Shown in pieces: positions 1-64,000 of a stretch of DNA of 64,000 bases (its first letter is position 1; every line of letters begins with the position of its first letter). The position numbers and the translations under genes were made by a program. Below the pieces are notes generated by a model. It made no database searches. It saw only the letters and a list, made by a program, of their open reading frames with translations, and was not told the origin of the DNA. The stretch comes from Pedosphaera parvula Ellin514 (GTDB lineage Bacteria; Verrucomicrobiota; Verrucomicrobiia; Limisphaerales; Pedosphaeraceae): contig NZ_ABOX02000009.1 of assembly GCF_000172555.1 (NCBI RefSeq), positions 124,001 to 188,000 on the forward strand, given 5' to 3'.

Positions 1-815
1 CTCATGGCGGTTCCGGGAAGCAGGCCCGTGCGGTGATCGATGGTCTGGAAGCCGATGTGGTTACGCTTGCACTGGCTTATGACATCGATGTAATTGCTGA
101 GAAGGCCCAGTTGCTGCCAAAAGATTGGCAGCAAAAATTTCCAAATAACAGCTCGCCTTATACCTCCACGATCGTGTTTCTGGTGCGCAAGGGCAATCCC
201 AAGGGCATCAAGGATTGGGAGGATCTTATCCGCCCGGGCGTTTCTGTGATCACACCGAATCCCAAAACTTCCGGGGGAGCGCGCTGGAATTACCTTGCCG
301 CTTATGGATACCAACTGAAACGTTCTAATGGCGATGAATCCAAAGCGAAGGAGTTTGTGAAGAACCTCTTCAAAAATGTTCCCGTGTTGGATACCGGTGC
401 GCGTGGGGCAACAACCACTTTCGTTCAACGGGGCATTGGCGATGTGCTGATTGCCTGGGAAAATGAGGCGATTCTCGCGGCCAAGGAATTGGGCAAGGGC
501 GAAGTGGAAATTGTCGTTCCTTCCGTGAGCATTCTTGCTGAACCTCCGGTGGCCGTGGTGGATAAGGTGGCAAAGCGCCACGGAACCGAAGCGGTTGCCA
601 AGGCTTATCTGGAACACTTGTACAGCGAACAAGGCCAGGAAATCGCCGCGAAAAATTTTTATCGCCCCCGGTTGGAGTCAGTTGCGAAGAAGTACGCGAA
701 CCAGTTTCCACAATTGAAACTATTCACCATCGATGAGCTGTTCGGTGGCTGGCAAAAGGCTCAAAAGGCTCATTTTGCTGATGGCGGAACCTTCGATCAA
801 ATCTATCAGAAATAA
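1..815 (+). CDS. sbp: sulfate ABC transporter substrate-binding protein, 3' part
   Basis: Periplasmic sulfate-binding component of an ABC importer (Sbp/CysP family). The frame is open at the left edge (codons run from position 3), so start and signal peptide lie outside; about 270 residues are visible of the roughly 330-345 usual. The first visible residues, [14 protein letters not shown], are followed by [13 protein letters not shown], a family signature that includes sulfate-contacting Gly/Ser backbone positions. Further family marks are [17 protein letters not shown] and the [16 protein letters not shown] stretch. No permease or ATPase gene follows on this side; a hairpin terminator comes directly after the stop, so this is either the last gene of a cys operon or a lone binding-protein gene. 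Thiosulfate specificity cannot be excluded. Confidence 0.93.
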
Positions 816-838
816 ACCCTCGAGGTGGTTCTTTCAGC

Positions 839-876
839 GGCGGCAACCTGCTTATGTATCAGGTGCCGCCATTTTT
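839..876 (+). terminator. rho-independent terminator after sulfate-binding protein gene
   Basis: An inverted repeat with arms GGCGGC-A-ACCTG and CAGGTGCCGCC (one bulged A, 9-nt loop) is followed by five T's. It sits 24 bp after the stop of the sulfate-binding gene and just before the end of the convergent lipoprotein gene, so it ends rightward transcription between the two. Confidence 0.8.
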
Positions 877-887
877 CTGGCTTCCTC

Positions 888-1433
888 TTATTTTGCTTTT
901 TCCTGTTGTGACCGTGAACTGGCCACAACCGAATTCTCTTTTTCCTCCTTTGCCGCCCAACCTACGACCTGTCCATTGGGCAGCTTCACCAGTGTTGAAT
1001 CCGCTGCCGGGGCTGTTTGCGGCTGATTGGAACCGTCGAGGTAAACACAAGTGGTTTCTCCTTCTTGTATGAGGACTGGCACGGTCACCCGGCCGGAATG
1101 GGCAGAGCGGGCTGATACCTGATAGCTGCCGGGGACCAGGGCGACGCACACAGGATTGTCGTCAAATCTATCAATGCAATTCTTGATATTCTGAACCGTT
1201 CTGCCATCCGAGGAGAGGAGTTTGTAATTGCTATGTCGGTCAAACCGCGAATCCTGCAGCCTAAATGGTTCCCAGGCGGAATAAACCAGTAGGTATCCTT
1301 CCTTCGAAGCTTTCGATGCCACATGCGGAGCGGGGCCAACTGGTGCCAGGCTGGCAACGGGTGCGGCGTGGAAGGCACAGGCAGGCAATAAGGTTAATGA
1401 ACTTAACCAAAGCCAACGGTTCAGATATTTCAT
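888..1433 (-). CDS. outer-envelope lipoprotein, paralogue of the gene at 10408-10884
   Basis: Function unknown; 181 residues. A short charged N-terminus, a hydrophobic stretch and the lipobox LPAC with Cys19 predict a lipoprotein. The body has a beta-rich look: GYLLVYSAW, then a V.LVPGSYQVSARS segment, GRVTVPVLIQEGET, and a C-terminal LPNGQVVGW. The same succession (GYLRVYST, IPAGHYLLRAES, GRATFPIEVKQGK, LQDGRMIGW) occurs in the lipoprotein at the far end of the RND operon, so the two are paralogues. The PEGA-like pattern of a G-Y-L/V-P-G-Y turn is only suggestive. It reads away from the two-component operon and could share regulation with it. The Lys/Glu-rich tail (EEKEN...SQQEKAK) is absent from the paralogue. 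Confidence 0.8.
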   Translation of the reverse strand: MKYLNRWLWLSSLTLLPACAFHAAPVASLAPVGPAPHVASKASKEGYLLVYSAWEPFRLQDSRFDRHSNYKLLSSDGRTVQNIKNCIDRFDDNPVCVALVPGSYQVSARSAHSGRVTVPVLIQEGETTCVYLDGSNQPQTAPAADSTLVKLPNGQVVGWAAKEEKENSVVASSRSQQEKAK

Positions 1434-1775
1434 AACAAGATTTATAATTTGATTTCTATGCTCGGCATCTCAGTTCCTGCTCCATTTGAATGCCACCGCA
1501 TTAACTGGTCCTGAAAATCTGATTAAAATCCTTTCAGAATCGCTTTATCTGAACGGGCTCGCATACGGAATAGGAGAATGAATCATTTTAATTCCGCGGA
1601 GGGGAGTTGATTCCTGTCAGGCATTGGGGCAATCCAAATACTTCCAAATTGGCCCGAAAATGAATGGGAGTTAGATTTAAAAGTCGAATAATTTGCTTTC
1701 TGAATGAATTTTAATCAGAACTTCAGGGCTGTTTAATGAGTTGATAGTCAACTTCAACAAGCAAAAGAAATAATT
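1434..1775. other. 342-bp divergent intergenic region
   Basis: Lies between the divergently read lipoprotein gene and the response-regulator gene and so must hold both promoters. It is AT-rich towards the right end. I see no ORF and no RNA gene. The only symmetric site noted is the GTTGATAGTCAAC palindrome at 1740-1752, listed separately. Confidence 0.5.
1740..1752. promoter_or_regulatory. small palindrome upstream of the response-regulator gene
   Basis: GTTGA-TAG-TCAAC is a perfect 5-bp-arm palindrome ending 23 bp before the ATG of the OmpR-type regulator. Autoregulation is common for such systems, so it may be an operator, but OmpR-family sites are normally direct repeats; this is a weak inference. 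Confidence 0.25.
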
Positions 1776-2456
1776 ATGCGTCTCCTCCTGGTCGAAGATG
1801 AGAAAAAAGTCGCCGAGTTTGTAGCCCGCGGATTGCGGGCGGAGCGGTTTGCGGTGGATGTTTGCAACGATGGGCTGAGCGGATACGAAATGGCATCCAC
1901 ATACAATTATGACCTCATGATTTTGGATTTGATGCTGCCCACGTTGAGCGGCACCGAAATCTTGAAACGTCTTCGCAAACAAAGCTCCCAAGTCCCGGTA
2001 TTAGTCCTGACGGCCCGCGACGGCATGGCGGAAAAGATCGAGAACTTTGAGGCCGGTGCGGACGACTACCTTACCAAGCCGTTTGCCTTTGCCGAACTGC
2101 TGGTCAGGGTAAAGGCCTTGCTGCGGCGCGGCACCGCCAACCGTTCGAGCGTTCTCCATGTGGGAGACCTGGAAATTGACCGTTTGACTCAGCAGGTGCG
2201 TCGAGGCGGGAAGAAGATTGATCTGACTTCCAAGGAATACGGACTTTTGGAATACCTGGCTGCCAATGCCGGTCGGGTGTTATCCCGAACCATGATCGTC
2301 GAGCATGTCTGGGACGAAAGCTTTGAAGGACTCACCAATATTGTTGATGTCTACGTGCGTCACCTCCGCAGCAAGGTCGATTCAGGCTATCCATGCAAAC
2401 TCATCCGCACGGTCAGAGGGGTGGGTTATTCGGTCAGTGATGAACGAGAGACATGA
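1776..2456 (+). CDS. OmpR/CusR-type response regulator
   Basis: DNA-binding response regulator of 226 residues, the normal length. The receiver domain spans about residues 1-115 with acidic pair E7-D8, phospho-acceptor D51 (LMILDLMLP), the switch Thr in VLVLTARD and the conserved Lys in DDYLTKPF. A winged-helix domain follows (about 128-222) with DLTSKEYGLLEYLAANAGRV and a terminal RTVRGVGYSV. Its stop overlaps the kinase start by 4 bp (ATGA), so the two are translationally coupled. The kinase and the RND efflux genes follow directly, so the regulator probably controls the pump operon. By arrangement it resembles CusRS/CopRS systems, but the ligand is not shown by the sequence. Confidence 0.95.
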   Translation: MRLLLVEDEKKVAEFVARGLRAERFAVDVCNDGLSGYEMASTYNYDLMILDLMLPTLSGTEILKRLRKQSSQVPVLVLTARDGMAEKIENFEAGADDYLTKPFAFAELLVRVKALLRRGTANRSSVLHVGDLEIDRLTQQVRRGGKKIDLTSKEYGLLEYLAANAGRVLSRTMIVEHVWDESFEGLTNIVDVYVRHLRSKVDSGYPCKLIRTVRGVGYSVSDERET

Positions 2457-3895
2457 ACACACAATCCATTAGATTCCGTCTGGTGGTCTGGTACGCCGGT
2501 CTTTTGATCGGGGTGTTTGTTCTGCTGGGCTATTTTATGTTCACTGGTGTCAGAGTTTACCTGGAGCGAAGCCTGGGTGACGCTCAGGTCAGGCGCGCCC
2601 AGCAGATCGCTGTGAGCCTGCTGGCCAATGTGGAAAAGACTGGAGAAACCCCGGTGATCAATGAAATCAATTCCGTATTTGCTCCTGAGCTAAGCGATCG
2701 GTTCATTCGTATCATGCGCAGTGATTCTTCAGTCATGTATGCTTCCCGGAATCCCAAGGACTTGAGTTTTGATGCGAGTCATGTGCCTGTTTACACCGGG
2801 GCGGCCAAAGCAGGAACATGGAGGAAGGAACCAGTTCCCGATGGCAAGGAATTGCTGATTGCGGCGGTCCCTTACCGAACACCTGATGGAAAGAAATTTG
2901 TAGTGGAGGTCGGTGCGCTGTTTGATCCCGTGCAGGCGGTTTTGAATCGTTTGGTGATCCTTGTGGCTTTCGCACTTACCGCCATGGTGATTGTAGCCAT
3001 CACTGGCGGATACTGGCTGGTACGAAAGGCGCTGGCACCCGTTGATCAAATCTCCAAAAGCGCAGAACAAATCACCTTGCATAATCTTCGGGAACGACTG
3101 CCCGTGGCGAAAACTGGAGACGAACTGGAGCGCTTGTCCATCTCACTCAATAATATGATCGTCCGTCTGGAGGATGCATTTCAACAGAATCGGCGTTTTA
3201 TCGCCGATGCCTCCCACGAATTGCGCACGCCGCTTACCATCATGCGCGGGGAGTTGGAAGCCATTGTCATACAAAATCAAATTGCGCCGGAGGTTCAGAC
3301 GAAGGCGGTGAGCATTCTTGAGGAAGTGGAACGTTTGACGCGAATCGTAGAAGGATTATTTGCCATATCCCGGCTCGACGCCGGTGAAGCTCAAAAGGAA
3401 ATGGTGCGATTTGATCTCGCCAAACTTGCCACCAATACAGCCGAGCAGATGTGCCTGCTGGCCGAGGACAAGGGAATCGTTGTCCGATGTGACAATGCGC
3501 AGGAGGTGATGGTTGAAGGAGATCGCGCACGCATGAAACAGGTGGTGGTCAACCTGTTGGACAATGCCATCAAATACACGCCTTCAGGTGGGAAGGTCAC
3601 GCTTTCAGTAAGTGCGCAGAGTGGGAGGGCATCGCTTGAAGTGGAGGACACTGGGATCGGGATACCAGCCGAGGCAAAGCCGCGCATTTTCGAACGATTC
3701 TTTCGCGTGGACAAGGCAAGGTCCCGCGATCTCGGCGGAGCAGGATTGGGACTTTCAATCGTAAAATCAATCTGTGCCGCTCATGGTGGCAAAGTGGACT
3801 TTTACAGCACCGAAGGAAAGGGAAGTCGTTTCGTCGTGGAACTGCCCCTGTCCCGGTCAAACAATGAGATGGGGGAGAAGACGAATGGACTCTGA
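2453..3895 (+). CDS. HAMP-domain sensor histidine kinase
   Basis: Membrane-bound kinase partner of the preceding regulator, 480 residues. TM1 lies at about 10-32 (LVVWYAGLLIGVFVLLGYF); a periplasmic loop of about 130 residues follows, then TM2 at about 163-185. A HAMP domain begins RKALAPVDQISKSAEQI. The HisKA H-box carries His255 (DASHELRTPLT). The HATPase domain has the N-box (NLLDNAIKYTPSGG), G1 (VEDTGIGIP), the F-box (IFERFF) and G2 (GAGLGLSIVK). This is the CusS/HAE-pump-associated architecture. The 3' end overlaps the adaptor gene by 11 bp. Confidence 0.95.
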   Translation: MNTQSIRFRLVVWYAGLLIGVFVLLGYFMFTGVRVYLERSLGDAQVRRAQQIAVSLLANVEKTGETPVINEINSVFAPELSDRFIRIMRSDSSVMYASRNPKDLSFDASHVPVYTGAAKAGTWRKEPVPDGKELLIAAVPYRTPDGKKFVVEVGALFDPVQAVLNRLVILVAFALTAMVIVAITGGYWLVRKALAPVDQISKSAEQITLHNLRERLPVAKTGDELERLSISLNNMIVRLEDAFQQNRRFIADASHELRTPLTIMRGELEAIVIQNQIAPEVQTKAVSILEEVERLTRIVEGLFAISRLDAGEAQKEMVRFDLAKLATNTAEQMCLLAEDKGIVVRCDNAQEVMVEGDRARMKQVVVNLLDNAIKYTPSGGKVTLSVSAQSGRASLEVEDTGIGIPAEAKPRIFERFFRVDKARSRDLGGAGLGLSIVKSICAAHGGKVDFYSTEGKGSRFVVELPLSRSNNEMGEKTNGL

Positions 3896-5123
3896 AAATC
3901 AACAACCAGGCATGAAGCCGGCACCTGCCCGCAAGGATAATTTAATGAGCTTTTTAAATTGGAAAACACTCGTCCCTGCCGCGATCGTTGCGGCAGGTCT
4001 CGGATTCTGGAGTTCGTCGCGCGGGAATGCGCACGCAACACCTGCCCCTGACAGCGATATGGTGACTGTAGCTGTGGCCAGGGTGATTCGGCAGGACCTC
4101 GCAAAGAATCAGAATTTTGAAGCGGAGTTTCGTCCGTACCAGGAAATCGACCTCCATGCCAAGGTCGCCGGTTTCGTAAAGAGTATCAATGTGGACATCG
4201 GAGATCGAGTTAAGGAAGGTGACCTGCTGGCGACGCTGGAAATTCCTGAGTTGGTCGAGGATCTGGAAAAAGCAACGGCTCTCCTTCACCGCGACGAGGA
4301 GGAGATCAAACGTGCTGCCGCGGCACACAACGAAGCCCATGGGGTTTTCACCCGAATTTCCTCGGTCAACCAGACGAAACCAAATCTTATCGCCCAGCAG
4401 GATCTTGATGGGGCTCAGGCCAAGGATCAAACAACCGAAGCCGCGCTGGCAGCGGCCAGGCAGGAAGTTCAGGTTGCCCAGGCTGAAGTGAAAAAGCTGA
4501 AGGCCATCGCAGATTACTGCAAAATCACCGCGCCTTTTTCCGGTGTCATCACGAAACGATTTGCCGATGAAGGCGCGTTGGTGCAGGGCGGCGTAACACC
4601 GAGTGCTTCGGCCATGCCGCTGGTGCGCCTTTCACAAATCGATACACTGCGCCTGGTTTTTCCAGTCTCCGTTTCCTACGTGGCCCATGTGCAGTTGGGT
4701 GATTCCGTCGGAGTTCGGATTCCTGGCATGGACAAAAACATTACTGGAAAAATTTGCCGCTTTACCAGAAAGGTCGATACCGCCACCCGCACCATGGATG
4801 CGGAAGTGGATTTGCCAAATCCTGACCTTTCGCTGATTCCGGGAGTTTACGCCGCCGTGGATTTCAAACTGGACCGCAGGGAAAAGGTTCTGACCATCCC
4901 CACCGAAGCCATCTCACGTCAAAAAAGTAACACCGTGTTTGTGCTGAATCCGGCTGGTGAAATCGAAGAGCGGGCGGTGACGCTCGGCTTGGAAACCCCC
5001 AATCGCCTCGAGGTGGTTGAAGGGCTTCAAGAAAACGATCTGGTGATGCTCGGCAGCCGCTCACAAGTTAAGCCCGGCCAGAAAGTGCAACCCAAATTGA
5101 TGGAAATGGGTAGCCTGCAGTAA
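3885..5123 (+). CDS. RND efflux periplasmic adaptor (membrane fusion protein)
   Basis: AcrA/MexA-type adaptor linking the inner-membrane pump to the outer-membrane channel; 412 residues from the chosen ATG at 3885, which has GGGGGAGAAG just upstream. The frame is open further left, but that would lie inside the kinase gene. A later ATG at 3945 (preceded by AAGGA) is a real alternative and would start just before the anchor (NWKTLVPAAIVAAGLGFW). Order: N-terminal membrane anchor, barrel-sandwich/lipoyl half (IDLHAKVAGFVKSINVDIGDRVKEGD), an alpha-helical hairpin rich in Ala/Glu (about residues 120-200), second lipoyl half (CKITAPFSGVITKRFADEG), then beta-barrel and membrane-proximal domains. 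Confidence 0.93.
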   Translation: MDSENQQPGMKPAPARKDNLMSFLNWKTLVPAAIVAAGLGFWSSSRGNAHATPAPDSDMVTVAVARVIRQDLAKNQNFEAEFRPYQEIDLHAKVAGFVKSINVDIGDRVKEGDLLATLEIPELVEDLEKATALLHRDEEEIKRAAAAHNEAHGVFTRISSVNQTKPNLIAQQDLDGAQAKDQTTEAALAAARQEVQVAQAEVKKLKAIADYCKITAPFSGVITKRFADEGALVQGGVTPSASAMPLVRLSQIDTLRLVFPVSVSYVAHVQLGDSVGVRIPGMDKNITGKICRFTRKVDTATRTMDAEVDLPNPDLSLIPGVYAAVDFKLDRREKVLTIPTEAISRQKSNTVFVLNPAGEIEERAVTLGLETPNRLEVVEGLQENDLVMLGSRSQVKPGQKVQPKLMEMGSLQ

Positions 5124-5173
5124 AGGGCTGTCTCTGCGAATGCGTTTTTGCCTAAGTTGTTTGAATTATTCCT

Positions 5174-5866
5174 ATGACACCCGTTCTTTCACTGGATCAG
5201 TTTGAGTCGCTCCGCAGGCTGGAAACCTGCACCATTGCCAATGCCATCGACACTTTTGATCTCCGTTTGCGCAACGAGGGTTACGCTGACGCGAGCATTC
5301 GCTGTATGTTTCCCCGTCTCGCCCCAATGCTGGGCTATGCAGTGACGCTTAAGATCAAATGTTCCAGCCCACCCATCGCGGGAAATGCCTATCCCGACAG
5401 GACAGATTGGTGGAACCAAATTCTGAAATTCCCGACACCTCGCGTGGTGGTGATTCAGGATGTGGATGAGTTCCCGGGAAATGGAGCATTCCTGGGAGAG
5501 GTACATTCGAGCATTTTGCAGGCATTGGGCTGCATCGGCGCAATAACCAATGGAGCCGTTCGCGATCTTTCAGCGGTTGAGTCGAATCGGTTTCAATTTT
5601 TTGCCGGCAGCGTGGCGGTATCGCACGCGTACTCACATATCGTGGAAATTGGCGGTGAGGTGGAAATCGGCGGATTGAGAATCAAGCCCGGAGATCTGAT
5701 TCACGCTGACCGGCATGGAATTCTTTCCGTACCCGGCGAAATCGCCGGCCAGATTCCAGCAGTTGCCGCCAGGTTGTTGGAGCAGGAGAGAAAAGTAATC
5801 GCGCTCTGCCGCTCCGCAGATTTCTCGCTGGAAAAGTTGAGGGTTGTGGTCAAACAGAAGCCATAG
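5174..5866 (+). CDS. RraA-family protein (HMG/CHA-aldolase-like or RNase E-regulator-like)
   Basis: 230-residue member of the RraA/4-hydroxy-4-methyl-2-oxoglutarate aldolase family. Family marks are the early CTIANAIDTFDLR, the GAFLGEVHSSILQALGCIGAITNGAVRD core with the conserved Arg-Asp pair, and the late GDLIHADRHGILSVP segment. Known members are either class II (metal-dependent) pyruvate aldolases acting on C4/C5 hydroxy-keto acids or inhibitors of RNase E; the sequence alone does not decide. Oddly it lies inside an efflux operon, 50 bp after the adaptor and 28 bp before the permease, on the same strand, so it is probably co-transcribed. A substrate-level link between pump cargo and this enzyme is possible but unproven. 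Confidence 0.85.
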   Translation: MTPVLSLDQFESLRRLETCTIANAIDTFDLRLRNEGYADASIRCMFPRLAPMLGYAVTLKIKCSSPPIAGNAYPDRTDWWNQILKFPTPRVVVIQDVDEFPGNGAFLGEVHSSILQALGCIGAITNGAVRDLSAVESNRFQFFAGSVAVSHAYSHIVEIGGEVEIGGLRIKPGDLIHADRHGILSVPGEIAGQIPAVAARLLEQERKVIALCRSADFSLEKLRVVVKQKP

Positions 5867-5894
5867 GTTTTAATTTCATTTACCAGGAACTCTC

Positions 5895-8800
5895 ATGACT
5901 AAATTCGCGCTCCGCTATCCGTATCTCATTATCGTTATTTGCCTCATCACCTGTGTGGTAGGTGTAACAAGCCTTCTCCGGATGCCGGTGGACTTGTTTC
6001 CACCGATTAATATTCCGGTTGTGGTGGTGGCCACTTTCTTCTCTGGCATGCCGCCGGAGCAAATCGAGAATGACATCACCGGCCGCTTTGAACGTTTCTT
6101 TACGCTTGCGAGCGGTGTGGATCATATCGAATCCCGCTCTCTCCCGGGGGTGAGCCTGATCAAAGTTTATTTCCAACCCGGCAGTAATCCGGATACGGCC
6201 GTCAGCACCATCGGCAACCTGGCCTCTGCCAACCTGCGACGTCTGCCGCCTGGAACCCTGCCGCCGGTGGTGCTCAAGTTCGATGCCTCCAGTCTTCCGG
6301 TCTGCATGATCACGTTGAAAGGTGAAGGACTGAACGAAACAAGATTGCGCGACCTCGGCCAGTTTAATGTTCGTAATCAGGTGGCCAACGTTCCTGGTGC
6401 TTCGGTGCCTCAACCATTCGGTGGACGTTATCGCCAGATCATGGTGTATGTCGATCCGCTGAAACTGGAGGCGCATCAACTGAGCGTGATGGACGTGGTG
6501 CGCGCGGTGAACGATTCCAACCTGATTCTTCCAGCTGGCGATGTGCGTATTGGTCCATTCGATTACAATATTTATGCCAACAGCCAGTTGCGCGACATCG
6601 AAGACATCAATCATCTCCCGCTTAAAACCGTTGGGGGCGCTTCGGTAATGGTGGCGGATGTCGGCGAGGCGAAGGATGCTTCGCAGATACAGAACAATGT
6701 TGTGCGGGTGGATGGTCAGAAGTCGGTTTATCTGCCTGTGCTCAAACAAGGCGGCGATGCCAATACCATTGCCGTGGTCGATGGCATCAAGAATGCCGTT
6801 TCCCATTTATTGGATGTGCCGAAGGAATTGGTGACCAAAGTGGTCTTCGATCAGTCTGTCTTCGTAAAAACCGCCATCGAAAACCTGATTCATGAAGGCG
6901 CCATCGGGTTGCTTCTGACCGGCTTGATGATCTTGATATTTCTTGCCAGCACAAGGGCGACCATCGCTGTATTCCTCTCGATACCTCTATCCACTCTGGC
7001 GACCTTCATCGCACTCGGAATGGGTGGTGGAACAGTCAACTCCATGATTTTGGGCGGACTCGCGCTCGTATTCTCGCGCTTGATTGATAACTCCGTGGTG
7101 GTGCTGGAAAACATTTTTCGCCATCTGGAACTGGGCGAGACGCCTGAGGTTGCGGCGGAGAAGGGCGGACAGGAGGTGGCGCTGCCAGTGCTCGCGGCCA
7201 CGTTGACCACTGCCGTCGTATTTTTTCCGGTGACATTTCTCTATGGAGTGAGCCGATTTTTGTTTTCGGCACTGGCCTTGGCCGTTGTGTTCGCACTGTT
7301 TGCCTCCTATTTTGTCGCGCTCACCGTCGTGCCTTTGTTCTGTGCGAAGTTCATTAAAAGTGCTCATGGACACGGGGCGGACCATGGAAAGAAATCATTT
7401 AGCGACCGCTTTAACGGCTGGTTCAACACCCGGTTTGGAGCGATGCTCGACAAATATGGACTGCTGCTCGGTTGGTCGCTCAAGCGGCCTTGGGCCACGA
7501 TTTTGGTCATCACCGGCGTCTTCGTGCTCAGCCTTGGATTGTTCAAATTCGTTGGGATTTCGTATTTTCCACGCACGGACCCGGGGCAATTTGTCATTAA
7601 CCTCAAAGCGCCCACCGGAACACGAATTGAAAACACCGAGGATTTTATAAAAAAGGTGGAGGAGATTGTTCGCGAGGAGGTGGATAAGGATGACCTCGGA
7701 ATTGTCGTGGCAAACATCGGCATCACCCCGGACTTTTCCGCGATGTACACCAGCAATTCCGGTCAACACACGGCCTTCGTGCAGGTGAGCCTCAGGGAGA
7801 AGCACAAACGCGGCAGCTATGATTATATGGAACGAGTGCGGCGACGACTCCGAAACGACCTGCCGCAAATCAGTGCTTATATACAATCCGGCGGATTGCT
7901 CGATGCAGTCCTAAACCTCGGCTTGCCGGCGCCAATCGACATACAGGTAAGCGGTTCCAATCTGGAGGCGGCGCATCATACCGCGACGGAACTCGCTGCC
8001 AGAATCAGGGGACTAAAAGGGGTGAGCGACGTCTTGGTTCCACAGGATGTGGATTATCCAGCCATCCAGCTCGACATCGATCGCACCCGGGCCAGTCAGT
8101 TGGGATTGTCCTCGCGCGAAGTGGTCGGCAATGTGATTACGGCCTTGACGTCGGATGGAATGATTGCGCCGAGCTTTTGGGTCGACCCGAAGAGCGGCAA
8201 CGATTATTTGCTGACCGTTCAGTATCCGGAAAATCACATCAAGACCCTGGATGAATTGCAGGCCATCCCATTACGTTCCGCCGGCAAGACATTTCCTGCC
8301 CGCCTGGATGCTGTCACACATCTTAAACACATTCATTCTCCAACCGAGGTGGATCATTATCAGTTGCGCCGGGTGGTGGATATTTACGTGGCAACATCAG
8401 GCGAAGATCTCGGCTCGGTGGCGACTTCGGTCAACAAAGAGATCGGCGAGACATCGCTTCCTGAAAACGTCCGTATTAACGTGCGTGGCATGGTGCAGGG
8501 AATGAACGCCTCGTTCAAAAGCTTCAGTCTGGGGCTTATTTTGTCCGTGGTCCTGGTCTATCTGATTCTGGTCGCACAATTTAAGTCATTTCGCGATCCC
8601 TTCCTGATCTTGCTGGCTGTGCCGACTGGTCTTACCGGTGTTCTCATCACACTCGTTATCACTGGTACGACGTTGAATGTGATGTCATTGATGGGAGTGG
8701 TGATGATGGTGGGAATCGTGGTTTCCAACAGCATTCTGATCGTGGAGTTTACGCATCGTTTGCGGGAGGATGGAAAACCGTTGTTGGAAGCGATTACGGT

Positions 8801-9056
8801 CGCTTGCCGTGTGCGTTTGCGTCCCGTGCTGATGACCTCGCTGGCTACGCTCATTGGGTTAATCCCGATGGCCGCCAAGCTGGGCACTGGATCAGAAGCC
8901 TATGCGCCTCTGGCCCGGGCCATCATTGGTGGATTGGCGGTTTCCGTCGTGCTGACCATGTTCATCGTGCCGGCGGCCTATCTGCTCGTCTATGGCCGTC
9001 GCCAGACGAAGGCGGGTGAGGTCCTCCCAACTACTGCGAAGCAAGGTAACATATGA
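5895..9056 (+). CDS. RND multidrug efflux permease (HAE1/AcrB type)
   Basis: Inner-membrane proton-driven pump, 1053 residues, the normal length. TM1 follows a short N-terminus (FALRYPYLIIVICLITCVVGV) and the PVDLFPPINIPVVVV segment is typical. There are two large periplasmic loops and twelve expected TM helices; the second half begins LKRPWATILVITGVFVLSLGLF. In TM4 the usual Asp-Asp pair reads LIDNSVVVLEN, so the second Asp is Asn, and the AcrB Lys940 position reads Ser (VVSNSILIVEF). The RLRPVLMTSLATLIG segment with the conserved Arg and Thr is intact. AGGA lies 8 bp before the ATG. The stop overlaps the TolC-like gene by ATGA. Substrate unknown; the periplasmic docking form fits HAE1 better than metal pumps. 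Confidence 0.95.
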   Translation: MTKFALRYPYLIIVICLITCVVGVTSLLRMPVDLFPPINIPVVVVATFFSGMPPEQIENDITGRFERFFTLASGVDHIESRSLPGVSLIKVYFQPGSNPDTAVSTIGNLASANLRRLPPGTLPPVVLKFDASSLPVCMITLKGEGLNETRLRDLGQFNVRNQVANVPGASVPQPFGGRYRQIMVYVDPLKLEAHQLSVMDVVRAVNDSNLILPAGDVRIGPFDYNIYANSQLRDIEDINHLPLKTVGGASVMVADVGEAKDASQIQNNVVRVDGQKSVYLPVLKQGGDANTIAVVDGIKNAVSHLLDVPKELVTKVVFDQSVFVKTAIENLIHEGAIGLLLTGLMILIFLASTRATIAVFLSIPLSTLATFIALGMGGGTVNSMILGGLALVFSRLIDNSVVVLENIFRHLELGETPEVAAEKGGQEVALPVLAATLTTAVVFFPVTFLYGVSRFLFSALALAVVFALFASYFVALTVVPLFCAKFIKSAHGHGADHGKKSFSDRFNGWFNTRFGAMLDKYGLLLGWSLKRPWATILVITGVFVLSLGLFKFVGISYFPRTDPGQFVINLKAPTGTRIENTEDFIKKVEEIVREEVDKDDLGIVVANIGITPDFSAMYTSNSGQHTAFVQVSLREKHKRGSYDYMERVRRRLRNDLPQISAYIQSGGLLDAVLNLGLPAPIDIQVSGSNLEAAHHTATELAARIRGLKGVSDVLVPQDVDYPAIQLDIDRTRASQLGLSSREVVGNVITALTSDGMIAPSFWVDPKSGNDYLLTVQYPENHIKTLDELQAIPLRSAGKTFPARLDAVTHLKHIHSPTEVDHYQLRRVVDIYVATSGEDLGSVATSVNKEIGETSLPENVRINVRGMVQGMNASFKSFSLGLILSVVLVYLILVAQFKSFRDPFLILLAVPTGLTGVLITLVITGTTLNVMSLMGVVMMVGIVVSNSILIVEFTHRLREDGKPLLEAITVACRVRLRPVLMTSLATLIGLIPMAAKLGTGSEAYAPLARAIIGGLAVSVVLTMFIVPAAYLLVYGRRQTKAGEVLPTTAKQGNI

Positions 9057-10342
9057 GATTTGTTGAACTGACCATTCATTGCCTTTTGGTTCTAGCGAGC
9101 ATCACCGCTTCGGCGGAGGATGCCAAACCGTTGAGTCTGAAGGATGCAGAGGCCATTGCACTGCAAAAGCATCCCCGGATTACGGCGGCGGAGCTAAGAG
9201 CCCTCGCTTCCAAACAGGTGACCCGTGAAGCACGGTCAGCTTACTATCCCACGATCACCGGGAATGCCACGCTCGCTGGAGGCTCTGGCAACAATACGCG
9301 TATCGCCGCTGGCGGCTTGAACAACCCACTCATCCTGGATCGAAATGCGGAAGGCATTAATGTCAACCAGTTAATCTACGATTTCGGACGCACCGCGAAT
9401 TTGACGGCGAGTTCGGAATTGCGTTCCAGGGCCGAGGAGGAAAATGCTCTGGCAACGCGCGCGCAAATTGTGTTGCAAGTGGATGCCGCGTATTTTGATG
9501 CCTTGCAGGCGCAATCCGTTCTCGGAGTGGCTAACCAGACGGTGGCGACACGGCAGACGCTTTTTGACCAGATAAATGAACTTGCGAACAACAAGCTGAA
9601 ATCGGGTTTGGATGTGAGTTTTGCGCGGGTGAGCCTGGAGGAAGGCAAGCTGTTGCTGGCCAAAACGGAGAATGACCTGCAAGGGGCTTTTGCCTCGCTC
9701 GCGGCGCTTTTGGGAGATCGTGACCAGCAACAATACCATCTGCTGGATACAGCTTCTCCAGCCTCGTTGAATATGGACCAAAATCAATTGGTCGAAAAAG
9801 CCCTGCAGAACCGGCCGGATCTGGCGCGGCTGCGCTTTGAGAAGGAGGCCGCAAAAAAGTTTGCCCGCGCAGAGAAGGATCTGCATTACCCAACCATCAA
9901 TGCCATGGGCAGCGCGGGAATTATTCCTCTGCATGATTCCAAATTGAATGACAACTATGCCGCTGCGGGGATTAACGTGAGTTTGCCCATTTTTGACGGT
10001 TTCCTCTTTTCGGCCCGCGCGAAGGAGGCTGAACTCAGGGCGAAAGCAGTGGAGGCGACCATGCTCGATGAGGAAAACAATATCGTCCGTGATGTGAAGC
10101 TCGCGGCGCTGAACCTGAACTACGCGGCCGAGCGGGTGACGCTCACCGGCAAGTTGGTCGAGAGCGCCAATGATGCCTTTGATCTGGCTCAAGCCCGCTA
10201 CAAGGTCGGCTCCAGCTCCATTGTTGAATTAAGCCAGGCGCAGTTGGCGAAGACTGAAGCGGAAATAGCACAAGCCCGGGCCAAATATGAATATCAGGTC
10301 CGGAAATCGGTCCTGAGCTACCAAACCGGAGAGATCAAATAG
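9053..10342 (+). CDS. TolC-family outer-membrane efflux channel
   Basis: 429 residues with an N-terminal signal peptide (LTIHCLLVLASITASAE) and two OEP repeats. The first starts LSLKDAEAIALQKHP and the second around residue 235 (NQLVEKALQNRPDLARLRFEKEAA). Long Ala/Glu-rich helical stretches forming the periplasmic tunnel surround short beta segments (GINVNQLIYDFGR; AAAGINVSLPIFDGF) at the two expected strand positions. The start overlaps the permease stop, which fixes the operon order adaptor - RraA - permease - channel. No lipobox is evident, so it is not an OprM-like lipoprotein. Confidence 0.93.
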   Translation: MRFVELTIHCLLVLASITASAEDAKPLSLKDAEAIALQKHPRITAAELRALASKQVTREARSAYYPTITGNATLAGGSGNNTRIAAGGLNNPLILDRNAEGINVNQLIYDFGRTANLTASSELRSRAEEENALATRAQIVLQVDAAYFDALQAQSVLGVANQTVATRQTLFDQINELANNKLKSGLDVSFARVSLEEGKLLLAKTENDLQGAFASLAALLGDRDQQQYHLLDTASPASLNMDQNQLVEKALQNRPDLARLRFEKEAAKKFARAEKDLHYPTINAMGSAGIIPLHDSKLNDNYAAAGINVSLPIFDGFLFSARAKEAELRAKAVEATMLDEENNIVRDVKLAALNLNYAAERVTLTGKLVESANDAFDLAQARYKVGSSSIVELSQAQLAKTEAEIAQARAKYEYQVRKSVLSYQTGEIK

Positions 10343-10407
10343 GCGCGCCGATGTCAGGTCTTCGCGACATGTCATTTGTGGAATTTATTTAAATGAAAGG
10401 AAGAACA

Positions 10408-10884
10408 ATGAAAAAAATAACACAATGCGTTTCGTTGTTGATGGTTTCGTTTCTGGTTTCCTGCGCTTCAAATCAGCCCGAATCCGCTGCAAAGCAGAGT
10501 ACGGAAGAGCTGCGAACAAATCCGCGTTCCGCCGGGTATCTCAGGGTTTATAGCACCACACAGACACGGATTCTTGGCTGGGCAACCTATTATTACCCCC
10601 ACACTGGCTATACCATAATGGATCCAAATGGAACCTTTGTGAAATATGTTCCCAACCATGTAGGGACCATGGACAACGCGCCCAGCATCGTGCCCATTCC
10701 CGCAGGACATTATCTATTGCGGGCAGAATCTGATTGGTATGGACGCGCGACCTTTCCCATCGAGGTGAAACAGGGAAAAAAGCTGGTGATTCATCTCGAA
10801 CGAGATGGCAATCAACCAAAGAATAATGACGATCCCCGGATCATTCGTCTGCAGGATGGTCGTATGATTGGCTGGTATGAATAG
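10408..10884 (+). CDS. lipoprotein at the end of the RND operon, paralogue of 888-1433
   Basis: Unknown function; 158 residues from ATG 10408, preferred over ATG 10393 because AAAGGAAG stands just before it. The signal peptide ends in the lipobox LVSC (Cys19). The mature part repeats the layout of the lipoprotein at 888-1433: GYLRVYST, a Tyr-rich YTIMDPNG turn, a VPIPAGHYLLRAES strand pair, GRATFPIEVKQGK, a DGNQP segment and a terminal RLQDGRMIGW. It is 65 bp behind the channel gene on the same strand and may be an accessory of the pump or an envelope stress protein made with it. Confidence 0.82.
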   Translation: MKKITQCVSLLMVSFLVSCASNQPESAAKQSTEELRTNPRSAGYLRVYSTTQTRILGWATYYYPHTGYTIMDPNGTFVKYVPNHVGTMDNAPSIVPIPAGHYLLRAESDWYGRATFPIEVKQGKKLVIHLERDGNQPKNNDDPRIIRLQDGRMIGWYE

Positions 10885-10941
10885 CGAGACAGCTTTGGCA
10901 AAATAGCGGGTTCATCCAGTTTCCGCGGATGTGCAGTCAAC

Positions 10942-12150
10942 TCAGGGATGTACCAGACGATAAAACCGCACGCCCGACATGCTGTTTGTAACACGGTACA
11001 GATTACCCACCTTGACTGGGGTGGTCGTGACCTTAGCCCAGGTTGCTCCCGGTGAAGCCGATGTGGACGACTGCAGGACGTATCCCGTCCAGTTGGTTCC
11101 CCAGGAGAAAACCATTTTGTTCCCCATCACCTCGGCAAAGTTGACGGTGGGAGCGTCGAAAATGTGGACCAGATGTCACACCGCAAGCGATTCCGAGCTT
11201 TGGTACCACGTGTTGGCGGAAACATCGAGCGCTGAGGCGGCATGAGATGCGAGCATGCCGTTGCCAACATAAAACGTGACGTGGTCCAGGTTGGCAATGT
11301 TTGTATCGCCTTCCCAATTCCAACCCACTACATCTCCCGGCATCATGTCGTTCAGTGAGAAAACCTCCTTCGCATAACCGCCCCCGATCAAGACCGTACT
11401 CACCAACCGACCTGCACCCGGTTCACCGTAAGTCGGCGATGCGCGACTCGGAATAGGCAAACCGCCGCCCCACTCATTCGTCTGTCTTCCGATGCAGCAG
11501 GAGACGAAATGTGCACAATCATCCCCAATTAAGGTTGTGGGAACTGGAGCGTTCGAGCCGTAAAAATAAAAACCGGAGCTATTCGTCCAAAAGTAGCCAT
11601 CCGGGACCACATAACCGGCATAATTATTGGCAAAGGAAACTGCCCTGGCCCTGTCATACTGGTTGGTTGAGCCTGCACTTTGAACCGTGACCTGCACGGT
11701 CAACATCGGTCCAAAGAAAACACTGCTGGCACTGTTCATCTGAAAAGTATCGGTATACAATCCAGCCGGCTCAGGCGCGATGAAACTCATGCTGAACGTC
11801 GCCTGTTGACCCGGCGCTACCGAATGTCCGCCGTTAATAATCGCCGTGGGCTTGTAATGCTTCGATGCAGTATTTGTGTAAAGCTCTATCGCGCCCAAAC
11901 TATCCCGGCCGACCATGTTTAAAGTGTAACCCGACGCACCCGCCGTCCAGGTTGTCGTTCCAGTATTTTGAACCGTCCAAGTCTGGGTGAAAATTGTTCT
12001 CGGCATCACCGGCTGGTTGTTGGTGACCGAAACGGAAATCAAAGCCGCGTTGTCCGCTGCCAGAACACTGATATTTCCAATCAATATCCCCAAAGAAATT
12101 GACACGATGCCAATAGGGGAGGCGGAAGCGAAAATATTATGCTTTTTCAT
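10942..12150 (-). pseudogene. secreted amidase-like protein interrupted by an in-frame TGA
   Basis: The 324-codon ORF begins at 12150 with a signal peptide (to about residue 32, VLAAD), then an NBR1-like Ig domain (about 33-155; QTWTVQNTGTTTWTAG is its hallmark), then an amidase_6-like NlpC/P60-fold domain starting YDRARAVSFANNYAG with candidate catalytic Cys in GDDCAHFVSCCIG and His in LDHVTFYVGNG. It stops at TGA 11176-11178, yet the same frame continues open to 10942 and encodes HLVHIFDAPTVNF, then the C-terminal module ending FYRLVHP that other secreted proteins in this window carry. So one point change, probably TGG or CGA to TGA, splits a 402-codon gene. The amidase core may still be made as a shortened protein. 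A sequencing error is the main alternative. Confidence 0.75.
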
Positions 12151-12464
12151 GACTGCCGACTTAAGAAAACGTCCTCTTGCAATTCGTAATGGGGCCGGAA
12201 TCTATTGTTCACAAATTGCCAACGAATTTCAATCTTTTTAACGTCAGATTGTACTGTGAAATTTGTTGCAACCATGAGGGCTGGTCATTTTGCTGGAAGG
12301 GATGAGTAAGGCTGCAGCGGCAAAGCAGGGATCGTTACTCTGAGCTCATAACAGACCGGCACGGCTTTCCCGACCTGGCTTATCCCGATCATCAAATCAT
12401 TACTATTCGCTTGCTGTGCACAAGCACTCGTGCAAAGAATGTATCATACTGATGGTCGTAGTAT
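12151..12464. other. 314-bp spacer between amidase-like gene and tRNA-Ser
   Basis: Divergent spacer that must carry the promoter for tRNA-Ser and for the amidase-like gene. A small inverted repeat, TGCAC...GTGCA (12417-12434), precedes the tRNA. No ORF or other recognisable element is seen. Confidence 0.4.
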
Positions 12465-12554
12465 GGAAGGGTGGCTGAGTGGTTAAAGGCACCTGACTCG
12501 AAATCAGGAGTAGGGGCAACCCTACCGTGGGTTCGAATCCCACCCCTTCCGCCA
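12465..12554 (+). tRNA. tRNA-Ser(CGA)
   Basis: 90-nt class II tRNA with encoded CCA. The acceptor stem GGAAGGG pairs with CCCTTCC, followed by discriminator G and CCA. The D arm reads TGGCTGAGTGG, the anticodon stem is CTGA/TCAG with anticodon CGA at 12499-12501, then a long variable arm (GTAGGGGCAACCCTAC) and a T arm with GGTTCGAATCC. Reads UCG serine codons. Confidence 0.97.
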
Positions 12555-12786
12555 TTTTAAGGTCCTTTTGGGTGGGCGATCCAGCTTTCGCTCCGAGGCA
12601 ATTCTTCTATTGCTGGAGGTAAATTGAGTAAGTGGATTCTGTCCCTGCAGCATTCGTTCATACAAACTGCACCGTCGCCCGCTTTCTTATGGCATTCCAC
12701 CGGGTGAACACCCCAGTTGGAAAATGGATTTGCCGACTTAGCTTTTGTTACCTCATGGTTAGTTCCATGTTTGGTTAGTAGGTTGG

Positions 12787-12819
12787 GGCGGCGCAGTCAG
12801 CTGTGCCGCCTTTCCCTTT
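12787..12819 (+). terminator. hairpin terminator after tRNA-Ser
   Basis: Arms GGCGGCGCAG and CTGTGCCGCC (10 bp, one G-U) enclose the loop TCAG and are followed by TTTCCCTTT. It lies 230 bp downstream of tRNA-Ser on the same strand. Confidence 0.65.
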
Positions 12820-12930
12820 ACATGGGGAAGTTCCTCTGTCTTGATTAGAGATTATATCCCATTTCGCTTCATTAGGTAAGGTTTATAGTTTTTCACTGCG
12901 GTCCAGGGCCTCTGGCAACTGGATAAAGTC

Positions 12931-12974
12931 GGGTGGCTCCGTGGGGGAAGTATGGAGCCACCCGTTATTTTTTT
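12931..12974 (+). terminator. strong rho-independent terminator
   Basis: Perfect 10-bp stem GGGTGGCTCC/GGAGCCACCC with a 13-nt loop, followed by GTTA and seven or more T's. It is oriented rightward, against the CPBP gene that ends 23 bp further on. Confidence 0.8.
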
Positions 12975-12996
12975 GATTGCCGATGCGAATTCTTTT

Positions 12997-13845
12997 TCAA
13001 ATCGAGGCCACATGCTTCAAGGCTTCTGGAAAATATTTTGCGAGCATGTAGAGCATCGCAAAAGTGCTCGCATCGAAAAAACCGTGAGCGATGACCGCTT
13101 CCCAAATCGATTTGCGCCAGATCATGATTGCGCCCAGTCCAACTCCAAGCAGTGTGGTCAGCAGAACGCCGCTCAAACCCTGCAGTGTATGTCCCAAACC
13201 GAACAACACAGCCACGATACAGACATATCCCATTTCCTTTTTGAAGCTGCCATGGCTTTTCGGGAACAAAGCATTAAATCCTGCCAACATGCCAGCACGC
13301 CAGAGTTCCTCCCGCAACCCGGCGACCACAAAGCTGATCAGCGTCAATGTCAGGAACAGGTAGAGCGGATTATTTGTGAGTGCCGAAGCATTGATGATAT
13401 GTTCTGACTGGGATTTCAGGTTCTGCATTTCCTTCTCATTCATTCCCCGAAGCAGGAACCAAAAAATCATGCCAATTGTAGCCAGAACCATCACGGCAAT
13501 GCGTAGAACTATCGAACCCACGAAACCCAGGACGATGGGTTGCCAGCTTCCACGCCACCTCAGCAACAGTTGTTTTCCGTTTGCATGGGAAAAAAGCCAG
13601 GCAATGCAAAAAAGAACGGTGAAGAAGCCGAGCTCGGAAACGGAGACGTAAAGCAGTCCGGTGACATCTTCGGGAAGAGCGGGACCAACTTTGCGGCTTC
13701 CCGAAAATATCGTCAGAGCCCCAATCGTCAGTGGGAATAGTGCCAAAAGCACAAGGTGCACCCACCATCGCCAACGAGCCACACTAATTGGTTGTTCGTT
13801 GGAGTCATTCGTTGTGATGATTGGTGGTATGCCTTCTAAATTCAT
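12997..13845 (-). CDS. CPBP-family intramembrane metalloprotease
   Basis: 282-residue multi-pass membrane protein of the CAAX-protease/bacteriocin-processing (CPBP, ABI) family. Motif 1 is the paired Glu and Arg in GLREELWRAG, motif 2 the His in FGLGHTLQG, motif 3 the HGFFDAS segment with His and Asp. These are the residues expected to hold the metal and water. About eight hydrophobic helices are seen (for example HLVLLALFPLTIGALTIF). Roles known in the family include prenyl-protein processing, bacteriocin self-immunity and regulated proteolysis; nothing next to it (tRNA, coiled-coil protein) points to one. The N-terminal 25 residues are polar and cytoplasmic. Confidence 0.88.
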   Translation of the reverse strand: MNLEGIPPIITTNDSNEQPISVARWRWWVHLVLLALFPLTIGALTIFSGSRKVGPALPEDVTGLLYVSVSELGFFTVLFCIAWLFSHANGKQLLLRWRGSWQPIVLGFVGSIVLRIAVMVLATIGMIFWFLLRGMNEKEMQNLKSQSEHIINASALTNNPLYLFLTLTLISFVVAGLREELWRAGMLAGFNALFPKSHGSFKKEMGYVCIVAVLFGLGHTLQGLSGVLLTTLLGVGLGAIMIWRKSIWEAVIAHGFFDASTFAMLYMLAKYFPEALKHVASI

Positions 13846-14096
13846 GCGTTCTATTCGATTCTTGCGTTATGCTGCAACGAGGTCGAGCGAAACCTAGCAC
13901 ACAGGCCGGCATTATCTACGGAGGTGCGTTCGCTTGGGTTACTTGATGAGAGGGGGAGAGGTTTGCGTGGCGATAAGTGGTTTGAGGCGCAAACCAGCCG
14001 TCACAATGAATTTTATTGGCGATTGCGAGCCTGGCGGGCGCTCACCTTTCGCTTCCGCCAGGCAAGGATGCAAAACAGTTGGTGAACTGACGGCGA

Positions 14097-14807
14097 CTAT
14101 TTGACTGGTCCCGCGAGCTTCCATTCCGAGCCCAATCGCTTCATGGTCAGGTCTTCAACTTTATCCTCGCCCTCCAGATGCATGCTTAGGATGACTTCAT
14201 CTGCTGAAATGGTTTTGGTGCTTTGAATCCGGTAGCCGGTAATTTTTTGCATGCCTTCCTTTCCCTCCGCAGCGATTTGAGATTCTGGCTTTTGATCCCA
14301 CTCTTTTTTCATCTCTGTCTGCATCTCCGGTGATAAGCTTGCAATGAAGGTTTTCGGATCACCCTTGCTCATGGCCCAGACCGCGGATTGAAGAGCGGAT
14401 TCAGGAGTGGCATACCCTGCAAACACCCAATTCTCCTTTGACATCAAAACGCCCTGGCTGAAAACGGGCGTTGATGGCAGGGCAACCGATTCCCTTTGTC
14501 TTGCATTTAATTGTTGATTTTCCAGACGTAGCTTTGCCAGTTCATTCGTCGACCTTCTGAGTTGCTGTAATTCATTCCGCAATCGGGGGAGCTCTTTTAC
14601 CTGTGTTCGGAGCAGGTCGACATCCTTGTCTAAATCCACCAGCTTCCGATCGAAATTGGATTCTGCAGTGGCCTTGACCTCTTCGATTTTCCTTTTGAGA
14701 TCATTATTTTCCCCGCGCAACCGGGTAATGGTTTTCCATTGGTTATAACCCATTACCATGCCAGCGACGAGACCGAGAAAGACCAGGATTTTCAATGATG
14801 TTCTCAT
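14097..14807 (-). CDS. membrane-anchored coiled-coil protein of unknown function
   Basis: 236 residues. A single N-terminal TM helix (LKILVFLGLVAGMVMGY), a coiled coil over about residues 25-108 (RLRGENNDLKRKIEEV; LPRLRNELQQLRRSTNELAKL), and a globular C-terminal domain starting WVFAGYATPESALQSAVWAM. The latter resembles a small alpha+beta, NTF2/SnoaL-like accessory domain by pattern (DPKTFIASLSPEM; EVILSMHLEGEDK), but I cannot assign it. No operon partners: the flanking genes face other ways. Likely periplasmic, perhaps structural or a sigma-factor-associated protein as is frequent in this phylum (inference). Confidence 0.8.
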   Translation of the reverse strand: MRTSLKILVFLGLVAGMVMGYNQWKTITRLRGENNDLKRKIEEVKATAESNFDRKLVDLDKDVDLLRTQVKELPRLRNELQQLRRSTNELAKLRLENQQLNARQRESVALPSTPVFSQGVLMSKENWVFAGYATPESALQSAVWAMSKGDPKTFIASLSPEMQTEMKKEWDQKPESQIAAEGKEGMQKITGYRIQSTKTISADEVILSMHLEGEDKVEDLTMKRLGSEWKLAGPVK

Positions 14808-15029
14808 TAGTCACCAACTATATTTTTCCGGCACAAAGGCCAGTGGTAAAACGATTGTGAAACGATCGCCTGTTTGGATAAGTCTGAACGAGAGAATTAT
14901 GCAGCCTGGGATTCGGTTGGAAAGCTTCATTTGCTGCCATTTTGGTAACTAATTAATGCCGGGCGGGGGAAAACCAGATAATTTGGCGGTTGTGCTTGGG
15001 ATAAGTTCGGGAAATAATAATCCAGTTAT

Positions 15030-16136
15030 ATGAGTAATAATGCAAAACGCAGTTATTTCTGGCCCGCCTTGATCGCGAGTGCTTTTGTTTTCGGGGCAGT
15101 CCTGTGGGGGCTTTGGATGTACAAGTTGGTCAAACAAACCCGAAGCTACAAGGAAAACGCGTTTCCAGTGCCCCGTTCTGAGCCGGTTGATACACCTCCG
15201 ACCAACGGTACCGCGCCAAGATCGGAAGCAGTTGTGCCGAACACCAATGGAATGGCATGGATTCAAGGTGGGACTTTTTATATGGGCTCAGAGGAAGGCA
15301 GACCGGATGAAAAGCCTGTTCATCAAGTGACTGTGCATGGATTCTGGATGGATAAGACAGAGGTTTCGAACGAACAGTTTGAGAAGTTCGTGCAGTCAAC
15401 CGGTTACATCACCATGGCCGAACGAAAGCCTAACCCGAAGGATTATCCCGATGCTGATCCTTCTCTGTTGGTGCCCGGTTCAGTGGTATTTTCTCCTCCA
15501 TCCGAATCTGTGCCTCTGACTGATGCCTCAGCCTGGTGGCGATATGTTCCCGGAGCCGATTGGCGTCATCCTGAAGGTCCCAATTCCACGATTAAAGGTC
15601 GTGAGAAGCATCCGGTAGTTCACGTCGCGTGGGAAGACGCCATGGCCTATGCGAAATGGGCGGGTAAGCGGTTGCCCACCGAGGCTGAGTGGGAGTACGC
15701 GGCTCGCGGTGGGTTGGACCGCCAGCCGTATGTCTGGGGAAAAGAGATGAACACCAATGGAAATTGGCAGGCCAATATTTGGGAAGGCCATTTTCCAAAT
15801 GAAGATACGGGTGCTGATGGATTCAAGGGAACTGCTCCCGTGGCCACCTTTAAGCCCAATGGCTATGGGCTCCATGACATGGCTGGAAACGTCTGGGAAT
15901 GGTGCTCAGACTGGTATCGCCCGGACTATTACGCGCAAAGCGTTGGAAAAAACCCGAAGGGTCCCGAGGATAGCTTTGATCCGGAAGAACCCGGTGCGAA
16001 GAAGCGTGTGCAACGTGGCGGTTCGTATCTTTGCAATGATGTTTATTGCAGTGGCTACAAGCCGAGTTCACGCATGAAATGCACGCCGGACACGGGGCTG
16101 TCACACAGCGGGTTTCGCTGTGTTTGGTCCAACTAA
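15030..16136 (+). CDS. formylglycine-generating enzyme (SUMF1/FGE family), membrane-anchored
   Basis: Converts the active-site Cys of sulfatases into C-alpha-formylglycine with O2 and copper. 368 residues: N-terminal TM anchor (FWPALIASAFVFGAVLWGLWMY), linker to about residue 70, then the FGE-sulfatase fold (WIQGGTFYMGSEEGRPDEKP; VSWxxA-like HVAWEDAMAYAKWAGKRLPTEAEWEYA; GLHDMAGNVWEWCSDWY). The two catalytic, copper-binding cysteines are Cys335 and Cys340 in GGSYLCNDVYC, with the same spacing as human FGE Cys336/Cys341; the end GFRCV is standard. Many bacterial SUMF1 paralogues lack these cysteines, so this one is probably a true FGE. It is convergent with the sulfatase gene 17 bp away, its obvious substrate. 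Confidence 0.92.
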   Translation: MSNNAKRSYFWPALIASAFVFGAVLWGLWMYKLVKQTRSYKENAFPVPRSEPVDTPPTNGTAPRSEAVVPNTNGMAWIQGGTFYMGSEEGRPDEKPVHQVTVHGFWMDKTEVSNEQFEKFVQSTGYITMAERKPNPKDYPDADPSLLVPGSVVFSPPSESVPLTDASAWWRYVPGADWRHPEGPNSTIKGREKHPVVHVAWEDAMAYAKWAGKRLPTEAEWEYAARGGLDRQPYVWGKEMNTNGNWQANIWEGHFPNEDTGADGFKGTAPVATFKPNGYGLHDMAGNVWEWCSDWYRPDYYAQSVGKNPKGPEDSFDPEEPGAKKRVQRGGSYLCNDVYCSGYKPSSRMKCTPDTGLSHSGFRCVWSN

Positions 16137-16153
16137 AATCACCGGAGAGCGAA

Positions 16154-17620
16154 TTATTTAACCTTCGTTTCCTGGTCTTCTTTGATCTCGGCGACTGTCT
16201 TTGCCGGCCAACGAGGGTCATCAGTGCGGGCCTTTTTGAGGTAATCGGCAATTTTAGCCATCACCTCTGGGTTCTTATCGGCGACATTGTCCTTTTCGCT
16301 CACATCAGTCTTAAGATTATAAAGCTCGATTGGACCATTGATACCATGACGGACGGCCTTCCAGTCACCCATGCGGACAGCCTGATCAAATCCCTGCTCA
16401 TGAAACTCCCAATAGAGATACTGATGCCTATTGGTTTGAGCCTTGCCCAAGAGGGTGGGAAGGAAGGAGATGCCATCGATATTGGTTGGGCTTGAGGTGC
16501 GGGCAATCTCGGCAGCGGTCGGCAGAAAATCCCAGAAGGCAAGTGGCGCATCGCTAATGCTGCCTGCCTTTACCCTGGCAGGCCAGCGCACGATGAAGGG
16601 CACACGAATGCCGCCCTCGTAAAGATCACGTTTGATGCCACGCAGGCCGCCCGCGCTGTTGAAATATTTGGGATTGACCCCGCCTTCCTTGTGAGGCCCG
16701 TTGTCACTCGCGAAAATCACCACGGTGTTTTCGTCGAGCTTGGACTTTTTCAAATAATCCATGATCTCCCCAACGTAGTGATCGAGCCTCGTAATCATGG
16801 CAGCCTTGTTTTTTTCCACCTGAGGCCATTGTTCATTTGTGTAGGGCTCGGTGCTGGGAACTTCCATGCCGTTGCCGGTTCTGTTTCCCAATTCGTTGTT
16901 GGCATGCGGCAGGGTGTAAGGAAGATACAGAAAAAAGGATCGGTGTTTGTTGAGCTTGCTCGGCTTGTTGATGCGAAGGTAATTCAGTGCGGATTGAGTA
17001 AAAAAATCGTTGGAATAAAGACCCTTGTGATCAGCATCATTTTCAGTGAGTGCGATTTTTGATTCCTCACCTTTTGAATCACTGCGAAAAAGATGTGTGG
17101 GATAGTAGTCATGGGCCTGAACCTGGTCCAGGTAACCCAAATACTCATCAAAGCCTTGTCGACCCGGCAGACCGGGACTACCTTCATTTCCCAAGCCCCA
17201 CTTGCCAATACATCCTGTTGCGTAACCGGCAAGTTTCAGAATTTTCGCAATGGTAAGCTCCTCACCGTTAAGAGAAAGGTCAGCATTTCCACGGATGTTT
17301 ACGTGGCCGGTATTTTTACCGGTCATGAGAGTGGCTCGTGATGGCGCACAAACGGTGCTGCCAGCATAAAAGCTGGTGAACTTCATACCGTCTTCAGCCA
17401 GTTTATCGATGTTCGGTGTCTTTATCTGTGTTTGTCCATAACAACCGAGATCGCCATAACCCAAATCATCGGCAAGGATGAGAATAATGTTCGGACGCCG
17501 CGGGGCAGGGGGCCGATTGGTGCTCGTTTGAGCGTCTGAGGTCAGGGTTAGGAGCCCCGAGAACGAAACCATCGACCAGAGCAAAAGCTTCCGGCAAAGA
17601 CTTAAAGTGTAACGAGACAT
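16154..17620 (-). CDS. exported arylsulfatase, Cys-type
   Basis: 488-residue alkaline-phosphatase-superfamily sulfatase hydrolysing a sulfate ester, probably of a sulfated polysaccharide. The signal peptide covers about residues 1-31. Metal ligands D51-D52 lie in LILADDLGYGDLG. The signature C91-A-P-S-R95 (STVCAPSRATLMTG) is the formylglycine site. Further sites are KWGLG (Lys), the YLPYTLPHAN His and the FASDNGPHKEGG Asp-Asn metal site. The C-terminal subdomain runs to EIKEDQETKVK. It needs maturation by an FGE; a convincing FGE is encoded convergently next door. Substrate class cannot be read from sequence; it resembles S1-family enzymes. Confidence 0.94.
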   Translation of the reverse strand: MSRYTLSLCRKLLLWSMVSFSGLLTLTSDAQTSTNRPPAPRRPNIILILADDLGYGDLGCYGQTQIKTPNIDKLAEDGMKFTSFYAGSTVCAPSRATLMTGKNTGHVNIRGNADLSLNGEELTIAKILKLAGYATGCIGKWGLGNEGSPGLPGRQGFDEYLGYLDQVQAHDYYPTHLFRSDSKGEESKIALTENDADHKGLYSNDFFTQSALNYLRINKPSKLNKHRSFFLYLPYTLPHANNELGNRTGNGMEVPSTEPYTNEQWPQVEKNKAAMITRLDHYVGEIMDYLKKSKLDENTVVIFASDNGPHKEGGVNPKYFNSAGGLRGIKRDLYEGGIRVPFIVRWPARVKAGSISDAPLAFWDFLPTAAEIARTSSPTNIDGISFLPTLLGKAQTNRHQYLYWEFHEQGFDQAVRMGDWKAVRHGINGPIELYNLKTDVSEKDNVADKNPEVMAKIADYLKKARTDDPRWPAKTVAEIKEDQETKVK

Positions 17621-17791
17621 TATGTGGTTGATTATAAATTAAATCGGTAATTTAAAGCCAATTATTTTATTCTGGCCGCTGTTTGGCGGCCTTGCTTATC
17701 GAAAATAGACAACCAACCGCCGGAAAGCTTCATTCTTTGATCATTTTAACACCGGAGGAGCCGTTTTGTTGTGCGACCAATAATTGCCAGG

Positions 17792-19054
17792 TCAGGCCAG
17801 ATAGGGGATGGTTAAAGGCCCTTGCGGCAGCACAGCCACCCGTGCGCCGGGGTCAAGTTCTTGAAGTCGATCATTCACTACAGCGCTGATATCGTGACAT
17901 GGAGTAAGGTGAGCGGCGTGAACGACTTCATCGGGCAGGGAACTGTATAGCAATACTTTTGCTTTACGTTGAATCAGGGCCTGAATTTGAGCCTGCCATT
18001 GTTCGGGACGCAAAAAGCCAGGAGTTGCAAGCATGGTCAAAATCTCTTCAGGGCTTTTTGCGCTTCGGAGCAGCATGTCCATGGGACTTTGCGCGGGAAC
18101 CCCTTCGCGGGATTCACAGGCAAGGATCATCATTCCACCCTTCTGAATGATGCGCGCACCCGCACTCATTCCCTTCACACCCTGATACAGGTTTTGATCA
18201 AGGGGATAACCGCTGTTCGTGGTGATAACAATTTCAAACGGAGCTTTTACCCGTTGCATTGCGGATTGCCGCACAAATTCATAGCCGGCTTTATGGGCGG
18301 CGACCAGGTCGCCTGCGAACACCCCGGTAATCTGGCGCTGCTCGTTTAAAGTTACGTTGAGCAGGAAGCTCGGTCCCACGCGCAAGGCAATATCGCGCAT
18401 TTCCTCCCAAATCGGATTGCCTTCAGTCACGCCAAATGTTGATCTGGGATGGCCGATGTTTTTCTCACCGTGATTACTCATCACAGTCTGCAATCCCGCT
18501 AGGCCGGGCATGATCCCTTTCGGTCCGCCACTGAATCCGGCAAAAAAATGAGGCTCAATAAAACCGGTAATGATGCGCACGTCCGCTTGGGCCAAATGAC
18601 GGTTGATCAGCGCAGGGGTGCCATCCCGGGTGGTGCCGAACTGAACGAGCTCGGCGGGATTCTCGGGCTCATGGTTTAATACGCGGTAATCACGAACCAC
18701 TGCGGGTGTCAGTAGCCTCTCAAGTTCTTCACGAGTATTCGGGCGATGGGTGCCCAATGAATTAAGCAATGTGATGTTTTCCCTCGGAACATGCGACAAA
18801 TGTTGCAGCAGCCACGGGATAATCCGGTCATTGGGCGTGGCTCGCGTAATATCTGTGAAACCAATGCACACCTTGTCCGTCGACTTGATCCAGTCACGCA
18901 ACGGTTTGGCGGAGATGGGATTCTCCAAGGCAGCGATAACCGCAGCCCGTTCATCAGCCAAACCCGGTATTCGGGAAGGCTCGATCACAGTGGTGCGGTT
19001 CTCGGGCAAATCAATGGACAAGTGTCCGTGACCGTAGGCAAGTTTGACGTTCAT
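17792..19054 (-). CDS. LarA-family nickel-pincer racemase/epimerase
   Basis: 420 residues matching lactate racemase LarA and its relatives, which use the nickel-pincer nucleotide (NPN) cofactor to racemise or epimerise 2-hydroxyacids. With a constant offset of 5 the Lactobacillus plantarum key residues are all present: H103 (SLGTHRPN) for H108, H169 (FIEPHFF) for H174, K179 (GGPKGIMPG) for K184, the covalent cofactor site, and H195 (MSNHGEKN) for the nickel ligand H200. An N-terminal LAYGHGHLSIDLPENR starts the Rossmann-like part. No larB, larC or larE is in the window, so cofactor must come from genes elsewhere. The substrate may be a sugar acid or other hydroxyacid, not lactate. Confidence 0.88.
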   Translation of the reverse strand: MNVKLAYGHGHLSIDLPENRTTVIEPSRIPGLADERAAVIAALENPISAKPLRDWIKSTDKVCIGFTDITRATPNDRIIPWLLQHLSHVPRENITLLNSLGTHRPNTREELERLLTPAVVRDYRVLNHEPENPAELVQFGTTRDGTPALINRHLAQADVRIITGFIEPHFFAGFSGGPKGIMPGLAGLQTVMSNHGEKNIGHPRSTFGVTEGNPIWEEMRDIALRVGPSFLLNVTLNEQRQITGVFAGDLVAAHKAGYEFVRQSAMQRVKAPFEIVITTNSGYPLDQNLYQGVKGMSAGARIIQKGGMMILACESREGVPAQSPMDMLLRSAKSPEEILTMLATPGFLRPEQWQAQIQALIQRKAKVLLYSSLPDEVVHAAHLTPCHDISAVVNDRLQELDPGARVAVLPQGPLTIPYLA

Positions 19055-19109
19055 GCAAAATGGACCAGATATTCGACAAGTCTCTACTCAAAATGAGATC
19101 GTTAGGAAA

Positions 19110-19377
19110 GGTTATACCGAATACCAAAAGAAATTTCCGAATGGCAGAGGGGATTTTGGTTTGAGGAAGGCGGAGGCCGCAGGCGCTATCTGAAAGATAA
19201 CACCTAGGCCGACAACGCCGCCTCAAATCAAAAGCACCCTGCACCCAATGACTAATGAGGTTTCTCCTCTCCAAGGAGTTGGCTGTTTGTGTCTTCACTT
19301 TCATCGAGCTCATCGCTTCCTTCTTATTTCGGTTCTTTCCTCATTCCGGAAATTAATTTTGGTATTCGGTATAAACC
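19110..19377. repeat. 268-bp MITE/REP-like inverted-repeat element
   Basis: The left end (19110-19144, GGTTATACCGAATACCAAAA...) reappears inverted at the right end (19342-19377, ...TTTTGGTATTCGGTATAAACC), giving arms of about 35 bp with a few mismatches. Inside, a TTTTGGTTTGAGG.GGCGG segment (about 19153-19173) pairs with a second inverted segment (about 19219-19240). No ORF. The interior order (AAGGCGG.GAGGCC, GGCCGA..AACGCCG, CAAAAGCACC) resembles the 272-bp element at 37649-37920, so both may be copies of one non-autonomous family. No clear target duplication is seen. Confidence 0.6.
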
Positions 19378-19420
19378 AGAACTGCCCCAAGGCTGCCAAC
19401 TGTTACCTGCATAAAAAATT

Positions 19421-19470
19421 TTCACCCGTTATCTGGCGTTATTTACCGTTATGTACCGTTATCTGGCGTT
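19421..19470. repeat. tandem 10-bp repeat, consensus ATNTRSCGTT
   Basis: Five exactly 10-bp-spaced units: a degenerate TTCACCCGTT followed by ATCTGGCGTT, ATTTACCGTT, ATGTACCGTT and ATCTGGCGTT. The first and last full units are identical. A period of 10 bp places each unit on the same face of the helix. Function unknown. Confidence 0.7.
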
Positions 19471-19880
19471 AGACTCCGCCGGGTCATTAACACAGATCCC
19501 AACTCTCCGCATAAAATTTTTAACCGACCGTTGCCGACCTTTGGCGTCCAATACCGACCGATACCGTCCGAACTGCCCATCCCGTCGACCGTCCATCGAC
19601 GCCAATTTCCCTCGCCACGCCCAAGCGGGGAAGAGGGATTAAGGGAGAGGGGATCAATCCCTCTATTTCCAGCTATGCCTTGGCAAGTCATACAAATATC
19701 GAATGTTGACGAATAATTACCAAAGTATGGGCATGTGCCAGCATATGTCAACAAAAAAGTTAGTTAAAGTAAGAACGTAGATAAATCTAAGTGCGGGAAC
19801 AAGTTTTCTACCCCGACCTTCTATCGCTAGCACTCGTTCCGACATTCCAGCCTGAAAAATAGCATCCGCGTCTTAATTAG

Positions 19881-19910
19881 TGTTTATTCGTGCCTATTCG
19901 AGTTCATTCG
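19881..19910. repeat. second short 10-bp-periodic array
   Basis: Three units TGTTTATTCG, TGCCTATTCG, AGTTCATTCG, with a partial fourth, 100 bp before the M48 protease gene. The sequence differs from the array at 19421 but the period is the same. Confidence 0.5.
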
Positions 19911-20010
19911 TGATTGAACTTAGCGAACCACCCATCGCAATTTCTCTGGGGCGGAGTCTTAGGTTGAATTTGGCGGAAATTGTGATTGGTTATTGAAAAT
20001 TGATAAAATC

Positions 20011-20817
20011 ATGAAGCAGAAAACACTTAAATACCTCTCGTGCATTACCTTTGGATTATCCATCTGGACGCTCACCGGTTGCCAGACTGCACCCGTGACT
20101 GGACGTTCCCAACTCAGCCTGGTTTCTGCAGATCAAGCCACGCAGATGGGATTGTCCGAGTTCGATAAAATGAAAAAGGAACAAAAGATCAGCACGAACC
20201 CGGCAGAGAATGCCCTCGTCCAAAAGGTCGGCAAGCGCATTGCGGAAGTTGCGGGCAAGGACATGCCCAATGCCCAGTGGGAATTCGTCGTGTTCGACAG
20301 CAAGGAAGCGAATGCCTTTTGCCTGCCCGGTGGCAAAGTGGGCGTCTATTCCGGCATCTTGCCAATCACACAGGATGAAGCCGGGCTGGCCACAGTTTTG
20401 GGCCATGAAATCGCGCATGCCACCGCTCATCATGGCGATGAACGCATGAGCCACCAAATGGTTGCCCAGGAGGGCCAACAGTTGATTGGTACAGCGTTGG
20501 GCAACAAATCACAAACCACCCAACAGCTCGCCGCACTGGCCTACGGTGCTGGCAGTCAATATGGTGTGTTGATGCCATTCAGCCGCAAACAGGAATCCGA
20601 GGCGGATCATATCGGTCTGGTTTACATGTCCAAGGCGGGTTACGATCCGAAAGCCGCGCTGGCTTTTTGGCAACGCTTTGCCGAATACAACAAGCAACAG
20701 GGTGGGGGGACGACTCCTGGCTTCCTGAGCGATCATCCGGTCGATGCCACCCGCATTGCCGATATACAGAAGTGGCTGCCCGAAGCCCAGGCGGCAAGCA
20801 ACCAAACAAGTAAATAA
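20011..20817 (+). CDS. M48-family metalloprotease lipoprotein (LoiP/BepA-like)
   Basis: 268 residues from ATG 20011; the frame is open a little further left only from a TTG at 19993. The signal peptide ends in LTGC (Cys24), so it is a lipoprotein. The zinc site is HEIAH (132-136) with the third ligand E197 in QESEADHIG. PGGKVGVYSGI is the usual M48C segment ahead of the active-site helix. The C-terminus (TPGFLSDHPVDATRIADIQKWLP) with the SDHP.t..RI motif is typical of Oma1/LoiP-like enzymes. No TPR domain follows, so it is LoiP/YcaL-like rather than BepA. Role: periplasmic quality control of envelope proteins. tRNA-Lys follows 126 bp later. Confidence 0.92.
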   Translation: MKQKTLKYLSCITFGLSIWTLTGCQTAPVTGRSQLSLVSADQATQMGLSEFDKMKKEQKISTNPAENALVQKVGKRIAEVAGKDMPNAQWEFVVFDSKEANAFCLPGGKVGVYSGILPITQDEAGLATVLGHEIAHATAHHGDERMSHQMVAQEGQQLIGTALGNKSQTTQQLAALAYGAGSQYGVLMPFSRKQESEADHIGLVYMSKAGYDPKAALAFWQRFAEYNKQQGGGTTPGFLSDHPVDATRIADIQKWLPEAQAASNQTSK

Positions 20818-20943
20818 TTCCATTACTGGCGTTGTTACTTTTTGGAAAAAACCCTTGCATGAAGGCGGTTCGTTGATTAGTTTTCGCGGCGCGTTTGATG
20901 TAAACCATCCTCAACGCCGCCGGTTGGTTCTGCACTTTTCAGT

Positions 20944-21019
20944 GGGTTGGTAGCTCAGTTGGTAGAGCAGTGCCCTTTTAAGGCATTGGTCCAGGGTTCG
21001 AGTCCCTGCCAACCCACCA
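20944..21019 (+). tRNA. tRNA-Lys(UUU)
   Basis: 76-nt tRNA with encoded CCA. Acceptor GGGTTGG pairs with CCAACCC, discriminator A. D arm GCTCAGTTGGTAGAGC, anticodon stem GTGCC/GGCAT with loop CTTTTAA and anticodon TTT at 20977-20979, T arm CAGGG-TTCGAGT-CCCTG. Its 3' half from the anticodon onward is repeated exactly 13.3 kb downstream, so it probably served as an integration target. Confidence 0.98.
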
Positions 21020-21022
21020 TTT
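20977..21022 (+). repeat. left copy of 46-bp direct repeat (putative attL in tRNA-Lys)
   Basis: From the anticodon through the CCA end plus TTT of tRNA-Lys, 46 bp, identical to 34272-34317. A repeat running from the anticodon loop to the 3' end of an intact tRNA is the standard footprint of tyrosine-recombinase islands, which rebuild the tRNA at one end. Confidence 0.8.
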
Positions 21023-21381
21023 CGTACCTCAGGTTGAACCTCCCCAAGTAAGGTTCATTATCTTCTTAGCTTTATTTCTCCATTCACAGCGTCTGATCAA
21101 GTCGGGAAAATGAGTATGTTTAGTCGCCGCTGCAAGCATCACCTATTTCGGTGATAGAGCTTTAACCATATTCAGGGATATGAAGGTCGATACTTTTTCC
21201 CTATATTCCACCTCAATCAGCCAAACACAATCAAACAAGGACGGAATTATTCCCGTCTCGACTTTGTCTGTCTAACGAAGCTAACAACCTAAAAATTGAT
21301 CGTCGACTGTGGGTTCACCGCCGTCACCCTGAATCCACCAACAAACCTATCCAGCCAGATAATGTCGCTGGCGAAATCAAT
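21023..21381. other. 359-bp leader upstream of the repeat-protein gene
   Basis: No ORF and no integrase fragment is seen here, although this is where an island integrase gene often sits. It contains the inverted-repeat motif at 21133-21175, listed separately, and a TC-rich leader before the ATG. Confidence 0.5.
21133..21175 (+). promoter_or_regulatory. conserved inverted-repeat motif, copy 1
   Basis: A perfect inverted repeat ATCACC-TATTTC-GGTGAT, then nine variable bases, then ACCATATTCAG. The same arrangement with identical spacing occurs at 29928-29970. It lies about 210 bp before the 1290-aa protein gene. It could be a regulator-binding site (a NarL-type regulator is encoded in the same region) or part of a transcribed leader. 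Confidence 0.55.
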
Positions 21382-24300
21382 ATGAACAAAGCCCAAATCA
21401 TCAAACGCAAAATTCCGGTGAGCCTTGGTTGCCTGGCTACGCTGTTCTTCGTCGGTGCTGCTTCTGCGGCATTGACCATCACTACGGACAATCAGAACAG
21501 CGCCAGCTCGTTTACTCCCAATTGGACCGTCGCCACTGATAGTCTAATTGCCGGGGCCTCTCCCAGCAGTTCTTCCGGTAACCTTACCCTGGAGGCAGCT
21601 GGCGGCAGTTCCAAATTAACTGATGGTGCCATTGGCCCGGTGGGTAGCGGCACGGGACCTTTTGCCACTTGCGGCAACAGTGGCGGGGCAGGTGCGACAT
21701 TAGTTTACACTCTCCCGGCTTCCGCTCACGGATACAACCTCACCAATGTTACCGTCTACAGTGGGTGGGGTGATAATGGCCGCGACGCGCAGGCATATAA
21801 TGTTTCTTATTCCACCGTGGCGAATCCCACCTCTTTTATTTCTTTGGGCTACGTCAATTACAATCCTTCGGTTGGCGGCGGCCGGCCATCAGCCAACCGT
21901 GTGATGTTGACAGACTCATTGGGCGCGCCAATCGCAGCGAACGTTGCGGCGATTAAATTCGACTTTACAGCTCCAACTGTCGAGAACGGTTATGCTGGTT
22001 ATGCGGAAATCACGGTGCAGGGGACAGCGGCGGCCACAGTGACCGCACTGCCTATTGCGATTTCAACCAGTGATCAAACTCCTGGTGCCGGTAACAGCCC
22101 CACTTTCACCATTGAAACGGACAGTTTGATTGCCGGACAAGTTCCCAGCACTGTTGGTGGCGGCAATTTTCAGCAAGAGTTTGCAACCGGCACCCCGGCG
22201 CTGACGGACGGTACATTTGGAACTGTTGACTCCGCCGCCACCTATGCGACGGGCGGCGCTTCGGGGGGGAATTCTCTCATTTACACGCTCACCAATTCCG
22301 CGAACGGGAGTGATCTCACGAACATAGTTGTCTACAGCGGTTGGGGAAATCGCAATCGTGACGGTCAATTTTACAACGTCTTATACTCCACGGTGTCAGC
22401 CCCCACGACGTTCATTCCTCTGACAAGTATTTTTTATAATCCTCCGCTTGCCGATGGCACCGCCCCGTTCGCACATCGGTTAGCCATCAGTACTTCCACA
22501 GGCGCGCCGCTCGCCCAAAACGTTGGTGCCCTTAAATTCGATTTCACACCGCAAGCTGGCAGCGTGGATAACGGTTATTCCGGCTATGCTGAAATCATTG
22601 TGGAAGGGATCAATTCCGCGCCTCCAACCGCACCTCCTGCACCTTATTTGCTCACGGATGCCCAGCCTGCCAGCGCAGCAAATATGGTAGGCGAACAGGT
22701 GATTTTTACGGCGGCCTTCAGTAATTCCCCCGCCGCCACCTTTCAATGGCAGAAGGTCGTCGGCGCGGTGACCAACGACATTCCCGGAGCCACAACGACG
22801 ACGCTAACACTCAATAACCTGCAGGTTGCAGACTCAGGTTCGTATCAGTTGAAGGCAATTAACGCGACCAACAACCTGGGAGTTTCCTATTCCGCCGCCA
22901 GGCCGCTAACGGTCAGCAGCGTGCCGGCACCGGTTAATGGTGTCATCACCAAACTGGCTGCCCAGACTGGCCTCGGTTTTGGTGAATTTATTCCCACCTG
23001 GACCGTGTCAACGAATAACAGTCTGATTGCGGGACAGTTACCCAGTAGTGTTGGCCTCGGCAATTTCAGCATGGAGCTTGATACTCGGGTTGTAGATTCT
23101 TTGACGGCTGGAGGCAATGGCTCACTTTCACTCATGCCCGGAACAACGGCACCTTTTACCACCACTCCCAATTATGTGTCGTGCGGTATCAATCCGGCAG
23201 GCCAGTCGATTACTTACACTCTACCTGCTTCGGCCACCGGCTATGACCTGACCAATATCATGGTTTTCGGCGGTTGGGCTGATGGGGGGCGCAATGAACA
23301 AAAATACACTGTTTATTACTCGACCGTGGCGGCACCGACATCTTTCAACGCGCTGGCAACCGTGGATTACAACCCGGCGGATCCTGCCAATGCACAGTCG
23401 GCCACTCGGGTGACACTGGTGCCTTCAGGGACAGCCGTGGCGCAAAACGTTGCGGCAGTGATGTTCGACTTTAATATGGTGGGTGCGCCACCTAAAAACA
23501 ATTGGGAAGGTTACTCGCAGATTCTTTTGTTTGGTGTGCCTTCCGCGCCCAAGCCAATTCTGGTGCAGGATGTCTCGCCGCTCAACGCCTCGGATGTGGT
23601 AGGCAGCCAGCTTACCATGACGGCGACCTTCAACGGTGCAACGAGTTACCAGTGGCAAAAAGATGGTGCCAACATCGCCGGAGCCACGTTGTCGACTCTG
23701 ACGTTGAATAATCTGCAACTCAGTTCCACCGCCACCAACGGCGGCTACCGTCTGGTGGCCTCCAATGTCTCGGGATCAAGTTCCAGCCGGGCTTGCGCGC
23801 TCACGGTTATTCCCGTACCGGCGGCCGATGCGAATAACGTTGTGCTGGACGTTGCCACCCAGACTTCTGACGCTCAAGCCTTCGGTCCCACGTGGACGGT
23901 CGCTTCAGGCAGTCTCATCGCCAACGCCGCTCCCAGCGATATGGGAACGGGAAACTTCAATGACCCGGATGTAAATCCCGCTTCCTACTACCTGGCAGGT
24001 GGTACTCCCGCACTTACGGATGGCACCTATGGTTCCATTGATAATTCAGGTGCTCATCCCAGTTTCGCCACCTGCGGGCCGAACGCTGGTCAGTATGTCA
24101 CTTATACTTTCGATACCAGCGTCTTCACTAACGGGTACACACTCACCAACATCACTGTGGGGGCCGGATGGAATGATGGCGGACGTGATCAGCAGGCTTA
24201 CACGGTTTACTACGCCACCGTGGCGAACCCTTTGTTTGTCCCCTTAACGAGCGTCAACTACAACCCTGCCAATCCTGGTAATACGAAATCGTACTCACGG

Positions 24301-25254
24301 GTGACCTTGGTCAGCCCTACGGGATTACTCGCGTCCAACGTAACCGCTGTGCTGATTGATTTCACCTCACCGGTCGGCGAGAACGCTTATTCAGGTTACG
24401 ATGAAATTGCGGTTTATGGCGTTCCTTCTGGAGCTGTGCCGGCCAACGCCATCGCGACAACGACAGAGAATCAGAACACGGATACGCCCACGTGGACTGT
24501 CGAAACCGACAGCCTGATTGAAAACCAACTCCCGAGCAGCGTTGGGCCTGGCTCGTTCGCGGGCAATTTCAATAATGAACCCTTTACGGGTGGTCTGCCT
24601 GTTCTAACCGACGGCACCTTTGGTCCGTTTGGACTGGGTAACACCAACTTTGCCACGTGTGGTGGTGGCTTCGGAGCAGGGTCCTCCATTATCTATGGTG
24701 CGGCCACTGGTTGGAACTTGAACAAAATTGTAGTTTACAGTGGATGGGGCAATTTTGACCGCGACGGTCAGTTCTACGATGTGTCCTACTCCACACTGTC
24801 GGCCCCAGGCACATTCATCCCATTGGTAACGGTCGATTATAATCCGCCAAACCTTGGCGGACCTTCAGTCAACCGCGTCGCGATTGCTCGCTTGGACAAC
24901 TCGCCGTTGGCCACACAGGTCGCCGCTGTAAAATTCGACTTCACCCGACAGAACGGCAGCTTGGACAACGGTTATTCCGGCTACGCTGAAATCGTATTGC
25001 AGGGAGTCAACCTGTCGGCGCCAACATCTCCGACGGTCCATTCACCATATGTCGCAAATGGTAATCTGATTCTGACGGGCACCGGCGGCACGCCGAACCG
25101 GCCCTACACCTGGCTCAGTACTACCAACCTTTCGGCCCCGGTTGTTTGGACGACGAACTCGACCGGTGTGCTGAGTGGCACTGGATCATTCTCGAATGCA
25201 GTGCCAATCAATGCCGCTCAGCCAGCCAGCTTTTTCCAGCTGCGCATGCCTTAA
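21382..25254 (+). CDS. large secreted protein with five copies of an undescribed ~190-aa module and Ig-like domains
   Basis: 1290 residues, Sec signal peptide to about residue 30 (VGAASAALTI). Five copies of one module start near residues 32, 227, 520, 819 and 1022. Each has P-x-WTV..DSLIAG..PSS..GNF, a FATCG/YVSCG segment, YTLP/TNSA.GYDLTNI.VY.GW.D.GRD.Q.Y.V.YSTV..PT.F, V.YNP, and NV.A..FDF....ENGYSGYAEI...G. Two Ig-like domains (about 420-515 and 718-815; TLTLNNLQ..DSG.Y) separate copies 2-3 and 3-4. The end (residues 1205-1290, closing FFQLRMP) is a variant of the C-terminal module found on other proteins here. The fold looks like a beta-sandwich, F5/8C or carbohydrate-binding type (inference). 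A sixth module copy is on the next gene's rhamnosidase. Confidence 0.8.
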   Translation: MNKAQIIKRKIPVSLGCLATLFFVGAASAALTITTDNQNSASSFTPNWTVATDSLIAGASPSSSSGNLTLEAAGGSSKLTDGAIGPVGSGTGPFATCGNSGGAGATLVYTLPASAHGYNLTNVTVYSGWGDNGRDAQAYNVSYSTVANPTSFISLGYVNYNPSVGGGRPSANRVMLTDSLGAPIAANVAAIKFDFTAPTVENGYAGYAEITVQGTAAATVTALPIAISTSDQTPGAGNSPTFTIETDSLIAGQVPSTVGGGNFQQEFATGTPALTDGTFGTVDSAATYATGGASGGNSLIYTLTNSANGSDLTNIVVYSGWGNRNRDGQFYNVLYSTVSAPTTFIPLTSIFYNPPLADGTAPFAHRLAISTSTGAPLAQNVGALKFDFTPQAGSVDNGYSGYAEIIVEGINSAPPTAPPAPYLLTDAQPASAANMVGEQVIFTAAFSNSPAATFQWQKVVGAVTNDIPGATTTTLTLNNLQVADSGSYQLKAINATNNLGVSYSAARPLTVSSVPAPVNGVITKLAAQTGLGFGEFIPTWTVSTNNSLIAGQLPSSVGLGNFSMELDTRVVDSLTAGGNGSLSLMPGTTAPFTTTPNYVSCGINPAGQSITYTLPASATGYDLTNIMVFGGWADGGRNEQKYTVYYSTVAAPTSFNALATVDYNPADPANAQSATRVTLVPSGTAVAQNVAAVMFDFNMVGAPPKNNWEGYSQILLFGVPSAPKPILVQDVSPLNASDVVGSQLTMTATFNGATSYQWQKDGANIAGATLSTLTLNNLQLSSTATNGGYRLVASNVSGSSSSRACALTVIPVPAADANNVVLDVATQTSDAQAFGPTWTVASGSLIANAAPSDMGTGNFNDPDVNPASYYLAGGTPALTDGTYGSIDNSGAHPSFATCGPNAGQYVTYTFDTSVFTNGYTLTNITVGAGWNDGGRDQQAYTVYYATVANPLFVPLTSVNYNPANPGNTKSYSRVTLVSPTGLLASNVTAVLIDFTSPVGENAYSGYDEIAVYGVPSGAVPANAIATTTENQNTDTPTWTVETDSLIENQLPSSVGPGSFAGNFNNEPFTGGLPVLTDGTFGPFGLGNTNFATCGGGFGAGSSIIYGAATGWNLNKIVVYSGWGNFDRDGQFYDVSYSTLSAPGTFIPLVTVDYNPPNLGGPSVNRVAIARLDNSPLATQVAAVKFDFTRQNGSLDNGYSGYAEIVLQGVNLSAPTSPTVHSPYVANGNLILTGTGGTPNRPYTWLSTTNLSAPVVWTTNSTGVLSGTGSFSNAVPINAAQPASFFQLRMP

Positions 25255-25282
25255 GATTGAGGCGAAGGGCAAAACGGTTTTG

Positions 25283-25308
25283 GCCCGGAGACCTTGAGGT
25301 CTCCGGGC
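25283..25308 (+). terminator. hairpin terminator after the repeat-protein gene
   Basis: Perfect 11-bp stem GCCCGGAGACC/GGTCTCCGGGC with loop TTGA, 28 bp after the stop. The T-run is weak (ACTTGGCTTGTT), so termination may be partial. Confidence 0.65.
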
Positions 25309-25481
25309 ACTTGGCTTGTTAAGGGTCATTAAAATAAAACTCGGTAGTTGTACCAAAGTGAAATGCCCGGTTCAAAGGATTGGAGTGAATGGAATCCGCA
25401 TGCTCGACTGGTTTCCATTTCGCTTCGGCACCTCTGCCACCTCTTCCAACGCATATCCAAACTCCCCGAAATTAGGTTTCG

Positions 25482-28400
25482 ATGAATTACTCTAAACATT
25501 TTGTTCGGACAGTGCTATGTGCCATCCTGTTTGTAACCAGCGTGGCTGGCATAAACGCGCAGGCAGCGCTGCCACCAGTGAACTTGCGCTGCTCCAACCG
25601 GGTAAATCCGCAAGGCATCGGCGACGTCCCTCCCAGATTGTCCTGGCAACTTCAAAGAACCGGAACTGCGAGAGGAGAGGTGCAAACCGCATACGAAATT
25701 CAGGTTGGTTCGTCGGCGGGGATGACAGATTTATGGAATAGCGGGAAAGTAATGAGTCCGGCGACGCTGGATATCTCGTACGCGGGCCAGCCGTTGACCA
25801 GTGGGCAGCAATGTTACTGGCAGGTGCGGGTATATGACGGGGGGAACAATGTGTCAGCCTGGAGCGCGCCAGCGCAATGGTCCATGGGGCTGCTGTCGCA
25901 ATCGGATTGGACGGGGCAGTGGGTGGGCTTCGATGCGGCATATAACCCGACGCCGGAACAGGCAGCAAACAACGCTTTGTTCAACACCTCGGGCTTGAAC
26001 TGGATTAGTTACCCGGGACAAACGCCGCAGAACGGCATTTATCAATCTTCATTAAGGAAGAAAGTGATCCTGCCGGCGGGTCAGAATATTACCAACGCCA
26101 TCGTGGCACTCTATGCGGATAATTCCTGTGACGTTTTTGTGAACGGACAGCAGATGACGAATTCGGCAGCACGCTGGGAAGCCACCTCCCGAATCAATGT
26201 AGCGCCCTGGCTGCACGCGGGTACCAATGTACTGGCGCTCGGAGCCACGAGCGGCGATGCCCAGGAGTCAGCCACTGTGATTGGCCGGTTGGTGGTCCAA
26301 TTTTCCTCGGGCAGTATATCCAACATACCGGTGGACACTTCCTGGAAAGCGGCACAATGGCCGACGGGCAGTTGGACGCAGACCAATTATGATGATTCAG
26401 CGTGGATCACTCCCACCAGCGGCGGAACACCGTGGGGCACTCCGTCGCTGAATGACCTCGCGCGGGTTCCGGCCAGCTATTTGCGGAAAAATTTTGTGGT
26501 CGGGCAAAGCATCAAGCGGGCATCGATTTATGTGACCGCATTAGGTGCGTATGAATTGCATATCAATGGCCAGAAAGTCGGGAACGATGTGCTCACTCCC
26601 GGCTGGACCGAGTTCAGTAAACGAGTTTATTACCAAACGTATGACGTCACCGGTATGGTGCAGGCAGGTGCAAACAGCATCGGTGCCATCCTCGGGGACG
26701 GTTGGTATGCCAGCGATGTGGCCTTCAAGGGTTCGCGCCTTAACTATGGCGGCACACCGCGATTTTTGGCCCAGCTCATCCTGGAACTTGCGGATGGAAG
26801 CAAGCAGACAGTGGTCAGCAATGGTTCGTGGAAAGCCAGCTATGGTCCGATTCAATTTGGCGATTTGCTAATCGGATCGGGCTATGACGCCCGACAAGAA
26901 GTGCCTGGATGGGACACGACCAATTTTAATGACAACGCGTGGTCGCCGGTACTGACCGGCCTGAAGGCCACGAGCGGTGGTTACTCGAACGTGACGACCA
27001 TCGTTCGGGGGCTCGTGACAAACAACCAACTCAATTTTTCGGTGAATAATACCACCATGGGCGGCGATCCTGCCTACGGCGTCGTTAAAATATTGGAAAT
27101 CAATTTTACGCTCGGCGGTACGAACCAGACCTTATTCTTTGGGGAAAACGCCACGGTTCAAATTGGCGGTGGAGGCCAGACGTTGACCATCAATCAGGCG
27201 CTTTACGGTAATTCGGCCGCGTTTCCTGGTCTGGGTGGACTTCAAGTGCAAGCCGCGGTCACTGAACCCTCAAGGTGTTTCGAAACACTGGCAGCCACGA
27301 ATCTCACTTTGCCGAAACCGGATTGTTATACCTTTGATCTCGGCCAGAACATGGTCGGTTGGGTGCGGTTGAATATTAGCGGCGGCGTTGGCGACCGCAT
27401 CACAGTGCGGCACGGTGAAATGCTGAATCCCGATGGATCAATCTACACGGCAAATCTTCGTGGTGCGGTTGCGACCGACTTCTATACTTTCGGCACTAAT
27501 GGCACGGTGGTTTACGAGCCACGTTTCACCTTCCACGGTTTTCGTTATGTTGAAATACGGGGACTCAAGGTGCCGCCCACACTGAATTCAGTGACAGGTA
27601 TCGTAGTCCATTCGGACATGCCGCGGACTGGTAACTTCCAATGTTCAAATCCGCAGTTGAACCAGCTCTTCAGCAACATCATTTGGGGACAGAAAGGCAA
27701 TTATCTTGAAACGGCTACGGACTGTCCACAGCGCGATGAACGTCTGGGCTGGACCGGGGACACGGAATTCTTCGTTCCAACTGCCGCTTACAATTTCGAC
27801 GTCCAGTCCTTCTTCCGACGGCATCTGGTCACGCTATGCGAAGATTCTCAACATTCTGATGGTTCCTTTGCCGTGGTTGCGCCTGATATGGGATCGGGCA
27901 GCGGCGGGACCGCCTGGGGTGATGCCGGGTGGATCTGCCCCTACAATATGTATCGAGCCTATGGCGATACCAATGTCATCAGCGAGCATTACGCCGCCAT
28001 GCAGCGCAACGGACAATTCGATGCTGCCAGTGCGTCAAACTACGTGATTTCAAGTCTGCCCGGGGATTTTGGCGATTGGCTCAACTTGGGAGGAGGAGCT
28101 TCCTCAGCGGTGATGGACACTGCCTATTACGCTTATTATGCGCAAGCAATGTCGGAGATGGCTGCCGCCATAGGTAAGACTTCAGATGCCGCCACCTACG
28201 CCGCCTTACACAGCAACATCGTCGTCGCCTTCGCCGGTTTCTTCAATCCCGATGGCTCGTTCAAGGACGGCAGTGATCAAACCGGTTACGCGCTGGCGTT
28301 CACGCTGGGCTTGGTTCCTGACGCACTGCGTGCCCAGGCTTCGCAAAAGTTCGCCGACACCATCTCCGAGTTTGGTGGTCACCTGGCGACTGGCTTCATC

Positions 28401-29822
28401 GGCACACCACGCCTGTTGCCCGCATTGCATGCCGCTGATCGCGACGATCTGGCCTATGGACTGTTGCTTCAGACCACCTATCCATCCTGGCTTTACCAAG
28501 TGAATCTCGGAGCCACAACCATGTGGGAACGTTGGGACGGGTGGACGCCTGGCGGCGGATTTCAGACGGTCATCATGAACTCCTTCAATCACTATGCTTT
28601 TGGTGCCGTGGGCGAATACTTATATAGTGTTGTTGGCGGTATCAAACCAGCGAGCCCGGGTTATCAGACGATTCGCATCCAGCCGGTTCCCCGCGCCGGA
28701 TTGACCTGGGCCAATACCAGCTACAATTCAACGCCCGGGCTGATCTCTACTGCCTGGACCAATGTCGGAGGCGTGTTCAATTTGGATATGGAGATTCCGC
28801 CAAATACGACCGCCGAAATTTATTTGCCAACCTCAAATGCCGGTGCCATCACGGAAAGCGGCGTCCTGGCGACCACTTCACCCGGTGTGAGTTATCTTGG
28901 CGCTTCCAATGGCTTCGCCATTTACGCTGTTGGTTCCGGCCACTATGCCTGGTTTTCACCGCTTCAAATTCCTGTGACGCCGAGCGTCCTCGTTTCTACA
29001 ACCAACCAGACTGGGAACGGCAGTGGTACCTATATCCCGCCATGGACCATTGTGACCAACGGCAGCTTGATCGCCGGTCAACGTCCGAGCAGCATGAGTG
29101 GCAATTTCAGCATGGAAATTCCCGGTCGGAGCGTTTTTTCACTGACGACCAGCCACAGTCTCGCGCTCACCCAGATACCCGGAACTTCGGGATATACCAC
29201 CAGCACGAACTATGTAACCTGCGGCAACGGTAGCGGGGCGGGTTCGCTGTTGGTTTATTCGCTCACCAATTCTGCCAGCGGTTACGACCTGACTAACATC
29301 ACGGTTTACGGCGGTTGGGCTGACAATGGCCGGGATCAACAGGCCTACACTATTTCTTACTCCACAGTCATGGCCCCCACGAATTTCATTTCATTGGCGG
29401 TCGTAAACTATAATCCCCAGATTGCCAGCGGCATTCAGTCCGCCACGCGAGTAGTGGTGACCTCTTCAACGGGTGTGTTGGCGACCAACGTGGCGGCCGT
29501 GAAGTTTAACTTTACCACTCCGGGGTCCGAGAACGGTTATTGTGGCTATGCGGGAATAACCATGTTTGGAACTCCCACTCAAGTCGTGGTTCCACCCGCG
29601 ACCAATCCAACCAATCTCCTGTTTCAAGTATCAGCCAACAGTTTGATGCTTAACTGGCCCAGCGACCACCTCGGTTGGCGGTTGCAAGTGCAGACCAATA
29701 ACTTGAATGTCGGGATCGGCACTAATTGGTTTGATGTCGCTGGAGCAACGACCACCAACCAAATTTTCTTTCCCATCAACCCGGGCAATGGTGGCGTCTT
29801 TTATCGATTGTTATATCCTTAG
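25482..29822 (+). CDS. secreted GH78 alpha-L-rhamnosidase with extra C-terminal modules
   Basis: 1446 residues, long for GH78 (about 900-1100). Signal peptide to about residue 27 (INAQA). Order: Ig/FnIII-like N domain (28-140; PPRLSWQL, YEIQVGSS, YWQVRVYD), a beta-sandwich domain (about 185-325; LRKKVILPAGQ...DVFVNGQ...DTSWKAA...YDDSAW), a rhamnosidase N domain (about 335-480; ASIYVTALGAYELHINGQKVG), the concanavalin-like domain, then the (alpha/alpha)6 barrel with the GH78 signature DCPQRDERLGWTGD near residue 746, which holds the catalytic acids, and a C-terminal beta domain. After about residue 1165 come one copy of the module shared with the upstream gene and the FYRLLYP-ending C-terminal module. 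It hydrolyses terminal alpha-L-rhamnose from plant glycosides or pectic polymers. Confidence 0.93.
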   Translation: MNYSKHFVRTVLCAILFVTSVAGINAQAALPPVNLRCSNRVNPQGIGDVPPRLSWQLQRTGTARGEVQTAYEIQVGSSAGMTDLWNSGKVMSPATLDISYAGQPLTSGQQCYWQVRVYDGGNNVSAWSAPAQWSMGLLSQSDWTGQWVGFDAAYNPTPEQAANNALFNTSGLNWISYPGQTPQNGIYQSSLRKKVILPAGQNITNAIVALYADNSCDVFVNGQQMTNSAARWEATSRINVAPWLHAGTNVLALGATSGDAQESATVIGRLVVQFSSGSISNIPVDTSWKAAQWPTGSWTQTNYDDSAWITPTSGGTPWGTPSLNDLARVPASYLRKNFVVGQSIKRASIYVTALGAYELHINGQKVGNDVLTPGWTEFSKRVYYQTYDVTGMVQAGANSIGAILGDGWYASDVAFKGSRLNYGGTPRFLAQLILELADGSKQTVVSNGSWKASYGPIQFGDLLIGSGYDARQEVPGWDTTNFNDNAWSPVLTGLKATSGGYSNVTTIVRGLVTNNQLNFSVNNTTMGGDPAYGVVKILEINFTLGGTNQTLFFGENATVQIGGGGQTLTINQALYGNSAAFPGLGGLQVQAAVTEPSRCFETLAATNLTLPKPDCYTFDLGQNMVGWVRLNISGGVGDRITVRHGEMLNPDGSIYTANLRGAVATDFYTFGTNGTVVYEPRFTFHGFRYVEIRGLKVPPTLNSVTGIVVHSDMPRTGNFQCSNPQLNQLFSNIIWGQKGNYLETATDCPQRDERLGWTGDTEFFVPTAAYNFDVQSFFRRHLVTLCEDSQHSDGSFAVVAPDMGSGSGGTAWGDAGWICPYNMYRAYGDTNVISEHYAAMQRNGQFDAASASNYVISSLPGDFGDWLNLGGGASSAVMDTAYYAYYAQAMSEMAAAIGKTSDAATYAALHSNIVVAFAGFFNPDGSFKDGSDQTGYALAFTLGLVPDALRAQASQKFADTISEFGGHLATGFIGTPRLLPALHAADRDDLAYGLLLQTTYPSWLYQVNLGATTMWERWDGWTPGGGFQTVIMNSFNHYAFGAVGEYLYSVVGGIKPASPGYQTIRIQPVPRAGLTWANTSYNSTPGLISTAWTNVGGVFNLDMEIPPNTTAEIYLPTSNAGAITESGVLATTSPGVSYLGASNGFAIYAVGSGHYAWFSPLQIPVTPSVLVSTTNQTGNGSGTYIPPWTIVTNGSLIAGQRPSSMSGNFSMEIPGRSVFSLTTSHSLALTQIPGTSGYTTSTNYVTCGNGSGAGSLLVYSLTNSASGYDLTNITVYGGWADNGRDQQAYTISYSTVMAPTNFISLAVVNYNPQIASGIQSATRVVVTSSTGVLATNVAAVKFNFTTPGSENGYCGYAGITMFGTPTQVVVPPATNPTNLLFQVSANSLMLNWPSDHLGWRLQVQTNNLNVGIGTNWFDVAGATTTNQIFFPINPGNGGVFYRLLYP

Positions 29823-30167
29823 GTTAACAAGTGAGAGAACGTTGTAAAAGTCGTGAAACTTCGTTTTGGAATCAAGTGTTCGAAAAGTTTCGAAGCGAAC
29901 CGCGGCCGGGTTGAAACGAAATCTTCTGAAGCATCCCCTATTTCGGTGATGCAAGTGTCACCATGTTCAGTGGCTTGGCGGATATGCTGGATTGGAAATA
30001 AAGTAAGCCGAACCATTTAACATTTCATCGTCGCCCATCAACCCTCGTCGAAGCATGACACGGCTAAGGGTGTCGTTGATTACAAATAAATCTGCATGAT
30101 GAATGAGCAACAATTCTGCTTTCACGGCAATCCATAAAATAGGCCGAAACAATTTAAATTTTTATAT
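29823..30167. other. 345-bp spacer between rhamnosidase and pseudopilin genes
   Basis: No ORF. It carries the second copy of the conserved inverted-repeat motif (29928-29970). The stretch before the pseudopilin ATG is AT-rich and promoter-like, but no clear -35/-10 pair is claimed. Confidence 0.45.
29928..29970 (+). promoter_or_regulatory. conserved inverted-repeat motif, copy 2
   Basis: GCATCCCC-TATTTC-GGTGATGC (7 of 8 arm positions pair), nine variable bases, then ACCATGTTCAG. It matches copy 1 at 21133-21175 in loop sequence, spacing and the flanking block. It lies about 200 bp before the pseudopilin gene, the same distance as copy 1 from its gene. Confidence 0.55.
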
Positions 30168-31013
30168 ATGAAGAAAGCAGCGAACATTGAGAAAGCGACT
30201 GATCGAAAGGGCAGCCAAAGAAGTGCGGCCTTTACGCTGATTGAGCTGTTGGTGGTGATTGCCATAATTGCAATTCTGGCAGCATTGTTACTTCCAGCTT
30301 TATCGAAGGCTAAGGATCGTGCAACAGGCATCAGTTGCCTCAACAATCTCAAGCAGCTCACGCTGGCGGCCCATATTTATGCAAGCGATAATCAAGACGC
30401 CATCATTCCAAATTTGGTCAATAATAACAGTGCCTGGGTCGGGGGGGATGTCAGTTACCTGCCCGGAGCTACCAACGTTGCGGATATTCGGGCGGCCCTG
30501 CTTTTTCCTTACAGCAAATCTGAAGGCATTTACCACTGTCCGGCGGACAAGTTTAGTGTCCAAGGGAGCAGCGGATTTCGGGCGCGCAGCTATTCATTAA
30601 ATGGCATGATGGGAGATAATGGCGGAGCGAATGGCGTCCATCCGAACATTCAGGAATGCCGCAAGTTGTCCGAGATTAAAAATCCCGGTCCTTCGATGGC
30701 TTCGTTTTTCTTTGACGAACAATCTGATCCCCGCAACCCCGCCTTGTCCAGCATTGATGATGGGTATTATGCCATTGAATCAACCAGTCCGAGGACATCG
30801 GGCAACTGGCGCAATTTGCCGGCAAGTCGTCACGGTAACGCCGGCCTGATCTCATATGCGGATGGCCATGCTCAAAGGATGAAGTGGCTCGAAGGTACGA
30901 CTCAAGGGTTAAAAGGAAACTCGCGGAGCGGGCCGGTCGCCGCACACACGAAGGCAAATGACCGGGATCTGCAACAACTTTTTAATACCACCTATCCTCC
31001 AGAACTCTGGTAA
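30168..31013 (+). CDS. type II-secretion-like pseudopilin with processing-associated H-X9-DG domain
   Basis: 281 residues. The N-terminal leader (about 22 residues, basic) is followed by the prepilin peptidase/methylation site [25 protein letters not shown] with Glu+5, then the globular domain common in Planctomycetes/Verrucomicrobia pseudopilins ([27 protein letters not shown]; a terminal [21 protein letters not shown] matching the H-x9-DG pattern). Such proteins are thought to take part in a pseudopilus or in surface display. Here it sits between glycan-active genes and their presumed regulators, so it may help export or present the enzymes (inference). Confidence 0.88.
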
Positions 31014-31202
31014 TTCTCAGAGCAAACCTGTCACCTCCCATTACAAACTGGAGGTCGATGATGACTGACTCGTTCGCTTGGAGTGATGCCTTTTCAGGAC
31101 AGATTCCCCTTGAATGCCGAAAAATCAAAAGGTTTTTACCACAGGCAATGAAGCAGAAGCAAAATAACAGCCTTGGAGCAGCTAAAATAACCTTCATCAT
31201 GC

Positions 31203-33350
31203 TTGCCCCTGGTGCAAAAACAGGCTAATACTCCGACGATTGTCATAAACAAAAATCTGTTGAACCTTTCCGTCAATCTTTGGCTAAAGAGAAATGGGTT
31301 GTGCTCCTTCCAGTTCAGGGGAGCCACAATTTTATGGCTATTTTTGTGCCTTGCTTCCATCACCCAACTGGCCAACGCACGCGCAACTGATCACACGGAC
31401 ATTGTTAACCAAGCCCAGGAGTCTTTTGACAACCCAACCAATGTTTTAGGCTCATGGATCTGGGGAGCGCACACATCCGATGGGCAGACCTGTCAATTCT
31501 GGCGTTCGTTTGAAGTTCCTTCAGGAGCCACAGTCACGCGGGCACGACTGCTCGTGACAGTCGATAATGAGCACACACTCTTTTTTGATGGACGCGAATT
31601 GGGCCACAGAGCCGAATGGCGTAATCTATGTGAATATGATTTGACTCTTTTGATGTCTCCGGGCCGTCATGTGTTGGGGGTTATGGCATTCAACTCCAAG
31701 GATTTCGCGGGAATGATTTTCGGGTTGCGAGTTGAACTGGCTGACGGCCGGACGATTCAAGTCAAGTCAGACAGCAGTTGGCGCATAATTCCTGTAGGAG
31801 TGCGTGGTTGGGAAAAAATGACTGAAGCGCCCGATACCTGGCAGCCAGCCACCGTGGTCGCTCCCTTGGGGGCCTCTCCGTGGTGGCAAAAACCAGCAGA
31901 TATTGAAGTCATTCCCCCAATTCAGCCGATCAAAACCTTTGTAGGCCCTTCAATCGGACATAGTGACATCGTTAACGAAGCCTTGGGGTCTTTTGATAAC
32001 CCGACCAATGTTTTAGGCTCATGGATTTGGGCTGCGCACATATTTGACCGGCAGACTTGTCAGTTCTGGCGTTCATTTGAAATTCCTTCGGGAGCTACAG
32101 TCATGCGGGCACGACTGCGAATGACAGTGGATAATGAGCACACTCTCCTTTTCGATGGACGGGAATTGGGCCGCGGAGCCGAGTGGCGCAACTTGTGTGA
32201 TTACGATTTGACATATTTGATGTCACCTGGCCGGCATGTACTTGGGGTTATGGCTTTCAACTCGGCTGGTTTTGCAGGAATGATTTTTGGCTTGCGGGTG
32301 GAGCTGGCGGACGGGCGGACGCTTCAAGTGAAATCAGACAGCAGTTGGCGAATTGTTCCGGAAGGAGTACGTGGTTGGGAAAAAATGACGGAGGCGCCGG
32401 ACACTTGGCAGCCCGCTACGATCGTTGCTCCACTCGGGGCGTTGCCGTGGTGGCAAAAACCCGAAGATATTGAAGTCGTTCCCCCATTACAGCCGATCAA
32501 GAGCTACTTCTGGCAAAGCAGCTGGTTTGAAATCAGTTTGATGGTATTATGCGGGCTGATCCTGCTAATCAGTCTCAGCTTGATGGCCCAACTGGCGCTG
32601 CACCAAAAAGAACGCTGGCTGCTGCAGCAGGAACGTGCGCGCATCGCCAGAGATATTCACGATGACCTTGGATCGAGGATGACGCAACTGGTGCTGCATG
32701 GAGAGGTGGCGCAAAGCGAATTATCGGCTGAGTCGGAAACACGTTCCCAATTGCAGGATATTTGTGAGGAGGCCCGCGGGCTTTTGTCCAGCGTGGATGA
32801 AATTCTGTGGGCGGTAAATCCCAGGCGGGATACGTTGCGTGATTTTGCATCCTACGTCTGCGGTTACGCACAGGAATTCTTCAAGCTTACCTCCATCCAA
32901 TGTATATTTGATGCTGATCCGGAAATGTCGGCTGCGCGATTTGATCTGCCCCTCCGGCGCAGCCTCCTCATGGCCATCAAGGAAACCTTTAATAACGCGG
33001 TCAAACATTCTGGAGCCACCGAGTTACTGCTGCAAATCCGGTGGCAACGCCAAAAGCTTATCGTGGTGGTACAGGACAATGGCAAGGGCTTTGACATGGC
33101 GAAAGCAAAAGCGGGGCGGAATGGCTTGACCAACATGTCACAACGAATGAAAGAACTCGGGGGCAATTGCCTCGTTACCAGCAAGCCCGGTCACGGATGC
33201 CGTGTTGAGTTTGCGATCCCTTTAACCCATTGGCGCCAGCGGCCGTGGGACTGGATTTTGAAAGCAAAAAGGTTTTCCACGCCAGGCAATGAAATGAAAC
33301 AGTCCCGGGAGAATGAAGGCGCAAAAATCCATGATCCGACCAACTGCTAG
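31203..33350 (+). CDS. sensor histidine kinase with duplicated rhamnosidase-like extracytoplasmic domain
   Basis: 715 residues from TTG 31203; no in-frame ATG precedes the signal region, and TTG 31299 (after AAGAG) is an alternative start just before the hydrophobic stretch LWLFLCLASITQLANA. Two tandem units of 189 residues (about 66-254 and 255-443) follow, nearly identical also in DNA. Each has SWIWGAH..D.QTCQFWRSFE, TVDNEHTLFFDGRELG, YDLT.LMSPGRHVLGVMAFN, DSSWRI and a DTWQPA end, the layout of the beta-sandwich domain in GH78 rhamnosidases. One TM (ISLMVLCGLILLISLSLMA) leads to a HisKA_3 domain with His486 (ARDIHDDLGSR) and a HATPase (ETFNNAVKHSGA; VQDNGKGFDM). This is a NarX/UhpB-type kinase. 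It overlaps the regulator gene by 38 bp. Confidence 0.88.
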   Translation: MPLVQKQANTPTIVINKNLLNLSVNLWLKRNGLCSFQFRGATILWLFLCLASITQLANARATDHTDIVNQAQESFDNPTNVLGSWIWGAHTSDGQTCQFWRSFEVPSGATVTRARLLVTVDNEHTLFFDGRELGHRAEWRNLCEYDLTLLMSPGRHVLGVMAFNSKDFAGMIFGLRVELADGRTIQVKSDSSWRIIPVGVRGWEKMTEAPDTWQPATVVAPLGASPWWQKPADIEVIPPIQPIKTFVGPSIGHSDIVNEALGSFDNPTNVLGSWIWAAHIFDRQTCQFWRSFEIPSGATVMRARLRMTVDNEHTLLFDGRELGRGAEWRNLCDYDLTYLMSPGRHVLGVMAFNSAGFAGMIFGLRVELADGRTLQVKSDSSWRIVPEGVRGWEKMTEAPDTWQPATIVAPLGALPWWQKPEDIEVVPPLQPIKSYFWQSSWFEISLMVLCGLILLISLSLMAQLALHQKERWLLQQERARIARDIHDDLGSRMTQLVLHGEVAQSELSAESETRSQLQDICEEARGLLSSVDEILWAVNPRRDTLRDFASYVCGYAQEFFKLTSIQCIFDADPEMSAARFDLPLRRSLLMAIKETFNNAVKHSGATELLLQIRWQRQKLIVVVQDNGKGFDMAKAKAGRNGLTNMSQRMKELGGNCLVTSKPGHGCRVEFAIPLTHWRQRPWDWILKAKRFSTPGNEMKQSRENEGAKIHDPTNC
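31398..32531 (+). repeat. in-gene tandem duplication, 2 x 567 bp
   Basis: The second unit begins 567 bp (189 codons) after the first. Long runs of the DNA are identical or differ only at third positions (for example around 31438-31460 against 32005-32027), including the linker that reads DIEV.PP.QPIK. The duplication is therefore recent or kept similar by conversion. Confidence 0.85.
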
Positions 33351-34056
33351 AAATACGAAGCAGGCCAGTGCCAGCCAGGCCGTTGACTCTTCAACGGAGA
33401 AGCGAATCAAAGTGGCCCTGGTTGAAGACCAGCCCGAGGTGCGGGAGAGTTGGACGCGGTTGCTCAACTCCTTTCCTGACTTTGCCTGCGTTTGTGCCTG
33501 CACCAGTGGAGAAGAAGCCCTGCGAATCATTCCGCAAGAGCAACCGGATGTGATTTTGATGGATATTTTTCTGCCTCGCATGTCAGGCATTGAATGCACG
33601 GCACGACTTAAGGTTCTGCTACCCCAGACTCAGATCGTTATTCTCACGGCCATGGATGATCAGGAACTGGTCTTCCTGGCACTCGAAGCGGGGGCAGATG
33701 GTTATCTATTGAAGCGAACAAAGCCGGCTGATTTGCGAACCGCCTTGCTGGAAGTGTTGCGCGGAGGGGCGCCAATGACCGGACAAATTGCACGTCGGGT
33801 CATCGAGTCGTTTCGCAGGAATGCCAAAAACCGTGACGAATCTGTGCGCCTTTCTGTAAGGGAGGAACAGATTTTGTTGCTGCTCTCGCAAGGCTACTCC
33901 AACAAATTAATTGCCAGCAAGCTGGAGTTGAGCATCGACACAGTTTGCAGTCACCTTAAGCACGTGTTTTACAAGCTGCACGTCAGTTCGCGCACGGAAG
34001 CTGTGGTTCGCTACATGGCCTCAAAAACTGAACGGCAGAAGCCTGAGGGTTTATAA
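33313..34056 (+). CDS. NarL/FixJ-type response regulator
   Basis: 247 residues. Receiver domain from about residue 31 (KRIKVALVEDQPEVRESW) with phospho-acceptor D84 (VILMDIFLP), the switch ITLTAM-like IVILTAMDD and Lys in GYLLKRTKPAD. The LuxR-type HTH is at about 178-240 (LSVREEQILLLLSQGYSNKLIASKLELS). The ATG at 33313 has GGGAG very close upstream; ATG 33331 would also serve, as the first 30 residues are poorly structured. It overlaps the kinase by 38 bp, so the pair is coupled. Likely targets are the secreted rhamnosidase and repeat-protein genes nearby (inference). Confidence 0.93.
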   Translation: MKAQKSMIRPTARNTKQASASQAVDSSTEKRIKVALVEDQPEVRESWTRLLNSFPDFACVCACTSGEEALRIIPQEQPDVILMDIFLPRMSGIECTARLKVLLPQTQIVILTAMDDQELVFLALEAGADGYLLKRTKPADLRTALLEVLRGGAPMTGQIARRVIESFRRNAKNRDESVRLSVREEQILLLLSQGYSNKLIASKLELSIDTVCSHLKHVFYKLHVSSRTEAVVRYMASKTERQKPEGL

Positions 34057-34398
34057 TAATACCGCCTCATCAACTACTTCAATTTATAGTAATGGGCGGA
34101 TGGAATGGTCTGCCGCTACTGAGCAACAGACGGGAAGCGACTCAAGCGACGATTAAAATTCTGGTGCGGTAGCCAGTAATGGTTTTTATGTCTTTCAGCT
34201 CTCTTTTACTCTCTCATCGGATACACTTAGCGAAAGTCAATAAAGGTAAAAGCGGTATGGAACGATGTTCATTTAAGGCATTGGTCCAGGGTTCGAGTCC
34301 CTGCCAACCCACCATTTAACATCCAGAGCCTTCTCCCTCTCCGCCATTCTATTGCTCAAGCTCGACCACATCAATAAGGGCGGGGAAATTTACGCTCC
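34057..34398. other. 342-bp spacer holding the right repeat of the putative island
   Basis: No ORF. It contains the 46-bp tRNA-Lys fragment at 34272-34317. The 5' half of the tRNA is missing, so no functional tRNA is encoded here. The gene on the right ends at 34399 in the opposite direction. Confidence 0.6.
34272..34317 (+). repeat. right copy of 46-bp direct repeat (putative attR, truncated tRNA-Lys)
   Basis: Exact copy of tRNA-Lys from the anticodon to CCA plus TTT (as at 20977-21022), with unrelated sequence (GATGTTCA) in front instead of the anticodon stem. Distance between copies is 13,295 bp, same orientation. No recombinase gene is seen between the copies. Confidence 0.8.
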
Positions 34399-35643
34399 TT
34401 ACGGTGGACTGCCTGGCCCATCCAACAATAACGCTTCATCAAAATGGAAATCTAAGTGGCCATTTAGCGTTATGCTTTTTACTGCAATGCCCCCCATCCA
34501 ATCAGCTACCTGATTTCCGCCCCCGCCGCCGCCGATCAGATCGGCATTTGGTGCATAAATGGTTCCTACAAAAGCCCCGTATCCATTCATTGAAATCCAC
34601 GTGCAGGTGTGCAAGCCGTAAATCTGGCAATTTTTTGCGTAGCCATTTTCATTGACGCCGTTCTGACCGTTAAGGTTGGAGCTTACTAGGCTGCCAGAGC
34701 TGTCACCAGCGTAGATGACTACACTGGCGCCCGGCGCAATAAAAAGTCCATCATGGCCGCTGAAGTTGATCCCTGCTTTGGCCCATATTACTACATTTGG
34801 AGCGCTTATAACAACCAGTCCACTCAGCGGTTGGTTGAGAACGTAGAGTTGACCAGCCTGATTGAAATTGAAAACGCCGGCGATGTTAGAATAGGTGCTG
34901 TAGCTTGGCGGTGGGAGACCGGCCCCAGTTGGTGCCGCTACGGAGGGAAATGTCATATTCATCTGATCGCTGCTGAAACCCGGTTCAATCCCAGAGATTG
35001 TACCGCTCTGCCATGTCATCTGGCCTATTGCTCCATTCGGACCGATTGAGATTGCGCCTGCTGGTCCCGTCCCAAGCCTTCCATAAATGTCTGCCGATCC
35101 GATATCCGGAGCGTTTGTGATTCCTCCCATCGCAAGCACATCGCCATGATCGTTGCGTTTGGCTACATTATAAACACGGTTCGTTCCCCACACGGCGTTT
35201 GTCACCCAGGAACTGAAATAGTTGCTATATGAATTGTAACTATCGGAAAGAAAATTATTCCCATTTAAATCGATGCTGTTTAACGTCATCAAACCGGCCT
35301 GAAACAATGGATGGTTGCTTTCCCTGACTCCCAATGCCCGAAAAAACCGCCACTGGTTCGTGGCTGGAAATTGAAAAGCTGCAGTATTCGTGAACCAATC
35401 GGCTGTCTGTTGCTGCACCGGAACCCAGTTCGTCAAATCCTGCGAGCCCTGCAGCTCATAAACAAAATTTCCAATCCCCCGCACCTTGAGCTGCAGTTGG
35501 CCGCCTCCACGCATTGCGGGTAAATCCAACGATGGAGCCAGTTGTTGTCCATTCGCAGAAAAGTTCCCACCTAACAACATTGCAACGACGCAAACCACCG
35601 AGCAGATACCCGCTTTAAAACGCGTTACTCGCACAATATTCAT
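34399..35643 (-). CDS. secreted protein carrying a PilX-type C-terminal domain, paralogue 1
   Basis: 414 residues. N-terminal signal peptide (ICSVVCVVAMLLGGNFSANG), then the short FYRL-like module (VYELQGSQDLTNWVPV...WRFFRALGV, about 45-105), then a domain of about 290 residues shared with the minor pilin at 40280-41788: SIDLNGNNFLSDSYNSY, KRNDHGDV, ADIYGRLGTGP, YVLNQPLSG, NVVIWAKAGINFSG, IAPGASVVIYAGD, GTIYAPNADL and a closing GHLDFHFDEAL. It resembles the DUF7305-type domain of PilX-like proteins, recalled from memory. Unlike the pilin it has no type III/IV leader, so it should be Sec-exported on its own. It reads in tandem with the next paralogue (gap 21 bp). Confidence 0.82.
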   Translation of the reverse strand: MNIVRVTRFKAGICSVVCVVAMLLGGNFSANGQQLAPSLDLPAMRGGGQLQLKVRGIGNFVYELQGSQDLTNWVPVQQQTADWFTNTAAFQFPATNQWRFFRALGVRESNHPLFQAGLMTLNSIDLNGNNFLSDSYNSYSNYFSSWVTNAVWGTNRVYNVAKRNDHGDVLAMGGITNAPDIGSADIYGRLGTGPAGAISIGPNGAIGQMTWQSGTISGIEPGFSSDQMNMTFPSVAAPTGAGLPPPSYSTYSNIAGVFNFNQAGQLYVLNQPLSGLVVISAPNVVIWAKAGINFSGHDGLFIAPGASVVIYAGDSSGSLVSSNLNGQNGVNENGYAKNCQIYGLHTCTWISMNGYGAFVGTIYAPNADLIGGGGGGNQVADWMGGIAVKSITLNGHLDFHFDEALLLDGPGSPP

Positions 35644-35664
35644 GGCTCCCTGGATTTTCTTATC

Positions 35665-36921
35665 TTACCAATACAGCCCACTATTTTTTAAATTCTCATC
35701 GTAATGGAAATTCCAGTGCCCACTCAATGTGATGCTTTTTGCAATGATGGCTCCACTGGAATCCGCGGTATTATTACCGCCACTGCCAGCCCGCAGGTCT
35801 GCATTGGGAGCATAAATGGTTCCCACAAAGGCGGCATAGCTGACCATATCGATGCTGGTGCAGGTAGTCATGCCGTAGATTTGGCAATTCTTTGCGTAGC
35901 CATTGGCATTGACGCCGCCCTGACCGTTAAGGTTGACGCTTACTGAGCTGCCGCTGTTGTCGCCTACGTAGATGACTACACCGGCGCCCGGGGCAATGAA
36001 GAGTCCGCCTGTGGTACCAGAGAAGTTGATCCCTGCTTTTGCCCATATTACAACATTTGGAGCGCTCACGACAACCTGTCCATTCAGCGGTTGGTTGAGT
36101 ACGTAGAGCTGATCAGCCTGATTGAAATTGAAAACGCTGATGATGTTAGAATAGGTGCTATAGCTTGGTGCTGGAAGGGCGGGGCCACTTGGTGCCACCA
36201 CAGGAGTAAAGGCGACGTTCATGTCGTACAACCAGGCATTAGTTTGAAAGCCGTTGCCGCCGCCAGCCTGAAAAGCCAGATCTCCAACGATACCATTCGC
36301 GCCAATTTGTGCGGTGGCGGTTGAACTGCCTGGACCGGTGTGCAATTTGCCGTAAATGGCCGCATTGCCCAGCATGGCAGAATCTGTCAACGATGAGTCG
36401 GTCCCGACATCTCCATGATCATTGCGTTTAAGGATGTCATAAACCAGATTGGTTCCCCATAGCGAATTCGTTGACCAACTGCTGTAAACACTGGAACTGG
36501 AATCAAAGCTGTCAATTACAATACCGTTTCCCATGAAGGTAATGTTCGAACCCGCCTGAATGGCCATGGAAAACATCGGAACATTGATGTGCGGCGTCTT
36601 GACGATGCGATGGAAGCTTTGCTTGGGTGACGCAATCACCACGGATCTAATCACTGTCCTGTTCGATATTGACCCTCGCACCGCCTGGGTGTCCACCCAA
36701 TCGACCAGATTGCTCGAACTCTGCACGAAATAGTCGAAATTTCTGTCGCTACAATTCGTGTACGAAATCCAGCAAAGGGGTTGTGAATTCGTTCGAACAA
36801 AGCGAGTGATGAAGGGCGCGTCCTCACCCCGGACAGAAAACCTCCCGCAGACCAACGTTACAACGACGCAAACCACCAACCACATGCCCGCCTTAAAGCA
36901 GGAAATCCACATTTTATTCAT
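35665..36921 (-). CDS. secreted protein carrying a PilX-type C-terminal domain, paralogue 2
   Basis: 418 residues, preceded by AAAGGAGCG immediately before the ATG. Signal peptide (MWLVVCVVVTLVCGRFSVRG), then an N-terminal module with CWISYTNCSDRNFDYFVQSS and NLVDW, then the shared domain (NGIVIDSFDSSSSVYSSW, KRNDHGDVGTDSS, AAIYGKLHTGPGSS, YVLNQPLNGQVVVSAPN, WAKAGINFSG, FVGTIYAPNADL, SGHWNFHYDENL). Strong similarity along the whole length to paralogue 1 and, in the C-terminal two thirds, to the minor pilin at 40280-41788. Co-transcribed with paralogue 1 by position. Function unknown; a surface or extracellular role linked to the pilus is a guess. Confidence 0.82.
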   Translation of the reverse strand: MNKMWISCFKAGMWLVVCVVVTLVCGRFSVRGEDAPFITRFVRTNSQPLCWISYTNCSDRNFDYFVQSSSNLVDWVDTQAVRGSISNRTVIRSVVIASPKQSFHRIVKTPHINVPMFSMAIQAGSNITFMGNGIVIDSFDSSSSVYSSWSTNSLWGTNLVYDILKRNDHGDVGTDSSLTDSAMLGNAAIYGKLHTGPGSSTATAQIGANGIVGDLAFQAGGGNGFQTNAWLYDMNVAFTPVVAPSGPALPAPSYSTYSNIISVFNFNQADQLYVLNQPLNGQVVVSAPNVVIWAKAGINFSGTTGGLFIAPGAGVVIYVGDNSGSSVSVNLNGQGGVNANGYAKNCQIYGMTTCTSIDMVSYAAFVGTIYAPNADLRAGSGGNNTADSSGAIIAKSITLSGHWNFHYDENLKNSGLYW

Positions 36922-36999
36922 CGCTCCTTTAATTTTCTTTTTTACTGAACCGAACCCGGTGCACCGAAGAACACTATATTGGTCGAACTGTTAGGGCCG

Positions 37000-37648
37000 T
37001 TATGGATAGTGCCATATGTTCGTGTTTCCCCCGAATAAATTTGTCGGGAACGTATTCGTCCCCGTGTAGTAATTCGTGCCGCCTGGGCTATAGCTGTCAA
37101 CTATCACGTTGCTTCCATTCATGTGGATGTTGTTTGTAGCCTCAATAAGAGCAAATAAAAAGCCATTGGTGTGAGGCACCTTGACCACACGATGGAAATA
37201 TTGGTTCCCTGGCTCGACCACAGAGCAAACCGCTGTTGTGTTCGTCGTCGCTCCCTGCACGGCTGGAGAACCTGCCCAGTCCACCAAATTGGTGGAGCTC
37301 TGCACTAAATAGTCAAAATTCGTATCGTTGCAGTTCGTATAAGAGATCAAGCAGATGGGGGGATTTGTTCGGACGATGCCAGTGATAAATGGCATGTCGT
37401 CTCCCCGGGCAGAAATCAGGAACGTCGAAAGTCCGAATGCCATTAGAAAAATGGCAACTGCGGCCACCCGCAAGGTTTCTCGTCCGCTGAAACGCAGTCC
37501 GGCAGACAAAATCAGATGGAACCGTCGCAAACCGTGACAACCACGGCGAAATCCTTCGATAATCAATGAGTGGGTCTTCCTCACAACGAGGCTTGTAGTC
37601 AGCAAGTCCTTTGCCAAATACCTGGGCAAAGCTTCAAACCCCTCCTTG
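37000..37648 (-). pseudogene. truncated third paralogue of the secreted PilX-domain proteins
   Basis: The reading frame encodes a signal-like segment (RVAAVAIFLMAFGLSTFLISARG), then DDMPFITGIVRTNPPICLISYTNCNDTNFDYLVQSS, which follows paralogue 2 almost residue for residue, then SNVIVDSYSPGGTNYY, and stops at 37000 after NLFGGNTNIWHYP. The whole C-terminal domain (about 250 residues) is missing. On the 5' side the open frame runs into the inverted-repeat element at 37649-37920, so the longer ORF (to 37896) is a chance extension. The gene has probably lost its 3' part by deletion, and its promoter or start by the element. Confidence 0.65.
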
Positions 37649-37920
37649 GAGCCTGTTTTAAAATTCTGGAGGGTGCTGCGGTTGGAGATTTTGGCTGCGG
37701 CAAGGCGGCGAGGCCGGAGCATCCCCGCAGCGGGCTGTGAAGGCCGAGCTAACGCCGGCCGCGGCCAAAAGCACCGCCGCCCGGAGGGTTTTCGCGCAAA
37801 AGGCCGTCTGGCGGCGTTGCTCCTCAGTCGAAGATCCACCAGGGATATTCTCCTTCGTCGCGCCTTGCCATACAGCCTTTTGCGCGAAAACAGCACCCTC
37901 CATAATTTTAAATCAGGCTC
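37649..37920. repeat. 272-bp element with 30-bp terminal inverted repeats
   Basis: The left end at 37649-37678 (GAGCCTGTTTTAAAATTCTG...) and the right end at 37891-37920 are inverted copies with 28 of 30 matches. A second internal pair is TTTTCGCGCAAAAGGCCGT (about 37789-37807) and its inverse next to the right end (37876-37890). The core is GC-rich and palindromic (AACGCCGGCCGCGGCC). No transposase. The general build and core words resemble the element at 19110-19377. No clear target duplication. Confidence 0.7.
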
Positions 37921-37978
37921 TTACAACAAAACGGAGTCCAGGTCTTACCCGAACTCCGTCTCAATTTTGAGAAATCGC

Positions 37979-38860
37979 TTACTTCGCAGTGCTATACCCG
38001 CGCACAAAACCGATGCACTGTGCCACGTCCGGGACGGAATGATCCCAATTATTCTCGTACTCGATATCAATCGGCCCCTCGAATTTCTGGTCCTTCAACT
38101 CATCCAGAATTCCTTTGATGTTGGAAACTCCGGTGCCATAAATCGCATCCGGCAATTGTTTGCCAATCTCGGTCCGTTCCTTCAGATGCAGGCTCACGAT
38201 GCGCCCCTTCAAAATCTTTATGCCTTCCAGCGGTGTCACTCCGGAGCTTGCCCAGTGCCCCGTATCCGCGCAGGCCCCAATGCGTGCATCACGATCCTTC
38301 ACGAGGCTCAACACATAATTCGGGTCCCAAATCTTATAGTTCGCATCATCAGGCCGCTTCTTATGTTCGTGAATGCCCACCTTGATGTCGTATTCCTTCA
38401 CCAACTTTTCAATCAGATCCAATTCGCCAACCGATTCCGTGGTGATACTGTACAAGCCCATTTCTTTGGCAAAATCAAAAATCTTCCGCCACTCCGCCTC
38501 GCCGCCCTTCGGATAAACCACTCCATAACTCACCGGGCGAATGTGATATTTGGCGAGTTGATCCTTCACCATCTTGATGGTTTCCGGTGACGCATTGTGA
38601 TCCCATTTCGCCTTCGGCTGCTCCGGCGACAGTTTTTGCCCCGGATAGAACTCAATGACCGTGCCACCGGCTTGCGCTGTCTTTTCGATTGCTTCCATGA
38701 CGCTGAATCGATTGAACGTATAAGCCTGGCAGCCCACGACAAAGTCGCCCACCTTGCAGGAAGCCGGAATCGGTTCCGCCAAAAGGGCAGGGCTGAAATT
38801 CAACGCAACCAGGGATGCCGCGCACGCCACTCCGCCGAGAAATCTGTTTTTCAATGACAT
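37979..38860 (-). CDS. exported sugar-phosphate isomerase/epimerase-like TIM barrel protein
   Basis: 293 residues from ATG 38860 (the frame is open further 5' but that part has no start context). Signal peptide (RFLGGVACAASLVALNFSPALLAEP). The xylose-isomerase-like AP-endonuclease-2 fold: GCQAYTFNRFSVMEAIEKTAQAG, VIEFYPG, SYGVVYP, KVGIHEHKKRP (metal/acid His-Glu-His), IGACADTGHWASSG and a final FEGPIDIEYENNWD with the Glu and Asp. Family members isomerise or epimerise sugars such as inosose or 3-keto-glucosides. The export signal is common for this family in Verrucomicrobia/Planctomycetes. It is 159 bp from the lipid kinase gene on the same strand. Substrate unknown. Confidence 0.87.
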   Translation of the reverse strand: MSLKNRFLGGVACAASLVALNFSPALLAEPIPASCKVGDFVVGCQAYTFNRFSVMEAIEKTAQAGGTVIEFYPGQKLSPEQPKAKWDHNASPETIKMVKDQLAKYHIRPVSYGVVYPKGGEAEWRKIFDFAKEMGLYSITTESVGELDLIEKLVKEYDIKVGIHEHKKRPDDANYKIWDPNYVLSLVKDRDARIGACADTGHWASSGVTPLEGIKILKGRIVSLHLKERTEIGKQLPDAIYGTGVSNIKGILDELKDQKFEGPIDIEYENNWDHSVPDVAQCIGFVRGYSTAK

Positions 38861-39019
38861 AATTGTTGTTTCATTATCTGACGTTCCGTCTGCAAAAGGA
38901 TTCAGTTGGTTCGCCTTTTTAGAACACAACCTCCCGCCCGAGACAACCATTATCCCAAAAAATCAACCGTCGCCTTCGATTGCTGCTACCATGACTCGAC
39001 ATCCTCGAAGCTGGAGCCC

Positions 39020-39958
39020 TCATCCCTTTCCCGGCACCACCACCCGCAACGCCTGCCGTTGAATCGACATCACCGCTGGCAAATGCCCAATATTATCACC
39101 ATCTACTTCCAGTGGAGTAGGGGAGGTGCTGGTGAGAGTAAGTGTATGAGCTTTGAACGATTTCGCCACGCTGGCTGGCAAAGCCTGTCCGGCCAAAAAC
39201 ATTCCACTACACCGTGCCAGGGTCAGCCAGTTCGCCCGCGGAAACACCACTACTTCCAATTGTCCATCCTGCAGGTCGGCCTCTGGAAAAACGCGGTATC
39301 TGCCGCCATAAAACCGGCCGTTGCCGACGAGTACCAACGCCCCGGTGGCTGAGGATGTTCCATTGGTCACCGTGATCTGGGCAGGTTTGCCTCGCAAGGC
39401 CATCATTCCCGCCCACACATAAGCCAGGGGTCCCAGCTTCTTCTTCAATTGCCAGTCTACCAACTCAATCGCCCGGGCATCCAGACCTGCGCCTGCCAAT
39501 TGTGCAAAATAACGGCTCTCGGAAGCGCCGCCTGCCCCGGCAAACTTCACCGCTGGCAAATCGATGGTGGTCTCTTGTCCCGCTTTGATGATTTCCCAGG
39601 CTTGGCTGATCTCCGTTGGTAAACCCAGCTCCTTCGCAAAGACATTTACCGTTCCCAGTGGAAACACACCCAGGCACGCACGCTTAAATCCGTCAGGCGC
39701 ATCCCCGATGCCGTTCAGCACTTCATTGACGGTCCCATCACCACCCGCCGCGACGATGATGTTAAAACCTTCCTGTACCGCTTCCGCCGCCAGTGTGCGT
39801 GCCGCCCCGGCGTGCGTGGTCTGCTTCAACGTGCACTCTGCCCCAATACGGTCCAGATTGCGACGAAACCGTCTCGCCTTGTCGCCTTTGGCAGTTGGGT
39901 TGAAAATGACACAGGTGCGCACAGGAGATATTTGCCGGATGACCGCTAAAAGAGTCAA
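39020..39958 (-). CDS. diacylglycerol kinase-family lipid kinase
   Basis: 312 residues, DAGK_cat fold (YegS/BmrU/DgkB type). N-terminal VIFNPTAKGDKARRF, the nucleotide loop GGDGTVNEVLNGI, and PLGTVNVFAKELGLP (in place of the common GT.NDFAR) are the family motifs. The C-terminal beta domain (LVGNGRFYGGRYRVFPEADLQDGQLEVVVF; EVDGD near the end) completes it. It transfers phosphate from ATP to a lipid hydroxyl, for example diacylglycerol or undecaprenol-like substrates. The start is a TTG at 39958; no ATG is available before the first strand and a GTG at 39922 is an alternative. Confidence 0.9.
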   Translation of the reverse strand: MTLLAVIRQISPVRTCVIFNPTAKGDKARRFRRNLDRIGAECTLKQTTHAGAARTLAAEAVQEGFNIIVAAGGDGTVNEVLNGIGDAPDGFKRACLGVFPLGTVNVFAKELGLPTEISQAWEIIKAGQETTIDLPAVKFAGAGGASESRYFAQLAGAGLDARAIELVDWQLKKKLGPLAYVWAGMMALRGKPAQITVTNGTSSATGALVLVGNGRFYGGRYRVFPEADLQDGQLEVVVFPRANWLTLARCSGMFLAGQALPASVAKSFKAHTLTLTSTSPTPLEVDGDNIGHLPAVMSIQRQALRVVVPGKG

Positions 39959-40279
39959 AGCTTAAAGCACTCGAACTCTGACTTCGCCGCCAAGCCTGAG
40001 TGGGTTCCAGGTGTTGATGAACCGTCCCGACGTATATTAGGTCCAAAGGACCGGCCTTATCTTAGCGAAGCCCAACGGGCTGGAAACCCGGCCAAATACC
40101 CCCCCCGCTTCGGCCCGCGATTTTAAACAACTCGAGGCAGCCAATCCGAAGCGGAATCAACCAGCGCTATCTGTGCATTCCCACCACCTTCTTCCTGACA
40201 ATATTTAGGATGGAGAGATGCCCTCGATAGGTACAAAAAAAAGGCGCTGCCCGCCGGGCAGCGCCTGAGTGATAAATCT
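39959..40279. other. 321-bp intergenic stretch with REP-like palindrome and terminator
   Basis: No ORF. Around 40050-40105 a GCCCAACGGGC / CCCGGCC palindromic segment followed by a run of C's looks like a REP-type repeat. The leftward terminator of the pilin operon lies at 40234-40266. Confidence 0.45.
40234..40266 (-). terminator. rho-independent terminator of the minor-pilin operon
   Basis: On the minus strand a perfect 10-bp stem GGCGCTGCCC/GGGCAGCGCC with a 3-nt loop is followed by eight or nine T's (A-run 40234-40242 on the plus strand). It is 13 bp downstream of the PilX-like gene's stop. Confidence 0.88.
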
Positions 40280-41788
40280 TTAATTGCCTGTGTAATTGAT
40301 CTCCCGCCAGTTTCTGGCAATCCACCCCCGCGCGGGGCCGCTGGTTGCCAGAGCTTCATCAAAATGGAAACTAAAGTGCCCATTGAACGTCGCGCTCTTT
40401 ACTATGATGGAGCCCATGACATCGTTGGGGTCTTTACCGCCACCGTTACCGGTCAGGTCTGCATACGGGGCATAAATGGTTCCCACAAAAGCGGCATTGC
40501 CGCTCATGGAAATGCTGGTGCAGGTGGCCAGGCCGTAAAGTTGACAATTTACCGCATAACCGTTCGCATTCATGCCGCCTTGACCGGTAAGGTTGCAAGG
40601 TACTGGACTGCCACTGTTGTCACCTACATAGATTTGCACACTGGCACCTGGGGCAATATAGAGACCATCCTGTCCTGAAAAGCTAATCCCTGCTTTAGCC
40701 CACAGGATTGTGTTCGGAGCGGTTACAACAACCGTTCCGCTCAGGGGTTGATTGAGTTGGTAGATTTGATCGGCGCTCGATAAACTATATGTATAGTTTG
40801 TTCCTAGATAACTGCCTGTTTTTGGTGTAGGAGGCGACCCAGTCGTTGGGACGGGTACGGGCGGGAAGGAGACGTTCATGTCATACGACCATGAGTTTGA
40901 TTGAAAGCCGGTACCGCCTTTGTTGATATAGTCAAGGCTTCCAACCGCGCCACCATTTCCGAGAGACGCCGTGGTGTTAGTGCTGCCTGGGCCGGTATGC
41001 AGTGTGCCATAGATATCGGCCTTGCCTAAATCGGCGGCATTTGCCAACGATGAGTCGGTCGCCACGTCTCCATGATCGCTCCGTTTGTTGGGGTTATAAA
41101 CCAAGTTCGTCCCCCAGGTGGCATTCGTCACCCAAGAGCTGAAAGCAATGTTCGTGGAGTTGTAGCTATCCACCAGGATACCCCCGTTCATAGTGATGTC
41201 GTTACTGGTGGATAGGGACCTGGTGAAAATAATATCAAGTTTGGTATCGACCTGAACCACCCGCGTAATTTTACCCGCTGACTGGCCACCACTCGACAGA
41301 CCGGCTGCGGCCACAAAAGGTTGCAACGGGAATGACAGCCCCACAAATTGGTTCGAGCCAAATATCCATGGAGTTGATGCAAAAGGCACAAAACCGGTGG
41401 CAGTGATCACCGGGTTTCCGCCAGTGATGTTGATTGCCACGTCATAACTGTACACGCCATAACCGTTGGTATAAATATCGCGATGGATGGACGTGATGTT
41501 GCTTGCCCACGGACTCCAGTTGTCGGAGGTAATCCCTGCCGTCCAGATCCACTTATCACCTTTGGGACTCGGATAGCATCTATTCATCAGAGACATCCCT
41601 TCTTCAATACCAGCTTCACTCACGGCAACGGAGGCGTTCCAAGCCTGCGATCTCGCCACGGAGGCAGTTTGGTACTGAACCAATGTTAGGTAACTTCCCA
41701 ACATGATTGCAGTAATGGCCACAACTGTCAGGGCGATAATGATCATACTGCCTCGATATGAGTTGTGTGAGGAGCGTATTATTTTCAT
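40280..41788 (-). CDS. PilX-like minor pilin with large C-terminal domain
   Basis: 502 residues from ATG 41788, 16 bp after the PilW-like stop. The N-terminal segment (SYRGSMIIIALTVVAITAIMLGSYLTLVQYQTASVARSQAWNAS as a whole is a PilX hydrophobic stem without a Phe/Glu+5 leader of the classic type) is followed by AVSEAGIEEGMSLMNRCYP, the PilX pattern. The second half (about 210-495) is the domain shared with the genes at 34399 and 35665: KRSDHGDVATDSS, ADIYGTLHTGPG, NTILWAKAGISFSG, FVGTIYAPYADL, GHFSFHFDEAL. Minor pilins prime type IV pili or type II secretion pseudopili. Confidence 0.85.
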   Translation of the reverse strand: MKIIRSSHNSYRGSMIIIALTVVAITAIMLGSYLTLVQYQTASVARSQAWNASVAVSEAGIEEGMSLMNRCYPSPKGDKWIWTAGITSDNWSPWASNITSIHRDIYTNGYGVYSYDVAINITGGNPVITATGFVPFASTPWIFGSNQFVGLSFPLQPFVAAAGLSSGGQSAGKITRVVQVDTKLDIIFTRSLSTSNDITMNGGILVDSYNSTNIAFSSWVTNATWGTNLVYNPNKRSDHGDVATDSSLANAADLGKADIYGTLHTGPGSTNTTASLGNGGAVGSLDYINKGGTGFQSNSWSYDMNVSFPPVPVPTTGSPPTPKTGSYLGTNYTYSLSSADQIYQLNQPLSGTVVVTAPNTILWAKAGISFSGQDGLYIAPGASVQIYVGDNSGSPVPCNLTGQGGMNANGYAVNCQLYGLATCTSISMSGNAAFVGTIYAPYADLTGNGGGKDPNDVMGSIIVKSATFNGHFSFHFDEALATSGPARGWIARNWREINYTGN

Positions 41789-41804
41789 ACTTATACGGGT
41801 TTTG

Positions 41805-42368
41805 TTAATTACGAAGGACAACCTTTGCAGTCTGGATACTCTCTGAATCGGTGATGCTCATGTAGTTGGTTTTCTTGCAAACCCAGTCCATGATAATCAC
41901 CTTGGTGTCATCAGCGCTTGATGCGGGGTTAAAAAGCATTGTGGTGTTGGGGAGGGGGGTTCTTTGAAAATAACTAAAATGAAAATACGAGCACCCCTTT
42001 AGAAGGACAGTGGTTGTCCCATTAGTACCAATGTATTCTAAGGTGTTGTTATTAGATCTAAAAGTCACCGTGTAGAAATGGTTTGCGGCATCAGGCAGTG
42101 TTTGCAAATCCACGCTTGTAGGACTGATGCTTGTGGCCTTGGCGACCTCACGGACGACACCTGTGACTTTATCCAACGCATTTCTACTTTGGCGGTCCAA
42201 CTCGGCGTAATTCGCCGTTGCATCAAGTGTGCGATTGCTGAAAATATAGGTGCTTGCAACTGCGGCCATGATAACCGCCCCGAGTCCGACTGAGATCATC
42301 ATTTCCACCAACGTCCAACCATTGCGGTTCTTCGCAATGGACTCTTTTGAGTGTCTGTTTAAATTCAT
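41805..42368 (-). CDS. PilW-like minor prepilin
   Basis: 187 residues. Prepilin leader of about 16 residues ending in Gly (SIAKNRNG) followed by WTLVEMMISVGLGAVIMAAVAS, with Glu+5 as required for assembly; Trp at +1 is unusual (Phe is normal). The globular part has a LDRQSRNALDKVTGVVREV helix typical of PilW/PulJ. It follows the PilV-like gene by 12 bp, in one operon. Confidence 0.87.
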   Translation of the reverse strand: MNLNRHSKESIAKNRNGWTLVEMMISVGLGAVIMAAVASTYIFSNRTLDATANYAELDRQSRNALDKVTGVVREVAKATSISPTSVDLQTLPDAANHFYTVTFRSNNNTLEYIGTNGTTTVLLKGCSYFHFSYFQRTPLPNTTMLFNPASSADDTKVIIMDWVCKKTNYMSITDSESIQTAKVVLRN

Positions 42369-42380
42369 TTTGGACGCTGG

Positions 42381-42872
42381 TTAATTGCCGTAAATAACGT
42401 AGTTTTGTAAACCCTTTTCACTGTAAACTGTCACCATGCTGCGAGAGTGGTCAACCCCTCCTGAAGACCAACCGACCGTGACTGTCACGAGCCGGCAGTT
42501 CGTAGTATATGAGGTGGCGAATGGAAAATTAGTTACTGTGATAGTGCCAGTATAAATAATTCCGTTTCCCTGGCTGTTGGTCGATTGGATGTTATTGGTT
42601 TCGAAAAAGTAGTTCGCGAAAGAGGTGTTGAGATAGCTGGGATCCGTCAATTGACCCCAGGTATAAAGCCGAAGACCTTCCAATTTATCCGTTATAATCT
42701 GGGTTGCGCGCAGATTTTCACGAGACATTTGAGTCACGCTCAGTCCCATGGTCAATCCAGCAAACAAGGAGGTAAATAAAACCAGCATGATCGCCATCCC
42801 CACCATTACCTCAATAAAGGTGAAGGCTGATCGGCTCGAGCGCGCTTTGTTGATCGGTTTAATCAAATTCAT
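42381..42872 (-). CDS. PilV-like minor prepilin
   Basis: 163 residues, first gene of the PilV-PilW-PilX-like operon. Leader ending SRSA followed by FTFIEVMVGMAIMLVLFTSLFAGL with Phe+1 and Glu+5. The leader residue at -1 is Ala instead of Gly, still accepted by some prepilin peptidases. The globular part has AT.IITDKLEGLRLYTW as in PilV/PulI-type proteins. No major pilin or assembly ATPase gene is nearby. Confidence 0.87.
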   Translation of the reverse strand: MNLIKPINKARSSRSAFTFIEVMVGMAIMLVLFTSLFAGLTMGLSVTQMSRENLRATQIITDKLEGLRLYTWGQLTDPSYLNTSFANYFFETNNIQSTNSQGNGIIYTGTITVTNFPFATSYTTNCRLVTVTVGWSSGGVDHSRSMVTVYSEKGLQNYVIYGN

Positions 42873-43111
42873 ATTCTACGTGGGCCAATGCCTGTTATAA
42901 CTTTCATTTGTGCTGAAACCGGCCCGGCAGTGAGACAGCAAGTCCTTTGCCAATCAGAACCAGATGGACTGTTGGGATGGAGATTTTTTTATCGAAGCAT
43001 GATTACACGTGAACTGCCTTCAAACGTGGACACTTTGTCCATTATTAAGACAGAGCTGAAACAGGGGCTGCTTGATAGTCTTGAACTTTGGTTCCGCTTC
43101 CTCTACATGAT

Positions 43112-44032
43112 ATGTCCCATATGAATCAGACTGAGCCCAAGCTGTCCAAAATTCCATTCATCATCGGAGACGCTATTCTGGTTGGTCTCGCCTATATTAT
43201 CTACCATCAGAGCACCCGTCCCATGACGGGTTGGCAGATGCTCTTCTTTGTTCTTTGCGGCGCCTTGGGCGCCTGGATCGCGGTGCTTCCCTTTCTGCTC
43301 GAATATCGCGCTGCGCTGAAATTGAGCGAAACCAACACACTCACCTCTGCGGTGTCACAGATCCAAAATGTAGAACAGTTGGCCGCTCAGATTGGTGCCG
43401 CCACTGCCCAATGGCAAAACGTCCAGGAACACTCGGCAAAAACGGTCAGCACCGCTGATGAAGTCGCTCAACGAATCGCCGCTGAAGCACAAGGTTTTAC
43501 TGAATTCCTGCAAAAGGCCAACGATGGCGAAAAGGCGCATCTGCGCCTGGAAGTGGAAAAACTCAAGCGTGCTGAAAGCGAGTGGCTGCAAATAATCATC
43601 CGCATGCTGGACCACACGTATGCCCTGCATCAAGCCGCGATTCGTTCCGCTCAATCTGGTTTGATCGAGCAACTCGGCAATTTTCAGAATGCCTGTCGCG
43701 ACGTTGCCCGGCGCACCGGCTTGGCTCCGTTCATCCCCAATGCCGGCGATCCCTTCGATCCTCAATTCCATCAATTGGCCGATACCAATGCGCAGCCTCA
43801 GCCTGACGCGAAAGTGGGCGAAGTCGTTGCCACCGGTTACAGCTTCCAGGGACAATTACTCCGTGCTGCCTTGGTTACGCTGCAAACCGAGATCCTCGAG
43901 AGAGTGGAGGAGTTCGTGGAGGCAGCCCCTGAAATCGCCGTGGAGGAGATGACGCAAGGAGGAGATCCTGCACCCATGCAAGTGAACGGCCAGTCCGTCC
44001 CTCCCAACCTCGAAGAACAGACGTTGCTCTGA
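43112..44032 (+). CDS. membrane protein with coiled coil and GrpE-like C-terminal domain
   Basis: 306 residues from ATG 43112 (ATG 43121 equally possible). Two TM helices at the N-terminus (IPFIIGDAILVGLAYIIYH and MLFFVLCGALGAWIAVLPFLL), then a coiled coil (about residues 75-165; EQLAAQIGAATAQWQNVQ, LRLEVEKLKRAESEWLQII), then VRMLDHTY...LIEQLGNFQNA and a final beta element, VGEVVATGYSFQGQLLRAALVTL. The latter resembles the beta-wing of GrpE (V..V...GY...GRVLRPA.V.V), the part that contacts DnaK's ATPase domain. Possible role: a membrane-tethered nucleotide-exchange factor or a protein built from one. It converges with addA, 16 bp apart. Confidence 0.72.
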   Translation: MSHMNQTEPKLSKIPFIIGDAILVGLAYIIYHQSTRPMTGWQMLFFVLCGALGAWIAVLPFLLEYRAALKLSETNTLTSAVSQIQNVEQLAAQIGAATAQWQNVQEHSAKTVSTADEVAQRIAAEAQGFTEFLQKANDGEKAHLRLEVEKLKRAESEWLQIIIRMLDHTYALHQAAIRSAQSGLIEQLGNFQNACRDVARRTGLAPFIPNAGDPFDPQFHQLADTNAQPQPDAKVGEVVATGYSFQGQLLRAALVTLQTEILERVEEFVEAAPEIAVEEMTQGGDPAPMQVNGQSVPPNLEEQTLL

Positions 44033-44048
44033 GGGGATTAGCCTGAAG

Positions 44049-47000
44049 TCAAACTTCAGTCTGCGACAGTTTGTTGGATCGTCCGGTTTTGACCGCAACC
44101 GAACGTTTCAAGGCCAGAAAATACAGCTGCGTCTCAGTGACCGGACGATGATAAATGCGAGCAAGAGCCTGCGCATAAAGCTGTAGCTGCGGTTCGTAGA
44201 TCTTAACTTTTTCCGCCAGTTCTGCGCTGGTGATTCGGTCGGTTTTGAAATCCACCAGCCAGATTTGGTCTGGCAACAATACCGTGAGATCAGCCACGCC
44301 TTGCACCACGACAAATTCTTCGTCAAACAGTTCCGGATCCTTGGGCGTGTTGCCTGCCACTTCTTCCGGGGAAAAGCGCACCGTGAAAGCCAACTCACGG
44401 CGAACGTGCCTGGATTGCCTTTGAATTCTCAACCCCAGCTCCGATTTCCAAAATGCCGCCAGTGCGGGAAAATCCAGCGAACCGGCTTCTTCCACAGTGA
44501 GGAGTTGCTCCGCTTCCAGTCGCTTCGCCTCCCGTCTCAATTCTTCCACACTGCCAACCCGCTCCAGAGAAACCATTTGTAGAAATGAATGATGCGTCGT
44601 GCCAACTTCAGCGGCTGAAAGACGTTCGGAATTGTTATTCCCATTTTTGCGCTGCTGCGCCTTAGTTTGGGGATTGGCGCTCTTCAACTCAAATAAAGGC
44701 CGGGCTTCCGTCTCAATGTCCTCAGCCATTCGACGTCGCAACGCGGAAACAGAAGTCTTGGCAGGTTCATGTGTCGCCGCACTATGAGGATAAATCCATG
44801 AGAGTTTTTGCTGTAGCTTCTTCCAGGAAGCAGCATCCATCGGAACGCTGGTTTGCTCCATCTTTTCTGCCTCGCTGGCTGCCGACGGGGATGTCTCAAT
44901 CAAATGCGTGTCGTCCTCATACACCTTCCAGCAGAACAGGGAATTTCTTCCCTGATTTTCCTTCAAAACTGTGCCTGTGATTTTTGTGCACCAACCGGCC
45001 AGCCAATCCAAAAAGTTTCGCGCCGCCAGCAGCGTGGCCGCAGTCAACTCGGATGTTTCCAGCCAGCGTTTGTTGAAAACCGGCTCCGAAATGCTGCCGG
45101 TTAAAATCAAAGTATCCCGCGCACGCGTCAACGCAACGTAAAGCAGGCGCATCTCTTCGCCGAGCATCTCCTGCTTCTGCCGTTGGCGTGCCAGCCAGTA
45201 GGGCAGGCTGGGATAACGCTGCCCGGTGTGCGGCGGTTTTACCTGGGGACAAAGACCAAACTTGTCATCCAGCATGATTTCAGCCCGCAGATCCATCATG
45301 TTGAACGGCTTGCCGAGATCCGCCACCACCACGACCGGAAATTCCAAACCTTTGCTTTGATGCACGCTCATCAGGCTGACCGCATCTTCCTCAGCCACGG
45401 CCGCAACCTCCGGTTCGGTTTCAGCCGCTTGTTGCGCATCGATAAAACGGAGGAAGCGAAATAATCCCTGGCGTTGGAATCGATCAAATTGCTGTGCCAA
45501 ACCCAACAATCGTTGAACATTCGCGTGGCGTTGCTCCCCCCGATGCTGCGTCAACAACCACGCGGCATAATGTGTTTCGCTCAGCACCGCTTCCAGGCAC
45601 CGTGACAGCGAAACCTGTCTCGCCAATCGACGCCACGATGCAAAGTTCTTGAGAAACCGATCAGCTTTTTTCCAGCCAGCATGCTCTTCATCTGATTCAT
45701 GGAACCGGCGCAATGCCATCCAAATCGGTCCCTTCGTCAGCTTCAGCCTGATCGTTGCCAATTCATCGAGGGACATGCCGACCAATGGCGAATGCAACAC
45801 TGCCAGCGTGGGAACGTCCTGCAGCGGATTGTCCAATAGTTGCAATAAGCTCAACAGGTCGGTGACTTCCATGCTCTCGTAAAAGCCGCCGCGTGCCACC
45901 AGCAGGGGAATGCCCAATCGGCTGAATTCCTTCGCATAACTCTCAGCTTTGCGAGCTGGCGAACGTAGTAAAACCGCCATGTCACTCCAGGTCACCGGTC
46001 GCATCGCTTTGGTATGTTCATCCCACGCCAGGTGCTTCTCGGCCTTTAAGGCGAGCAACCGTTTGCCAATCAACCGTGCTTCTTTTTCCGCCTCTTCGAG
46101 ATTCATCATCTCAGTCCAAGCCCGCGAACCTTCGCCTTCACCTTCGGGCATGTCCTTCGCCTCCAGGCTGCCTTTGAGCCGCAGATGCAACTCAACCCTC
46201 GGTGCATCTTCCTTCGCACAACTGAGGTCCACCCGATTTTCGGCATTTCCAAAGCGCAATCTCGCTTCATCGTCGTAGGGCACGCTGCCAATGTCGCGGC
46301 GCATCAATCCCTCAAACAGCGAATTGATGAAATTCAAAATGGCTTCCCGGCTCCGAAAATTATCCACCAACGGAATCGCTTTTCCATCCGCGCCTCGCCA
46401 GGTCTCGATATAATTTTGGAAAATATGCGGGTCAGCCAGGCGGAAACGATAAATGCTCTGCTTCACGTCGCCCACCAGGAAGCGGTTCGACTCCTCGCCC
46501 TCACGGCTCAAGGCTTTGAGAATGGCATCCTGCGCATCGTTGATGTCCTGGTATTCGTCCACGAAAACGAACCGCAATTTCTTGCGCCACTGTCGCGCCA
46601 CTGCGGTCGCTTGTTTCGTGTTACGATCCCACAGCAATTGCAACGAGTGCTGCTCCAAATCATGAAAATCAACCACTCCCAACTCCCGCTTGGCCAGGCT
46701 GAACGCGGCACTAAACTGTTCTGCCAATCCCAACAGGCTCGTCATTTGCCCGCGAATCCAATCCCAATCCTCCGCCAGCGGGTCGACCTCTTTTGTCTTT
46801 CTCGCCAGGGATCTGAGGAAAGTGGCCTCCTCCAAAAAATCCTCCAATGGCTTGCGCCAATCGGTTTTTTTACCTCGTGGCCACTCCAGATCGGCTGCCC
46901 AAATGTTTTCCAACGCTTCCGCGCCTTGCTCCAACGAGGGATTCTCCAGCAGGCTCGCCAACGCCCTGCAACATTCGGTGGCCTTCAAGTTGTCGGACTT

Positions 47001-47684
47001 TTCACTCTGCAACGCCGGTAACCATCGGTTGCGCCAATCCGTAATGCCTTCGATAAGCCATGTGCGCCATTGTGCCGGCTCGGGCGAGGCGAACATCTCG
47101 AGTTGCGATTTTAACCAGTCTGCCGGATCACGAAGCGTTTGCGTGTAATGATGCAGCCGCAGGACCAGCGTTCGGATCGGTTGATCCCACCCGCGACCTT
47201 GAACCTGGATTAACTGTTGCACTGCCTCAGCCCCTTCCGCGTCACCCGCATAATGGGACTGTAACAAATTTTCCAACGTCTCATCCGCCAGCAACCGCGC
47301 CTCCTCCTCGGGCAGCACCGTCAATTGCGGGTCCAGTTCCAGTTCATAAAAATGCTGCCGCACCAATTGCAGACAAAAGCTATGCAGTGTGCCGATGTGC
47401 GCTGTATCGAAAATGGTCAACTGCTCCGTCCAACGCAAGTCGTCCGTATGTTTCGCCAATTCCTGCTCCAGCCGGGCCCGGATACGTTGACGCATTTCCG
47501 CCGCCGCCGCATCCGTAAACGTAACCATGAGAATTTCATCCAGCGAAGTCGGCGGCTTTTCCTCCACCAGGCAATGCAGGCAACGCTCCACCAGCGTGCG
47601 GGTCTTCCCGGTCCCGGCTCCGGCGACGACGAGCACGTTTCCGCGCGCAATAATGGCTTCCTGTTGTGCAGGGGTAAAACTCAT
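44049..47684 (-). CDS. addA: AddA-type helicase-nuclease subunit
   Basis: 1211 residues, UvrD/RecB-family ATP-dependent helicase-nuclease that with AddB resects DNA double-strand breaks for RecA. Walker A is at residues 21-28 (AGAGTGKT), motif II VFVDEYQDINDAQ, motif III VGDVKQSIYRFR, motif IV LVDNFRSRE, motif V VHQSKGLEFPVVVVAD, motif VI YVALTRARDTLIL. The C-terminal RecB-like nuclease has TVLLPDQIWLVDFKTDRI with the DxK triad and the QLQLYAQAL helix with the conserved Gln-Tyr. All catalytic residues seem present. It is the last gene of the MBL-addB-addA series on this strand. Confidence 0.94.
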   Translation of the reverse strand: MSFTPAQQEAIIARGNVLVVAGAGTGKTRTLVERCLHCLVEEKPPTSLDEILMVTFTDAAAAEMRQRIRARLEQELAKHTDDLRWTEQLTIFDTAHIGTLHSFCLQLVRQHFYELELDPQLTVLPEEEARLLADETLENLLQSHYAGDAEGAEAVQQLIQVQGRGWDQPIRTLVLRLHHYTQTLRDPADWLKSQLEMFASPEPAQWRTWLIEGITDWRNRWLPALQSEKSDNLKATECCRALASLLENPSLEQGAEALENIWAADLEWPRGKKTDWRKPLEDFLEEATFLRSLARKTKEVDPLAEDWDWIRGQMTSLLGLAEQFSAAFSLAKRELGVVDFHDLEQHSLQLLWDRNTKQATAVARQWRKKLRFVFVDEYQDINDAQDAILKALSREGEESNRFLVGDVKQSIYRFRLADPHIFQNYIETWRGADGKAIPLVDNFRSREAILNFINSLFEGLMRRDIGSVPYDDEARLRFGNAENRVDLSCAKEDAPRVELHLRLKGSLEAKDMPEGEGEGSRAWTEMMNLEEAEKEARLIGKRLLALKAEKHLAWDEHTKAMRPVTWSDMAVLLRSPARKAESYAKEFSRLGIPLLVARGGFYESMEVTDLLSLLQLLDNPLQDVPTLAVLHSPLVGMSLDELATIRLKLTKGPIWMALRRFHESDEEHAGWKKADRFLKNFASWRRLARQVSLSRCLEAVLSETHYAAWLLTQHRGEQRHANVQRLLGLAQQFDRFQRQGLFRFLRFIDAQQAAETEPEVAAVAEEDAVSLMSVHQSKGLEFPVVVVADLGKPFNMMDLRAEIMLDDKFGLCPQVKPPHTGQRYPSLPYWLARQRQKQEMLGEEMRLLYVALTRARDTLILTGSISEPVFNKRWLETSELTAATLLAARNFLDWLAGWCTKITGTVLKENQGRNSLFCWKVYEDDTHLIETSPSAASEAEKMEQTSVPMDAASWKKLQQKLSWIYPHSAATHEPAKTSVSALRRRMAEDIETEARPLFELKSANPQTKAQQRKNGNNNSERLSAAEVGTTHHSFLQMVSLERVGSVEELRREAKRLEAEQLLTVEEAGSLDFPALAAFWKSELGLRIQRQSRHVRRELAFTVRFSPEEVAGNTPKDPELFDEEFVVVQGVADLTVLLPDQIWLVDFKTDRITSAELAEKVKIYEPQLQLYAQALARIYHRPVTETQLYFLALKRSVAVKTGRSNKLSQTEV

Positions 47685-47823
47685 GGACGCAATTTGAAAT
47701 GGAAATAACAGGTAAGAGCCCGCATTTCTGAATCAATTTAAGTTTTTAGTATAAGCTGCCAATGGCGAAATGGCGAGTTGCAAAATCCTGCAGGCAGGAA
47801 GCTTTCTCGGTTTTACTCCGCCC

Positions 47824-50800
47824 TCATGCCTCCTCAGCTTTCCGCAACACCCTAAACTGATGCACCCATGGATCGACGCGGCAGATGGAATTATAATCGC
47901 AACCCTCGCAAGCCGTCATGGTTCCCTTCCGATACGGATCCAACTTGGCCACTCCTGAGTAAATTGCCTGCCCCATTGAGGTTAAGGAAGTTTCAACCCC
48001 GTTCAGCAACATCGCAAAAGCCTGAGTCTCCATCGCTTCCTTTGAATTGCCATGAATCTTCCCATCCTTGGTCAGGCGAAAATTGAACTGGTCGCCTTCC
48101 TTCACACCCGGGCGCTGATCCAGCCTGGACAACACGCCCGCATCGAACCGGCCTGAGTGGCGGTAGGCGAGTTTGCGCGCGGATTCACTGGCTGCCAATG
48201 CCAGATCACGGTTTTGTTCCCGATCGTATCGGCCACGCAGATTTACGTAAAACACGCCTGAGGGAATCAATCGTTGCACGCCGAAGATGGGACGCGGATC
48301 AGGCCAATGGCGGAGAACATTCAGGTACGCTGCCAATTGAAGTTGGAGTCCATGCTCCATCAGCAACGGATCGAGCTGCTTTTGGCTCGACTTGTAATCC
48401 ACCACCACGCAAAGCGCTTCCTCGGCATCCTCCGACTCGCGGCAGATATCGATGCGATCAATGCGTCCGTGCAACAGGAGTTTATGGTCTTTGCCGAGTT
48501 CAAGCTCCCATGCTGGGAACAAATCCTCTCCGAAAGGCAGTTCCACCGCCTTGGGATCAAACGCATATTGCTGCCCCATCCAACCCACCAGCGTCTCGAC
48601 AAAATCCTGCAACGATTCGGTAAGCACGCGCGCAGTGAAGCGCGTTTCTTCACTGACTTGCAACAAACCATCGCGATAACTCACCATCATGGTCAGGGCA
48701 ATGGACTTGATGCGTTCCCGCGCTTCCTGTGGGCTGATGTCACGCCACCGTTTATTTTCTGTCTTCAACTGCTCATGAAAACTCGCGAGCACTTCATGTT
48801 GAAAATTGCCTTGATCCCGTATATCCAACTCAAACTTCTTTCGCTCCTCGGCACGCAGGCCGGAGTGGACGAAAAACTTGAACGGACAGGCGGCGAATTG
48901 TTCCATCCGGCTCACGGATGTGCGCAAGGCCGGGCCGTAAAGCCGTTCCGCCAGCTCTGGTGAAAGCGATTCTTCAGTTGGCGTGGTTGAAAAATGTTTC
49001 AATCGCTCGCGCAACGCCGCCAGCGCCGGAAACTTGTTCAACGCCGATACACCCTGGACCTTTGATATCGGGCTTTGGACCTGATTGCGCAGCAACGGCA
49101 CAATTAGTTCATTCGCATGTTCGCTTTTGCGCCAGTCCAAACTCTTTGGAAAAGTTTCGGTTTCAAGCGAAGGGAAAAGTTGCTTGAGTTGTGAGAGGAA
49201 AGGAGATGGATTCAGCGGTTTTCCTGCGGCATCAAAGATCGCGGAGGTCAGGACCACGCGTTGACGGGCGCGCGTGCAGGCAACGTACCCGTAATAACGT
49301 TCGTGGCCAATTTGTTGGCGCGTGCTCGCGCCCAGTTCAACGTCCTTCTTTTTAAGCTCCTCGCGATCCGCGTCCGTCAGCAGAACAGATTGTTCCGGCG
49401 GCGCTGGAAATACTCCTTCATTCATCCCCAGAACCAAAGCCAGGCGGATATCCGGATTACGCGAGCGGTCGATGGCGCCGATAAGCACCTGGTCCAGCGC
49501 TGGCGGAATCACACCCACGTTCAGGTTGGCCAGGCCCGCTTCGAGAATGGGCAGCCACTCACGCAACGGCAACGTTTCAGTCGGAAACGCCAGTTCCACG
49601 TTTTCCAGCCAGGCATTCATCTGTTCCCACACGGTGAGGTGAATGGGCGGTGCGAGTTGCGAATCCGAGCCGGCGATTTCAGCATCGCTCCATTCCTGCA
49701 AGGTTTCGTCCACTTTCAGTGACTGCCAGAAATCACGCAACGCTGCGGCCAGATGCCTGCCCGATGGCCGGTTGCTTTGCTGCCCCATATTTACTGCCAG
49801 ATTCTTGAAAGGCGGGACAATTTTGCGACGCAGGTTTTCGGCCCACTCGGTCAGCTCGGGATTGTCATGGATCAAGATGGGATGCTGCCACGTGGAACCC
49901 TTCCAACCCCGTGCCAGCGCTTCATTTTCCAAACGATCAATCTCGGTATCCTCCGCGGGAACCAATCCGGTTTTTAACGCGGCGAACCAATCATCACGCG
50001 ACCATGAAAAAGCCACGGTGCGAAGTGCATTGCGGGTCAGTTCCGCCAGCGGATGATGCGAGACGGCTTCGCGGCGATCCAGGAAGTAGGGGATATCGTA
50101 GCGTTTGAAAGTATTGGCCAGGGCTTCGTGATAATTATCGAGCTTGCGCACCAAAATCGTCACTTCCCGAAACCGTCCGCCTGATCGCACGAAGCGCAAA
50201 ACTTCCCGCGCAGCCAGCGTGGCTTCAGCCTCGGGATTCGTACACGTAATCACCCGCAACGATTCGCGCAGGGAATACGGTCGCGCAGCAGTGGCGGCAT
50301 CCACGAACGGCTTGGGCTCGGCCCAATGTTGTTCCAGGTGGTGCAGCGGCGAATTGTTCAGGAACCGGCTCCGGTTCATGTGCCGCGCCAGGAGCTCCTT
50401 GCTTAGCTCGACGTTCGGCAAGCCTGCGAAGCGTTTCTGACAACGGTCATAGGTTCGGCGCGGCACAGACCAGTTGGAGAGCCAGGAAATGCGCTCGGTC
50501 GGCACCTGATCCAGGCAAAAGGTCAAGGTAGCTTGTGGAACGTGCGGGATGATTTGGGCCAGCAGGTCAAGTTCCTGCGGAGATAAATCAGTGAAGCCAT
50601 CCACCCACATTTCACCGAAGTTGAGTGGGGCGTGAGGTTCTCTTAGCACCTCGGTCGCGAAGGTAAGGAGATTGTCGCCATCCTGAAGGTGATGGGCCTG
50701 CAGCCAGTCCAAATAATCGCGCAGCATGGTCCCCAGGTCATGCAGCTTGTAACTGAGACCTTCCACCGCGTGAACTTGCTCGGCCAATTCGTGGAGTGAT

Positions 50801-51213
50801 TCAGGCGTAAGCTGATGGTGTTGCAGTTCGCGCAATACCCGGCTTAAATGCTGGGCAAACCCGGCGAGGCGCGCGCTGGCACGGAAGAGTTTCAATTCAT
50901 CGCGTTTGCGGGCGAGCAGGCTCCGCAGCACCATCAGCCGTCCCTCCTCATCCAGCATCTGCGGAGGAGGTTTTTGCAGTGAGTTGAAAACAAAAAATGC
51001 GAGCCGCTCGAACGACAGAATCTGCAAACGTGTGTACCCGGCCACGGAAGGGTAGGCGAGCAACTGCCGCTCAAGCTGATAGGTGGTTTGCTTGGGCGCG
51101 ATGAGCAGCAAAGGCGGGCCGTCCGGTTCGACCGCCAGAACCTTGCGAATCTCCGTCAGGCAGCGGAAGGTCTTTCCGCTCCCCGCAGGTCCAAGGATAA
51201 AGCGCGTTTGCAC
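47824..51213 (-). CDS. addB: AddB-type subunit with nuclease and iron-sulfur cluster
   Basis: 1129 residues, partner of AddA. A Walker A (ILGPAGSGKTFRCL) at the N-terminus is as in AddB, whose helicase is inactive and used for Chi recognition or structure. The C-terminal nuclease has CVVVDYKSSQKQLDP (D-x-K) and the LQLAAYLNVL helix. The four cluster cysteines are FAACPFKFF and the closing ACEGCDYNSICRVD. The preceding frame is 79 bp downstream of the metallo-beta-lactamase gene and the gap to addA is 139 bp. AddB without addA elsewhere would be inert, so the pairing supports both calls. Confidence 0.93.
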   Translation of the reverse strand: MQTRFILGPAGSGKTFRCLTEIRKVLAVEPDGPPLLLIAPKQTTYQLERQLLAYPSVAGYTRLQILSFERLAFFVFNSLQKPPPQMLDEEGRLMVLRSLLARKRDELKLFRASARLAGFAQHLSRVLRELQHHQLTPESLHELAEQVHAVEGLSYKLHDLGTMLRDYLDWLQAHHLQDGDNLLTFATEVLREPHAPLNFGEMWVDGFTDLSPQELDLLAQIIPHVPQATLTFCLDQVPTERISWLSNWSVPRRTYDRCQKRFAGLPNVELSKELLARHMNRSRFLNNSPLHHLEQHWAEPKPFVDAATAARPYSLRESLRVITCTNPEAEATLAAREVLRFVRSGGRFREVTILVRKLDNYHEALANTFKRYDIPYFLDRREAVSHHPLAELTRNALRTVAFSWSRDDWFAALKTGLVPAEDTEIDRLENEALARGWKGSTWQHPILIHDNPELTEWAENLRRKIVPPFKNLAVNMGQQSNRPSGRHLAAALRDFWQSLKVDETLQEWSDAEIAGSDSQLAPPIHLTVWEQMNAWLENVELAFPTETLPLREWLPILEAGLANLNVGVIPPALDQVLIGAIDRSRNPDIRLALVLGMNEGVFPAPPEQSVLLTDADREELKKKDVELGASTRQQIGHERYYGYVACTRARQRVVLTSAIFDAAGKPLNPSPFLSQLKQLFPSLETETFPKSLDWRKSEHANELIVPLLRNQVQSPISKVQGVSALNKFPALAALRERLKHFSTTPTEESLSPELAERLYGPALRTSVSRMEQFAACPFKFFVHSGLRAEERKKFELDIRDQGNFQHEVLASFHEQLKTENKRWRDISPQEARERIKSIALTMMVSYRDGLLQVSEETRFTARVLTESLQDFVETLVGWMGQQYAFDPKAVELPFGEDLFPAWELELGKDHKLLLHGRIDRIDICRESEDAEEALCVVVDYKSSQKQLDPLLMEHGLQLQLAAYLNVLRHWPDPRPIFGVQRLIPSGVFYVNLRGRYDREQNRDLALAASESARKLAYRHSGRFDAGVLSRLDQRPGVKEGDQFNFRLTKDGKIHGNSKEAMETQAFAMLLNGVETSLTSMGQAIYSGVAKLDPYRKGTMTACEGCDYNSICRVDPWVHQFRVLRKAEEA

Positions 51214-51292
51214 GCCCTATTTTTAACCGCAAATCCTCAAAGACGCAAAGGGTTGGAGATAAAAAGAAAGCTCCATTCCCAGCCATCTTTTG

Positions 51293-52672
51293 CTACGGGA
51301 GACTTACGCTCTCCCCCGGTTTGGGCTGTATCACCTTTATTTTGGGATGCCGCGCGACAATTTGCTGCGCAAACCACTGGCGGGAAACCTCATCACCATG
51401 ACCCAGCAGGACAGTGTGTGGCGAAACCCTGCTGACAAAGTCGAGCAAATCCTCGCGATTGGCATGGGCTGTTAAATCGAAATCTTCCAGTTCGCACTTG
51501 CGGGTGACTTCGCCAGCTGAGCCACTGAATACAAAAGTTTCACCAGGCTTGGCTGCTTTGAGCCGCCCGCCCGGTGTGTCACCATCTGCGTAGCCAACGA
51601 AGAAAATGGCTTGGCGCTCGTCGCCAATCATCCGTGCGGCCAGGTCGTGAGCCGCGGTATTTTCACTCATCATCCCCGCAGTCATGACAAATATGCGCCC
51701 TCCGGAGAGCTTCATGTTTTGCGCCTGACCTTTCTCCAGAACCACCAAATTCAGGGCTTCGCGCAATTGCAGATTGCTAAGCTGCCGGTGCGTGCGGTGA
51801 GCTTCCAAATCATAAATTTCCGTGAACACCCGGCCCAGACCGCCAATATAAATCGGCTGTTGCCTGATACGACCCGAGCGGGTCATCAAGGCCAGCATCG
51901 CCAGGATTTCCTGTGTGCGACCCAGTGCGAAGGTAGGGATCAGGATGCAACCCTTGCGCTTTTGCACCCGTTCAATCGCCTGGCAGAGGCGTTCCAACTC
52001 CGCTGCACGGGTAAAGTCCTTTTGGACTTCGCGATTGCCCCGGGTGGTCTCCATGACGAGGACGTCAGCTTTGACATCTTCAAAACGTGCGCCCTTCAAG
52101 ATTGTTTGATCCTGGAAACAAACATCACCAGTATAGAAAACAGTTTGTTTACCTCCACGCACCATGACTCCGGCGGAACCAAGCGCATGGCCCGCGTCGT
52201 AAAACTCCAGGGTTGGCGAGGGCAATCCGGCCCGCGTTTTGTGAAAGGCGGCCCAGTCAACTTCCCGGTTGTACTTGAAGCCTTGGAAAACCGGTGCGAT
52301 GTCATCCACCTGGTCGTGGGTGTAAAGCGGATATTCCTTGATCCCCATCTCGTCCCGCTGGCGGGTCATGACGTTCACTGAATTGTGGAGCACCCTTTCA
52401 ACCAGAAAGTAGCTTAACTCCGTCATGAGCACGTGTGCCTTGGGAAAATACCGCAACGCCACCGGTAATGAGCCGACATGGTCATGGTGGCAGTGGGTGA
52501 TGGCAATGGCATCCACCTCCTCCTTATCCACCAGGTTGTACAATGGAAGACTCGCGCGGCCTTCCCGTTTCGGATGCACGCCGGCATCCATCAAAAGTCG
52601 ATGTCCTTCCAGTTCCAAAAACCATGCGCTGGCGCCGATGTCACTGTCCGGGTTTAAATTTACAATCCTCAT
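51293..52672 (-). CDS. MBL-fold/beta-CASP nuclease-like metallo-hydrolase
   Basis: 459 residues. Motif 2 is ITHCHHDHVGSLP; further metal ligands are D/H in DAGHALGSAGV and YTGDVCFQD; the beta-CASP domain has motif A (VLVMETTRG), motif B (TAHANREDLLDFV as a D-x-T-AHA variant) and motif C (TVLLGHGDEVSRQWFAQQI). Such proteins are the CPSF-73/YSH1-like RNA-processing or nuclease group. A DNA or RNA end-processing role next to addBA is suggested by gene order and the same strand, but unproven; substrates are not indicated by the sequence. Confidence 0.88.
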   Translation of the reverse strand: MRIVNLNPDSDIGASAWFLELEGHRLLMDAGVHPKREGRASLPLYNLVDKEEVDAIAITHCHHDHVGSLPVALRYFPKAHVLMTELSYFLVERVLHNSVNVMTRQRDEMGIKEYPLYTHDQVDDIAPVFQGFKYNREVDWAAFHKTRAGLPSPTLEFYDAGHALGSAGVMVRGGKQTVFYTGDVCFQDQTILKGARFEDVKADVLVMETTRGNREVQKDFTRAAELERLCQAIERVQKRKGCILIPTFALGRTQEILAMLALMTRSGRIRQQPIYIGGLGRVFTEIYDLEAHRTHRQLSNLQLREALNLVVLEKGQAQNMKLSGGRIFVMTAGMMSENTAAHDLAARMIGDERQAIFFVGYADGDTPGGRLKAAKPGETFVFSGSAGEVTRKCELEDFDLTAHANREDLLDFVSRVSPHTVLLGHGDEVSRQWFAQQIVARHPKIKVIQPKPGESVSLP

Positions 52673-52761
52673 AAAAAGCTGTGCAGTTTAGACCTGAGAG
52701 AAGAGAAGTCGATGCAAATAAGCATTCGCAGACCTGCCTCATACCTCTGGGGGCTAAAAGG

Positions 52762-52788
52762 CCACACGGCCCCCAAGGAGCCGTGTGG
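52762..52788 (-). terminator. hairpin terminator downstream of the DUF4412-like gene
   Basis: Stem CCACACGGC/GCCGTGTGG with a 9-nt loop; on the minus strand it is followed by CCTTTTAG. It lies 68 bp after the stop of the secreted protein gene at 52856. Confidence 0.6.
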
Positions 52789-52855
52789 ACAAAAGAACTT
52801 CAAAATGAACCAACACGTAACAATTAACTCCATGTTGGTATAAATCTCAATACAC

Positions 52856-53644
52856 TTACTTCTGAGCTGGAGGGGCGCCGAAGCCACCGCCGTTACCCAT
52901 CCGTTTCGTCATTTCAGCCTGCATGAGCTGCTGCGCGGAGCTGTACTTGGTCATTCCGGTGGGAACTTCGAATTTGTTGGCGTCTGGCTTGCCCAGCTTG
53001 ATGTCTTTGTAGTGCATCAGGACCACGTTGCTATCCTCATTCATCTGCATCTGCACCGGAAAATCCTTTAGATCGGTCGCATTCCAAACCGTGGCTTCCT
53101 GTTTCTGCCCCTTGTCATCCGTCATGACAACCTTGTTCTTCTGCGTGGGATGACCATCAATGGTCTCCTTGCCGAGTGCGGTCTTCTCAATTTTGTAATT
53201 CTTGGTGGCATCAATGACATCATCCTTGTCCATCGGTTGTTCGGCATACGCCTTCAAGCTGGGATAGATGATGTAGGTCATTTTCTTTTCGGGAAGCATG
53301 ATCGTGCTCATTTGATCCATTCCCATCTGCTTCATCATCGCCATGGCATTGGCTGGCATGTCGGTGCTCTTGATTTGGGTCATGTCGATGTCTGTGCGCA
53401 TCTTATCACCGGCCAGTGCGAAATTGATCGGCATAGTGGTGCTGGTTTTGCCCGCCTTGCTGATACTGATTTCGGCTTTGGATGTGAAATTGTTGTTGTC
53501 CCCGAAAAGCTTCATCATCGCCATGTTCATCGACTTAGATGGACTGTGACCCATCTGTGCGTAGGTGGTGGTGGATGCCAGGGCTAATGTGGCGACCAGA
53601 GCCGGCAACAGAGCCAGCTTGTTCGTAAAGGTTATATATTTCAT
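52856..53644 (-). CDS. secreted DUF4412-like protein
   Basis: 262 residues with a signal peptide (LPALVATLALASTTTYAQ). Very Met-rich (KSMNMAMMKLFGD, MPANAMAMMKQMGMDQMS), with a DUF4412-type body: FALAGDKMRTDID, LPEKKMTYIIYPSLKAYAE, YKIEKTALGKETIDGHP and DFPVQMQMNE. These repeat units are found in beta-sandwich periplasmic proteins of unknown role, possibly lipid- or metal-binding given the Met/His clusters. Alone on its strand, with a terminator behind it. Confidence 0.78.
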   Translation of the reverse strand: MKYITFTNKLALLPALVATLALASTTTYAQMGHSPSKSMNMAMMKLFGDNNNFTSKAEISISKAGKTSTTMPINFALAGDKMRTDIDMTQIKSTDMPANAMAMMKQMGMDQMSTIMLPEKKMTYIIYPSLKAYAEQPMDKDDVIDATKNYKIEKTALGKETIDGHPTQKNKVVMTDDKGQKQEATVWNATDLKDFPVQMQMNEDSNVVLMHYKDIKLGKPDANKFEVPTGMTKYSSAQQLMQAEMTKRMGNGGGFGAPPAQK

Positions 53645-53879
53645 GTTTTAATTTCCGTGGAACATAGACTCTGGCGCTTTCAACGCCAACTAAATTTGGT
53701 GGTCCGGACCGGCAAAATATACCTCTTTCGATCCATGGACAAATGCTTTCATGTGGCTCCCTGGCCTGTAAATCTTCGAATCATCGCCCTGACAATTCGC
53801 TCAAAACAGCATGACTCGGTCGGATTTTGCTGCCGCGTAAAGTTTGGCGGGGCAAGCCTGGCCCTCAACGCCGGTCACC

Positions 53880-54347
53880 TCACATACCAGCATGGAACGC
53901 CGAAGTCTCCAACAAATCAGTGTGTTGATGCACTTGGAGCCAGTAATCCGCTGCCTTTTTGAAAACGTCGTTTAAATTGTCGGTGTCGCTCGGCTTGACC
54001 AGATAGGAATTGGCGCCCAGTGTGGCTGCGTGCGCGATGTCCCTGGAATGTCCCGAAGTGGTCAGCATGATAACCACCAGTTTCTTTAATTGAGGATCAT
54101 TTCTGATCTCCGCCAAAACCTCCAATCCGCTCTTTCCCGGCATTTTAATGTCCATGAAAGTCAGGCACGGCAGCGGATATTGAATACGGTCAGCATAGCG
54201 ATTGAGCCCTTTCAAATACGCAAGCGCCTCGTCGCCACAGTCGATGACCTGTATCGGGTTGCTGATTCCTGCCCGCGTCAGCGCACGCCGGATGAAGAAA
54301 ATGTCATCTTCACTGTCGTCAACGATGAGAATGGTTCCTCGGTTCAT
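53880..54347 (-). CDS. single-domain response regulator (Rcp1/CheY-like)
   Basis: 155 residues, receiver domain only: acidic pair D10-D11, phospho-acceptor D66 (LTFMDIKMPG), switch Thr (VIMLTTSGHSRD) and Lys in NSYLVKPSDTDN. The long insert before D66 (LNRYADRIQYPLPC) is the mark of Rcp1-type regulators that pair with phytochrome-like or hybrid kinases. Divergent from the second such gene at 54478, 130 bp apart. No intact kinase is next to it; a decayed one is at 55438. Confidence 0.92.
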   Translation of the reverse strand: MNRGTILIVDDSEDDIFFIRRALTRAGISNPIQVIDCGDEALAYLKGLNRYADRIQYPLPCLTFMDIKMPGKSGLEVLAEIRNDPQLKKLVVIMLTTSGHSRDIAHAATLGANSYLVKPSDTDNLNDVFKKAADYWLQVHQHTDLLETSAFHAGM

Positions 54348-54477
54348 GCTGTTATGTAGTAACTCCTAGAGAACCACAGGCTTTTCGACTCTTAAATGGG
54401 GTTCTAACCCTATTGGCAAAGATTTTCCGACGTTTACCCTACGTCCCCTGTGTGAACTTGAGAAGGATTATTGATGT

Positions 54478-54942
54478 ATGAAGATGTTGGTCGTTGAAGA
54501 CAATTCAAATGATGCTTTGTTATTACGTTTGGCCTTGAAACGAAAAACCCTGGGACCACCGGTTGCGGTGGTGGATGGAGCGGCTGAAGCAATAGATTAC
54601 CTGCTGGGGCATAATGGGTATGGGGAACGAAGGAGATTTCCTTTGCCTGAGCTGATCCTGCTCGATTGGAAATTGCCAGGCATGCAGGGTTGGGAGTTTT
54701 TGGAATGGTTGCGGGCTCAGCCTCGCTATCGCGCGCTCCCTGTAACCGTCATGAGCGGTTCCGAGGATGCAATCGAGATGCAAAAGGCTTACGAATATGG
54801 AGCTAATTTCTGGGTGGGGAAACCGCAGAGCATGAAGGAGTTGGCCGCCGTCGTCCAAAAAATTCATGCGTTCTGGGCTGATACCACCAGTCTGCCGCCG
54901 GTAATTGCTCACAACTATCCTTCGTTCCCGGCTGCCAGATAG
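54478..54942 (+). CDS. single-domain response regulator (Rcp1-like), divergent partner
   Basis: 154 residues. Acidic E7-D8, phospho-acceptor D63 (LILLDWKLPG), switch MSGSEDA, and Lys in FWVGKPQSMKE. It has the same Rcp1-type insert (GYGERRRFPLPE). The short linker and terminal PPVIAHNYPSF differ from its neighbour at 53880, so it is a diverged paralogue. Same direction as the broken kinase gene that follows at 55438, and the two may once have been an operon. Confidence 0.92.
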   Translation: MKMLVVEDNSNDALLLRLALKRKTLGPPVAVVDGAAEAIDYLLGHNGYGERRRFPLPELILLDWKLPGMQGWEFLEWLRAQPRYRALPVTVMSGSEDAIEMQKAYEYGANFWVGKPQSMKELAAVVQKIHAFWADTTSLPPVIAHNYPSFPAAR

Positions 54943-55087
54943 TAAAAAGAGATGCAGGAGACGATGAAACAAATCGAAGCACACCTCATGCATCGAGACT
55001 ACCATCCCGCTTCATGCTCCGGGAACCGGCCGGAAATGAAGCGGGAACGACGGGGCTGAGGGTGTAAAACTTTTCCGAATAACAGGT

Positions 55088-55372
55088 TTATCTCGTTCCC
55101 TTTAGACGCAAATCGTAAGCGGGGTGACCAAAATGAAGAATAATGTCCGCTTGCAATCCCCGTGACTCGAGCAGGAATTCAGCGGCACGCGGCACGTGTC
55201 CGAAATCGATTGCTTCTTCCGGATCGGATGTCCAGGAGTCTGAACCACTGAAGTAAAGTTCAGTTTGACAGTCCTGAACCAGAACCTTCATTTGCAGGGG
55301 CATCCTGAAAGCTTGAAACAAGGATGCTTGCTGACGCAAATCTTTTTGCTTCTTTGCTGGTAACACAATCAT
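55088..55372 (-). CDS. small protein of unknown function
   Basis: 94 residues from ATG 55372; upstream codons of the frame have no proper start. Recognisable run: DCQTELYFSGSDSWTSDPEEA, then IDFGHVPRAAEFLLES, which has the look of a real, folded protein. No signal peptide, TM or known domain. It lies between the Rcp1-like regulator and the broken kinase, read against both. Low certainty on the exact start. Confidence 0.6.
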   Translation of the reverse strand: MIVLPAKKQKDLRQQASLFQAFRMPLQMKVLVQDCQTELYFSGSDSWTSDPEEAIDFGHVPRAAEFLLESRGLQADIILHFGHPAYDLRLKGTR

Positions 55373-55437
55373 GTAGTTGTTTTCTGCCTCATTAGGCAAT
55401 CGGAGGAGCGACCCCTATGGCGCCAAGAAAGATATGA

Positions 55438-56007
55438 TTTCGCCCTGATTGCGAAAAGTACGGAGCCGCAATACGGATGCAGCAACTTGTAAAGGATTTA
55501 TTGGCTTATGGACAGCTCACGCTTGTGGAAATTGTTTCAGAACGGGTTGATTTGGATCTTCAGGTTGCAATTGTTTTGAAGGAGTTGGAAGGCGAGATGA
55601 AATCCAGGCAGGCCAAAGTGGTTGTCGAAAGCTCTCTGCCTGAAGTCCAGGGCAGCATCTCGCAGATCGGCCAGGGTCTGACTAATTTATTAACCAACGC
55701 TCTAAAGTTCATTCCGCCCGGCGCAAACCCTCACGTACGGATATACTCGGAAAGCATTGGGAGTAGACTGCGGCTTTGAGTGGAGGATAATGGAATAGGC
55801 ATCTCTCCGGCACAGCAAACACGAATTTTTCAGGTGTTCGAGCATCTGGATAATGTCTCCTCGCCTTACGAAGGAACTGGTATTGGACTCGCCATTGTGC
55901 GCAAGGCTATGGAACGCATGGACGGCCAGGTGGGGGTGGAATCCAAACCGGGTGCCGGCAGCCGATTTTGGATCGAACTGCCTAAACTTGTCGCAAACAA
56001 TAAATAA
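55438..56007 (+). pseudogene. decayed histidine kinase (HisKA end and HATPase)
   Basis: In one frame the region reads GAAIRMQQLVKDLLAYGQL, the segment right after the H-box, then the N-box region LTNLLTNALKFIPPG, up to SRLRL; then comes TGA 55777-55779; then, in the same frame, VEDNGIGISPAQQTRIFQVF (G1/F boxes), GTGIGLAIVRKAMERM (G2) and GSRFWIELPKLV. The TGA replaces a residue that is Trp in many relatives (RLWVEDNGIGI), so TGG to TGA is likely. An upstream TGA at 55435-55437 cuts off the H-box and sensor domains. Two or more disabling changes mean the gene is dead; the H-box region itself is not visible upstream. Confidence 0.8.
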
Positions 56008-56033
56008 GTGGCGGCTGAGCAAAACACTTCACA

Positions 56034-56609
56034 CTATTTTGTTGGGCGAATGGAATCGATGGTATTTTTGGCGGAGGCGAGTACGGTCCGGAGTTGGGCT
56101 AACTGATCCATTGAAAGGAATACTCTTGTCTTAAGCAGGCGATTACTTTGGGCCGTTGCCTGAATGTTGCCTTGGCGTTTGCTGGTGTAAGTCGCTATCG
56201 TGAAATCACCACGCGTGGTGAAGGTTGCGGCAAAGGTGGGCAGGGTAGTGACGGAATAGTCGATTTTGCTGATGTAATCTATGGCCCCAATCAGCGGTTC
56301 GATCTCATCGTAATCAATGGTGGTGGAATCCTGCTGTTGTTCACTCAGGGAAACCTTGATCGCGAGACCGTACTCCTTCTTGTTGGCGACAGGATCCGTT
56401 GATTCCTTGCATTGAATCAGGACGCTTCCTATTTTTCCAGGAATGGTGCCCATGTCCGACGTGGCTTTGATGCGGATGACTCCAATCTGAGTATCAAAAG
56501 CCTCAATCCGTGTTTTAGGAGTGTTGGTGCCAGTGTCTTGAGCGTGGATGTTAAACGAGAGCAAAGAACAGACGAGTAATGTTAGTATGGTGGTATTGAA
56601 GTTAGGCAT
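56034..56609 (-). CDS. secreted protein of unknown function
   Basis: 191 residues from ATG 56609, chosen because GGAGGAAAT lies at the right distance. Signal peptide (TILTLLVCSLLSFNIHAQ). The mature part has alternating hydrophobic strands (GVIRIKATSDMGTIPGKIGS; LAIKVSLSEQQQD) and a terminal helix (SMDQLAQLRTVLASAKNTID). No known domain. Not obviously coupled to a neighbour. Confidence 0.72.
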   Translation of the reverse strand: MPNFNTTILTLLVCSLLSFNIHAQDTGTNTPKTRIEAFDTQIGVIRIKATSDMGTIPGKIGSVLIQCKESTDPVANKKEYGLAIKVSLSEQQQDSTTIDYDEIEPLIGAIDYISKIDYSVTTLPTFAATFTTRGDFTIATYTSKRQGNIQATAQSNRLLKTRVFLSMDQLAQLRTVLASAKNTIDSIRPTK

Positions 56610-56642
56610 GATGAATTTCCTCCGATAGCTGAATGCAGTCAT

Positions 56643-57027
56643 TTGATGAAACAGACTCTGAATTGTGTTTCCGTATTCAAGTCCCGTTCACAGCCTTTGC
56701 AGTGAGTGTGCAAGTCTGTATCGAGCGGGCTTGAATTACCTAACACCTGGGGAGCAGATTGGTTTCTCTGGATTTATGGGTTTTATTATCGCAAGTCGGT
56801 AAATCTTGGCGTCTTTGGATGAAGATTTTCTACCAAACGTGGATTTGAAGAGCGGAACGCTGACTTACACCGTGGTAATGGGAGAGGTGCTGGGAAACTA
56901 TGAAGTAGCGCCGGAAGCGGAAAAGCAGGAGACGTTGACCCAGTGATGACGCCTGTGCGAAAAAGAAAAGCTGCAACCCGTAATGGCCGCAGCGTGTTGA
57001 TAATCGTTGAAAGCATTCAGGACCGAT
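56643..57027. other. 385-bp region with a short ORF relic
   Basis: No clear gene. From 56806 to 56946 one forward frame reads without interruption as SLDEDFLPNVDLKSGTLTYT...GEVLGNYEVAPEAEKQETLTQ, 46 codons with a protein-like composition, following a stop at 56800. It may be the C-terminal remnant of a lost gene; nothing identifies it. Confidence 0.35.
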
Positions 57028-57147
57028 TTATCGCTTTGCTGCCTGCTTGGCGGTTGTGGCCTGCTGCTTTTTCTGATTGGCTGAATTTGTCTTTGCCAAC
57101 TTTTGTGATGCCTGTTTGTTTACTGACTTCGGTGATTTGTCGCCCAT
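57028..57147 (-). CDS. 39-residue basic protein of the MGDKSPKS family
   Basis: Too short for usual gene callers. It begins MGDKSPKSVNKQASQK and ends KKQQATTAKQAAKR; 11 Lys and one Arg, strongly basic, no hydrophobic part. I recall a widespread family of such small MGDKSPKS.. proteins in many bacteria with near-identical starts and unknown function, so conservation supports it as real. The antisense ORF at 56943-57149 is its shadow. Confidence 0.75.
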   Translation of the reverse strand: MGDKSPKSVNKQASQKLAKTNSANQKKQQATTAKQAAKR

Positions 57148-57275
57148 AATTGGTCTTTCAATTGTCGGTTTACTTACCTGCGGCATGGAAGTTTCTCCGA
57201 AGGTGGCCGCAAGGTAGGCTGTAATGGCCCGGGTGTAAACTACAGAAGCGCAAAGGCCAATCGGACGTGGCTCAA

Positions 57276-57467
57276 TTATGGTTGATGGAACTTCGGCGGG
57301 ATTGCGGCTGAAGCTGTCGAATCGGAACGTCTCTGAGTAATTTTGATGATGATAAAAACCAGAGCCACCGCGCCCGCCAACATCACGCTCATAACGAACA
57401 TGATCGCCAAAATCAAAATGATCTCGGCTCCGCCCAGATTAAAGAATCCCAGCATTGGATGTGTCAT
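57276..57467 (-). CDS. small single-span membrane protein
   Basis: 63 residues; AAAGGAAAG stands 4 bp before the ATG. N-terminus MTHPMLGFFNLGGAEII then a hydrophobic helix (ILILAIMFVMSVMLAGAVALVFIII) and a basic tail (KITQRRSDS). The FNLGG-E start is similar to small TatA-like membrane proteins, but the amphipathic helix of TatA is missing. Function unknown. Confidence 0.7.
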   Translation of the reverse strand: MTHPMLGFFNLGGAEIILILAIMFVMSVMLAGAVALVFIIIKITQRRSDSTASAAIPPKFHQP

Positions 57468-57582
57468 GGCTTTCCTTTCCTTCTGATAATCCCGCCCGTT
57501 ACCAAGAGGACCCTAACCTTTCCATTAAATGTGGCAAGCGGGAATGATCAGGCAGTTTTGACCACCATGGTTAAGTTTAACG

Positions 57583-57849
57583 CTAATACACCGGGTAGGA
57601 TACTGAATGAAAAATTGAAAGTAGCAGGGGGCGCAAGACGACCAATGCCAGCGTAACCAGAAAAAGAATCAACAGGACCAGCCCGCCATTCTGTTTTTCC
57701 TGCGCGAGTGAACGGGGAACTGGCGGCCTGGAACTCAAGGCATCGGAATTCCGATGACGATGGAAGGTGTTTTTGGCTCCGCATCGGGGACAGGTGGAGG
57801 CGCGGCTGATGATTCGCGTGCCGCATTCCGAACAATTCACAATGGTCAT
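57583..57849 (-). CDS. zinc-ribbon membrane protein
   Basis: 88 residues. Cys6-x2-Cys9 and Cys20-x2-Cys23 (NCSECG; TCPRCG) form a zinc ribbon of the zinc_ribbon_2 type. A polar linker leads to a C-terminal TM helix (LVLLILFLVTLALVVL), so the ribbon is cytosolic. AGGAGT precedes the ATG. Family members are membrane-anchored scaffolds of unknown role. Confidence 0.75.
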   Translation of the reverse strand: MTIVNCSECGTRIISRASTCPRCGAKNTFHRHRNSDALSSRPPVPRSLAQEKQNGGLVLLILFLVTLALVVLRPLLLSIFHSVSYPVY

Positions 57850-58060
57850 ACGTCTCTTACTCCTTGTTCATTTTTGCAGAAGGGCATTACTTGCCGAGCC
57901 TCTCTGCTGAAAACAGTCTGCCTAAACTACAAATGAAGTGCAATCATTTTCTGAAGGAGGATCACAGAAAATAGTGGGGCAAATCCGCTCCGCTGGCAGA
58001 CCTCGCTTCTTTCTGGCCAGGGAATCTGGATTTGTGGATGATAAGATTATTGATTAAAAA

Positions 58061-58573
58061 ATGAGAAAAGGCACGGACAGATCGGGGGCGATATTCTCGG
58101 ATTGCGAGAATTACAGGTATTCGCTCTGGCGAATCTGGGATGACGACCGGCCATATGTGGCTTTTATTGGCCTGAATCCATCCACGGCGGACGAATTGAA
58201 GGATGATCCGACGGTGGCACGGTGTCGTCGATATGCCGAGGCGTGGAATTACGGCGGCATGTATATGTTGAACCTGTTTGCGTTTCGGGCAACACAGCCG
58301 GAAGTGATGAAAGGGGCGAAGGATCCGGTCGGGAGGGATAATGATAAGCGAATAATGTCGGTGGTGAAGGAAGCCGGACTGGTGATGGCGATTTGGGGGA
58401 ACCATGGGGCTCACCGCAACAGGAGCGTGGAGGTGATGGGATGGCTGAAGAATTTGAACTGTTTGAAGGTGAACAAATCTGGAGAGCCGTGTCATCCGCT
58501 CTACCTGAAAAAAAATCTCAAGCCAAAACCCTTTGCAGGCGTCCAACGTTTAAAAGCCCGGGTTCCAGCTTGA
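58061..58573 (+). CDS. DUF1643-domain protein
   Basis: 170 residues, almost entirely the DUF1643 domain: CENYRYSLWRIWDDDRPYVAFIGLNPSTAD (the GLNPSTAD is the hallmark), DPTVARCRRYAEAWNYGGMYMLNLFAFRAT, then VMAIWGNHGAHRNRS and a final HPLYLKKNLKP. The fold is unknown to me; the Asn-Pro-Ser-Thr and the HPL are conserved and might be catalytic. It is translationally coupled to the next gene (TGATG overlap of one base). Confidence 0.9.
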   Translation: MRKGTDRSGAIFSDCENYRYSLWRIWDDDRPYVAFIGLNPSTADELKDDPTVARCRRYAEAWNYGGMYMLNLFAFRATQPEVMKGAKDPVGRDNDKRIMSVVKEAGLVMAIWGNHGAHRNRSVEVMGWLKNLNCLKVNKSGEPCHPLYLKKNLKPKPFAGVQRLKARVPA

Positions 58574-59217
58574 TGAATACTCCTCTCATATATGTGCGGC
58601 GCAGAAATGCCCGGAGGTATATTCTGCGGGTGGATGATGAAGCTAATGTGCGGGTGACAATTCCGCGTGGAGGCTCATTGGAATATGCAAAGAAATTTGC
58701 CGCCGGTCACGCCGAATGGATTGCAGAGCAGATCACGAAACGCCTGGATCGTGTGGCCGTGCGGAACTCGGAAAAGAGTGTGCTGTTTCGCGGTGAGAGC
58801 ATTCCCCTGGTGATCGAGGGGAATACCGTGTGTTTTGGAGATCAAACATTCTCAATGGCGGAGGGAGAGGATTTGCGCCGGCGAATTCGAGCCAGGCTCT
58901 TTGAATTGGCCCGGACGGAGTTGCCGGGGAAGGTTTTGGAATTAGCGGCGCAATACGGATTAAGTGTAAAGCGAATTTCAATTCGGGACCAGCGGTCGCG
59001 GTGGGGTTCCTGTTCAACGCGCGGCAATATCGCCCTGAACTATCGCCTGGTGCAAACACCAGGGTTCGTGCGTGATTACGTGATTGTCCACGAGTTGATG
59101 CACCTGCGCGAGATGAACCACTCGAGTCGCTTTTGGAAACTGGTCCATGATGCATTTCCTCGCACACAAGAGGCAAGGGATTGGCTGCGCAAGAACGGGA
59201 GATTGTTGGCGCATTGA
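58573..59217 (+). CDS. YgjP/SprT-like M48-type metallopeptidase
   Basis: 214 residues from ATG 58573, which overlaps the previous stop by 1 bp; the 180-bp longer upstream extension is a shadow of the DUF1643 gene. Zinc site H173-E-L-M-H177, third ligand in the NHSSRFW segment. The N-terminal half is the usual beta domain (RRRNARRYILRVDDEANVRVTIPRG) and KRISIRDQRSRWGSCSTRGNIALNYRL is the YgjP signature. Relatives are the metal-dependent subunit beside HsdR-like restriction genes or are stand-alone; the substrate is not known. Confidence 0.92.
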   Translation: MNTPLIYVRRRNARRYILRVDDEANVRVTIPRGGSLEYAKKFAAGHAEWIAEQITKRLDRVAVRNSEKSVLFRGESIPLVIEGNTVCFGDQTFSMAEGEDLRRRIRARLFELARTELPGKVLELAAQYGLSVKRISIRDQRSRWGSCSTRGNIALNYRLVQTPGFVRDYVIVHELMHLREMNHSSRFWKLVHDAFPRTQEARDWLRKNGRLLAH

Positions 59218-59249
59218 AGCCTTAGGCGAGCATGTGCCAGATCAAATGG

Positions 59250-59750
59250 CTATCCCGTGCTTCGCCTGGGAATCCAGTGGAATACCACGTCCGAAGCTTC
59301 AACGATCCAACGCGAGCATTGATCGCCAGGAAAGCCTGCCCATTCAATTTCGTGAATCAAGTGACCGAGTGGCGAAAGGCGGAATTCATCAAACAGCCAG
59401 TCACCTTGACCTCGTTTGCAGGTGGGACTGGTTAGCATGTAGCTGAACACTCGTGGATATAACAACTCGATGTAACCATCGTGATAAGCAGCAAGGAGTC
59501 TGATGCGAAAGGAAGTGACGCGCTTTTCGTTGCGGTCGCCCAAGGCCGGTTCGGAAATCGTAATGTTCTCCAACCAACCATCGTGAAGACATCGATGGTC
59601 ACCGGGATCATAATACCAATCAGCGGTGGCCAATGCAAAGGCACCGGCCGGAAATTTGCTCTTATTTTGGTGGAGGTATTCCCGGTACTGTCCAAAGGCG
59701 ACAGAGCAATCTTTGGCAGTCCGTCTCTGTGCTGAAAGAATAAAGGACAT
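59250..59750 (-). CDS. unknown protein of 166 residues
   Basis: No known domain recognised. The composition is protein-like: YREYLHQNKSKFPAGAFALATADWYYD, DHRCLHDGWLENITISEPA, a charged RIRLLAAYHDGYIELLYPRVFSY and GDWLFDEFRLSPLGHLIHEIEWAG. The Trp/Asp/His content suggests an enzyme or immunity-type protein. It faces leftwards between YgjP and the tail fragment at 59831, alone on its strand. Gene reality is good, function open. Confidence 0.65.
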   Translation of the reverse strand: MSFILSAQRRTAKDCSVAFGQYREYLHQNKSKFPAGAFALATADWYYDPGDHRCLHDGWLENITISEPALGDRNEKRVTSFRIRLLAAYHDGYIELLYPRVFSYMLTSPTCKRGQGDWLFDEFRLSPLGHLIHEIEWAGFPGDQCSRWIVEASDVVFHWIPRRSTG

Positions 59751-59830
59751 AGTGCTGCAAACGTTTCAATTGTTTCTATCATTAAGAGAACGTTTGAGCA
59801 ATAATGCGGTGCGGTGAAGTGACTGTCGTT

Positions 59831-59910
59831 CTACAGATGGTGTGCTTGCGGTTGCGGAAGTGGCGTGCGCTCCAACTCCGTAAGTTCGCGGATTTTGGCA
59901 ATGGCCGGCA
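59831..59910 (-). pseudogene. 3'-end fragment of a clan-CD peptidase paralogue (direct repeat, left copy)
   Basis: On the minus strand it reads PAIAKIRELTELERTPLPQPQAHHL-stop, almost the same as the end of the peptidase gene at 61486 (PALAKIHELTELERTPLPQPQAQHR). The DNA copy is about 80 bp long with about a dozen differences, and its stop is at 59831-59833. The rest of such a gene is not here: the FG-GAP gene starts right after. So a DNA segment containing that gene appears to sit between two copies. Confidence 0.7.
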
Positions 59911-59925
59911 CTGGTTGCTCGGCTC

Positions 59926-61272
59926 TTAATGGTGGTTCAAGCGAAAGAACTGATTCGAGCCAGTGACGAAGTTTGTGAGGGAATTTTGATTATTTACCAG
60001 CGCAGGTGTGTCTGTAACAGCAATCCATGTATCGGTTGGAAGCATGGTGGCGGTTTCCAAAATATACCCTGCCCAGTTGGGCCACTGCAAAACGAGTCGA
60101 CCCGTTTGGTAATCGCCCTTCAGCGTTGGCACCGATTGATTTAAATAAATGGAAACACCAGAACTGGCGGCGATCAAGAGATCTGGTTGATTGTCTCCGT
60201 TTACATCCGCAACGATGATTCTGTTAACGGGAGGCGGGGCGAAAGCATTGGTTTCCGCGAGAAAGGAACCGTCGCCTTTGCCCAGTAGAATACCCCGGGC
60301 CGATGTGGAGGTGATGCTGTTATGGACCATGACGAGGTCAAGATTGCCGTCACCATTCAAATCCCCTGCAGCCATGGGCCGTGGATCAGCCAAAACCTGA
60401 GTTGTAATCGCTGTTCCAAAAGTCCCGTCGCCATTGCCAAAAAGCAGCCCAATTGAATTCTCACCGGGATTCGTAGCGGCGATGTCCGGTTTTCCATCAT
60501 TGTTAAAATCGCCCACTACCGCACAGATCGGATAACCCTTGGTAGAGTAATTAGTGCCAAAACTAAAAGAGCCGTCGCCGTTTCCCAATAGCACACTTAT
60601 GGAGTCTCCACCTGACCCATTTGCCGTTACAATATCCAGTATTCCATCATTGTTGAGATCAGCCAGCGTGATCGTGATCGGCCCCATGTTGGCGGTTGAA
60701 TGGGTTGGAAAGTTTGTTGGTGAACCAAACGTACCGTTTCCGTTATTGAGCAATACTGTAACTACATTGGAACCTAATATCCCGACCGCGATATCCAACT
60801 TATGATCTCCGTTAAAGTCTCCTAAAGAAACAGACGATAGGATCAGGGCATTGTTCGTGAAAATACCATAGTCGATGGCGGGAGCGAATGTGGCATTATT
60901 CACGTTGGTAAACACGGAAATCACTCCTCTCCATGTTGCGACAATATCTGGTTTGCCGTCCCCATTCAAATCGCCTGCCGCGATGGAGAAGGGCTGATTG
61001 GGCAGCGCATAATTTGAAGAAATACCGAATGACCCGTTTCCCGAATTCGTGAAAACACTCATTAGATTTGGAAGTCGGGTCACCGAGGCGAAATCCATTT
61101 TGCCGTCGCCATCAAAGTCGTTGACGGCCACATCTGAGGCGTTCAATGCCCCATAAGGAACCGGCGAAGCAAATTTAACTGGTGGAACGGCATGGGCCAT
61201 GGTGGGGCTTAAAGAGGCTAACATTGCCATTCCGTACCAAGCGCTGATGGCTGATAATTGCAGGACTTTCAT
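59926..61272 (-). CDS. exported FG-GAP/VCBS-repeat protein
   Basis: 448 residues from ATG 61272. Signal peptide (LSAISAWYGMAMLASLSPTMAHA). About seven blades of an FG-GAP beta-propeller, each with a calcium-loop DFDGDGK, DLNGDGKPD, DFNGDHK, DLNNDGI, DFNNDGKPD, DLNGDGNLD and DVNGDNQPD. After the propeller the C-terminal module (YILETATMLPTDTWIAVTD...FFRLNHH) follows. Such proteins bind ligands outside the cell, often glycans or matrix. It is enclosed by the 80-bp direct repeats 59831-59910 and 61486-61565. Confidence 0.9.
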   Translation of the reverse strand: MKVLQLSAISAWYGMAMLASLSPTMAHAVPPVKFASPVPYGALNASDVAVNDFDGDGKMDFASVTRLPNLMSVFTNSGNGSFGISSNYALPNQPFSIAAGDLNGDGKPDIVATWRGVISVFTNVNNATFAPAIDYGIFTNNALILSSVSLGDFNGDHKLDIAVGILGSNVVTVLLNNGNGTFGSPTNFPTHSTANMGPITITLADLNNDGILDIVTANGSGGDSISVLLGNGDGSFSFGTNYSTKGYPICAVVGDFNNDGKPDIAATNPGENSIGLLFGNGDGTFGTAITTQVLADPRPMAAGDLNGDGNLDLVMVHNSITSTSARGILLGKGDGSFLAETNAFAPPPVNRIIVADVNGDNQPDLLIAASSGVSIYLNQSVPTLKGDYQTGRLVLQWPNWAGYILETATMLPTDTWIAVTDTPALVNNQNSLTNFVTGSNQFFRLNHH

Positions 61273-61485
61273 ATATAAAATAGATATGGATTTCTCTCCC
61301 AATATATTTCGAGCTTGTTGCTTGCCTATCGAACGTAAAATAACCTCTGATCTGGGGGTAACAAGCAAATTCTGAGTGGAAAAAACCATATTTGTAGTCG
61401 GTCAAACCTATCAACGTCATTCGGAGATGCAAAGAAATTCTAAACCCAGCGTTTCGATCGTCCATCGCAAGGAAGGATTGCGCTG

Positions 61486-61565
61486 CTACCGATGCTGTGC
61501 TTGCGGTTGCGGAAGTGGCGTGCGCTCAAGCTCGGTGAGTTCGTGAATTTTGGCAAGAGCCGGAC
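61486..61565 (-). repeat. right copy of the 80-bp direct repeat (peptidase 3' end)
   Basis: Same orientation as 59831-59910 and here part of the intact peptidase gene's last codons. The repeats bracket a 1.6-kb block carrying only the FG-GAP gene. Confidence 0.75.
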
Positions 61566-63363
61566 GCTCATTGACGGCGAGGAGGAATTGCCAGGCGGCG
61601 AGGACGCGTCGATAAAACAAGGTGCGGGCGGCCGCGATATCTTCGCTCAGCAGCGGCGTGGAGAGATCAGGTGAAAGTGTTGAAGCGTGGGCGAGCTCAG
61701 GCATCGAATTCATCAGTTTTGTGGCGGCGGCCTGAATGTTGGTATCCGTTGATGTGAAGGCCCAGATCACGATTTGGCTGCGCCGCTCGGCACCCCAGCG
61801 AACAATGGCTTCGGCTTTGGCTGGATTGAGTGTTTGTGGATCGCTGTAACCGGAGTTCCAGAACACTTCATCCTGCAGCGCTGCCGCCCCACGGAACGAA
61901 AAGTAGTTGCTTCCCTGGTCTTCCCGGCTGAGAAGATATTTTTCAAACTCCAGTGCGGCTGGAGGGAGGTTGGTGATCCGGTTGGATTCCACGGCTTGTT
62001 TCCAGGCGGGACGAATCGTGTCGGTGTAGAGCTTGCGTCTTTCCGCAGGTGCGCCACCGCCTCCGCGTCTCTTGGATGGCGTTTGCCTTGCTTGCGGAGC
62101 GGACTGCGGCCGGCGGCGATTGGGTGTCTGCTTGTCGACATTGGCAGGATCGATGGCCGCTTCCAACTCCTTCCGCGTGCCAGCCACCAGCAGGGTTCTC
62201 AAACCGAAATTTTGCTCCGTCATGCGGTTGATGAAACGGTTAAATTGGGCCTGGCGTTCGCGAAATGCCGGATCTGAAATCTTCGGCGTCGCACCATCCA
62301 GAGCGCGCTGGTAGGCCGCAACCTGTTTCCTTACCTTGGTGGTAAGGTTTGGTTCCTTGGCGAGACGTGTTTCGATGAGGTTGGCCCAACGTTCGAGGTA
62401 TTGCTCCGACGTGGAGTAAGGCTTGTCGATGGTGTTGTCGACGAGGGTCGCTGCGATGTGGGCATCGGAGAACGAGTGGAGAGCTTTGGTGGTTGGTTTC
62501 GAATTGAACAAATTGATGCCCAGTAGATTTTCGGGAACGAACCGCTCATAACCAGCCCACTTGTCGGGATCGGGGTCAGGATCGCAACCGGCTGCAGGGG
62601 ACATTTCATCCGTGGCGGTAAAGCCGGCAACTGCTGGAAAAGCGGGTTGATTCTTCGGTGCGGCATAGTCCGGCATCACGGTAAACCATTTGGGATTTGG
62701 TGTGGGAGTGCGTGGAAACGCGAGGTAGTGAAAGCCACCTGAATGGCATTGGGTCATGCAAAACACAATGCGGCCCCTGCCAATGCCGCCAGCCAGGGTG
62801 CGGCGAAATTCTGTCACACTAAGCGATTCATCACGGCTATAACGCCACCCATGCTCGCTCGCTCCATCCGGCGACAAACTCCAAAGGGCGATGATGCTTT
62901 CCGGATTCTTCCCATGCGTGCGCGAACCATGGTCGCCGACGAAAAGATACAAGGTGCCGCCATTGGCGACTGCGGGAAGAATTTCATCGCGAAAGGTTCG
63001 GAGGATGAGATCGTGACGAGCGGGTAAATTGCGGGGAAGTGAACCAGGAATCCACGAGTCGAGGAGCAAGCCATCGCGATTCCTCTGGCGATGGACGTCG
63101 CCGAAGACCGGCTGCTGACCTTCAACATTGCCCGCGCCGAAGAATGTCCAGACGGAATTTGAAGGATAGTTCTGTTGGAAGAAGGCAGTAATTGTTTTGG
63201 CCTGTAAATACTGTGAGTAGTTATTATCAAAAGGTGTGTCACCGCCCGAGAGCATCACGAAGACGTCGCGGGCGAAAAGAGGTGCGCTGAAAAAGGCGAG
63301 GCACGCGAGCAGCAGGATTATGGTGCGCGCTCCTTGACTGACGTGACCTTGGGTTCGGGCCAT
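61486..63363 (-). CDS. exported clan-CD (caspase/legumain-like) cysteine peptidase
   Basis: 625 residues from ATG 63363 (the frame is open to 63486 but a signal peptide begins only from here: RTIILLLACLAFFSAPLFARD). The peptidase core has the catalytic His145 in LYLFVGDHGSRTHG and Cys206 in IVFCMTQCHSGGF: the H-G and Q-x-C-x-S-G motifs of clan CD (C13 legumain, caspase, gingipain fold). The VFVMLSGGDTPFDNN start is the first strand of the fold. The C-terminal half (350-625) is helical with no known domain, rich in Arg/Pro at 435-460. Specificity is not inferable. No inhibitor or substrate gene next to it. Confidence 0.85.
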   Translation of the reverse strand: MARTQGHVSQGARTIILLLACLAFFSAPLFARDVFVMLSGGDTPFDNNYSQYLQAKTITAFFQQNYPSNSVWTFFGAGNVEGQQPVFGDVHRQRNRDGLLLDSWIPGSLPRNLPARHDLILRTFRDEILPAVANGGTLYLFVGDHGSRTHGKNPESIIALWSLSPDGASEHGWRYSRDESLSVTEFRRTLAGGIGRGRIVFCMTQCHSGGFHYLAFPRTPTPNPKWFTVMPDYAAPKNQPAFPAVAGFTATDEMSPAAGCDPDPDPDKWAGYERFVPENLLGINLFNSKPTTKALHSFSDAHIAATLVDNTIDKPYSTSEQYLERWANLIETRLAKEPNLTTKVRKQVAAYQRALDGATPKISDPAFRERQAQFNRFINRMTEQNFGLRTLLVAGTRKELEAAIDPANVDKQTPNRRRPQSAPQARQTPSKRRGGGGAPAERRKLYTDTIRPAWKQAVESNRITNLPPAALEFEKYLLSREDQGSNYFSFRGAAALQDEVFWNSGYSDPQTLNPAKAEAIVRWGAERRSQIVIWAFTSTDTNIQAAATKLMNSMPELAHASTLSPDLSTPLLSEDIAAARTLFYRRVLAAWQFLLAVNERPALAKIHELTELERTPLPQPQAQHR

Positions 63364-63591
63364 GCAGGAAATTCGTGGGTAATCGGTCTGGATGCAAGTC
63401 TGTTCTTGGTAGGAAATCGGTTTCAAAGGGCAAGCGGCAAAAAGCTGTCTATAAACCTTTAGCGTTGGAACGCTTATTGGTTTCATTTAAGCACCAAACG
63501 TGGAGTGAAAATCAGTGCTGATGAATTTTGGTTGGCGATTGAGCGAACATGGTCTACGTTCTGTCACAATTGCATGTGGTTAAATTGGGTT

Positions 63592-64000
63592 ATGCACAAT
63601 TCCATGGTTGATATTTCCAAGAGACTTTCCAAATTGACGTTCACTTTTTTCATTGCTGCCACCTGCGCGGCTTCGGCCTGGGCGCAAAAGGTGCCAGTAA
63701 CGGAGGTCACCCTTGATAATGGGATGAAACTGCTAATGGTTGAGCGACACGATGAGCCTTCCATTTCCGGCGGTTGGGTGGCGCATGTCGGCGCCTCGAA
63801 CGAGCGGCCCGGGATTACCGGGATCGCGCACCTGTTCGAACACATGATGTTTAAAGGGACGCCCACGATCGGGACAAAGGATTATAAGAAGGATCAGCAG
63901 ATTATTGCCGAGCAGGAAGAGGTACGCAACGAGATGCGTAAGGAGGAGGCAAAGATTCGCGCAGCCTATCGACGCGGTGAGATCGATGATTTGACGAAGC
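63592..64000 (+). CDS. M16-family zinc peptidase, 5' part
   Basis: Insulinase/pitrilysin-type peptidase, cut off by the window's right edge after 136 codons; the frame is open to the end. ATG 63592 (or 63604). Signal peptide about residues 1-31 (FTFFIAATCAASAWAQ). Then VPVTEVTLDNGMKLLMVERHDEPSIS and the inverted zinc motif H80-L-F-E83-H84 (GIAHLFEHMMFKGT), which is intact. Many such bacterial proteins act in pairs. It diverges from the clan-CD peptidase gene. Confidence 0.93.
   Translation, partial: MHNSMVDISKRLSKLTFTFFIAATCAASAWAQKVPVTEVTLDNGMKLLMVERHDEPSISGGWVAHVGASNERPGITGIAHLFEHMMFKGTPTIGTKDYKKDQQIIAEQEEVRNEMRKEEAKIRAAYRRGEIDDLTK

Follow-up and report, generated by a model that had tools for sequence, protein, structure and literature searches.

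The window analysed here, a stretch of 64,000 nucleotides, probably encodes a local two-component switch for alpha-L-rhamnosides, in which CBM67 units would pass a signal to a HisKA_3 histidine kinase, the kinase to a NarL-type regulator, and the regulator to operator-like DNA sites at positions 21135 and 29930. We have computed the architecture of the kinase, the predicted fold of its input units, the conservation of site residues within them, the linkage to rhamnosidase genes and the linkage of the DNA site to one subfamily of such kinases (subfamily A), which includes the window kinase and is well supported in the tree. The features concerned, in window positions, are as follows.

21135..21186, forward strand: operator-like site 1, 5' of the Ig-protein/GH78 gene pair
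21382..25254, forward strand: large Ig-domain secreted protein, 5' of the GH78 gene
25482..29822, forward strand: GH78 alpha-L-rhamnosidase, with Bac_rhamnosid6H and accessory domains
25905..26465, forward strand: degenerate CBM67-like domain of the GH78 enzyme, DN kept, Asn and Gly of the site lost
29930..29981, forward strand: operator-like site 2, 5' of the prepilin-kinase-regulator operon
30168..31013, forward strand: prepilin-like (N_methyl) secreted protein, first gene of the kinase operon
31203..33350, forward strand: membrane sensor histidine kinase of HisKA_3/NarL type with a tandem CBM67-like ectodomain, the TTG at 31299 being a possible true start
31392..31949, forward strand: CBM67-like unit 1, D121-N122 and N164 (ORF numbering) aligned with SaRha78A D179-N180 and N228
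31959..32516, forward strand: CBM67-like unit 2, D310-N311 and N353, AlphaFold model of mean pLDDT 87
32520..32636, forward strand: long helix including the transmembrane (TM) segment, from unit 2 to the kinase, in the tandem model
32631..32825, forward strand: HisKA_3 dimerization/phosphoacceptor domain (Pfam), phospho-His H486 at 32658
32961..33227, forward strand: HATPase_c ATP-binding domain (Pfam), N box and G boxes present
33313..34056, forward strand: NarL/LuxR-type response regulator, Response_reg and GerE, phospho-Asp D84, overlapping the end of the kinase gene

The coordinates that a preliminary description of this DNA had given for the kinase (31203-33350) hold, coding being carried by one open frame (31191-33347) with its stop at 33350, and the frame and the domain calls agree with its claim of a sensor kinase with a tandem pair of extracytoplasmic units spaced at 189 residues. 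The start codon is not ATG: no ATG was found in frame near the start of the gene, the TTG at 31203 is a mechanical call, and the TTG at 31299, just 5' of the hydrophobic segment, is a plausible alternative. The protein runs from a signal or TM segment through the two tandem units and a TM helix to HisKA_3 and HATPase_c; together with the His residue and the adjoining receiver-GerE regulator with its Asp, this is the make-up of a HisKA_3/NarL-type two-component system, and a NarL-type response regulator adjoins nearly every kinase of the family. The prepilin-like cassette recurs at the paralogue on contig C80 and in several relatives, the prepilin-like gene being the first of the operon in several kinase loci (window 30168-31013; L009, L047 and L069). 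The adjacent GH78 gene has a Bac_rhamnosid6H catalytic domain (E 8.6e-103) and, lying on the same strand as the gene for the Ig-domain protein (21382..25254), is likely to be co-transcribed with it. Elsewhere in the window, a formylglycine-generating-enzyme-like gene (15030-16136) faces a sulfatase gene (16157-17620), an arrangement that may be compared with a sulfated-glycan locus.

On the evidence of the models, the kinase ectodomain is two tandem units of predicted CBM67 fold. The unit matches the NCBIfam GH78 profile NF041573 (positions 125-293, E 1.2e-27), and a profile of the family finds in the PDB residues 138-294 of SaRha78A (3w5m, E 6.4e-19) and the entries of a Pleurotus lectin (E ~2e-27), so that sequence homology to domain D of SaRha78A is established, as is the resemblance to the non-catalytic domain of GH78 enzymes that had been described earlier. 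For the AlphaFold model of unit 2 (pLDDT 87), the structures that match best are SaRha78A with L-rhamnose (3w5n, Foldseek E 1.3e-10) and the lectin, including its rhamnose complex. Structure comparison (VIA) gave a Z of 20.1 and an rmsd of 2.2 over 157 residues for SaRha78A, and a Z of ~20 for the lectin, 10-17 for other GH78 enzymes and <=9 for unrelated folds; the likeness to the GH78 domain thus extends to a predicted CBM67 beta-sandwich. In the tandem model, two separate sandwiches are joined by a loose linker (model residues 179-202) and followed by the TM helix. The neighbouring GH78 enzyme (25482-29822), said earlier to share this domain layout, does contain a copy, although a diverged one.

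The CBM67 domain of SaRha78A binds rhamnose in a calcium-dependent manner (PMC4690510). CBM67-fold lectins can have several sugars as ligands, the Pleurotus lectin complexes having been solved with rhamnose, GalNAc and melibiose, and this counts against a reading in terms of rhamnose only. Elsewhere in the window's genome, large secreted enzyme-like proteins and others that are not rhamnosidases have CBM67-like domains too (G000, contigs C2, C10, C18 and C37; L014, L011, L012 and L013), and the fold by itself is thus no sign of rhamnose. These two observations, the promiscuity of the lectins (PMC11512411) and the wider use of the fold, favour an alternative in which the same switch responds to another sugar, or to a larger pectic or exopolysaccharide fragment containing little or no rhamnose, with the rhamnosidase as one of several induced enzymes. 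We regard this as unlikely, though it deserves more weight than the other alternatives considered below: among glycosidases, just two families recur near subfamily A, GH78 and GH106, and both are alpha-L-rhamnosidase families.

The residues of the putative sugar and calcium site are strongly conserved. Of 49 kinase units, all have both the D of the DN pair and the later N101, and 48 have N59, the N of the pair; in the aligned columns the DN pair and the later Asn are found in both window units and in nearly all relatives. The pair aligns with D179-N180 of SaRha78A, which we take to be residues that form the site; in a related lectin, the DD pair that matches DN has a role in Ca2+ binding (PMC11512411). 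The units of subfamily A share, in 27 of 27 cases, DNE and W76, the E never occurring at this place in other kinases. Kinases of a second subfamily, B, keep the core site residues and have no rhamnosidase neighbours, which means that the residues alone are no proof of rhamnose. Invariance of the site across deep divergence does, however, speak against the idea that the units are a structural or dimerization module, or bind a protein partner such as the prepilin-like or the secreted Ig protein, without any direct sensing of sugar. The frequent first position of a prepilin-like gene in the operon would suit that idea, as would the general point that a shared fold does not show function; we nevertheless consider it improbable, the kinases being linked to rhamnosidases of two unrelated folds.

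This linkage was assessed against expected numbers. Within 10 kb of subfamily A kinases, GH78 was present in 11 of 18 loci (0.36 expected, given the number of GH78 genes in each genome) and GH78 or GH106 in 13 of 18 (0.64 expected), whereas a rhamnosidase lay within the same distance in one of ten loci of other kinases (0.37 expected). In validation loci, taken from genomes unused before, the corresponding figures were six of seven for subfamily A (0.27 expected) and none of ten for the others. When the sets were pooled, 19 of 25 subfamily A loci stood against one of 20 for other kinases (Fisher p 2e-6, a value that assumes independent loci, several of which are close relatives). Five of the original 18 subfamily A loci had no rhamnosidase nearby, some of the contigs being short. 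The window's genome has two GH78 genes in 7.4 Mb, one of them here. GH78 and GH106 have unrelated folds and a common alpha-L-rhamnosidase activity; GH78 lies upstream of the kinase in some subfamily A loci and downstream in others, and GH106 takes its place at certain loci, facts that speak against a single arrangement passed down by descent. The earlier proposal of a kinase that has the sugar-binding module of GH78 enzymes as its input and is encoded with such an enzyme has therefore withstood comparison of both fold and neighbourhood, since subfamily A kinases stand repeatedly beside alpha-L-rhamnosidases in other genomes.

The upstream regions of genes next to subfamily A kinases have in common a 52-nt element (consensus ATCACCTRTTTCGGTGATNNNNNNNTNACCATGTTNGGGGAT) with the core ATCACC-N6-GGTGAT-N8-TCACC, of which ATCACC-N6-GGTGAT is a palindrome. 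Simple k-mer counts in upstream regions were barely above those of shuffled sequence, and the element became clear once matches were aligned. A weight matrix built from 17 sites found 26 sites in 478 kb of subfamily A loci, the 17 training sites among them; the 387 kb made up of other kinase loci and control regions had no site, nor had shuffled sequence. All sites are intergenic and face the gene downstream, mostly at a distance of 25-200 nt; they precede rhamnosidase and kinase-operon genes, six lying directly before a GH78 gene, and some precede genes for WbsX or Ig-type secreted proteins instead of rhamnosidases, a point that fits the alternative of a ligand other than rhamnose. At the scale of whole genomes, the site was present in 12 of 13 sampled genomes with a subfamily A kinase, G671 being the one in which it was not detected, and in none of 13 without, which included a genome of the same family and genomes with subfamily B only. 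The window's genome has five sites, all at its two subfamily A loci (two in the window, at 21135 and 29930, the other three on C80). A known RNA element was considered and rejected, Rfam having no family at the site; its only match is a tRNA gene (RF00005) at 20944-21016, just before operator-like site 1.

These observations also bear on whether carbohydrate genes cluster here by coincidence, the 52-nt repeat being a mobile or unrelated element. Glycosidase genes do cluster in these genomes, and the loci have common ancestry, but sister kinases in the same genomes lack such linkage, and chance is hard to reconcile with a site that lies between genes, points the same way as the gene after it, occurs only in genomes that have subfamily A and is matched by no known RNA; we therefore disfavour this explanation as very improbable. 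From its co-occurrence and position, the 52-nt site is a candidate binding site of the co-encoded regulator.

The rhamnoside switch that we prefer would then operate as follows. Outside the membrane, the two CBM67-type modules would bind a rhamnose-containing glycan or free L-rhamnose at a Ca2+ site (DN...N), and binding would alter the kinase dimer via the TM helix. The HisKA_3 kinase would phosphorylate the adjoining NarL-type regulator, which would bind the ATCACC-N6-GGTGAT-N8-TCACC sites at 21135 and 29930 and, once bound, raise the expression both of the Ig-protein/GH78 pair and of the prepilin-kinase-regulator operon to which it belongs. Within this scheme, we infer what the ligand is, that its binding depends on Ca2+, which way the response goes and that this regulator is the protein that binds the site.

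For this family of kinases, a pattern scan (one genome per species) gave 25 loci, all in Verrucomicrobia and nearly all in subdivision 3 or Limisphaerales; the window's order is Verrucomicrobia subdivision 3, where subfamily A is found. Within the order, the kinase occurs in 39 of 320 genomes, and in an even sample of the phylum in three of 388 including the window's own, or two of 387 other genomes at E 1e-100. In the tree, the CBM67 domains of the kinases group in one clade (SH-aLRT 98) that excludes the domains of GH78, GH106 and other proteins, which indicates that recruitment happened once, long ago. Derivation of the domain from the adjacent GH78 gene is thereby ruled out, and the earlier notion of a module borrowed from the neighbouring enzyme, whose copy lacks the Asn and the Gly, has to be abandoned.

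Nor does the age previously assigned to the tandem repeat stand. The two units, described as almost identical also in DNA and hence recently duplicated, agree over 181 codons at 82% of DNA and 85% of protein positions, with 98 DNA differences, 66 of them at third positions (dS ~0.86, dN ~0.085); the pair is therefore old and under purifying selection, although the duplication is younger than the split from the nearest single-unit relative (L017/G004). The window's genome has three such kinases: besides the tandem one here there are two with one unit each, the first on C80, where the prepilin-kinase-regulator cassette is the same, and the second on C5. Nearly all relatives likewise have one unit, so that a tandem pair does not define the family. 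In the tree, the units of a second tandem kinase (L047) pair with each other, as do those of the window kinase, and they must have been duplicated independently; single-unit relatives and two independent duplications rule out a tandem pair that is ancestral or essential.

Other branches differ in architecture and neighbourhood. Four family kinases have F5/8C and GH43/BT_3657-like domains before the CBM67 unit (L114:7798-10617, L115:7878-10673, L116:7457-10267 and L117:9363-12155). In L108 (3871-7056), a WbsX domain (PF14307) is fused to a CBM67 kinase, and L050 has a separate WbsX gene (7979-9721) with an operator-like site beside its kinase, the two loci making a fusion/neighbour pair. Very long secreted genes adjoin subfamily B kinases (L010, L063, L065, L066 and others), and PATR repeats occur in five proteins neighbouring them, which suggests that subfamily B has a different target. 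We see about an even chance that subdivision 3 holds an entire class of receptors for glycans that all build on the CBM67 histidine kinase, in which subfamily A would be the rhamnoside branch with its own operator and rhamnosidase regulon, and other branches would have added complete enzyme-like domains (F5/8C with GH43-like in L114-L117, WbsX-like in L108) that may bind or even process the glycan before signalling.

It appears, then, that a soil-type bacterium detects the plant sugar rhamnose with a module of rhamnose-cutting enzymes and switches those enzymes on. Substrate sensing by the mostly uncultured, polysaccharide-degrading Verrucomicrobia is little described in the openly licensed papers searched, and in full-text searches of such papers neither a CBM67 histidine kinase nor this regulon came up. 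The circuit is concrete and testable, with a receptor, a candidate ligand, a regulator, a DNA site and target enzymes, and it has a known accessory module of enzymes serving as histidine kinase input, with a sugar-binding site linked to a regulon. From their neighbouring genes, the ligands of sister kinases could be predicted, and the 52-nt site can be used for finding more target genes.

Among known systems, the CBM67 domain of SaRha78A from Streptomyces avermitilis (3w5m/3w5n) resembles the kinase unit in fold, sequence relation and the positions of DN and Asn, but it serves a secreted enzyme as accessory domain, whereas the unit here is the ectodomain of a membrane kinase. The Pleurotus ostreatus lectin (6kc2, 6t1d), whose structure was solved with rhamnose, also has two tandem CBM67-type domains per chain (fold Z ~20); unlike the kinase, it is soluble, fungal and without a signalling domain, and its domains are 42% identical (PMC11512411) as against 83-85% for the kinase units. 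The RsgI anti-sigma factors of Clostridium thermocellum are membrane regulators of matching enzymes and carry, outside the cell, a domain that binds polysaccharide or a GH10 domain (PMC4711584). The logic is the same, a sugar-binding or enzyme ectodomain controlling matching enzymes, whereas the output there is an anti-sigma/sigma-I pair freed by proteolysis, here a histidine kinase and response regulator, and the CBM families differ from CBM67; no RsgI domain is among the domain calls of the kinase, whose cytoplasmic part is HisKA_3 and HATPase_c. HisKA_3 kinases of the NarX/NarQ/UhpB type with NarL-type regulators share the kinase core and type of regulator, but their inputs are nitrate-sensing or UhpC-coupled and not CBM67-like. 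Bacteroides hybrid two-component systems and 7TMR-DISM receptors are further membrane kinases with a response to glycans or with presumed sugar-binding domains of jelly-roll type, the former with kinase and regulator fused, the latter with seven TM helices. By contrast, the present kinase has no 7TMR-DISM Pfam match among its calls and, in the model, one helix after unit 2, and kinase (31203-33350) and regulator (33313-34056) are separate genes. The parts are already known (CBM67, HisKA_3 kinases, NarL-type regulators and GH78); what appears, from the openly licensed papers searched, to be new is CBM67 as the input of a histidine kinase, probably tied to rhamnosidases via a DNA site of its own.
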